DNA from: Candidatus Methylacidiphilales bacterium
Lineage (GTDB): Bacteria > Pseudomonadota > Gammaproteobacteria > JASGCS01
Assembly (NCBI GenBank): GCA_030054035.1
Contig: JASGCS010000012.1
Location: 7,297 to 41,513 of the forward strand
Direction of reading: 5' to 3'
Length of the DNA stretch: 34,217 bases
Shown piece after piece: positions 1-34,217 of this stretch. The stretch's first letter is position 1, and each line of letters opens with the position of its first letter. A model generated the notes under the pieces. It was not told where the DNA came from. It made no database searches and saw only the letters and a program-made list of their open reading frames with translations. A program made the translations under genes and the position numbers.

Positions 1-285
1 GTCGCTTCAGGAGAGCTGGCTACTGGTGTGGTTTGAGAATCTGGAATTGCTTGTGGTGCTACTTCAGGAGAGCTGGCTACTGGTGTGGTTTGAGAATCTG
101 GAATTGCTTGTGGTGCTACTTCAGGAGAGCTGGCTACTGGTGTAGTTTGAGAATCTGGAATTGCTTGTGGTGTCGCTTCAGGAGAGCTGGCTACTGGTGT
201 GGTTTGAGAATCTGGAATTGCTTGTGGTGCTACTTCAGGAGTGCTGGCTACTGGTGTGGTTTGAGAATCTGGAATTGCTTGTGGT
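1..285. repeat. 57-bp in-frame tandem repeat, five copies
   Basis: Five head-to-tail copies of a 57-bp unit start at 1, 58, 115, 172 and 229, and a degenerate sixth start is visible at 286. Copies differ by only a few bases, for example gct against gtc at the unit start and gagagc against gagtgc. Because 57 is a multiple of three, copy-number change keeps the reading frame. The array is cut by the left edge, so the true number is unknown. It encodes the repeat region of the minus-strand protein that begins at 389. The near identity of copies suggests recent amplification. Confidence 0.95.
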
Positions 286-389
286 GCTACTTCTTCAACT
301 ATTATTGATGAAGCTGTCTCTGCACCCGATACCAATCCTGTGTAACCAAATACAGTTAATAAAATAAAAAAAAGGATATTTTTCGTCAT
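1..389 (-). CDS. Secreted Pro/Gln/Thr-rich tandem-repeat protein (N-terminal part)
   Basis: The frame starts at ATG 389-387 and is open to the window edge (129 codons), so the C-terminus is missing. The start is supported by GAGG on the minus strand about 10 nt upstream and a TATAAT-like box at 405-410. Residues 1-22 look like a Sec signal peptide (MTKNILFFILLTVFGYTGLVSGA, hydrophobic core then SGA/E). The mature part is a run of the 19-residue unit VAPQAIPDSQTTPVASSPE, with V/A-A/T and S/T variants. It has no cysteine and is rich in Pro, Gln, Thr, Ser and Ala, so it should be extended rather than globular, as in periplasm-spanning linkers or surface stalks. I do not recognise a family and the missing C-terminal domain would decide its role. 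Its start faces away from purE. Confidence 0.75.
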   Translation of the reverse strand, partial: MTKNILFFILLTVFGYTGLVSGAETASSIIVEEVAPQAIPDSQTTPVASTPEVAPQAIPDSQTTPVASSPEATPQAIPDSQTTPVASSPEVAPQAIPDSQTTPVASSPEVAPQAIPDSQTTPVASSPEA

Positions 390-457
390 ATTTATTGCCT
401 CGCCATTATAAAAAAACAACTTTTAATGCGTTATTATACACCGAATCATAGTACTTT

Positions 458-979
458 ATGTTTGACTATGCTAATATAGACACCATGATTAAACCGAGTA
501 ATTACTTTATTAGAGTGGTCATGGGATCAAAAAATGATTGGCCGGTTATGAAAAATGCTTGCAAGGTACTCAAGGAATTTGAAATCTCATATGACTCTTC
601 CATAGTGTCTGCTCACAGAACTCCAACAAAACTTACCCAATTTGCTAAAGAATCAGAAAAAATGAACTGCACTTTCTTTATTGCTGGGGCTGGAGGTTCC
701 GCACACCTTCCAGGAATGCTGGCTGCTTTCTCCCCTATTCCTGTCATTGGGGTACCTATCTCCTCAAAAGAATTGAATGGTTTAGATTCTTTGTTGTCCA
801 TTGTTCAAATGCCCTACGGCATTCCTGTAGGAACTACCGCCATTGGAGTTGCAGGTGCAAAAAACGCGGCGTTATTGATAGTCTCAATTCTTTCTAATCA
901 AGATGATACTTTAAAGAAAAAATATCATCGTTTTAGAGCCATACAAACTAAAAAAGTATTACAATCTAGAATCAAATAA
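458..979 (+). CDS. purE: N5-carboxyaminoimidazole ribonucleotide mutase PurE
   Basis: Class I PurE, which moves the carboxyl group of N5-CAIR to give CAIR in purine biosynthesis; cytosolic. Visible family motifs are MGSKNDW near residues 22-28, SAHRTP near 51-56 with the catalytic His, and AGAGGSAHLPGM near 76-87. Length is 173 aa from this start. An ATG at 485 would give 164 aa with 12 residues before MGS, as in typical PurE, and may be the true start; neither candidate has a clear Shine-Dalgarno sequence. The C-terminus carries an unusual basic tail. It is followed after 1 nt by purK, the usual two-step partner, so the pair works as the bacterial PurK-PurE route. Confidence 0.93.
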   Translation: MFDYANIDTMIKPSNYFIRVVMGSKNDWPVMKNACKVLKEFEISYDSSIVSAHRTPTKLTQFAKESEKMNCTFFIAGAGGSAHLPGMLAAFSPIPVIGVPISSKELNGLDSLLSIVQMPYGIPVGTTAIGVAGAKNAALLIVSILSNQDDTLKKKYHRFRAIQTKKVLQSRIK

Positions 980-980
980 T

Positions 981-2081
981 GTGAGAAAGAAAAAAATTGG
1001 AATTTTTGGTTGCGGACAGCTTGCCAGAATGTTGTCACTATATGGCGCTCATTTGGGTATAGAGTTTTTAATTTATAAACATGCCAATATTCATGAACCA
1101 CCAAAAATATTTGGGCAGATATTCAACCAAACAAAAAATATAAAAAAAGATATAAGTACTTTTTGTAAATTATGTGATGTTGTAACTTTTGAACATGAGC
1201 ATTTAACTAAAGAAGAGTTGCATTATTTTCGTATGCAAAAAAATGTAGTTCCGAAACTAACCTATCTCGAGTTATTTCAGGATAGGTTTTTAGAAAAAAA
1301 TTTTCTCAATTCACTTGGAATACAAACAGCTCCTTACAAAATTATAAACTCTAAAAATTCCCTACTTCACACCGCAAGTGAATTCGGATTTAATTGCATA
1401 CTAAAAAAAAGAATCGGGGGGTACGATGGAAAATTTCAATTTCATATTACCTCTGAAAGTGATTGCATGAGGCATTTTTCATTAATAGACAACAATGATT
1501 GGATTATAGAGAAATTTATCCCGTTTAAGCGAGAACTATCCATCATTAGTGTAGCTTCGGAGACAGGAAAAACAAAAATTCACTTTTACCCCATGACTTT
1601 AAATGAACATCAAGGAGGCATGCTTAAATCGAGTGAAGTGGTACATACATATCGTTTCGAAAAACAGGCAAAAGCAATTGCTAAGAAGATCGTGCGGGCA
1701 TTTAACTATGTAGGGGTACTATGTGTTGAATTTTTTGAACTAAAAGATAGGTTAATCGTGAATGAAATCGCTCCAAGAGTACATAATACCGGGCACTGGA
1801 GCATTGAGGGTGCGTCAATAAATCAATTTGAGGCACATATTCGAGCAATAGCTAACATACCTATAGGAAAGATTACTCTTACTAAGAAATATATTAAAAT
1901 TTATAATTTAATTGGGAGCATTCGTAACCAAAATTTGATCTATCCATTACCAGATGTACAAATCCATGATTACAACAAAAGTTTTCGACCGAGAAGAAAA
2001 GTGGGGCATATTACCAATGCAACTTTAGTTTTAAGTGATTTTAAAAAAAATGATGCTATAATAAAAACTATAGATCTATAG
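981..2081 (+). CDS. purK: N5-carboxyaminoimidazole ribonucleotide synthase PurK
   Basis: ATP-grasp enzyme that carboxylates AIR with bicarbonate and ATP to N5-CAIR, the substrate of PurE. The N-terminus has the PurK pattern GIFGCGQLARML (usually GGGQLGRM). The ATP-grasp core is seen as KKRIGGYDGKFQ near 142-153, the IIEKFIPFKRELS segment near 175-187, and NEIAPRVHNTGHWSIEGAS near 263-281 with the metal and substrate ligands. At 366 aa it is of normal length. The start is GTG at 981, 1 nt after the purE stop, which implies translational coupling; an ATG at 979 runs straight into TGA. Its stop lies inside a 22-bp palindrome and ccoN begins 4 nt later, an unusual junction between purine synthesis and respiration genes. 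Confidence 0.93.
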   Translation: MRKKKIGIFGCGQLARMLSLYGAHLGIEFLIYKHANIHEPPKIFGQIFNQTKNIKKDISTFCKLCDVVTFEHEHLTKEELHYFRMQKNVVPKLTYLELFQDRFLEKNFLNSLGIQTAPYKIINSKNSLLHTASEFGFNCILKKRIGGYDGKFQFHITSESDCMRHFSLIDNNDWIIEKFIPFKRELSIISVASETGKTKIHFYPMTLNEHQGGMLKSSEVVHTYRFEKQAKAIAKKIVRAFNYVGVLCVEFFELKDRLIVNEIAPRVHNTGHWSIEGASINQFEAHIRAIANIPIGKITLTKKYIKIYNLIGSIRNQNLIYPLPDVQIHDYNKSFRPRRKVGHITNATLVLSDFKKNDAIIKTIDL

Positions 2082-2085
2082 TTTT
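2064..2085. promoter_or_regulatory. Perfect 22-bp palindrome abutting the ccoN start
   Basis: The left arm AAAACTATAGA (2064-2074) is followed with no gap by its exact reverse complement TCTATAGTTTT (2075-2085). The ccoN ATG follows directly at 2086, and the purK stop TAG (2079-2081) lies inside. A TATAAT hexamer at 2057-2062 just upstream could be a -10 element, which would put the palindrome in the ccoN leader. As RNA it could fold with GATC as loop and a UUUU end, like a weak attenuator; as DNA it could be an operator. It does not match the FNR box TTGAT-N4-ATCAA. The symmetry is seen directly; the function is a guess. Confidence 0.5.
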
Positions 2086-3483
2086 ATGAATTTATCATAC
2101 CATCATTACTCTAACAAAATAGTAACTTACTTTATGTGGGCAGCGATTTGTTGGGCAATATTTGGAATGTCAGCAGGACTTTACGCCGCTAGTGAAATGG
2201 TATGGCCATGGTTAAATCTTGACACACCTTGGCTAACCTTTGGAAGAATTAGGGTAATCCACACCAACGCCATTGTTTTTGGTTTTGGTGGTTCTATGCT
2301 TATTGGCACTAGTTTTTATATTGTACAAAGAGTTTGTAGCGCAAAATTATTTGCTCCAAAATTAGCTTGGTTTGTTTTTGCTGGATGGCAAGTGGGACTT
2401 TTGCTCGGCATGGTAACAATCGCAATGGGTATTAACACTGGGCTTGAATACGCTGAGTTTGAATGGCCGCTAGACATTGCTATAACTATCGTTTGGGTTG
2501 CTTTTGCAGTGGTTTTTTTCGGTACTATAGTGCTACGAACAGAAAAACAGCTCTATGTAGGATTATGGTACTATTCAGCCTTCATTATTGTGGTTGCAAT
2601 TCTACATATTATTAACAGTCTGGCTATTCCTGTAAGTTTAACAAAATCATACCCGATTTACAATGGTGCGGTAGGTGCGGTAGTGCAGTGGTGGTATGGA
2701 CATAATGCAGTTGGATTTTTCCTAACTGGTGGTTTTATAGGAATGCTTCTTTATTTTTTACCTAAAATTACAGGTTTACCTCTTTGGAGTTACAGATTAT
2801 CGATCTTATCATTTTGGGCATTTGTATATACCTACATTTGGGCTGGCCCACATCATCTTCATTACTCATCTGTTCCTGATTGGATTCAAAGTTTAGGAAT
2901 GGCTATGAGCTTGATCCTACTGTTACCTTCATGGGGGACAATGTTAAACGGTCTAATGTCAATTAATGGTGCTTGGCAAAGATTGCACAAAGACATGCCT
3001 CTCACGTTCATTGCATACTCCTTAATTTTTTATGGTCTAGCAACCTTTGAAGGCCCTTTGTTAGCGATTAAAACAGTTAATGCAATTGGTCACAATACCG
3101 AATGGATCATAAGTCATGTCCATTCTGGTGCATTGGGTTGGAATGCATTTATTTCTTTTGGGGTACTTTACTATTTGATTCCTAAAATGGCTGGAAGAGA
3201 GTTGTACAGTTTAAAAATGGCAAAAGCTCATTTTTCTTTAGCTATTTTAGGAATTATTCTTTACATTGTCCCATTATGGATAGCTGGCATTACACAAGGC
3301 GTCCGATCTCTTGAATTTGATCAAGCTGGTTTTTCCACTTACAGTTTTATAGATATTTTAAATTCGGTTAAAGTGTATTATTTAATTAGATTTTTTGGAG
3401 GGGTGTTTTTCTTCTCTGGTGTATTGCTTATGGCAATTAACTTTTACTTAACTTATAAATGTGGTAAAAATAATAACGTATGA
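2086..3483 (+). CDS. ccoN: cbb3-type cytochrome c oxidase subunit I (CcoN)
   Basis: Catalytic haem-copper subunit of the high-affinity terminal oxidase; inner membrane, about 12 transmembrane helices. The ligand histidines are in the expected places: His59 (IHTNAIVFGFG, low-spin haem), His206 (WWYGHNAVG, CuB), His256 and His257 (WAGPHHLHYSS, CuB), and His344 and His346 (IISHVHSGALGWN, haem ligands). A Tyr at 248 or 250 fits the cbb3-specific cross-linked tyrosine on this helix. At 465 aa it has normal length. No Shine-Dalgarno is visible before ATG 2086, but the N-terminal alignment supports this start. The 3' end overlaps ccoO by 4 nt (ATGA). Such oxidases respire at low oxygen. Confidence 0.97.
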   Translation: MNLSYHHYSNKIVTYFMWAAICWAIFGMSAGLYAASEMVWPWLNLDTPWLTFGRIRVIHTNAIVFGFGGSMLIGTSFYIVQRVCSAKLFAPKLAWFVFAGWQVGLLLGMVTIAMGINTGLEYAEFEWPLDIAITIVWVAFAVVFFGTIVLRTEKQLYVGLWYYSAFIIVVAILHIINSLAIPVSLTKSYPIYNGAVGAVVQWWYGHNAVGFFLTGGFIGMLLYFLPKITGLPLWSYRLSILSFWAFVYTYIWAGPHHLHYSSVPDWIQSLGMAMSLILLLPSWGTMLNGLMSINGAWQRLHKDMPLTFIAYSLIFYGLATFEGPLLAIKTVNAIGHNTEWIISHVHSGALGWNAFISFGVLYYLIPKMAGRELYSLKMAKAHFSLAILGIILYIVPLWIAGITQGVRSLEFDQAGFSTYSFIDILNSVKVYYLIRFFGGVFFFSGVLLMAINFYLTYKCGKNNNV

Positions 3484-4121
3484 TTAGAAGAATACACCAA
3501 TTTCTTGAACGCAACATTCTATTGTTTGGAATGACAGTATTGATTGTGTCTCTCATTGGTGGTTTAGCACAAATTGTGCCAATTGCATTTGATAAAAAAT
3601 TTAAAGAGCCAGCAGAAAATCTTAAGCCTTACACCGCATTAGAATTAGCAGGAAGAGATATTTACATTCGGGAAGGATGTGCGCTATGCCACAGTCAACA
3701 AATAAGGCCTTTATTAGGAGAAACTATAAGGTATGGCAGAAATTCAAGATTAAATGACTCAGTATATGACTACCCATTTTTATGGGGTTCAAAAAGAACT
3801 GGGCCAGATTTATCTAGATTGTATGGAAAATATAGTGAGAATTGGCAGAGAATTCATCTAACAGCGCCAACTAAAGTTGTCCCAGATTCTATTATGCCTG
3901 CATACCCATGGTTAGAAGTTAACGATTTGCAAAATTCTATTCCAGATATTGAGGCAAGAATGAATACACTTAGAATACTTGGTGTTCCATACACAGATGA
4001 AGAGATAAAAAACGCACCATCTGAAATTAAAGATAAGACCGAACTTGATGCTGTCGTTGCTTATTTAATGAGCTTGGGAAGATTTATCACGGAACAAAAC
4101 ACAATAGAGGCACAACAATGA
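3480..4121 (+). CDS. ccoO: cbb3-type cytochrome c oxidase subunit II (CcoO)
   Basis: Membrane-anchored monohaem cytochrome c subunit that passes electrons to CcoN. One N-terminal transmembrane segment (about residues 15-36) anchors a periplasmic domain. The haem site is CALCH at 67-71, followed by the family signature HSQQIRP. The segment FLWGSKRTGPDLSRL (100-114) is typical, and Met139 (PDSIMPAYPW) is the likely sixth haem ligand. The length of 213 aa matches CcoO of beta- and gammaproteobacteria. It overlaps ccoN by 4 nt and ccoQ by 4 nt (both ATGA), so translation of the operon is coupled. Confidence 0.97.
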   Translation: MIRRIHQFLERNILLFGMTVLIVSLIGGLAQIVPIAFDKKFKEPAENLKPYTALELAGRDIYIREGCALCHSQQIRPLLGETIRYGRNSRLNDSVYDYPFLWGSKRTGPDLSRLYGKYSENWQRIHLTAPTKVVPDSIMPAYPWLEVNDLQNSIPDIEARMNTLRILGVPYTDEEIKNAPSEIKDKTELDAVVAYLMSLGRFITEQNTIEAQQ

Positions 4122-4249
4122 ACTATTTATTTATTGTAGGTGATTTACTAGTTTGCGGATTTATGGTCCTACTTGTGGCTGTGCTTATGTCAAATTATTC
4201 CGAACAATCATTTGATCATGTAAAAAGGATCCCAATTCAAAATGACTAG
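4118..4249 (+). CDS. ccoQ: cbb3 oxidase small subunit CcoQ/FixQ
   Basis: A 43-residue frame lies exactly between ccoO and ccoP: ATG 4118 overlaps the ccoO stop (ATGA), and its TAG at 4247-4249 overlaps the ccoP start at 4242 by 8 nt. The product has one hydrophobic segment (about residues 4-25, LFIVGDLLVCGFMVLLVAVL) followed by a short polar tail (SNYSEQSFDHVKRIP). Position, size and single-helix topology match CcoQ, which stabilises the assembled cbb3 complex. Sequence conservation of CcoQ is low in general, so the call rests on context. It is short enough to be missed by automatic gene calling. Confidence 0.82.
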   Translation: MNYLFIVGDLLVCGFMVLLVAVLMSNYSEQSFDHVKRIPIQND

Positions 4250-5147
4250 CAATTTACTTCCAAACAGTTTTTTTAGTGGTTGGGTTATAACTCTTACAAT
4301 TATAGGACTATTGTATTTGTGCTTTCTACTTATCTCTACTTACTTACATAAGAGCAAAACACATCAGAACATTGTTTGGGACGAAAATCTAAGCGAGGGT
4401 GATCGACCACTACCACAATGGTTTTTTGGTTTGTTTGCAATTTCTATAATTTTTAGTTCAGTTTATTTAATGCTTTTCCCTGGTCTTGGCGGTTTTAAAG
4501 GTTTATTAGATTGGACATCAGGAGGCCACCATACTACACAACAAGCTCAACTTAAAGAGGAAGTGAAATTAATTAGAAGTAATTGGGAATCACAGAGTAT
4601 TGAACTGTTACAACAAAACCCAGAAGCAATGAAAAGTGCGTATTCATTGTATAAAAATAATTGTGCCTCATGTCATGGGAAAGAAGCTAAAGGCATAGAG
4701 AATTTTGCACCTAATCTTAAGGATGATGACTGGATATGGGGTGGAGATGCGCAGAACGTATACACTTCCATTAAAGAAGGCAGGGTTAATATTATGCCAG
4801 GCTGGTCAGCTATTTTAGGGGAACAAGGTGTTGCTGATATGGTAACCTATGTTAAATCACTCAATTCTGAGCCGACTGACAAAGTTAGTCAGAGTGCGCT
4901 ATTATTTGGGCAACTATGTTCCGCATGTCATGGCCCGGGTGGGGTTGGAAACCAAATAATTGGGGCCCCAAGACTAAATGATTCGATATGGTTATACGGT
5001 GACTCAAGAGAACAATTACAAGATATAATTGCAAATGGAGTAATTAATAACGGAAAAAGATGGAAACAAGCCACTATGCCATCACAAAAAAATCGTCTAG
5101 AAGAACTTGAAATTAGGTTGTTAACTGCTTTGGTATTAAGTAAGTAG
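4242..5147 (+). CDS. ccoP: cbb3-type cytochrome c oxidase subunit III (CcoP)
   Basis: Dihaem cytochrome c subunit, the entry point for electrons from soluble or membrane cytochrome c. Two transmembrane helices (about residues 13-35 and 58-80) flank the conserved IVWDENLSEGDRPLPQWFF segment, followed by two periplasmic cytochrome domains with haem motifs CASCH (141-145) and CSACH (226-230). MPGW near 185-188 and MPSQ near 280 hold likely Met ligands. The length of 301 aa is normal. It overlaps ccoQ by 8 nt and ends in a hairpin plus T-run. No ccoG, ccoH, ccoI or ccoS follows; these assembly genes must be elsewhere. Confidence 0.96.
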   Translation: MTSNLLPNSFFSGWVITLTIIGLLYLCFLLISTYLHKSKTHQNIVWDENLSEGDRPLPQWFFGLFAISIIFSSVYLMLFPGLGGFKGLLDWTSGGHHTTQQAQLKEEVKLIRSNWESQSIELLQQNPEAMKSAYSLYKNNCASCHGKEAKGIENFAPNLKDDDWIWGGDAQNVYTSIKEGRVNIMPGWSAILGEQGVADMVTYVKSLNSEPTDKVSQSALLFGQLCSACHGPGGVGNQIIGAPRLNDSIWLYGDSREQLQDIIANGVINNGKRWKQATMPSQKNRLEELEIRLLTALVLSK

Positions 5148-5165
5148 TTATTTACTACTTTTTTT
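5142..5165 (+). terminator. Intrinsic terminator after ccoP
   Basis: AAGTAGT (5142-5148), loop TATTT, then the exact complement ACTACTT (5154-5160) and five further T residues to 5165. The stem overlaps the ccoP stop codon. With only two G-C pairs the hairpin is weak, so read-through is possible. It sits where the purEK-cco unit should end and before a new promoter. Confidence 0.55.
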
Positions 5166-5177
5166 AATTCCAACTAT

Positions 5178-5205
5178 TTGTTGTTTACTTTATGCTGTTT
5201 ATAAT
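5178..5205 (+). promoter_or_regulatory. Sigma70-type promoter for the polyamine-binding lipoprotein gene
   Basis: TTGTTG (5178-5183), a 16-nt spacer and TATAAT (5200-5205). A transcript would start near 5212, leaving a leader of about 26 nt that contains AGGA before ATG 5238. It lies just after the ccoP terminator, consistent with separate transcription. Confidence 0.5.
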
Positions 5206-5237
5206 ACAATCGAGGTTTTAACTACAATTAGGAATCA

Positions 5238-6362
5238 ATGAAATTTATTCAATGCTGTCTGATCTTTTTAACCACTTTAATTTTAACCTCATGCGATTCA
5301 AATTTGCTTAATAAAGATGATTCGGAAAAGCAAAAAGTAGTTCATATTCTAAACTGGACGGACTACATAGACCCAAGTGTCATTACTGATTTTGAAAACA
5401 AAACAGGTATAAAAGTTAGATATGATTTATTTGATACTGATGAATCGCTTGAAAAAATTATGTTTTCAAAAACAAATGACTATGACTTAGTTTTTCCCTC
5501 AGCTAATTTTTTTACAGTTTATCTTGAAAATGGTCTGGTTCATCCGCTTCAAAAAGAATTACTTCCCAATCTAAGTAATATAGATAAAAATTTTTATCTT
5601 GAACTTGAGTCATATGATCCAGGTAATAAGCATGCCATTAATTATCATTGGGGTACAACTGGAATAGCCTATCTAGAAAGAAAAATTAATATTCTAGGAA
5701 ATCTTGAAGACATGAAAACACTAAAATCTATTTTTGAGCTTGAGTACATAAAAAAATACACTGCCTGCGGTATTGGGATTATTGATAGTCCAATTGATAT
5801 ATCAACGTTAGTTAAACTTTACCTTGGCATACCTGTTGATAATGCAGATACTGAAAACCTCATCAAAATAAAAGAAATTCTATTTCAAATAGCTCCATTT
5901 ATAAGTCAAATAAGTACAGATAAAATTATAAGTGATTTAAGCGAGGGCAACATTTGTCTTGCTATTGCTTACAATGGCGACGCCCTACAAGCACAACAGC
6001 GTGCTAGGAAAAATAAAAGTCCAAGAATAATTAAATATGAGATCCCTATAGAAGGCGGAATTCGTTGGTTAGATACTGTATTGATTCCTAAACAAGCCCC
6101 TAACAAATTAGAAGCGCATCAATTTTTGAACTATATATTAGACGCAAAAGTTTCAGCAAAAATAACAAATTACAATAATTATGCCAACAGTAACAAGGCT
6201 TCTGAACAATATATCTCTGAAGATATTTTTACAAATCAAATAATTTATCCGCAGGAAGAAGTTAAAAGTAGGATTAAAACAATAAAAGGATTGCCAGTTG
6301 CTTACACTAAAGAATTAAATAAAATATGGACAGAGTTTAAAGGAAAAATTAATAGCCGATGA
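5238..6362 (+). CDS. Polyamine ABC transporter substrate-binding lipoprotein (PotD/PotF family)
   Basis: Periplasmic binding protein of the spermidine/putrescine family, 374 aa. Residues 1-18 form a lipoprotein signal with lipobox LTSC and lipid-modified Cys19; Asp at +2 predicts retention in the inner membrane. The mature start VHILNWTDYIDPSVITDFENKTGIKV is the family's opening pattern, and RWLDTVLIPKQAP near 275-287 is the usual late motif. The start is supported by AGGA 6 nt upstream. No ATPase or permease gene is adjacent, so it is an orphan or works with a transporter elsewhere, possibly the one at 13365-16061. The gene downstream on this strand makes homospermidine, which fits putrescine uptake. 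Ligand is not certain from sequence. Confidence 0.85.
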   Translation: MKFIQCCLIFLTTLILTSCDSNLLNKDDSEKQKVVHILNWTDYIDPSVITDFENKTGIKVRYDLFDTDESLEKIMFSKTNDYDLVFPSANFFTVYLENGLVHPLQKELLPNLSNIDKNFYLELESYDPGNKHAINYHWGTTGIAYLERKINILGNLEDMKTLKSIFELEYIKKYTACGIGIIDSPIDISTLVKLYLGIPVDNADTENLIKIKEILFQIAPFISQISTDKIISDLSEGNICLAIAYNGDALQAQQRARKNKSPRIIKYEIPIEGGIRWLDTVLIPKQAPNKLEAHQFLNYILDAKVSAKITNYNNYANSNKASEQYISEDIFTNQIIYPQEEVKSRIKTIKGLPVAYTKELNKIWTEFKGKINSR

Positions 6363-6372
6363 ACCAAATATT

Positions 6373-6448
6373 TGGTGGAGCCAAGCGGGATCGAACCGCT
6401 GACCTCCTGCTTGCAAAGCAGGCGTTCTACCAATTGAACTATGGCCCC
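6373..6448 (-). tRNA. tRNA-Ala (anticodon UGC)
   Basis: On the minus strand the sequence begins GGGGCCATAGTTCAATTGG and ends TGGCTCC-A-CCA, so the acceptor stem pairs over 7 bp with one G-U, and CCA is encoded. The anticodon arm is CTGCTT-TGC-AAGCAG, giving anticodon UGC (Ala). The T arm carries GGTTCGATCC. Length is 76 nt including CCA. It stands alone between two plus-strand genes, not in an rRNA operon. Confidence 0.97.
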
Positions 6449-6486
6449 AAATGTTACTAACGAATAGCTATTTTACTATTAAAATC

Positions 6487-6517
6487 TTGCACATTAATCA
6501 ATTCACTAAAGTATAAT
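6487..6517 (+). promoter_or_regulatory. Candidate promoter giving a nearly leaderless hss transcript
   Basis: TTGCAC (6487-6492) and TATAAT (6512-6517), with a 19-nt spacer that is longer than ideal. The ATG of homospermidine synthase is at 6526, only 8 nt after the -10 box, so a transcript from here would start at or within 1-2 nt of the ATG. No Shine-Dalgarno is visible upstream of that ATG, which agrees with leaderless translation. Confidence 0.45.
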
Positions 6518-6525
6518 TATAAAAT

Positions 6526-7944
6526 ATGGTGAGACTAAAAATAGATGGTGGTATTATCCTTATTGGATTTGGTGCAGTTGGGAGAGGTCTATTACCACTC
6601 TTAGAAAGACACTTCATTTTTGATCCAAATAATGTAACTATTATATCCCCGAATAACTCGACATTACTAGAGGACTTGCGTGGTAAATATACTTACCTAG
6701 ATATTGGATTAGTAGAAGAAAACTATCAATCAATTTTAAGTCCAATCCTTAGCAAAGGAACTATGGTGATTAATGTCTCTGTTGATGTGTCAAGTGTCGC
6801 AATTATGGAACTATGTGAAAAATATTGCGCTCATTATATTGATACAGTAATTGAGCCATGGTCAGGATTTTATTTTAACCAGTCTTCTCCTCAACATGAA
6901 CGAACCAACTACGCATTAAGAAAAACGATGCTTGAATTTAAAAACAAACACCCAATGATAGCTACCCAAGTTAGTTGCTGTGGCGCAAACCCAGGCATGG
7001 TTAGTTGGTTTATTAAGAAAGCGTTGCTTACCATTGCACATGACACACAAAAATCAACTTCAATTCCAAAGTCAAGAAGAGATTGGGCGCAGTTAATGGA
7101 ATCACTTGGTGTCAAAGGCATTCATATTGCTGAACATGACTCTCAAAAAACAAACAAGGTTAGGCCAAGTAAATCATTTTGGAACACATGGTCAGTTGAC
7201 GGGCTTTTGAGCGAAGGTATGCAACCTGCTGAATTAGGTTGGGGGACGCATGAAATAAATTTTCCTACTAGGGGAAAAAGACATCCTGATAAAAAAGCCT
7301 GCGCTATTTATCTAGGTAGACCGGGAGCAAATACAAGAGTTTTGACCTGGTGTCCATCTGTAGGCGCACAATTTGGACTATTAGTTACACATAACGAATC
7401 TATAAGTGTCTCTGACTACTATACTTGTGAGAATGATTCAGGTGAAGTAAGATATCGGCCAACTGTCCATTACGCTTATTCACCATGTGAAGATGCCTGG
7501 ATGAGTCTTTCTCATCTATTTGCTAATCCTGGCTGGTTTCCTGACGATAAAAAAGTTATTGATGAAAATTCAATTATCTCAGGCGCCGATCAATTAGGAG
7601 TATTGCTGTTTGGCCATAAAAAAAATGCTTACTGGTACGGATCAACACTTACGCACCAACAAGCCACCGAAGCCGCACCTCAACAAAGTGCTACAGTTCT
7701 ACAAGTTACTTCTTCAATAGTAGCTGGAATTAGTTGGATTCTTACCAATCCAAATAGTGGTGTGGTAGAAACTGACGAGATGGACTTTTCATATTGTCTT
7801 GAAGTTCAGAAATCCTACTTAGGTGATATATCTGGCCACTACACTGACTGGACACCATTGCATAACAGACCCTTCTTATTTGATGAGCTTTTAGATACTA
7901 CTGATCCTTGGCAATTCACTAATGTACTGGTAGATAACAATTAA
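6526..7944 (+). CDS. hss: Homospermidine synthase
   Basis: NAD-dependent enzyme that makes sym-homospermidine from two putrescines (or from putrescine and spermidine). The Rossmann motif IILIGFGAVGRGLLPLLERH lies at about residues 10-29. Other recognised family segments are WSGFYF near 113-118, SCCGANPGMVSWF near 150-162, and AELGWGTHE near 236-244. The length of 472 aa matches the bacterial family (about 470-480). It is a single gene: upstream is the tRNA on the other strand, and downstream it converges on the aldolase gene with a 9-nt gap and no visible terminator. Together with the two polyamine-binding proteins in the window it points to a cell that takes up putrescine and uses homospermidine. 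Confidence 0.93.
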   Translation: MVRLKIDGGIILIGFGAVGRGLLPLLERHFIFDPNNVTIISPNNSTLLEDLRGKYTYLDIGLVEENYQSILSPILSKGTMVINVSVDVSSVAIMELCEKYCAHYIDTVIEPWSGFYFNQSSPQHERTNYALRKTMLEFKNKHPMIATQVSCCGANPGMVSWFIKKALLTIAHDTQKSTSIPKSRRDWAQLMESLGVKGIHIAEHDSQKTNKVRPSKSFWNTWSVDGLLSEGMQPAELGWGTHEINFPTRGKRHPDKKACAIYLGRPGANTRVLTWCPSVGAQFGLLVTHNESISVSDYYTCENDSGEVRYRPTVHYAYSPCEDAWMSLSHLFANPGWFPDDKKVIDENSIISGADQLGVLLFGHKKNAYWYGSTLTHQQATEAAPQQSATVLQVTSSIVAGISWILTNPNSGVVETDEMDFSYCLEVQKSYLGDISGHYTDWTPLHNRPFLFDELLDTTDPWQFTNVLVDNN

Positions 7945-7953
7945 ATCTGAGCG

Positions 7954-8715
7954 TTATCGAAATTGCTTAATTTGTTCTAACGACTTATTTTTAATATTTG
8001 CAAGATCATTTCCAATTGATACAAAACGATACCCACATTCAAAAGCCCATACTGCAGAATCTGAATTTGCAACTACAGTACCTAGACTGATTTTTTTTTG
8101 TTTGCACAGCAACCCAACTTGTTTCATTATTGAAAGCACTTCTGGATGTTGCGTATTTCCAGCAAAACCTAAATCCACAGACAGGTCACCAGGTCCTATA
8201 AAAACGCCAGAAATCCCTTCCACAGCAGAGATAGAAATCAGTGAGTCAATTGCGGACTTCGTTTCTAACTGGGCATAAAGCCCAAGTTCTTGATTTATTT
8301 TTGAAAAATAATGTTCTCTTGTGGCAAAACGAGAACCACGATGCATCATTGCATACCCTCTTCTACCCTGAGGTGGATATAACGCGCTTTGAACTATAGA
8401 CTGGGCTTGTTCTACTGTTTGAATAAAGGGAAACAATAAATTCATAGCTCCCGCATCCAGCGCTTGTTTAATTACAGTTTCATTATGATTTTGCAATCTA
8501 ACAATAGCTACAGTTCCATTTGACTCAATTGCTCTAATTAAATCTCCAAGCACATAAGGCTGAGCGCTACCATGTTCTACATCTATCACGATATAATCGT
8601 AGCCAACATAAGAAAGTAACTCTGCAATAATAGGACTCCCAGACATAAGCCAACCACCGACAAGTGAAGGTTTCTGATTTAACAATAGTTTAAATTTATT
8701 ATTCCATTCATTCAT
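7954..8715 (-). CDS. HpcH/HpaI-family class II aldolase, candidate 2-keto-3-deoxy-6-sulfogluconate aldolase
   Basis: Metal-dependent pyruvate aldolase of 253 aa. The catalytic and metal residues of HpcH/HpaI are present: Asp45 and His48 (IDVEHG), Arg73 (VRLQ), Glu151 (AQLETK) and Asp177 (IGPGDLS). The family splits 2-keto-3-deoxy sugar acids or hydroxy-oxo diacids into pyruvate and an aldehyde. The start is supported by GGAG 8 nt upstream. It follows the IlvD-type dehydratase by 18 nt in one transcript, so it should cleave the dehydratase product. Sulfo-Entner-Doudoroff loci use this family for KDSG cleavage to pyruvate plus sulfolactaldehyde; 2-keto-3-deoxy-rhamnonate or -arabonate aldolase are the alternatives. 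Substrate is inferred from the desulfonation genes nearby. Confidence 0.85.
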   Translation of the reverse strand: MNEWNNKFKLLLNQKPSLVGGWLMSGSPIIAELLSYVGYDYIVIDVEHGSAQPYVLGDLIRAIESNGTVAIVRLQNHNETVIKQALDAGAMNLLFPFIQTVEQAQSIVQSALYPPQGRRGYAMMHRGSRFATREHYFSKINQELGLYAQLETKSAIDSLISISAVEGISGVFIGPGDLSVDLGFAGNTQHPEVLSIMKQVGLLCKQKKISLGTVVANSDSAVWAFECGYRFVSIGNDLANIKNKSLEQIKQFR

Positions 8716-8733
8716 AATGTATCTCCAAGAGTT

Positions 8734-10449
8734 CTAAAATATAATTGGATCACTTGCGTTATTTTTTCCCAGCATAAAATCAAAATCACAGCCTACATGT
8801 GCTTGTTGCACTGAGCGCTGGTATAGCGAAAGATATCCTCTAGTTGCCAATTCCTTATGTTTAAAAGTTTTTGATCTTTTTTCCATTTCACTATCACTAA
8901 TATGTAATTGCAATAATTCACGAGAAACACTAATCTCAATCTCATCACCTTGTTGGACTAACCCCAACGGTCCACCAATTGCAGATTCAGGTGACACATG
9001 TAATACACAAGTGCCAAAATGTGTTCCACTCATTCTCGCATCACTAATTCGTACTAGATCTCTAACTCCTTTTGATAGAAGTTTTTTTGGAATAGGTAAT
9101 CCTCCCCATTCTGGCATTCCCGGCGCTCCAACTGGGCCTGCGTTTTTCAAAACTAAAACACTTCTCTCAGTAATCATTAAGTCATCGCTGTCAATTTTAT
9201 TTTGCAACTCATCCATAGACTCAAACACCACCGCCATCCCACGATGCTCCATCAAGGATGGAGTTGCGGCAACAGGTTTTATAACCGCGCCATTAGGACA
9301 AAGGTTTCCATACAATGCTGTTAATGTACTATATGAACTGAGCGGTTGTTCAAGTGGTAAAACAACTTTATCATTGTAGATTTTAGCCTGTGCGAGTCTC
9401 GTTTCCAGCCGCTCACCGGTAACCATCTCGGCACTAAGATCAAGTAAATGTTTAATTCTTAATTGAATAGCAAGTAAGCCACCAGCGTTATGTAGATCTT
9501 CCATAAGATATTCTCCAGCAGGCATAAGATTTGCGATGACCGGAACTTTTGCAACAGCGTTTGAAATCTTTTTTAGATCAATTGATAAGCCTAGTCGGTT
9601 AACCATCGCTATTAGATGAATGACTGCGTTAGTAGAGCCTCCCAGTGAACCATAAACTGTAATTGCATTATGAACAGCCTTTTCAGTTACAATTGTAGAA
9701 GGAGTAATTTTTTTTAATGCAAGATTGACGGCAAGTTCTCCACTGTGCGCGCAGATTCTTCCATGTGCAGAATCTACTGCAGGTGTAGTAGAAGCATTGG
9801 CAAGCGTTAACCCAAGCGCTTCGGCTATACAAGCCATTGTGGAAGCAGTACCCATGGTATTACATGTCCCAGCAGAACGAGTCATAGTCTCTTCTAATAA
9901 TAACCAATCTTCTTTACTAACTTCGCCAGCTTGTTTGGCGTCCCAATATTTTCTGGTATGAGTACCAGTGCCTATTTTTATACCTTTAAAACTGCCATTT
10001 ATAGTTGCACCAGCCGGAACTACGACACATGGAAGATTTGCAGAAAAAGCGCCCATCAACAATCCTGGAATGGTTTTATCGCAACCACCTAACAAAACTA
10101 CTGCATCAAGTGGGTGTGAAAGAATTAACTCTTCAGCTTCCATCGCTAATAAATTTCTATATAACATGGTAGTTGGTTTAACCATTACTTCACTTAAAGA
10201 AAGAGCTGGCAATTCTAAAGGAAACCCTCCCGATCTTATAATTCCTTCTCTTATAAATTTGACCGATTGAGGAAAATGACTATGACAAGTGCTAATTTCA
10301 CTCCAGGTTGAGATAATCCCTATCACTGGTTTACCTATATATGAGCTTCTTGAATAGCCTACTTGTGCGAGCCGTTGTCTATGAGCAAAACCCCTCATTG
10401 AGTCTGAATTAAACCAGTATTCACTTCGTAATTTGTTGAGTTTACTCAT
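8734..10449 (-). CDS. IlvD/Edd-family sugar-acid dehydratase, candidate 6-deoxy-6-sulfogluconate dehydratase
   Basis: Iron-sulfur dehydratase of 571 aa that removes water from a sugar acid to give a 2-keto-3-deoxy acid. The cluster-ligand cysteines are Cys55 (STCHSHF), Cys123 (GGCDKTIPG) and Cys196 (GTCNTMGTAST), the three-Cys pattern of [2Fe-2S] members. The C-terminal motif RISDARMSGTHFGTC and GGPLGLV are also present. The long C-terminal extension ending near GCDFDFML resembles L-arabinonate/xylonate dehydratases rather than IlvD of valine synthesis. It is divergent from the lactonase gene with a 35-bp gap, so both halves are probably controlled together. In the sulfo-ED reading it converts sulfogluconate to KDSG; an aldonate dehydratase for pentoses or deoxyhexoses is the alternative. 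Confidence 0.85.
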   Translation of the reverse strand: MSKLNKLRSEYWFNSDSMRGFAHRQRLAQVGYSRSSYIGKPVIGIISTWSEISTCHSHFPQSVKFIREGIIRSGGFPLELPALSLSEVMVKPTTMLYRNLLAMEAEELILSHPLDAVVLLGGCDKTIPGLLMGAFSANLPCVVVPAGATINGSFKGIKIGTGTHTRKYWDAKQAGEVSKEDWLLLEETMTRSAGTCNTMGTASTMACIAEALGLTLANASTTPAVDSAHGRICAHSGELAVNLALKKITPSTIVTEKAVHNAITVYGSLGGSTNAVIHLIAMVNRLGLSIDLKKISNAVAKVPVIANLMPAGEYLMEDLHNAGGLLAIQLRIKHLLDLSAEMVTGERLETRLAQAKIYNDKVVLPLEQPLSSYSTLTALYGNLCPNGAVIKPVAATPSLMEHRGMAVVFESMDELQNKIDSDDLMITERSVLVLKNAGPVGAPGMPEWGGLPIPKKLLSKGVRDLVRISDARMSGTHFGTCVLHVSPESAIGGPLGLVQQGDEIEISVSRELLQLHISDSEMEKRSKTFKHKELATRGYLSLYQRSVQQAHVGCDFDFMLGKNNASDPIIF

Positions 10450-10484
10450 TATAATATTTATAAATCATATATTACCTCATTTCT

Positions 10485-11351
10485 ATGACAAAATTTGAAT
10501 TACTAGTACCCACCCATTGCACCCTTGGAGAAAGTCCAAGATGGGATGAAATTAATAACTTAGTTTATTGGATTGATATACTAGAATGTAAAATTCATTG
10601 CTATTATGAAAAAACTGGTAAGCACACTTCGTATGTTTTACCTGAACCTATTGGATGTTTAGTCTTAGACAAAAAAGGTGGTTTGATACTTGCACTAAAA
10701 AGTGGAATTTACTATCTTGAATCTTTTAATCACACTCCACAATTAATCGCAACTTCTCCCGAAATACATCTCAAAGACAACCGATTTAATGACGGTAGGT
10801 GTGATGCGAGGGGAAGGCTTTTGATTGGCACCATATACCCACCAAAAGATAAAGGAGGTGCGAATTGCTACTCTTTTGATTTTGTTACTAATACCTTTAA
10901 ACTAATACAAGATGATTTAATGACGGCAAACGGAATAGCTTTTAGTTTAGATAATCAGACCTTGTATTTAGCTGACACACCTCGACATTGTATTTATTCC
11001 TATAATTACAATCTGGTTAGCGGGACTGTTAGTAACAAAAAAATATTCGCAAAATTTCAAGATGGAAAAGGAAGGCCAGATGGCGCTTCTATTGATAGTG
11101 ATAATTATTATTGGACTGCGCTTTATGATGGAAAAAGAATTGTTAGATTATCTCCATTAGGTGAAATCGCAGAGTCTTATGATTTTCCTTGTCAGTCCCC
11201 AACCATGGTTGCTTTCGGAGGAAAAAACTTAAAAACTATGTTTGTCACTTGTGTAGGTGAAAACGGAAAAAGTGGATTATATTGTTATGAAAGTCCCTTT
11301 ACGGGAGTAGTAGAATGGAGATGCAATGGAACAAGAATTTCAATTAACTAA
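10485..11351 (+). CDS. SMP-30/gluconolactonase-family lactonase, candidate sulfogluconolactonase
   Basis: Six-bladed beta-propeller lactonase of 288 aa that opens an aldonolactone to the acid. Metal-site residues of the family are visible: Glu16 (TLGESPRW), Asn102-Asp103 (DNRFNDGRCD), Asn149 (MTANGIAFS) and Asp199 (GRPDGASID). No signal peptide, so cytosolic. No Shine-Dalgarno is seen before ATG 10485; an AT-rich TATATT-like box lies just upstream, so a leaderless start is possible. The gene overlaps the SDR gene by 26 bp, which couples the lactonase to the dehydrogenase that makes its lactone. Substrate (6-deoxy-6-sulfogluconolactone against arabino-, xylono- or rhamnono-lactone) is inferred from neighbours only. 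Confidence 0.85.
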   Translation: MTKFELLVPTHCTLGESPRWDEINNLVYWIDILECKIHCYYEKTGKHTSYVLPEPIGCLVLDKKGGLILALKSGIYYLESFNHTPQLIATSPEIHLKDNRFNDGRCDARGRLLIGTIYPPKDKGGANCYSFDFVTNTFKLIQDDLMTANGIAFSLDNQTLYLADTPRHCIYSYNYNLVSGTVSNKKIFAKFQDGKGRPDGASIDSDNYYWTALYDGKRIVRLSPLGEIAESYDFPCQSPTMVAFGGKNLKTMFVTCVGENGKSGLYCYESPFTGVVEWRCNGTRISIN

Positions 11352-12102
11352 CCAATATCCAAGTCTAAAAGGGAAAAAAGTTTTTATAACTGGTGGTGGT
11401 ACGGGTATTGGAAGTTATCTTTCCGAGCATTTTTGTGCACAAGGCTCACTTGTTTCATTCATTGGGGTGAGTAAAGAGGTTGGGACGGCACATGCCAAAA
11501 AGCTTTCTTCTACCTACAACACATATTGTTCATTTGCTCCCTGCGATGTAAGAAATATTGAACAACTACAATCAAGTCTTGAAGTTGCGACAAAATTGAT
11601 GGGGGGACTTGATATTATTATAAACAACTCTGGAAATGATGAAAGACATACAATTGAAGAAGTTACACCCGATTATTGGGATAATTGTTTAAACATAAAC
11701 TTACGGCCACATTTTTTTACCATGCAAAAAGCCTTATCTTTATTTCCCGAACAAGGAGGAGTGATAATTAATATGGGTTCTATTGGATGGATGAGAGGTA
11801 GAACCGGCATCGTATGCTACACCACTTCCAAAGGCGCAATCCATGCACTAACACGAACAATGGCGAGAGAATTAGGAGTTAAAAATATTAGAGTAAATTC
11901 AGTTGTTCCTGGTGCAATTGTAACTCCAAAACAAAAAGCGCTTTGGCTCACTCCCGAATTAGACAAAATGTTCATAGATCTTCAGTGTCTTAAATTTAGA
12001 CTGACCCCGAATGATGTTGCCGCACTAACATTGTTTTTAACTTCAGATGACGCTCGTGCCATTGCTGGTCAAAGTTATGTTGTAGATGGTGGGATAGTTT
12101 AA
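11326..12102 (+). CDS. Short-chain dehydrogenase/reductase, candidate sulfoquinovose dehydrogenase
   Basis: Classical SDR of 258 aa. Cofactor motif TGGGTGIG (22-29), NNSG (100-103), catalytic Ser152, Tyr165 and Lys169 (YTTSK), and the C-terminal GQSYVVDGG are all intact. The strand that normally ends with the NAD-selecting Asp reads SFIGVSKE, with neither Asp nor a typical NADP Arg, so cofactor preference is open. The start at ATG 11326 has GGAG 5 nt upstream, inside the lactonase gene. Placed with a lactonase, dehydratase and aldolase, it should oxidise C1 of an aldose to the lactone. In sulfo-ED loci this step is an SDR acting on sulfoquinovose. L-arabinose, D-xylose or L-rhamnose dehydrogenase are alternatives. 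Confidence 0.85.
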   Translation: MEQEFQLTNQYPSLKGKKVFITGGGTGIGSYLSEHFCAQGSLVSFIGVSKEVGTAHAKKLSSTYNTYCSFAPCDVRNIEQLQSSLEVATKLMGGLDIIINNSGNDERHTIEEVTPDYWDNCLNINLRPHFFTMQKALSLFPEQGGVIINMGSIGWMRGRTGIVCYTTSKGAIHALTRTMARELGVKNIRVNSVVPGAIVTPKQKALWLTPELDKMFIDLQCLKFRLTPNDVAALTLFLTSDDARAIAGQSYVVDGGIV

Positions 12103-12186
12103 AACCAATTATCTAACTACAGAATATTAATTGTCTAGTGTAAAATAAAAGCACATAAACAACCATACTTAAAGGAAGGTAGCTGT

Positions 12187-13347
12187 ATGAAAAATAAAAT
12201 TATTACATCACTTGTATTACTAACCACTATGTCACTAATGATGGCTTGTGGTAAAAAAAATGACGAAAACACACTCGGTAAAGGAGAGGGTCAGGTTGAT
12301 ATTGTTGCTTGGCCAGGTTACATTGAGCGAGGTGAGACAGACAAATCCTATGATTGGGTAACTGCATTTGAAACCGCTACTTCTTGCAAAGTTAATGTTA
12401 AAACTGCAGGGACATCTGATGAAATGGTGGCTTTAATGAATCAAGGAGGATTTGATTTAGTAACAGCTTCTGGAGATGCTTCCTTACGATTGATTTCTGG
12501 TGGAAAAGTAAGGTCAATCAACACTGCTCTAATTCCTAGCTGGAACAAAGTTCTTCCTCAGCTACAAAATGGGCCATGGCACACGGTAGATGGGAAACAT
12601 TACGGAACTCCTTATCAGTTGGGCATAAATGTGCTAATGTACAACACCAAAGTATTTAAAGAAGCCCCAACTTCTTGGTCAGTAGTTTTTGAAGAGCAAA
12701 AACTTCCAGATGGTAAATCTAACAAGAACAGAGTGCAGGCCTATGATGGTGCGATTTACATTGCTGATGCTGCTTTATATTTAATGTCTGCAAAGCCAGA
12801 ATTAGGTATCAAGGACCCATATGAACTCACCGAAGAACAATACTCAGCCGTTATTGAATTGCTGAAAAATCAAAGGAAAATTGTTCCAAAATATTGGCAT
12901 GATGCAACAGTACAAACAGAAGATTTTAAAAAAGAAGGAATTGTTGCGTCAGGATCTTGGCCATTTCAGGTCAATTTATTAGTAGCAGCCAAAGCTCCGG
13001 TTTCGAGCACTATCCCAAAAGAAGGTGCAACGGGTTGGGCTGATACCACCATGATGCATGCAAATGCACAACATCCCAATTGCGCATATCTTTGGATGGA
13101 ACATTCTTTAAATGTTAAAGTTCAAGGAGATATTTCAGCATGGTTTGGTTCTCTCCCAGTAAGAGAAGACGCATGTATGAATAATGCACTGCTAGGTCAA
13201 GAAGGTTGTAAAACAAATGGTTGGGATCATTTATCTAGTATTAAATTCTGGAAAACACCAACCACAACTTGTCCTACCCAAGGTAACAAGTGTGTCCCTT
13301 ATGATCGATGGGCGAAAGACTTTATCGCAATCATGAGTGGTACATAA
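12187..13347 (+). CDS. ydcS: YdcS-type ABC transporter substrate-binding lipoprotein
   Basis: Periplasmic binding protein of 386 aa, closely resembling E. coli YdcS along its length: VDIVAWPGYIERG near 36-48, YDWVTAFE, GGFDLVTASGDASLRLI, GTPYQLGINVLMYNT, LPDGKSNKNRVQAYDG, AWFGSLPVRE and the end WAKDFIAIMSGT. Residues 1-21 form a lipoprotein signal (MMAC lipobox). Start supported by AAGGAAGG about 7 nt upstream. YdcSTUV is classed as a polyamine-family importer and has been tied to putrescine use. The 84-nt gap after the SDR gene and its own strong ribosome site suggest separate or boosted expression. Because it sits inside the sugar-acid cluster, import of a sulfonated sugar cannot be excluded. 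Confidence 0.9.
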   Translation: MKNKIITSLVLLTTMSLMMACGKKNDENTLGKGEGQVDIVAWPGYIERGETDKSYDWVTAFETATSCKVNVKTAGTSDEMVALMNQGGFDLVTASGDASLRLISGGKVRSINTALIPSWNKVLPQLQNGPWHTVDGKHYGTPYQLGINVLMYNTKVFKEAPTSWSVVFEEQKLPDGKSNKNRVQAYDGAIYIADAALYLMSAKPELGIKDPYELTEEQYSAVIELLKNQRKIVPKYWHDATVQTEDFKKEGIVASGSWPFQVNLLVAAKAPVSSTIPKEGATGWADTTMMHANAQHPNCAYLWMEHSLNVKVQGDISAWFGSLPVREDACMNNALLGQEGCKTNGWDHLSSIKFWKTPTTTCPTQGNKCVPYDRWAKDFIAIMSGT

Positions 13348-13364
13348 CGAATAAACAGGAATAA

Positions 13365-14375
13365 ATGAACACCGCTGTATGCTTTGAGCAGGTATATAAA
13401 AAATATAACTCGCATGAAGCTATCAGCGGTGTTTCTTTTTCAGTACAAGAGGGTGAATTTTTTAGTTTACTCGGCCCCTCAGGATCAGGCAAAACTACTT
13501 GTTTAAAATTAATTGCTGGTTTTGAACAGCCTAGCAATGGTAGTATTAAAATTTTTGAACAAGATATAAAAAACATACCACCGTATCGCAGACCTCTCAA
13601 TACAGTATTTCAAGATTACGCATTATTCCCTCACTTGACCGTTTTGGAAAATGTAGCATTTGGATTAATGGTGCGATCAGTTTCAAAATCTAAAAGAGAA
13701 TCACAAGCTTTAGAAACTCTTGAATTAGTAAAATTAAATGGGTATGCGAATAAAAAACCACATGAGCTATCTGGTGGTCAACGTCAACGCGTTGCACTTG
13801 CTAGAGTCCTAATTCTCAAACCAAAGATATTATTACTTGATGAACCACTCGGTGCGCTTGATTTAAAATTGCGTGAGGAAATGCAACTAGAACTAACACA
13901 ATTACATCGCAATCTAAATATTTGTTTCATTTATGTAACTCACGATCAAGGTGAGGCGCTTTCAATGAGTAATCGAATTGCGGTTTTTAATAAAGGCACT
14001 ATTGAACAAATCGCAATACCTAAGGCACTTTACAATTCCCCTAGCAATGAGTTTGTAGCTAAATTTATTGGTATTTCAACTATTATCCCCTCACCATTTG
14101 CAATAAAACACAATTTGCCCCCAGCTACGTATCTTTTACGGCCAGAACAAATATTCGTCACTAAGTCTCCTTCACAACTATCTCCAGATTTTATTCAACT
14201 AAAAGCAGAAATAGATACCATTAACTACCAAGGTAGAACTACTCAAATTCTTTGCCATGTGGAAAATATCTTATTTAAATTGGAAGCCCCCTCAAACATT
14301 CCCATCGCATTACAAGATACTATTTATTTTTATTGGAATAAAAACCACATGCACAAGATTTCTGTCGCTTCATGA
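13365..14375 (+). CDS. ydcT: ABC transporter ATP-binding protein (YdcT/PotA type)
   Basis: Cytosolic ATPase that powers the importer encoded around it. Walker A LGPSGSGKTT (36-45), Q-loop Gln83 (FQDYALFPH), signature LSGGQ (135-139), Walker B LLLDEP with Asp159 and Glu160, and switch His193 (VTHDQGEA) are all intact. A C-terminal TOBE-like domain follows from about residue 240, as in PotA. Length 336 aa. AGGA lies a few nt before the ATG. It overlaps the next permease gene by 4 nt (ATGA). Confidence 0.95.
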   Translation: MNTAVCFEQVYKKYNSHEAISGVSFSVQEGEFFSLLGPSGSGKTTCLKLIAGFEQPSNGSIKIFEQDIKNIPPYRRPLNTVFQDYALFPHLTVLENVAFGLMVRSVSKSKRESQALETLELVKLNGYANKKPHELSGGQRQRVALARVLILKPKILLLDEPLGALDLKLREEMQLELTQLHRNLNICFIYVTHDQGEALSMSNRIAVFNKGTIEQIAIPKALYNSPSNEFVAKFIGISTIIPSPFAIKHNLPPATYLLRPEQIFVTKSPSQLSPDFIQLKAEIDTINYQGRTTQILCHVENILFKLEAPSNIPIALQDTIYFYWNKNHMHKISVAS

Positions 14376-15292
14376 AATCTTCAATAGCTACTCATATTTC
14401 AGACTACTTCTACTACCGAACCACAGTATCTGTTTTTCTATTACTAACTCCAGTTATACTCTGGGTAGGGATTATTTATGGTGGTTCGTTACTTTCTATG
14501 TTAAGTTTAAGTTTTTTTAGCACTGATCCTTTCACAGGTTCAATAAATTACACATTGACAATGCAGAATTTTATTGATATCGTTACAATTAAAACTCATA
14601 AGGAAATAATTTTACGAACTGTTATTTTTTCTACATTAGTTACGATTTGCGCGGCGCTCATTGCCATTCCGCTTGGATACACTTTTGTGTTTCTCACTCC
14701 TAATAAATTTAAACCATTTATTTTTTTAGCCATATTGCTACCATTATGGTCAAGTTACTTAGTGCGTGTTTACGCTTGGAAATTAATCCTCGCTAAGGAA
14801 GGAGTCATCACATGGCTCTCAGAAAAAACCCATACCGAATCAATACTGCAAGGTGTTCTAGATATTCCAATAATTGGTGGAAACTCACTTTCATTTAGTT
14901 ACATCGGTACTTTCCTAGTTTTTCTTTATTTATGGCTACCTTTTATGATTTTGCCAATTATCGCCTCAATAGAACGAATTCCCAAAAATGTCCTTCAAGC
15001 TTCTTGGGACCTAGGTGCCAATCAATGGAAGACTTTTTTAAAAGTAGTCATACCACTAATTATCCCTGGTATTGTAGCTGGATCAATATTCACATTTTCA
15101 CTTACACTCGGAGACTATATCACCCCTCAAATTGTCGGAAACTCAAGACCATTAATTGGCCAATACATCTATATTCTGCAAACCTCTAATGGAAACATAC
15201 CTCTTGCCGCGGCATTTTCCTTCATACCTATCATTGTGATGGGGGTATATTTAATTATCGCTAAAAGATTAGGTGCTTTTGATGCGCTTTGA
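14372..15292 (+). CDS. ydcU: ABC transporter permease (YdcU/PotB type)
   Basis: Inner-membrane permease of 306 aa with about six transmembrane segments. The conserved cytoplasmic loop that contacts the ATPase is visible as LQASWDLGANQWKTFLKVVIP near 208-228, the EAA-like motif of this class, followed by LGDYITPQIVG near 248-258, a hallmark of polyamine-type permeases. Translationally coupled to the ATPase gene upstream (ATGA overlap) and to the second permease downstream. Confidence 0.93.
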   Translation: MKSSIATHISDYFYYRTTVSVFLLLTPVILWVGIIYGGSLLSMLSLSFFSTDPFTGSINYTLTMQNFIDIVTIKTHKEIILRTVIFSTLVTICAALIAIPLGYTFVFLTPNKFKPFIFLAILLPLWSSYLVRVYAWKLILAKEGVITWLSEKTHTESILQGVLDIPIIGGNSLSFSYIGTFLVFLYLWLPFMILPIIASIERIPKNVLQASWDLGANQWKTFLKVVIPLIIPGIVAGSIFTFSLTLGDYITPQIVGNSRPLIGQYIYILQTSNGNIPLAAAFSFIPIIVMGVYLIIAKRLGAFDAL

Positions 15293-16061
15293 TAAAATAT
15301 TGTTAATATTTTTTTCATTTTGCGGACTTTGTTTCTTGCTGGTTCCATTTTCTTTTATCATTTTGTATGCGTTTAGCCCCAATGAGAAAACATTTGATTT
15401 TCCTATTGCTGAGTACACCACAAAATGGTTTTCCATAATAGTTGCACGATCTGACGTATGGAACGCAGTTTCGCTCTCTTTTACTGTGGCGTTTTTTGCA
15501 ACATTACTTGCACTTATTATTGGAACTATGACTTCAATTGCAGTTTCAAGATACAAATTTTTTGGCAGAGAAAATTTTTCGCTTCTTTTAATACTTCCAA
15601 TTGCGCTTCCTGGCATTATCACTGGAATCGCACTGCGATCTTCAATCACCATCTTGGAAATACCCTTTTCTACTTTTACGATAGTACTTGGGCATGCTAC
15701 ATTCACCATAGTAGTTATTTATAACAATGTTATAGCCAGACTTAGAAGACTGCACCCTAATTGTTTAGAGGCCTCATATGATCTTGGTGCTAATATATTT
15801 CAAGCCTTCTTTTTTGTATTGCTTCCACAAATGTACTCTGCGCTGTTCGCTGGAGCTATGTTAGCTTTTGCACTTTCTTTTGATGAGATTATTGTTACCA
15901 CTTTTACAGCAGGTCAACAAACTACACTTCCGATTTGGATGTTAGACCAACTTATTCGACCACGGCAAAAACCAATCACCAATGTCGTGGCAATATTTAT
16001 AATCTTATTTACAATTATTCCTATTATCTATTCTTTTCGAATATTAAATAAACATGCTTAG
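15282..16061 (+). CDS. ydcV: ABC transporter permease (YdcV/PotC type)
   Basis: Second membrane subunit, 259 aa from ATG 15282. This start is preferred over an in-frame GTG at 15273 because AGG at 15271-15273 is then correctly spaced at 8 nt; it overlaps the preceding stop by 11 nt. About six hydrophobic segments; the EAA-type loop is LEASYDLGANIFQAFFFVLLP in the middle of the C-terminal half, and ALSFDEIIVTTFTAG is the PotC-type motif. The TAG stop shares bases with the TAA of the convergent aldehyde dehydrogenase gene (overlap 16058-16061), so no terminator space separates the two transcripts. Confidence 0.93.
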   Translation: MRFDKILLIFFSFCGLCFLLVPFSFIILYAFSPNEKTFDFPIAEYTTKWFSIIVARSDVWNAVSLSFTVAFFATLLALIIGTMTSIAVSRYKFFGRENFSLLLILPIALPGIITGIALRSSITILEIPFSTFTIVLGHATFTIVVIYNNVIARLRRLHPNCLEASYDLGANIFQAFFFVLLPQMYSALFAGAMLAFALSFDEIIVTTFTAGQQTTLPIWMLDQLIRPRQKPITNVVAIFIILFTIIPIIYSFRILNKHA

Positions 16062-17494
16062 AGCTTGATCATGATATGTCTTAGTACGGTATAGTCCTCT
16101 AAAGCATACATTGATAAGTCCTTTCCGTACCCTGATTGCTTCATTCCACCATGTGGCATTTCGGTAGCAAGTAAAAAATGAGTATTAACCCACGAGCAAC
16201 CGAATCTGAGCCTACTCGCTACAAACAATGCTTTACCAATATCACTACCCCAAACTGAAGATGATAAACCATATTCGGATTGGTTAGCCCATTGAATTGC
16301 CTGCTCAACCGTTTCATATTCTGTAACAGTTACTACCGGCCCAAATACTTCTCGCTTAACTATCTCATCATTTGGTAAAGCTCCCGCAATGACCGTTGGT
16401 TCAAAATAATAACCTGTGCCTTGAACTTTTGAACCGCCTGTGACTACTTCCATATGATTACTGGCCTTAGCTCTTTCAACAAAACCAGATACTCGCTCTT
16501 GTTGTTTTGCAGAAATTAAAGGTCCAATATCATTTTTTGAATCATCTGATTTATTATATTGAATAGTTTTTACTTTTGTAGCCAACTCTTGCACCACTTG
16601 TTTGTATATATTTTTCTGCGCATAAATTCTACAAGCCGCGGTACAATCTTGGCCACTGTTATAATAACCGAAGGTTTTGATTGATTCAGCAAATTGAGAT
16701 ATATCAGCGTCATCAAGCACTATTACCGGTGCCTTGCCCCCTAACTCTAAATGAGTTTTTTTGATCGTAGAAGACACCAACTGAAGAATTTTTTTTCCAG
16801 TGTGAACATCTCCAGTTAAAGAAACCATATCAACTTTAGGATGTGAAACTAATTGACTGCCAACCTGCTCGCCTCTTCCAGTAATGATATTTATAACGCC
16901 GGGTGGAAAAATAGAGGAAATTTCTTTAGCTAATAATAAGGCAGTAAGGGGGGTCTGTTCTGAAGGTTTGACCACTATGGTATTTCCAGTTGCGACTGCT
17001 GGAGCTATTTTCCATGCTACCATCTGTAGAGGATAGTTCCATGGCGCTATTGAACCTACTACTCCAATTGGATCTCTCCTTAGCATGGAAGTATATCCTT
17101 GTAAATATTCTCCTGCAGGACTGGCAATCATAGTTCTACAGGCTCCAGCAAAAAATCTAAAACAATCAATTATCGCAGGCATTTCGTCTTGCCGCATTCT
17201 TTCACTTGGCTTACCACAATTTAAAGATTCCAGTGAGGCATAATCAACTAAATTTCTTTCAATAGCATCCGCAAGCTTTAATAAGAGCAAACTCCTTTCG
17301 GCAGGAGTAGTATGAGACCATGTTTGAAATGCATGTGATGCCGCCTCAACCGCTCTATCAACCTGTTCGTTGCTAGCCTCAGCTATCTTAACAATCACAG
17401 ATCCATTGCGTGGATTATAAATCATTTCTTCTTGCCCAGCGCCTACTTCAAGCGAAGCACCAATCAGCATTTTTGTATTATATTGTAAGCTCAT
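16058..17494 (-). CDS. patD: Aldehyde dehydrogenase, PatD/YdcW-like (4-aminobutyraldehyde dehydrogenase; possible sulfolactaldehyde dehydrogenase)
   Basis: NAD-dependent aldehyde dehydrogenase, 478 aa. Active-site residues are intact: Asn153 (PWNYP), Lys176 (KPSEQTP), Glu250 (LELGGKAP) and catalytic Cys284 (SGQDCTAACRIYAQ). Long stretches read like E. coli YdcW/PatD (for example AGEYLQGYTSMLRRDPIGVV, PHGGMKQSGYGKD, LEDYTVLRH), which oxidises 4-aminobutyraldehyde from putrescine; in E. coli that gene also stands beside ydcSTUV. Here, however, it is the last gene of the sulfolactate-glycerol-mutarotase operon, 29 nt after the ankyrin gene. A sulfo-ED pathway needs an aldehyde dehydrogenase for sulfolactaldehyde, and this is the only one in the window. 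Family call firm, substrate open. Confidence 0.85.
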   Translation of the reverse strand: MSLQYNTKMLIGASLEVGAGQEEMIYNPRNGSVIVKIAEASNEQVDRAVEAASHAFQTWSHTTPAERSLLLLKLADAIERNLVDYASLESLNCGKPSERMRQDEMPAIIDCFRFFAGACRTMIASPAGEYLQGYTSMLRRDPIGVVGSIAPWNYPLQMVAWKIAPAVATGNTIVVKPSEQTPLTALLLAKEISSIFPPGVINIITGRGEQVGSQLVSHPKVDMVSLTGDVHTGKKILQLVSSTIKKTHLELGGKAPVIVLDDADISQFAESIKTFGYYNSGQDCTAACRIYAQKNIYKQVVQELATKVKTIQYNKSDDSKNDIGPLISAKQQERVSGFVERAKASNHMEVVTGGSKVQGTGYYFEPTVIAGALPNDEIVKREVFGPVVTVTEYETVEQAIQWANQSEYGLSSSVWGSDIGKALFVASRLRFGCSWVNTHFLLATEMPHGGMKQSGYGKDLSMYALEDYTVLRHIMIKL

Positions 17495-17523
17495 ACATAA
17501 TCTCCCTTTGTTTATTAATTATA

Positions 17524-19845
17524 CTACTTAAGATATTTTTCTAAACTTTCTAAGTTAAGTGGAATTCTTGAATTATTTTTTAACAATTCAAGTAAGGTTT
17601 TTCCATTTGGACTTAGTTTCTTTAAATTTTTTGATTTTTGCAACATAGTTTCAATCATAACTATCGAGCTACTATACAGAGATGCATACTCCAACGGAGT
17701 CCAGCCTTGGTTATTTTCTTGATCTACTGAAAATTCACTCTCAAGTAACGCGTTCAAAACTTCTAAAGAAGGATTGTATCTGGCAGACAAGTGCAATGCA
17801 CTATTCCCATCAGCATCATTGATTGCTTTCATATTTTTATCTCTAGATAAAACCAGCACCATGACAGGGTTTGAATTGTATCTAGCGGCCAGTAGCAGTG
17901 GTGTCGCCAATGACTCACTTTCTTTTTTATTTTGTTTTACACCAATACTTATTAAATATTCAAGCACACTGGAATTTGGCCCATATCGAGCCGCGGTATG
18001 CAGGGGTGTGTAACCAACTGAATTAGTTGCTTCAATTTGGACTCCAGATTGAATCAAGAATTTTGCTATTTGAATATCGCGACTGTTCATTGCAACTAAA
18101 TGCAATGGCGTATTACCAATAATATCTTTTTCATCAAAATCTACACCAACTTCTTTTAATACTTTAAATAAAGAAGTGTCACTACTTGAATTAGATAGGA
18201 TATGAGCTAAATTCCACTTTTCTTTTTTAGTAACTATTTTTACATCATCACCTGATTTAACTAATGCTGTCAGCGCATAAAGATTATTTGATTGGCAGGC
18301 AAGCTGAATCGGACGATAAAGTTTATTATTGTCTATCTGGGGATTTGCACCGGCTTGAAGTAAGGAGATAATAACATTAAGATTAAAATTTGAACTAGCC
18401 GCAAGCGCTAACGGAGTATTCCCATCAATATCTTTAGCGTGTAAATCCAGGCCCAATTTTACTAATGATTCAATCACTTCTTTTGAAGAATTATTTGCAG
18501 AAGCTATGTGAAGTAGGTTTCTTTTTAGTGGATCTTTTTCTTGAATTGAAAAGCCCTGTAGTAACAGAAACGTTAACGCATCACTATTTATATTTGACTT
18601 TACAGCATGTTGTAGAATTGAATATGGGCTTTGACAAATAGCTGTTTTTTTATTTAATTGTTGTATAACCCATTGCAATGTTGCAGAGTTATAATTGGTT
18701 GCAATTGCTAAACATTGCCAATCAAAACCATCATCGGTTGTCAATTTTTGATCTTTTGCATGTCGTAACAACACTTCCAACACTTTAGGGTTGCTGGTTT
18801 TTTGCGCAGCCAGGAGTAATGGGGTGTAACCGTTTGCATCTACATGTCTAAAATTAGCACCTCGATCGAGCAAATACTTAACTAGTAACTCTGAAGGATT
18901 GTTAGCTACCGCGTAATCTAACACGGTCCATTGGCTAGTTTGATTAATAACGGAATTGATATCCATCCCGCTTCTAAAAAAAGCTTCTGCAATTTTATGA
19001 TTTGGATTTAAAGAAACTGCAATCATAAAAGGATTTAAGTCTTCTTTATTTCTGTAGCCAGAACTTGCACCACGCGCTAACAATAACTCTATGATGCGAG
19101 GGTCTTTAGCAAACTGTGCGGCAATATGAAGGGGGGTATTATTATCTTGATCCCTCAGATTCATATCAAAAGCTGCGTTAATTAACAATTCTGCAGTTTT
19201 ATAATCATCTACAAAACGAGCGGCAATATGAAGAACGGTTTGCCCGGTTGCATCACGTAAATTTATACTCGCTTGTTTTTTAAGTAATAATTTTGTAGTT
19301 TGATAATCGGGACGCAATCGCAAACCAATCATAATTGGGCTCATTCCCCATTTTTGTGTTCTTGCGTCAATGTTTGCGCCTTCTTGGATAAGTGCGTTTA
19401 CTATTTCAATACTCGGCACAAACCTAGTTGCGACATGGAGCGGTGTCCAATTATCTTCAGCAAGACTGTTTACTGAGATTCCTAGTTTAATAATTTTCTT
19501 TATTATCTGTGGATTTGAATTGTATTGAGATGCTACATGGAGTGAGGTAAGGGAAAGTTTGCTGGTTCTAATCGAAATATCACAACCGGCATTTTCTAAT
19601 TGATCTAAAAGTTCAGGGTTTGTAGCGAACGCCGCCGAATAATGAAATACTGTCCAGCCATTTTCATCTAACGAATTAAGCTCTTCTTTATCCTTCACTT
19701 CTGAAAGTTTAAGCGCCAGAGAAGCTGTTGTTGCTGATTTCCAGAAAATGTCTGAGCGTAACTCTGATTTTATTTGAGCGTAACTTAAAGGCACGGCACA
19801 AAATCCACACCATAGTAAGAGAGCCATTAATAATTTTCTTGTCAT
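17524..19845 (-). CDS. Exported ankyrin-repeat protein, about 21 repeats
   Basis: 773 aa. Residues 1-23 look like a Sec signal peptide (hydrophobic LLMALLLWCGFCAVPL, then SYA/Q). From about residue 55 to the end I count roughly 21 ankyrin-like repeats of about 34 residues. Clear ones carry DxxGxTPLHxAA (for example DIIGNTPLHLVA, NSVGYTPLHTAARYG, DQDNNTPLHIAAQF), usually followed by a loop of the type R(F/Y)xxNPxx(I/V)xxLL. No catalytic domain or second fold is visible, so it is a solenoid scaffold acting outside the cytoplasm, in the periplasm or beyond. It lies 9 nt after the mutarotase gene and 29 nt before the aldehyde dehydrogenase gene, embedded in a metabolic operon. The binding partner is unknown. 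Confidence 0.9.
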   Translation of the reverse strand: MTRKLLMALLLWCGFCAVPLSYAQIKSELRSDIFWKSATTASLALKLSEVKDKEELNSLDENGWTVFHYSAAFATNPELLDQLENAGCDISIRTSKLSLTSLHVASQYNSNPQIIKKIIKLGISVNSLAEDNWTPLHVATRFVPSIEIVNALIQEGANIDARTQKWGMSPIMIGLRLRPDYQTTKLLLKKQASINLRDATGQTVLHIAARFVDDYKTAELLINAAFDMNLRDQDNNTPLHIAAQFAKDPRIIELLLARGASSGYRNKEDLNPFMIAVSLNPNHKIAEAFFRSGMDINSVINQTSQWTVLDYAVANNPSELLVKYLLDRGANFRHVDANGYTPLLLAAQKTSNPKVLEVLLRHAKDQKLTTDDGFDWQCLAIATNYNSATLQWVIQQLNKKTAICQSPYSILQHAVKSNINSDALTFLLLQGFSIQEKDPLKRNLLHIASANNSSKEVIESLVKLGLDLHAKDIDGNTPLALAASSNFNLNVIISLLQAGANPQIDNNKLYRPIQLACQSNNLYALTALVKSGDDVKIVTKKEKWNLAHILSNSSSDTSLFKVLKEVGVDFDEKDIIGNTPLHLVAMNSRDIQIAKFLIQSGVQIEATNSVGYTPLHTAARYGPNSSVLEYLISIGVKQNKKESESLATPLLLAARYNSNPVMVLVLSRDKNMKAINDADGNSALHLSARYNPSLEVLNALLESEFSVDQENNQGWTPLEYASLYSSSIVMIETMLQKSKNLKKLSPNGKTLLELLKNNSRIPLNLESLEKYLK

Positions 19846-19854
19846 GCTTATATT

Positions 19855-20712
19855 TTAACTCACATCAGAAACGGTTATACTTTGTTTCCAGACTAAGGTT
19901 TGATTAGCGCCAAGAGTAACAGGGTCTACTTGTGCTGGTTCAATGCAAATAAAATGTAGTTCACTTCCCATAGTGATATCGGAAAAATTCTTTGTGGTAG
20001 CTAATGGATTCCATATGACCCAATCGGCTAATCCAATTTTATTAATAGTGATTTTCCTAAGATATTGGTAGCTAGAATCAATTAACTGAACCATATCATT
20101 AGAACGATAGACGCGATCTAAACAACTTAAATCACTAATTTTCAACTGATTCGATTCATATTTTCCGTTTACCTTATTAAAATACGAAGCTCCACTTAAT
20201 CCGGTTAGCGTAACGGTATTTATATCACTTATTGCATAATAGGTATGAAACCCTCCCGAACAAGTCACACTATGGTCGCTGGTATTCAAGATAGTTAGTT
20301 CTTGGTGCAACATATTAGACTCACTTGAAGCAGTGATTAACAAAGTTAAAAAATAACTGTCTAACCGATTAGTTTTATCTGTGACTGTGGTAGATAGTTG
20401 AACTGAGACAGTTGTTAAAGTAGTGGTAATTTTTTTAATATTCCAATCCTGAACTCTTGCGTAACCATGATTTTGATAACCTTCTCGTGTGGCAAACCAT
20501 GGAAAACAAATTGGAATTCCCCCTCTAATAGGATCAAATGATTTATAATCTACATCTGATTTCCATAAAATAGATGGCGCGTTTAAAATTGGGAACCAAT
20601 CTAATACATGGGCTCCAAACTTAGAGATGGTTAAGTATTTATTATTTAGGGCAGATCGTACTTCAATTAAATCAAGGTTAGTTTGTTCATCTTTATTTAA
20701 ACGGACACGCAC
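19855..20712 (-). CDS. Aldose-1-epimerase-like mutarotase (YeaD family), candidate sulfoquinovose mutarotase
   Basis: 285 aa, YeaD/hexose-6-phosphate mutarotase branch of the aldose-1-epimerase superfamily. Typical pieces: RGGIPICFPWFATRE (63-77), the catalytic His82 in NHGYARVQDW, His156 in GGFHTYY, and catalytic Glu258 in ICIEPAQ. Cytosolic, no signal peptide. It speeds anomer exchange of a 6-substituted hexose. The classical substrate is glucose-6-phosphate; mutarotases of this family acting on sulfoquinovose are known from sulfoglycolytic clusters, and sulfoquinovose mimics a 6-phosphate sugar by its C6 anionic group. The operon context with sulfolactate genes favours sulfoquinovose. Located 3 nt after glpD. 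Confidence 0.85.
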   Translation of the reverse strand: MRVRLNKDEQTNLDLIEVRSALNNKYLTISKFGAHVLDWFPILNAPSILWKSDVDYKSFDPIRGGIPICFPWFATREGYQNHGYARVQDWNIKKITTTLTTVSVQLSTTVTDKTNRLDSYFLTLLITASSESNMLHQELTILNTSDHSVTCSGGFHTYYAISDINTVTLTGLSGASYFNKVNGKYESNQLKISDLSCLDRVYRSNDMVQLIDSSYQYLRKITINKIGLADWVIWNPLATTKNFSDITMGSELHFICIEPAQVDPVTLGANQTLVWKQSITVSDVS

Positions 20713-20715
20713 AAG

Positions 20716-22233
20716 TCAATGTTGTAGTCTATCAATCTCGTCTTCAATTTTTTTACATTCGTCACTATTTAGATATAGAAACATTCTTGATCTTCTATAC
20801 AAATAATCTTCGGCCTTTTTTACATGCTCATGGTTTACTACATAGGCTAGTTCTTTTGCAAACACACCTGGAGCAATTTCTTTACCTAGATCTTTGATAG
20901 AAGTACAATGATTGAGCAGTAACCCAATTCTTGAACCATATACATGCAACCATCTATCCAATACTTCAACTGGAAGCCAATAATATCTTTTTTTATATAT
21001 TTCCAAAATATCTGCTTTGCTTTCTTGTTTTGGGTAACTCTCACTTCCAGGTAAGGCCACATCCTTAGTCCAAGTAAGCTGTGTATTTCCTAATGCTTGT
21101 GCAATATCATTTACAATACTTTCACTTACTAAGCGATAGCTAGTTAGTTTTCCACCATACACATTGCACCACCATGTACGGCGATACTCTTTACGCTCAT
21201 AAAAGTATTCTCGTGAAGCATCACGCATGGTTTTGCTTGAAGGTAGTAAAGCCCTGACACCACTAAAACTCCACAGTATGTCAGATGATTTTGGTTTATA
21301 TAAAAAATATTTTCCAACAATTTCTAAAAGATATTCAATTTCTTGGGTTTCTATTTTGCACTCTCGTGGTTCATGAGCAAAGGGCAACTCAGTTGTACCA
21401 ATTAATGAAAAAGAATCTTCAAATGGAATAACAAACACCACCCTTCCATCATAATTCATAAGTAAATAACTGTGATCACCTTGGTACAGCGCGGGAACTA
21501 CAATGTGGCTACCTTTAACAAGTTCTGGTAGTCGTTCTGGAGCGTAGGCATGCAGGGGGTTAAGATCCGATTGGTTTTTTATCCATGGTCCAGTTGCTTG
21601 AAGCACTACTAAAGATTTAATTACTATTTTTCTTTTTTGCTCATCAACAAATGTAAGTACCCAGTGGTCATATTTTTGCTCAACAGATACACATGTGGTA
21701 TAGGTATAGATCAACGCACCATGTTGTTTGGCGCTTAAAACATTTTCCACCACTAACCGAGCGTCATTGGTACGACAATCTCCATAACCAAAACCACATT
21801 GAATATCAGTACGTAGGTTAGGATTTTCTTTATCCCATTGCGTTTTCGTAACATACCTGCCTTTTGGTGTGTTGTTAGTGGCGCCGGCAAGATAATCATA
21901 TATAGCTATTCCAGTTCTAAGCAGTAACCTTGAACGGCCATTTTTTCGCCAAGGAATTCTAAATTCGCTTTGCCAACATAAATGAGGAGCAATATTTTGA
22001 AGTATAGTTCTCTCACTAAGACTTTCTTTTACTAATGAAAAATGAAAATTTTCTAAATAGCGTATGCCGCCATGTAATAATTTAGAACTATATGAACTTG
22101 TTCCAGATGCTATATCATTGCAGTCTATTAAAGCGGTTTTTATCCCTCTTCCAGCAGCGTCTCTGGCCACACCAGCACCAATTATGCCGCCCCCTAAAAT
22201 CACTAAATCGACTTGCAGCGCTGTATCAGTCAT
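20716..22233 (-). CDS. glpD: Glycerol-3-phosphate dehydrogenase (FAD, aerobic type)
   Basis: Membrane-associated flavoenzyme of 505 aa that oxidises sn-glycerol-3-phosphate to dihydroxyacetone phosphate and feeds electrons to quinone. The N-terminal dinucleotide motif is VILGGGIIGAGVARDAAGRG (about 10-29). Other GlpD landmarks are SSKLLHGGIRYLENFHF (about 49-65) and GGKLTSYR (about 371-378). Length matches E. coli GlpD (501). It lies 1 nt after glpK, so both glycerol steps are translated together. The unusual feature is the setting: no glpF or glpR is present and the pair is wedged between sulfolactate genes and the mutarotase gene. Confidence 0.95.
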   Translation of the reverse strand: MTDTALQVDLVILGGGIIGAGVARDAAGRGIKTALIDCNDIASGTSSYSSKLLHGGIRYLENFHFSLVKESLSERTILQNIAPHLCWQSEFRIPWRKNGRSRLLLRTGIAIYDYLAGATNNTPKGRYVTKTQWDKENPNLRTDIQCGFGYGDCRTNDARLVVENVLSAKQHGALIYTYTTCVSVEQKYDHWVLTFVDEQKRKIVIKSLVVLQATGPWIKNQSDLNPLHAYAPERLPELVKGSHIVVPALYQGDHSYLLMNYDGRVVFVIPFEDSFSLIGTTELPFAHEPRECKIETQEIEYLLEIVGKYFLYKPKSSDILWSFSGVRALLPSSKTMRDASREYFYERKEYRRTWWCNVYGGKLTSYRLVSESIVNDIAQALGNTQLTWTKDVALPGSESYPKQESKADILEIYKKRYYWLPVEVLDRWLHVYGSRIGLLLNHCTSIKDLGKEIAPGVFAKELAYVVNHEHVKKAEDYLYRRSRMFLYLNSDECKKIEDEIDRLQH

Positions 22234-22234
22234 T

Positions 22235-23743
22235 TTATCTACGGCAATAAGTTAAAACAGAAGATATTGCCCCACTCCAATTTTGCAAAGCTTTGACTCT
22301 AGTGTCATGATCCATATTTGGATTATGTATTGTACCTTTATTCTTAATTTTTTGTAGATCGCCAAGTTGGTTTAGAAATCCCTTGCCTAACATTGCAAGA
22401 TACAATGCTCCTAATGCGGTAGTTTCTGGTATTCGCGAAATCACGACTGGCATATCTGTAATATCTGCTAAAAATTGTACTAACCAATTATTTACAGTCA
22501 TGCCTCCATCCACATTCAATTGTTTAGGTAGTATTTTGGTTTTTTTAAACAAGGTAAGTATATCTTGCGTTTGATATGCTACTGATTCAAGCGCCGCTCT
22601 GGCAATATGTGCTTTATTAGTTGAGCGAGTGATACCAACCAGTGAGGCTTTTGCATTCGCTTCCCAGTATGGTGCGCCTAGTCCTGTAAATGCTGGCACA
22701 AAATACACCCCGCCATTATCTGCAAGCGGAGATACAAGTGCTTCAATTTCATCAGCCGAAGATATTATTTGTAATTGATCGCGTAACCACTGCACTGATG
22801 TTCCAGCATTAAAAATAGATCCTTCTAATGCGTAACTTAAAGTGTTATTATTTGACTTTAAACCATACCCTATAGTAGTGAGAAGCCCATCAATCGGAGC
22901 TGGAACAGCTAAACCTACATTCATAACAATAAAGCAACCTGTGCCATAGGTTGATTTTATTTCACCTTGATTAAAACACATTTGCCCAAAAGCAGCGGCT
23001 TGCTGATCACCAGCACAACCAGTGACAGATACCGAATAAGATAATCCAAAAGATTTAGTTTCTAAAAAATGGGAATCACATAATTGGATAGTCGGCAACA
23101 TAGATTCTGGAATTGTAAATAATTCCAGCAATTCTTTATCCCAAGCGCCAGTATGTATGTTGCAGAGTAAAGTTCTACTTGCGTTAGTACAATCAGTAAC
23201 ATGGGATTTTCCATTAGACATTAAGTACATCAGATACGTATCCACTGTACCAAACGCGAGTTCACCTCGCATGGCTTTTTGACGAGCCCCATCAATAGTA
23301 TCTAAAATCCATTTTATTTTTGTTGCCGAAAAATATGGGTCGATCAATAACCCAGTTTTAGCACGGATAAGTTTTTCATGGCCCTGTTCTTTTAATGTTT
23401 CACAGTATTGGTTTGTTCTACGATCTTGCCATACAATTGCAGAATAAATTGGCACACCAGTTTTTTTATCCCAAACTATGGTTGTTTCACGCTGATTGGT
23501 AATACCGATAGTTTCAATGTGTAAATCATGTTCGTCTGCAAATTGTAGAACTTTGAGACAGGCTTGCTCAACTGAGTTCCAGATTTCATTAGGGGCTTGC
23601 TCAACCCAACCTAATTGCGGATAGTAGGTTGGAAACTCATTCTGTGATTTTGCGATTGGATCGCCTTCCAATGAAAATAACATTGCACGAGAAGATGAAG
23701 TTCCTTGATCAATTACTAAAACACACTGCTGGTGCTGGCTCAT
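22235..23743 (-). CDS. glpK: Glycerol kinase
   Basis: FGGY-family kinase of 502 aa that phosphorylates glycerol with ATP. N-terminal phosphate-binding motif VIDQGTSSSRAMLF (about 10-23), the NQRETT segment near 82-87, GCAGDQQAAAFGQ near 242-254 and FTGLGAPYW near 354-362 are all characteristic of GlpK, not of other FGGY kinases. Length equals that of E. coli GlpK. It follows slcC by only 3 nt. Glycerol would be released from sulfoquinovosylglycerol by a sulfoquinovosidase, which gives a reason for this gene order; general glycerol use is the simpler alternative. Confidence 0.96.
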   Translation of the reverse strand: MSQHQQCVLVIDQGTSSSRAMLFSLEGDPIAKSQNEFPTYYPQLGWVEQAPNEIWNSVEQACLKVLQFADEHDLHIETIGITNQRETTIVWDKKTGVPIYSAIVWQDRRTNQYCETLKEQGHEKLIRAKTGLLIDPYFSATKIKWILDTIDGARQKAMRGELAFGTVDTYLMYLMSNGKSHVTDCTNASRTLLCNIHTGAWDKELLELFTIPESMLPTIQLCDSHFLETKSFGLSYSVSVTGCAGDQQAAAFGQMCFNQGEIKSTYGTGCFIVMNVGLAVPAPIDGLLTTIGYGLKSNNNTLSYALEGSIFNAGTSVQWLRDQLQIISSADEIEALVSPLADNGGVYFVPAFTGLGAPYWEANAKASLVGITRSTNKAHIARAALESVAYQTQDILTLFKKTKILPKQLNVDGGMTVNNWLVQFLADITDMPVVISRIPETTALGALYLAMLGKGFLNQLGDLQKIKNKGTIHNPNMDHDTRVKALQNWSGAISSVLTYCRR

Positions 23744-23746
23744 GAT

Positions 23747-24670
23747 TTAGCCAAGTGAGATAGCTACTTCTTTAGCAATCATCGCGCTGACACGCACATT
23801 TGACTCTTCAGTAACTCCAGCAATATGGGGGCTGCATAAAAGATTTCTTACTTGGGCAAAAGGCTTAGCTTTTTCCCCTACAATAGGTTCATGCTCAAAT
23901 ACATCAAGCGCCGCTCCAAGAATTTTTTTATTTCTCAATAAATCAATAAGTGCTAGTTCATTGACTATACCACCGCGAGAGGTATTGATAAGACAAGCAG
24001 TAGATTTCATTTTTTCGAGCAAGTCTCGATTGACTAAGTTTTTAGTATTATCAGTAAGTGGTAAGTGTATGCTAATTATATCCGCGCTTGAAAAGAGTTT
24101 AGTCAGAGAAACATTTTCGCACTGTTGTTTGGTAAAAATAGATTGGTCCACAAAAGGATCATGCGCCATCAACGGGCAATTAAAAACCCCAGCTATTCTA
24201 GCGGTCTCCCTTGCAATAGCTCCAAATCCTAAAAATCCAAAAACTTTGCCAGATAGCTCCTGCCCAATCATTTTATTCCTTGGCCATTCGCCATTTGCAG
24301 TTAATTCACTTGAGACAAAAGCATTTCGCAATAAAATAAGTGCGGATCCAATTACATACTCCGCAACAGATCGATCGTTTGACCCTGTCGCAGGAATTAC
24401 TGTAATTGCTCTTTTTTTGCACTCATCAAGTGAGATATTGTCCAACCCTACACCTAATCTACCTACTACCTTCATATGTGGTGCTAGGTTAAGTAATTCA
24501 GCAGTAACTTGGGTACGATTACGGACAATTAACGCATGAGCATTATTTAATTCTCGTTTTAATCTTTCAGGATCATCTACTAGAGTAGCATCAAAAACAA
24601 CTTCATAATTGGACCGTAACGATTCAACCGCTTCAATGTTCATAAACTCAGAAATTACAATTTTTTTCAT
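23747..24670 (-). CDS. slcC: (S)-sulfolactate dehydrogenase (SlcC), D-2-hydroxyacid dehydrogenase family
   Basis: 307 aa, the family of D-3-phosphoglycerate dehydrogenase without the C-terminal ACT domain. NAD motif FGFLGFGAIARETA (144-157) and the catalytic triad Arg232 (NTSRGG), Glu261 (FEHEP) and His282 (SPHIAG), with family spacing. SlcC oxidises (S)-sulfolactate to sulfopyruvate. The assignment comes from its place next to comC and suyAB: in the sulfolactate pathway described in Chromohalobacter salexigens, SlcC and ComC act as a two-enzyme racemase ahead of SuyAB. Start supported by GGGAG 9 nt upstream. Alone, the sequence would only support a 2-hydroxyacid dehydrogenase. Confidence 0.82.
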   Translation of the reverse strand: MKKIVISEFMNIEAVESLRSNYEVVFDATLVDDPERLKRELNNAHALIVRNRTQVTAELLNLAPHMKVVGRLGVGLDNISLDECKKRAITVIPATGSNDRSVAEYVIGSALILLRNAFVSSELTANGEWPRNKMIGQELSGKVFGFLGFGAIARETARIAGVFNCPLMAHDPFVDQSIFTKQQCENVSLTKLFSSADIISIHLPLTDNTKNLVNRDLLEKMKSTACLINTSRGGIVNELALIDLLRNKKILGAALDVFEHEPIVGEKAKPFAQVRNLLCSPHIAGVTEESNVRVSAMIAKEVAISLG

Positions 24671-24682
24671 AACTAATACTCC

Positions 24683-25699
24683 CTATTTTTTAGCTAACTC
24701 ATTTAATTCTTCATACAAAATATTAGAAATGGATAATCCCTGTTGCTTTGCCTTTTCTCGAAAGGTTAATCTTGAGATTCCTGGTAATCTGCCTTGTGGG
24801 GCGGCGATTGCATACTCACGCAACAAATCTTTTACTCTATCCAAATACCCATTACCTTCAGAAATAATCATTGGATTAATAGCAATAAAAGTATGCCCGA
24901 GGTCTGGAAAAGTACCTCCAGGTTCAAGTAATGAATCCGCTTCAACACTTAATTTAGAATTTGTCAAGCATGCACTATACAACTCAACCATAAGTGCTAG
25001 TGCCGAACCTTTAGCTCCACCTATTGCTAAAAGACTTCCTCGCAAAGCTTCTTCCGGATCTGTAGTAGGTTTGCCTTGTTTATCCACCGCCCAATCAGGA
25101 GATATTTTTGTACCTTCTTTTTTTGCTTTGACAATTTTTCCCCGTGCTACTACAGAAAGCGCCATATCAATCACTAAAGGAGATTTATTTTCAGGCATAG
25201 GAAAAGCACATGCAATCGGGTTAGTCCCAAAAAAAGGTTTTATCCCCCCATAAATTGCCATTGCACTTGGAGTATTGCCGCAACACCATCCAATCAGGCC
25301 GGCTTCAGCAAGCTGCTCCACATGCAACCCCGCCTGACCAAAATGGTGTGAATGGCGAATTGTAGAAATTGCAATACCATATTTATTAGCAGATTTTTTG
25401 AGAAAATCTAAAGAAAGAGTAATAGCTGGATAGGAAAAACCATGGTCGGCATCGGCAATTGAAACCACCGGTGTAACTTCTTTGAGACTTGGGATAGCTT
25501 TGGTATTGATCTTTCCTGATTTAATTTGAACTATATATGAACCAACTCTAATAAGCCCATGCCCAACTTGGCCATCAATTTCTGATTGAACTAAAACTCG
25601 AGCAACTTGAAACGCGGTATTCTGATCAACAGAAGCCGATATAAAAGCTTTTGTTGCTAACGCAGTAGCATCATCTATAGATAATGTGATATTACTCAC
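24683..25699 (-). CDS. comC: (R)-sulfolactate dehydrogenase (ComC), malate/L-lactate dehydrogenase type 2 family
   Basis: 338 aa member of the Ldh2/MDG2 family (also malate, lactate and ureidoglycolate dehydrogenases), which does not use a classical Rossmann fold. Family landmarks: DGQVGHGLIRVGSY (42-55), the catalytic region STIRHSHHFGQAG (about 112-124), GTNPIACAFP (about 159-168) and GGAKGSALALMVEL (about 228-241). ComC interconverts sulfopyruvate and (R)-sulfolactate with NADPH. Beside SlcC and SuyAB it would supply the (R)-isomer for desulfonation. The start appears to be GTG at 25699, 8 nt after suyB, with no clear Shine-Dalgarno, consistent with coupling. Confidence 0.82.
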   Translation of the reverse strand: MSNITLSIDDATALATKAFISASVDQNTAFQVARVLVQSEIDGQVGHGLIRVGSYIVQIKSGKINTKAIPSLKEVTPVVSIADADHGFSYPAITLSLDFLKKSANKYGIAISTIRHSHHFGQAGLHVEQLAEAGLIGWCCGNTPSAMAIYGGIKPFFGTNPIACAFPMPENKSPLVIDMALSVVARGKIVKAKKEGTKISPDWAVDKQGKPTTDPEEALRGSLLAIGGAKGSALALMVELYSACLTNSKLSVEADSLLEPGGTFPDLGHTFIAINPMIISEGNGYLDRVKDLLREYAIAAPQGRLPGISRLTFREKAKQQGLSISNILYEELNELAKK

Positions 25700-25707
25700 A
25701 AATTGAG

Positions 25708-26877
25708 TTATGCACTTCTATAAAGTTTTGTCATGACAAATTCTCTATGTCTTAGCGCTTCAGCCGCAGTTATCCTTCCGTTAGCTGTTCTATAAACCAT
25801 GTCAACCAACATATCCCCAGCTTTATCGAGGTCTATTTGTAATGTCATTATTCCGCTTACATCAACATCAATATGCTCTCTCATAGTTCTTACGGTTCTT
25901 GGGTTTGCGGTAATTTTAATAACTGGAATAATTGGATGACCGATGACATTACCTTGTCCAGTCGGAAAAGTATGCACGACAAATCCAGCGGCAGCCATTA
26001 GAGTAACGCATTCTGCCGCAGCAGAAGAACTGTCCATAAAGTACATGCCATTACCTTTTGTAGGGGCCTCAGCGGGCTTAAGCACATCAATAAACTTGAC
26101 GTTTTTACCAATTTTTTCTAAGTTGCCAAGTGCTTTTTCTTCAATAGTTGTCAACCCTCCTTCTATATTTCCCTTGGTGGGCTGACTATCAGATAAATCA
26201 GAAGTTTTATGTTGCTCAATTACTTCAGTTTGATAACTCTGCCAGGTACTGAGAAATTTTGTTGCAATTTCACTTGAAATTGCTTTTTTAGCACAGAGTT
26301 GCTCTGCTCCAGTAAGTTCAGAAGTCTCGCCAAAAACGCCACAAACACCTAATGGTATTAACTTATCATACATATTTCCAACAGTAGGATTTGCACCTAA
26401 ACCAGAAGTAGTATCAGACTCCCCACATTTTGTAGAGACCCATAATTCTGAAATTGAACATTCTTCACGCACTAATTCAGAAGCCTGATGCACAAACTCT
26501 TTTGCCGCGCGAGAGGCGTTCATAATTGTCTCAAAATCTCCATGCTGTTCAATTGAGAATCCAATTACTGGCTTTCCAGTTTTAGCAATTCCATCTACGA
26601 CAATTTTTGTCCAACCTGGCTCAATGCCGATTACTACACAAGCAGCTACATTTGGATTTGCTCCAGTACCAATAATTGTTCTAAAGTGTAATTCTAGATC
26701 TTCGCCAAACTGTAAGCGACCATAAGAATGAGATAGCGCTATAGTGCCAAACACATTCGCAGCCACAGCCTCACATGCTGCATTTGATAAATCATCTACC
26801 GGTAATATCGCAACATGATTACGAACACCTACTCTTTTATTACTTCTGCGATAACCATAAAATATATTTTTTGACAT
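25708..26877 (-). CDS. suyB: (R)-sulfolactate sulfo-lyase, large subunit (SuyB)
   Basis: 389 aa, UxaA-family hydrolase domain (the altronate/galactarate dehydratase catalytic fold). Segments such as [17 protein letters not shown] (17-33), [69 protein letters not shown] and the end [12 protein letters not shown] match SuyB as I know it. Conserved Cys in TKCGESDT is a likely iron or cluster ligand. With SuyA it splits (R)-3-sulfolactate into pyruvate and sulfite. The start is ATG 26877, not an in-frame TTG at 26895, because AAAGGGGA lies 5 nt ahead; this leaves an 11-nt gap after suyA rather than an overlap. Confidence 0.88.
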
Positions 26878-26888
26878 AGTATCCCCTT

Positions 26889-27176
26889 TTACCAACGTTT
26901 AGTTTTTAAATTGTGAACATGTACATGGTCGCCTTTTTTAATAGGCGCCACTACCTTACCGATATCTGCACCATATTTAATTACGGTATCTCCTACTGCG
27001 AGATCGACGAGCGCTATCTTATGACCAATTGGCGCGCTCTGATTGCAGGTAAGTGAAAAAGTAGCTCCGGAATCTAACACAGCACAATGCATAGTTGTGT
27101 TCTTTTCCAAGCCTTCAATAACAATCACACCAACAGAATCGCCAGAATGATGTACTAATAAGTGAGGTTTATTCAT
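26889..27176 (-). CDS. suyA: (R)-sulfolactate sulfo-lyase, small subunit (SuyA)
   Basis: 95-residue SAF-domain protein, the size of SuyA and of the UxaA N-terminal domain as a separate chain. Recognised pieces are [18 protein letters not shown] near 5-22, [20 protein letters not shown] near 50-69, DIGKV and the C-terminal [10 protein letters not shown]. It is the partner of SuyB in C-S bond cleavage. It is the first gene of the long minus-strand operon; start ATG 27176 has GGAG 6 nt upstream, and two TATAAT boxes lie at 27213-27218 and 27222-27227 on this strand. Confidence 0.87.
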
Positions 27177-27267
27177 AAATGTTTCTCCGAAGTGTTAGTT
27201 CTAGTTAAAAAGATTATATATATTATACATGAATGGAGGTTTAAATTAAGTAAAATATAAGGGTACT
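27177..27267. promoter_or_regulatory. Divergent promoter/operator region between suyA and the GntR regulator
   Basis: This 91-bp gap holds the promoters of the desulfonation operon (leftward) and of the regulator gene (rightward). On the minus strand two TATAAT hexamers lie at 27213-27218 and 27222-27227. The stretch 27213-27228 is a near-symmetric run of TA steps, of the AT-rich kind often bound by HutC-type GntR proteins. TAAAAT at about 27249-27254 may be the rightward -10. The close spacing suggests the regulator controls both directions. No clean -35 is visible, so exact start sites are uncertain. Confidence 0.45.
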
Positions 27268-27987
27268 ATGCCACACCACCCTACATACAGCCCACTCTAT
27301 CAACAAATATACACAACATTATTAATGTGGATTAACAGCGGTAGATGGAAATTAAATCAAAAACTACCCAGCGAACCTGATCTAGCTTTAGAGCTTAATG
27401 TGAGCACCGGGACAATTCGAAAAGCGCTTGATCAACTATCCAATGAAAAAGTTGTGATCAGAAAACAAGGGAAAGGAACATATCTCAATGAATTGAATGT
27501 TGAAACAAACTTATTTTTATACTTTAAGTTCTATGATCTGGTTGGTAAAAGAATTCATCCAACCAGCAAGTTTATTTCAAAAAAAACAACAAGTCTTGGA
27601 AATAATTTAGCCAAGCATTTTAATGCAAAACCAAACGAGCAGGCACTTACCATTACCAGACTTAGATTAAACAACAATGTACCATTAATTTATGAAACAA
27701 TAACTCTACCGTTTTCAATTTATGGTCCATCAATTGAAAGAGAAGAAATCCCCAATACGTTATATCAATTTCTACAAAAAAAATATTTTGTCACAATTCA
27801 GAAAGCGCATGAGACTATATCAATTGAGTCTCCTACTCCTGAAATCGTCAAACTTTTAGCAATCAAACCCTCATGTCAATTGCTTAAAATTGTTAGAAAC
27901 GCTGAAGATTTGAAAGGAAGAATTGTTGAACATAGAGTCACCTTCGCTAATACCTCACTTGCGCAGTATAAAATCACACTAGGTTAA
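27268..27987 (+). CDS. GntR-family transcriptional regulator, HutC/UTRA type
   Basis: 239 aa. The N-terminal winged helix-turn-helix (about residues 6-72) has the GntR pattern: KLPSEPDLALELNVSTGTIRK-type recognition helix, then RKQGKGTYL for the wing. From about 95 to 235 a UTRA ligand-binding domain follows (RLRLNNNVPLIYETITLP, then IRNAEDLKGRIVEHR-like end). HutC-type proteins usually repress an operon and release DNA on binding the substrate or an intermediate. It is divergent from suyA and 68 nt upstream of the aminotransferase gene, so it may sense a sulfonate or a polyamine. Ligand unknown. A weak AAGGG lies close to ATG 27268. Confidence 0.9.
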   Translation: MPHHPTYSPLYQQIYTTLLMWINSGRWKLNQKLPSEPDLALELNVSTGTIRKALDQLSNEKVVIRKQGKGTYLNELNVETNLFLYFKFYDLVGKRIHPTSKFISKKTTSLGNNLAKHFNAKPNEQALTITRLRLNNNVPLIYETITLPFSIYGPSIEREEIPNTLYQFLQKKYFVTIQKAHETISIESPTPEIVKLLAIKPSCQLLKIVRNAEDLKGRIVEHRVTFANTSLAQYKITLG

Positions 27988-28014
27988 CTAAAGTATATTG
28001 TATCTGCAGTAGTA

Positions 28015-28055
28015 TTAACAGTATAATTAAACATACTATACCTTAAGATAATACT
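28015..28055 (+). promoter_or_regulatory. Promoter and imperfect inverted repeat upstream of the aminotransferase gene
   Basis: TTAACA (28015-28020) with TATACC (28037-28042) at 16 nt spacing is the best sigma70-type pair, giving a very short leader before ATG 28056. Between them, 28021-28042 begins GTATAAT and ends with the partly symmetric ACTATAC, arms that could be a GntR-type operator overlapping the promoter. No Shine-Dalgarno precedes the ATG. Read by eye only. Confidence 0.35.
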
Positions 28056-29426
28056 ATGATACCTGAAAGTCGAATAAACAAAATTAAAGCAAATGAAAAT
28101 ATAAGGTTTATCAAACAAAATCCTCACTCTGTTGCTTTACATACTTCAGCAAAGCATTTGTGGCAAGGGGTGCCAATGCACTGGATGGCAGATTGGTCTA
28201 CCCCAGTGCCTTTGTTTGTTTCTAATGCAAGAGGCGCTACATTTAATGATGTGGATGGACACACCTTAATAGATTTTTGTTTAGGTGATACCGGGTCAAT
28301 GTTTGGGCATTCACCAGAACCAATAGCTAACGCTATAAAAGACCAAGCAAATCAAGGGTACACGTATATGCTCCCCACAGAAGATGCAATTATTGCTTCA
28401 AACTTGCTGAGCAAAAGATTTGGACTTGACTATTGGCAATTCACCACTACTGCAAGTGACGCAAATCGAGCTGTGATCAGATGGGCAAGGGAAATCACGG
28501 GAAGAAAATTAATTCTTTGTTTTGACGGTTGCTATCATGGGATTGTAGAAGATACGCTCGTGCGTTACTCAGCAGAGGCCCCACATGGTACCAAAATGAG
28601 GGAAGGTTTGATTGGGCAAGTTTACGAACTTTCAGAATACAGTCGATCCATTCCTTTTAATGATCTTACTTTATTGGAAGACGCATTACGAAACAGAACA
28701 ATTGCCGCGGTAATTACTGAGCCCGTTATGACCAATGTGGGTATGGTATTACCTGAGCCAGGATTTTTGCACTCGCTAAGATCGCTTACCAAGCAATACG
28801 GGACATTACTAATAGTTGATGAGACACATACTATTTCAACTGGCATTGGTGGTTGCACCTCAGAATGGAAATTGCAACCGGATTTTTTTACCCTAGGTAA
28901 GCCCATCGCAGGCGGATTACCTTGTGGAGTATATGGAGTTACTCAAGAAATCTCAGAAAAAATGAACCAGATTAAAAATAATAAAACTCATAGTACTGAC
29001 GGACATGGACATAGTGGCATGGGGACTACCCTATCAGCCAATGCCTTCACCCTTCACTTAGTTAAAGTAAACCTTGAAGAAGTCATGACGGAAAAAGCCT
29101 ATGAAGATATGAAATCAAAAGCCACCGTACTAGCTAACGGAATTACAGAAGTAATTTCTAGAAAATCACTGCCTTGGTGTGTTACTAACATTGGTTCAAG
29201 AACTGAATTTCAATTTTGCTCTTCCCCTCCAAAGACTGGGAAAGAGGCAATTTCTGCATTTAATGACTCGCTCTCCCAAGCAATCCACTTATTTTTAATC
29301 AATAGGGGTATCTTAATTACCCCTTTTCACAACATGATGTTGGTTTGTCCAGAAACCACAGCGCAAGATATTCAAAAGTTAATTGACTGTTTTGAACAAG
29401 TTACCAAGGAGTTACTTCATGATTAA
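28056..29426 (+). CDS. Class III PLP-dependent aminotransferase (glutamate-1-semialdehyde aminomutase-like)
   Basis: 456 aa, fold type I PLP enzyme of the class III group. Schiff-base Lys282 in TLGKPIAGGLPCG, cofactor Asp255 in LLIVDETHT, and WAREITGRKLILCFDGCYHG (143-162) are typical of the HemL-like subgroup. It is not HemL of tetrapyrrole synthesis: the N-terminus and substrate region (PMHWMADWSTPVPLF) differ, and it is paired with a glutamine-synthetase-like gene, a frequent arrangement in amine catabolism. It overlaps that gene by 8 nt. A role in removing the amino group of a polyamine or related amine is likely; an aminotransferase feeding sulfopyruvate from cysteate is a less likely alternative. 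Confidence 0.82.
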   Translation: MIPESRINKIKANENIRFIKQNPHSVALHTSAKHLWQGVPMHWMADWSTPVPLFVSNARGATFNDVDGHTLIDFCLGDTGSMFGHSPEPIANAIKDQANQGYTYMLPTEDAIIASNLLSKRFGLDYWQFTTTASDANRAVIRWAREITGRKLILCFDGCYHGIVEDTLVRYSAEAPHGTKMREGLIGQVYELSEYSRSIPFNDLTLLEDALRNRTIAAVITEPVMTNVGMVLPEPGFLHSLRSLTKQYGTLLIVDETHTISTGIGGCTSEWKLQPDFFTLGKPIAGGLPCGVYGVTQEISEKMNQIKNNKTHSTDGHGHSGMGTTLSANAFTLHLVKVNLEEVMTEKAYEDMKSKATVLANGITEVISRKSLPWCVTNIGSRTEFQFCSSPPKTGKEAISAFNDSLSQAIHLFLINRGILITPFHNMMLVCPETTAQDIQKLIDCFEQVTKELLHD

Positions 29427-30801
29427 TAGCCATCCACAAACTGATTTTGCTCACCCAGAAGAAATAAACACTTTTCTTTCTGCTCACCCTGAGATTTCAT
29501 TATTTGAAATTTTTCTCGTTGATCCAAATGGAGTGCTTAGAGGTAAATGGTTAAAACGAGAGGAAGTTGCTGCGATATACCAAGAAGGTAGACCACTTCC
29601 CGCTTCCATTCATTCACTAAATACATTAGGTGAGGATGTAGTTGAAACAGGATTAATCTGGGATGTTGCAGATTGTGATTGTAGGGCATACCCAATTGCA
29701 AACTCAATCAGAATACAACCTTGGCGATCACTCCCTACTGCAAGTATACAAATCATGATGCATCCTACCGAAGGGATGCCTGCCTATTCTGGCGATCCAA
29801 GAGGGGTTCTGCTTAACTTGCTCCAGCGTTTGGCAATAGATGACCTAATCCCAGATATTGCGATTGAGTATGAATTTTATATAATTGATCCAACAAAAAA
29901 ACTAGCTAGTCAAAAAGGCACTCCATTTTATGCTCCGCTTGACGAACTTAACCAAGTATATGATCTTAATGGTATAAACAACAATGAAAAATTTTTTACA
30001 GATATATACCGATCCTGTGAAGAACAACGACTACCTGTACGCACCGCAATTTCTGAATATGGTCCTGGACAACTGGAAATTACGCTTGAACATCAGGCCA
30101 ACGCATTGCTTGCAGTAGATCAAGCCATTGCACTCAAACATCTTATAAAACAAGTAGCAAGAAAATATAATTACCTTGCTACTTTTATGGCAAAGCCTTT
30201 TAGTGAGCTGAGTGGAAGTGGGATGCATCAACATATCAGCCTTGTTGATACGCACCATCAAAATCTTTTTGCAAGTGAGCGACCTTCAGGTAGTGAATTA
30301 ATGCATCACGCTATAGCAGGAATACTACAACACGCTCAAGAGTGCGTTGCAATTTTTTGTCCGACTGGAAATTCTTACAAAAGATTTCAATCACTAAGTT
30401 ATGCCCCAACCCATAATAATTGGGGAGTGAATAACAGGACTGTTTCTGTACGAATACCCACTGGATCATCACAGTCAAGACATCTTGAACATAGAATTTG
30501 CGGAGCCGATGCTAATCCTTATATTACATTAGCGGCAACTCTAGCTTGCATGTATCAAGGCATTCAACTTAAACTTCAACTTCCTCCAGAACAAAAAGGC
30601 AACGCCTATGATGACGCTTCATGTCCGACTCTTTCCTTCCAATGGCAGGAAGCCCTTGATCATTTCTCCAAATCAACTTTATTAGAATCTATGCTTGGGG
30701 AATCTTTTCATTCTATCTATCATAAGATAAAAACACAAGAATGTAAATCTTATAACTCCCAAGTTACTCAACTAGACCATGGTTGGTACTTTAATATTTA
30801 A
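29419..30801 (+). CDS. Glutamine-synthetase-family ligase, gamma-glutamylpolyamine synthetase-like (PuuA/SpuI)
   Basis: 460 aa from ATG 29419, chosen over an in-frame TTG at 29383 because AAGGAG lies 8 nt upstream; it overlaps the aminotransferase stop by 8 nt. The glutamine-synthetase catalytic barrel is clear: metal-binding Glu150 and Glu152 (IEYEFYI), Glu213 and Glu220 (SEYGPGQLEI), and His270 (GSGMHQHISL), then the ATP/glutamate region SYAPTHNNWGVNNRTVSVRIP. No adenylylation-site motif of GlnA (NLYDLPP) is visible. Length and the neighbours fit enzymes that join glutamate to putrescine or other amines in the gamma-glutamyl route. The exact amine is not readable from the sequence. Confidence 0.83.
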   Translation: MINSHPQTDFAHPEEINTFLSAHPEISLFEIFLVDPNGVLRGKWLKREEVAAIYQEGRPLPASIHSLNTLGEDVVETGLIWDVADCDCRAYPIANSIRIQPWRSLPTASIQIMMHPTEGMPAYSGDPRGVLLNLLQRLAIDDLIPDIAIEYEFYIIDPTKKLASQKGTPFYAPLDELNQVYDLNGINNNEKFFTDIYRSCEEQRLPVRTAISEYGPGQLEITLEHQANALLAVDQAIALKHLIKQVARKYNYLATFMAKPFSELSGSGMHQHISLVDTHHQNLFASERPSGSELMHHAIAGILQHAQECVAIFCPTGNSYKRFQSLSYAPTHNNWGVNNRTVSVRIPTGSSQSRHLEHRICGADANPYITLAATLACMYQGIQLKLQLPPEQKGNAYDDASCPTLSFQWQEALDHFSKSTLLESMLGESFHSIYHKIKTQECKSYNSQVTQLDHGWYFNI

Positions 30802-31460
30802 TCGATATAAAAGATAAAATCAAATTTCAATCTATTAAGTGAAGAGCAACTAAAATCCCTCACTTCACATTGAACAGGCGTAACAGCTCTGAACACAAAC
30901 TCACCATATTCTTTTAGAGGGACAACAGGTCCTATTCCTAACTCAGTGAAGAAAAGTGACCCATTAGTTTTTGAACTATTAGCTTTACCTAGACTTACAG
31001 ATACTAATACACCTAAGCCACGCTCATCCCTATATCCGAATTGCCCAACAATAGCAACAGAAGAAACCACAACTCTATGCGATGACTTTAAGATAGTTCG
31101 CCTACCAATTTCAAGACCGCCTCCACCAATAAATCTATCAGCTCCAACAGGTTTCAAATAACCGACTTCAAAACTTTGAGAACCCCACCGCGAACGATTA
31201 ATAATTTTATCATTAGTAACTTTGAGATCTTTTGTAGAAAAAGAAACAACAGAATCTGCATAATTTTCCACAGCCTTATTAATGTAAGATACATCTGCTG
31301 TATTACTGAATGACATACCTAAATAAATCCCATTAAATGTATTCCTAGGAACATATTCAATACTCCGTACTCCAACGAGCAAACCACGAGATTCCTCATC
31401 CTCTGCCACTGCCACCAATGACATCAAACTACACACCAACACTAACAAACTTTTATACAT
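30798..31460 (-). CDS. Putative outer-membrane beta-barrel protein, unknown function
   Basis: 220 aa, no family recognised. Residues 1-19 form a Sec signal peptide (MYKSLLVLVCSLMSLVAVA, then EDEE). The mature part alternates polar and hydrophobic residues with many Gly, Ser and Val (SFEVGYLKPVGADRFIGGGGLEIGRR, VAIVGQFGYRDERGLGVLVSVSLG), as in small beta-barrels, and ends in a hydrophobic-aromatic strand (LKFDFIFYID). Two cysteines near 199 and 205 could pair. Start has AGG about 8 nt upstream and TAAAAT near 31470. Its stop shares 4 nt with the stop of the glutamine-synthetase-like gene (30798-30801). It is divergent from the TpsB gene and may be co-regulated with it. Confidence 0.6.
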   Translation of the reverse strand: MYKSLLVLVCSLMSLVAVAEDEESRGLLVGVRSIEYVPRNTFNGIYLGMSFSNTADVSYINKAVENYADSVVSFSTKDLKVTNDKIINRSRWGSQSFEVGYLKPVGADRFIGGGGLEIGRRTILKSSHRVVVSSVAIVGQFGYRDERGLGVLVSVSLGKANSSKTNGSLFFTELGIGPVVPLKEYGEFVFRAVTPVQCEVRDFSCSSLNRLKFDFIFYID

Positions 31461-31482
31461 TAAGAAACCTATTTTAACCTAA

Positions 31483-31498
31483 ATACCAAGCATGGTAT
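31483..31498. promoter_or_regulatory. Inverted repeat in the divergent gap between the barrel protein and TpsB genes
   Basis: ATACCA (31483-31488) and TGGTAT (31493-31498) are exact complements separated by AGCA. The repeat is centred in the 72-bp gap between starts at 31460 (-) and 31533 (+). A TATACT box at 31504-31509 lies just to the right as likely -10 for the TpsB gene. Position and symmetry suit an operator, but the arms are short enough to arise by chance. Confidence 0.35.
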
Positions 31499-31532
31499 CA
31501 TGCTATACTTAATAACATTTTGATAATTCATA

Positions 31533-33284
31533 ATGAATAAATACTACGGCTTACTTTTGATTTTTTTATCCACAGGCTGCTTCCAACATGCAATAGCACA
31601 AGAGCCAACTAAAAATCAAAATTCTCAAGCAACAAAGCAATCAGAACAAATTCTACGAGATAAAACTGCACAAGAAAGGCAAAGGGACATAGAAAAGAAA
31701 AAGAGTGAGAATAACCCCCCTATCAAAAGTGCCAAACCTATCCTACCTTCCACTGGCAAACTTGAAGATGCCTGCAGACAAATCTCAACCATCAATATCA
31801 AAGGAATAACATTACTAGATACAGATGATGTAATAACGATCATAGAACCATATCAAGGCACTTGTCTTGGTGTCGATGAACTAAACACTATTCTTAAAAA
31901 GATTACTTACCTATACATAGAAAAAGGATATGTTACCTCACGAGCACTGTTGCCAGAACAAGATTTAACCGATAGTATTCTTGAAATTATCGTACTAGAA
32001 GGTTTCTTAGAACAAATTATCATTGATAATCAAGTTGATAAACACCAAAGTCAAATTGATTCTGCATTTCCGAATTTAATCGGACAAATACTAAATCTGC
32101 GCGATATTGAGCAAGGGCTAGATCAAATTAACAGACTATCGTCTAACCATGCTAAAATTAATTTAATCGCAGGTGACAAGACTGGATCAACCAAACTAGC
32201 GGTACTGAGAAACCAATCAGATTTTTTTCATGGTGTGGTCACAAGTGACAATTTAGGTTCTGATACAACCGGAAGAAATCAAATACGATTAACCCTCAAT
32301 TTTGACGATCTCTATGGTCACAATGATGCGTGGGGGCTCTCTTATCAACGCACCTCAATCAACCATCCATTGTTTTTTTCTAAAGATCAATATAGCGAAT
32401 ACATCTCAATCACTACTTCTTTTCCCTATGGGTACTGGTTATTTGATTTTAGCACTTCGCTCAGTACTTACTCCACCACAGTGCAAGGTAGTTTTGAAAC
32501 CATTATCTCATCTGGCAATTCTCGCAACAATAAACTGGGCGTCTCTGTGGTAGCGCAAAGAGATCAAACCTCTATTCTAAAACTATCTGCCAACCTAACT
32601 TGGAAAAAATCAGAGAACTATATATTTAGTTATAAGCTAGATACTTCAAGCCGTACGATAACCACTGCTTCACTAGAACTTTATCACACACTTTATCTTT
32701 CCACCGGTCAATTCATAACCTCAATTAGCTATAACCAAGGGCTTCCATTATTCAACGCCAATAAAGATGAATCAGATCAATATTCCCCTAAATCACAATT
32801 CAAAAGTATTTCAATAGTATTAAACTCCGCAACTACTTTTCCCATTGATGATATCACCAGTACATTCAACTGGCAATTTACTGCACAGTATTCACCAGAC
32901 CTTCTCTTCGGTTCAGAACAAGTAGGCTATGGAAGTTACTCAACTGTAAGAGGTATCCGTGAATCAGTACTATTTGGCAATAGTGGAATGCTTATGCGCA
33001 ACGACCTCTCATTTAGACAACAACCTTTCCAAGACCCCGATACTACACAAATAATCGGCATAGCAGAATACTACACTTCACTTGACTTTGGACTCATACC
33101 AAAACAAGGCATATACCAAACCCAACAAGAAACACTAACAGGATTTACCCTAGGCGTACGATTTCTAGGAGGTATTTTTAGCATGGACATATCCTATTCT
33201 GAAATCATCAACCACTCCCCCAACATCACAGACAGAATAACAAACACCAGCGTATTCAACATTATCACCAATGTGTCATTTTAA
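31533..33284 (+). CDS. Two-partner secretion outer-membrane transporter TpsB (ShlB/FhaC/HecB family)
   Basis: 583 aa. A signal peptide (about residues 1-22, ending AIAQ) is followed by a Gln/Lys/Glu-rich linker as in many TpsB proteins. A POTRA domain lies at about 80-155 (ISTINIKGITLLDTDDV to SILEIIVLEGFLEQI) and a second at about 160-220. The rest is a 16-strand-type beta-barrel with the conserved VRGIRESVLFGNSG region near 470-483 (VRGF-like lid motif), ending in a terminal strand with Phe (VFNIITNVSF), the outer-membrane signature. TpsB proteins export large TpsA adhesins or toxins. No complete tpsA lies in the window; only a short haemagglutinin-like fragment appears at the right edge. 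Confidence 0.9.
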   Translation: MNKYYGLLLIFLSTGCFQHAIAQEPTKNQNSQATKQSEQILRDKTAQERQRDIEKKKSENNPPIKSAKPILPSTGKLEDACRQISTINIKGITLLDTDDVITIIEPYQGTCLGVDELNTILKKITYLYIEKGYVTSRALLPEQDLTDSILEIIVLEGFLEQIIIDNQVDKHQSQIDSAFPNLIGQILNLRDIEQGLDQINRLSSNHAKINLIAGDKTGSTKLAVLRNQSDFFHGVVTSDNLGSDTTGRNQIRLTLNFDDLYGHNDAWGLSYQRTSINHPLFFSKDQYSEYISITTSFPYGYWLFDFSTSLSTYSTTVQGSFETIISSGNSRNNKLGVSVVAQRDQTSILKLSANLTWKKSENYIFSYKLDTSSRTITTASLELYHTLYLSTGQFITSISYNQGLPLFNANKDESDQYSPKSQFKSISIVLNSATTFPIDDITSTFNWQFTAQYSPDLLFGSEQVGYGSYSTVRGIRESVLFGNSGMLMRNDLSFRQQPFQDPDTTQIIGIAEYYTSLDFGLIPKQGIYQTQQETLTGFTLGVRFLGGIFSMDISYSEIINHSPNITDRITNTSVFNIITNVSF

Positions 33285-33351
33285 TAAATCCATAGAGCAT
33301 GCCAAAAATAAACACTAATAAGATTAAAATACATATAAAACAGGAGATTGT

Positions 33352-34134
33352 ATGGCTACAAAACTTATCAGTTATAAATTAAATCAATTATTGATTTTGA
33401 CAATACTAACTCTCGGATTTAGCACTCTAGCAATTTGCGAAGATGGTGAGGGGGTGTGGAGTATTGGAATTGGTGGTGGTTTTGGCAATACGATTAAATC
33501 GAAAGAAACAAATTACGCATCGTATGGAAAATATTATACTTATGTTAACAATGAACAATATGACGGAATTAATTATACTCACACATTAGATACGAATTTT
33601 GGCTACCAATTTCAAGCTGACTATTTATTTTATTTTGACAATGATTTTATTATAGGCGCAGGTGCTTCATACACAAATTTTAAATCAACCTATACACTAT
33701 CAATCAATTACTTTTACAAAAATCCGACAGACGGTATTACTTATCCCAGCAAAGGTGCCCCTTCAAAATCCTTTGAAGCAGGTGATATTTCAGGAATTGA
33801 TAACCGTGGATTTCAGTTACACCTTATTTTAGGCGGTAGGCTATCTGATGAATTTGATTTACTATTTCGTTTGCAGTATCAATCTTTTTCATTATCTAAA
33901 ACAGAATCAAAAGACTCTACCAAAACTATAACTAATTTCAAAGATGGCTTAGCAGAGAAAACAAATGACTATGCGATTGTATTTAATATAAAACTAGATA
34001 ATGGTGATTCAGTAAGCATTGATTATGTATTAGGTGCCTCAAAGAAAGAGTTAAATAATTGTGGTGGTAAAGATAAATTTTTCTGTGAAGGAAATACCGA
34101 TAGTATCATGATTAAATATAACTTCGTCTTGTAA
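33352..34134 (+). CDS. Putative outer-membrane beta-barrel protein (opacity/OmpA-barrel-like), unknown function
   Basis: 260 aa. A Sec signal peptide covers about residues 1-29 (hydrophobic LLILTILTLGFSTLAIC, then ED). The mature sequence opens with GVWSIGIGGGFGNTIKS and continues with alternating Tyr/Phe-rich strands (YQFQADYLFYFDNDFIIGAGASYTNF, FQLHLILGGRLSDEFDLLFRLQYQSF), ending IMIKYNFVL, a terminal strand like those used by the barrel-assembly machinery. A Cys pair sits near the C-terminus (NNCGGKDKFFCEG), perhaps an external loop disulfide. AGGAG lies 5 nt before ATG 33352. It begins 67 nt after tpsB in the same direction. Function not recognised; adhesin, receptor or transport barrel are all possible. 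Confidence 0.7.
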   Translation: MATKLISYKLNQLLILTILTLGFSTLAICEDGEGVWSIGIGGGFGNTIKSKETNYASYGKYYTYVNNEQYDGINYTHTLDTNFGYQFQADYLFYFDNDFIIGAGASYTNFKSTYTLSINYFYKNPTDGITYPSKGAPSKSFEAGDISGIDNRGFQLHLILGGRLSDEFDLLFRLQYQSFSLSKTESKDSTKTITNFKDGLAEKTNDYAIVFNIKLDNGDSVSIDYVLGASKKELNNCGGKDKFFCEGNTDSIMIKYNFVL

Positions 34135-34139
34135 TGTAA

Positions 34140-34217
34140 AACCACTGCAGTAATCTCACCATTGGCACCATAGCAAGCAGTGGCAATGTCGCATTAGCTG
34201 CCAAAGATACCATAACG
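34140..34217 (+). pseudogene. Haemagglutinin-repeat fragment (TpsA-like), cut by the window edge
   Basis: The frame from 34140 to the edge is open and reads NHCSN then LTIGTIASSGNVALAAKDTIT. This matches the flavour of filamentous-haemagglutinin beta-helix repeats (G-x-I-x-A-x-G-N-V-x-L-x-A-x-x-T-I). An in-frame TAA at 34137-34139 and the lack of ATG, GTG or TTG inside the fragment mean it cannot start a protein here, so it is probably a remnant or displaced piece of a tpsA gene; a frameshifted start upstream is the alternative. It begins only 5 nt after the barrel gene stop. Short length keeps confidence modest. Confidence 0.4.

Follow-up and report, generated by a model that had tools for sequence, protein, structure and literature searches.

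A predicted Sec-exported protein of 21 ankyrin repeats encoded in a sulfolactate gene cluster, probably as a passenger of the operon

Background

Solenoids of ankyrin repeats are non-catalytic and act by binding proteins. AnkB of Pseudomonas aeruginosa is periplasmic and needed for full KatB activity, according to work cited in PMC3091734, and an ank-katE operon has been described in Leptospira (PMC7567364). Bd3460 of Bdellovibrio bacteriovorus binds and blocks periplasmic endopeptidases (PMC4686830). Here, an ankyrin gene is analyzed that lies in a stretch of 34,217 nucleotides (the window) from a contig of Candidatus Methylacidiphilales bacterium, which is assigned to the Gammaproteobacteria. 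An earlier note, made from this stretch alone, had singled out the gene as encoding an exported ankyrin solenoid embedded in a catabolic operon and had proposed a connection with sulfolipid use.

Gene cluster around the ankyrin gene

Along the minus strand the gene order is suyA, suyB, comC, slcC, glpK, glpD, mutarotase, ankyrin and aldehyde dehydrogenase (ALDH), with a GntR gene divergent from them. The individual features are:

12187-16061, plus strand: ydcSTUV-like ABC transporter, convergent with ALDH (NCBIfam YdcS 615.7 bits, below the cut-off of 725)
16058-17494, minus strand: aldehyde dehydrogenase of the YdcW / aminobutyraldehyde type (NCBIfam NF010000, 749 bits, over the cut-off of 615; PDB 6c43)
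17495-17523, minus strand: 29-nt gap between ankyrin gene and ALDH, with Shine-Dalgarno-like AAAGGGAG (complement of about 17501-17509) and without terminator (sequence reading)
17524-19845, minus strand: predicted exported ankyrin-repeat protein, 773 aa (ORF, Pfam Ank families, period of 34)
19846-19854, minus strand: 9-nt gap between mutarotase and ankyrin gene, without terminator (ORFs, sequence, terminator scan)
19855-20712, minus strand: aldose-1-epimerase-like mutarotase (Pfam PF01263; PDB HI1317 / hexose-6-phosphate mutarotase)
20716-22233, minus strand: glycerol-3-phosphate dehydrogenase-like protein, GlpD (Pfam DAO, DAO_C)
22235-23743, minus strand: glycerol kinase-like protein, GlpK (Pfam FGGY)
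23747-24670, minus strand: SlcC-like 2-hydroxyacid dehydrogenase (Pfam 2-Hacid_dh; adjoins suyAB-comC at locus L077)
24683-25699, minus strand: ComC-like sulfolactate dehydrogenase (Pfam Ldh_2; best NCBIfam model L-sulfolactate dehydrogenase, under its cut-off)
25708-26895, minus strand: SuyB-like large subunit of sulfolactate sulfo-lyase (Pfam GD_AH; homologues in 11 other genomes)
26889-27176, minus strand: SuyA-like small subunit, 95 aa (ORF; homologues before every SuyB homologue examined)
27268-27987, plus strand: GntR-family regulator, divergent from suyA (ORF; likewise at L043, L077, L080, L081, L083 and L085)

The gaps of 9 and 29 nt that had been reported for the ankyrin gene are correct, and the search for a terminator that might isolate it revealed no terminator-like site in either gap. 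A single weak terminator-like match falls within the ankyrin gene, at its 5' end, and other genes of the region contain several more. Co-transcription of the ankyrin gene with its operon neighbours is likely. A match resembling a promoter directly ahead of ALDH (17545-17518) was discounted, as fewer such sites were present than in shuffled sequences.

The sulfonate setting assumed by the earlier note is reasonable, since the window contains likely sulfo-Entner-Doudoroff (sulfo-ED) genes in addition to suyAB-comC-slcC. The best solved match of an SDR is sulfoquinovose 1-dehydrogenase (9gwu, E=2.2e-69), and a lactonase, a sugar-acid dehydratase and an HpaI-type aldolase are also encoded; judged by their sequences, these four likely make up the sulfo-ED set. 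The nearest NCBIfam models of the SDR and the dehydratase are pentose enzymes, with scores under the equivalog cut-offs. The genome encodes one GH31 enzyme, which resembles YicI more closely than it does the sulfoquinovosidase YihQ. The likely sulfo-ED set (7954-12102) and suyAB-comC-slcC (23747-27176) share one region, which suggests that sulfoquinovose is fully broken down to pyruvate and sulfite within one cell; extended clusters of a similar sort have been reviewed for sulfo-TAL (PMC9594981). Beyond the GntR gene, the segment 28056-30801 encodes a glutamate-1-semialdehyde-aminomutase-like transaminase and a glutamine-synthetase-like protein, and a homospermidine-synthase-like gene is located at 6526-7944. 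Together with ydcSTUVW, these genes suggest amine or polyamine metabolism. The ALDH does flank the ankyrin gene as described, but gamma-aminobutyraldehyde dehydrogenase is among its best solved relatives, and an enzyme of this YdcW type is not an evident part of sulfonate catabolism. Neither of two papers on sulfoquinovose makes any mention of ankyrins.

Reading of the N-termini detected no signal peptide on ALDH, mutarotase, GlpD, GlpK, SlcC, ComC, SuyA or SuyB. The operon therefore encodes no enzyme that could be anchored or protected in the periplasm, and the suggestion that the ankyrin protein serves this purpose fails within it. The nearest exported product is a lipoprotein-like (YdcS-like) solute-binding protein encoded at 12187-13347.

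Export signal and repeat architecture

The ankyrin protein divides into three parts, all encoded on the minus strand:

19777-19845, minus strand: predicted signal peptide, residues 1-23, MTRKLLMALLLWCGFCAVPLSYA followed by the cleavage site and Q (sequence reading and rule-based scan)
19666-19752, minus strand: N-terminal cap, residues 32-60, FWKSATTASLALKL, with a W-x-x-A-T motif and a predicted helix pair (shared motif and low-confidence model)
17527-19665, minus strand: 21 ankyrin repeats, mostly of 34 residues (helix pairs, 17 repeat-profile matches, spacing)

The frame of the ankyrin ORF is open across just 776 aa and a stop lies just upstream of the start; this leaves little room for an earlier start, so that the predicted signal peptide is truly N-terminal. 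By reading, the signal peptide is of type I, with a basic n-region, a hydrophobic core and an AxA-like site (SYA before Q), and it was also flagged by a simple rule-based scan. No lipobox was seen at the N-terminus. The Sec signal peptide ascribed to the gene is thus also predicted here from the sequence, and export of the product via Sec appears probable. Since it has a predicted Sec signal but no anchor, the protein is expected to fold in the periplasm; in its mature form it has a mass of about 83 kDa, a pI of 7.8 and four cysteines.

Machinery for passage beyond the periplasm was searched as well. On contig C13 of the source genome (L126 1-20000), two genes for secretins have GspE- and GspF-like genes next to them; one set is T2SS-like and the second MSHA- or pilus-like. 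For the T2SS-like set, the secretins were identified by Pfam and the GspE-, GspF- and GspG-like ORFs by reading, and such genes would make secretion of the ankyrin protein possible. No match to AAA_10, the sole marker used for a T4SS ATPase, was found in the 96% complete genome.

Pfam analysis of the 773-aa protein returned ankyrin families only (Ank_2, E=7.5e-76, 251 bits against a cut-off of 27.3; Ank, E=7.1e-67), with repeats of the TPLHxAA core type, and no other domain was found, which agrees with the description as a pure ankyrin solenoid. Self-similarity reached its maximum at lag 34 (z=13.5; lag 33, z=2.4), well over shuffled copies, with harmonics at 68/69 and 102/103. A single-sequence AF2 model of low confidence (mean pLDDT 57) predicts an N-terminal helix pair followed by 21 successive helix pairs up to the C-terminus, in support of the proposed count of 21 repeats, and a rerun on residues 24-305 gave the same helix pattern, again at low confidence. 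In this model the cap helices span residues 31-36 and 39-47, and FWKSATTASLALKL with its W-x-x-A-T motif stands directly before repeat 1. The repeats had been called unusually regular at about 34 residues with a recurring NPxx loop. The period of 34 is real, but the regularity was overstated, as recognisable spacings are 34 (11 times), 35 (three times) and 36 (once); NP does occur, but in the loops of only about 7 of the 21 repeats.

Linkage to sulfonate and aldehyde dehydrogenase genes in other genomes

Conservation of the neighbourhood was assessed through homologues of the neighbouring genes rather than of the ankyrin gene itself. A strong SuyB homologue (67-76% identical) was present, apart from the source genome, in 11 of 369 genomes of the class. 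The surroundings of all 11 were inspected over about 9-10 kb per side where the contig allowed, with short flanks on one or both sides at L082, L083 and L084. Neither tblastn nor repeat profiles run over all ORFs of at least 60 aa detected an ankyrin ORF beside SuyB at any of these loci; the second ankyrin of the source genome, the positive control for the profile scan, was found. At four further loci, those of ALDH homologues in members of the class that belong to other families, ankyrin ORFs were likewise absent. The ankyrin gene is thus not kept beside suyAB across these genomes, and a functional tie to sulfolipid or sulfonate use finds no support. The earlier note had held that its proposal would fall if homologues always lay elsewhere, and the result comes close to that outcome. 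What stands of its proposal is an exported ankyrin solenoid encoded in the same direction as the sulfolactate genes; the tie to sulfonate use does not.

At every SuyB locus suyA precedes suyB; GntR recurs at six, and comC, slcC or both at some. At L077, GntR-suyA-suyB-comC-slcC is arranged as in the window and the conserved core stops at slcC, so that glpK-glpD-mutarotase-ankyrin-ALDH is a tail peculiar to the source genome among those compared. In three genomes (L064-L066), an ALDH of 59-61% identity follows ydcSTUV-like genes on the same strand, whereas in the window ALDH (minus strand) and the transporter (plus strand) converge with a 4-base overlap. ALDH is therefore inverted relative to its transporter, and the ankyrin gene adjoins a rearranged gene. 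GC and GC3 of the ankyrin gene match those of its neighbours, and the ordinary GC3 gives no sign of recent import. A recent insertion was also considered and rejected, because the longest direct match between the two ends of the gene is 8 bases and hence leaves no insertion scar.

Exported ankyrins of the 34-residue type

Two repeat types separate among the ankyrin ORFs of the class, one of 34 residues (consensus TPLHxAAxxNxNPEIIxxLLxxGADVNA) and one of 33 residues (TxLxxAAxxGHxxIVxLLL). Comparison of the two places the extra residue of the longer type, usually with a proline in that loop, between the two helices. The window protein has both the dominant period of 34 and the additional inter-helix loop residue; a 34-residue profile built without it matched 17 of its repeats, whereas a 33-residue profile yielded marginal scores only. 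A cap motif, aromatic-W-x-x-A-T-x-x-x-I/V with some substitutions, directly precedes repeat 1 in eight of ten 34-type proteins and is absent from that position in all 26 ORFs of the 33-type, a descriptive count because the motif was defined on the same proteins. A protein from another class of the phylum (L090) combines a signal peptide, 34-residue repeats and the near-identical cap EFYQTATADDV at the same place. In 369 genomes of the phylum its only match at E<=1e-25, apart from itself, was the second ankyrin of the source genome.

The source genome has just two ankyrin genes. The second (L044 8737-11061, 774 aa) encodes a signal-like N-terminus and 34-residue repeats and is divergent from the gene of a TPS-domain (two-partner secretion) protein, the pair spanning L044 6733-11061. 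A ShlB-type TpsB transporter is encoded inside the window at 31533-33284. In most proteins of the 34-type, the rule-based scan or inspection by eye pointed to a signal peptide or a membrane helix at the N-terminus, and the same holds for a fair share of the 33-type; exported ankyrins are therefore not rare. The premise that an exported ankyrin is unusual is accordingly weak, such proteins being common in the same class. The loci of the 34-type genes differ, L068 lying beside IscR-like and penicillin-binding-protein-like genes and L069 after a ParA-like gene.

No close orthologue of the ankyrin gene was found, and none of the compared genomes is more closely related to the source genome than at the level of the class. 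A whole-contig search with the protein gave one generic planctomycete match, viral contigs gave none, and plasmids and phages contained generic ankyrins only (about 23-29% identity). A phylum search with the cap alignment was dominated by 33-residue ankyrins. PADLOC matches of the protein were dismissed, as they look like generic ankyrin matches.

The 34-residue repeat and the cap may mark a coherent subgroup of exported ankyrins. They provide a searchable handle on exported bacterial ankyrins, which can be tested for a common kind of partner. It would be a bold extension, and an unlikely one, to regard the capped 34-residue proteins as a coherent family of envelope or extracellular binders of which one member has here come under a sulfonated-sugar regulon and become inducible. 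Were the gene indeed induced with sulfonate use, it would to our knowledge be the first ankyrin tied to sulfonate metabolism.

Proposed role and alternatives

The protein is probably a Sec-exported, non-catalytic binding rod of 21 repeats and a passenger of the operon that stands outside sulfonate catabolism. Its short helical cap and the 21 ankyrin repeats after it, which are of the 34-residue type, would form a rod that binds proteins either in the periplasm or extracellularly. Known exported or co-operonic ankyrins work through a protein partner, and for this reason the window protein is read as such a rod; protein binding would follow by analogy with them. A partner among the operon neighbours is unlikely, because the operon enzymes lack signal peptides. 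The gene appears to have been captured in a lineage-specific operon tail beside the rearranged ydcW; as a result, co-transcription with the suy-glp-mutarotase genes is probable, yet the gene would take no part in sulfonate catabolism. If the gene is such a bystander, operon placement, even when tight, is a poor guide to function, as the relatives of its neighbours occur without an ankyrin gene.

The same arrangement could also be read as selected co-expression: in the presence of sulfonated sugars the cell would make the ankyrin protein, which would bind a partner involved in uptake in the periplasm or at the surface. The solute-binding protein of the adjacent ABC transporter could be such a partner, on the model of AnkB and KatB. 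The common strand, the gaps of 9 and 29 nt without terminator and the lipoprotein-like solute-binding protein encoded nearby (12187-13347) fit this reading, as do published cases, katB-ankB and ank-katE of Leptospira, in which an ankyrin gene shares the operon of the enzyme that it serves (PMC3091734, PMC7567364). Nevertheless it is unlikely, given the lack of ankyrin genes at all 11 SuyB and all four ALDH loci, a transporter that is ydcSTUV-like and whose relatives come without an ankyrin, and an operon devoid of exported enzymes.

Somewhat less likely still is a role towards a host or partner cell, with the solenoid secreted (e.g. by type II secretion) or displayed to bind eukaryotic or microbial partner proteins and the sulfonate neighbourhood reflecting life with a photosynthetic host. 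The small genome of 1.7 Mb and the GspD-, GspE-, GspF- and GspG-like ORFs on contig C13 are compatible with it, and the best solved-structure matches are animal ankyrins, although this is expected for long regular repeats. Against this stand the mere two ankyrin genes in the genome, unlike the repertoire of ankyrin-rich intracellular bacteria, the failure to find a VirB4-type T4SS ATPase in the genome, and a best NCBIfam score to Dot/Icm ankyrin-effector models of 140 bits, far under the equivalog cut-off of 500; no result indicates passage of the protein across the outer membrane. It is highly improbable that the protein is an inhibitor of, or self-protection against, an envelope enzyme in the manner of Bd3460, an ankyrin that is itself exported, as are the enzymes it blocks (PMC4686830). 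The other exported ankyrin of the genome does adjoin a TPS-domain protein, but the flanks of the window gene contain no exported enzyme gene and its 21 mostly 34-residue repeats differ from the six mostly 33-residue repeats of Bd3460. The reading as an exported binding rod carried along by the operon is therefore preferred.

Comparison with known systems

Like katB-ankB and Leptospira ank-katE, the window gene is an ankyrin gene that shares an operon with an enzyme gene. In those systems the ankyrin is needed for the adjoining catalase, whereas the enzymes of the window operon lack signal peptides and an exported co-operonic enzyme that AnkB-like help could serve was not found; moreover, the link between ankyrin gene and operon is absent from the other genomes examined. 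Bd3460 is, like the window protein by prediction, a Sec-exported pure ankyrin, and it acts by protein binding (PMC4686830). It differs in having a known endopeptidase target, whereas no candidate target is encoded beside the window gene, which does not conform to a Bd3460-type arrangement of about six 33-residue repeats next to an exported endopeptidase gene. With the Dot/Icm effectors AnkG, AnkX and AnkY, the window protein shares ankyrin repeats and weak profile matches only; unlike them, it has a predicted Sec signal and scores far below the model cut-offs. The window protein also resembles the exported ankyrins of L068, L070, L075 and L090, from other genomes of the phylum, which likewise combine a predicted signal peptide, NP-loop repeats of 34 residues and a W-x-x-A-T-like cap. 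These are encoded at other loci and in most cases have fewer repeats, and the repeats of the window protein are more diverged among themselves. The window protein thus joins the exported bacterial ankyrins that are already known as a kind.
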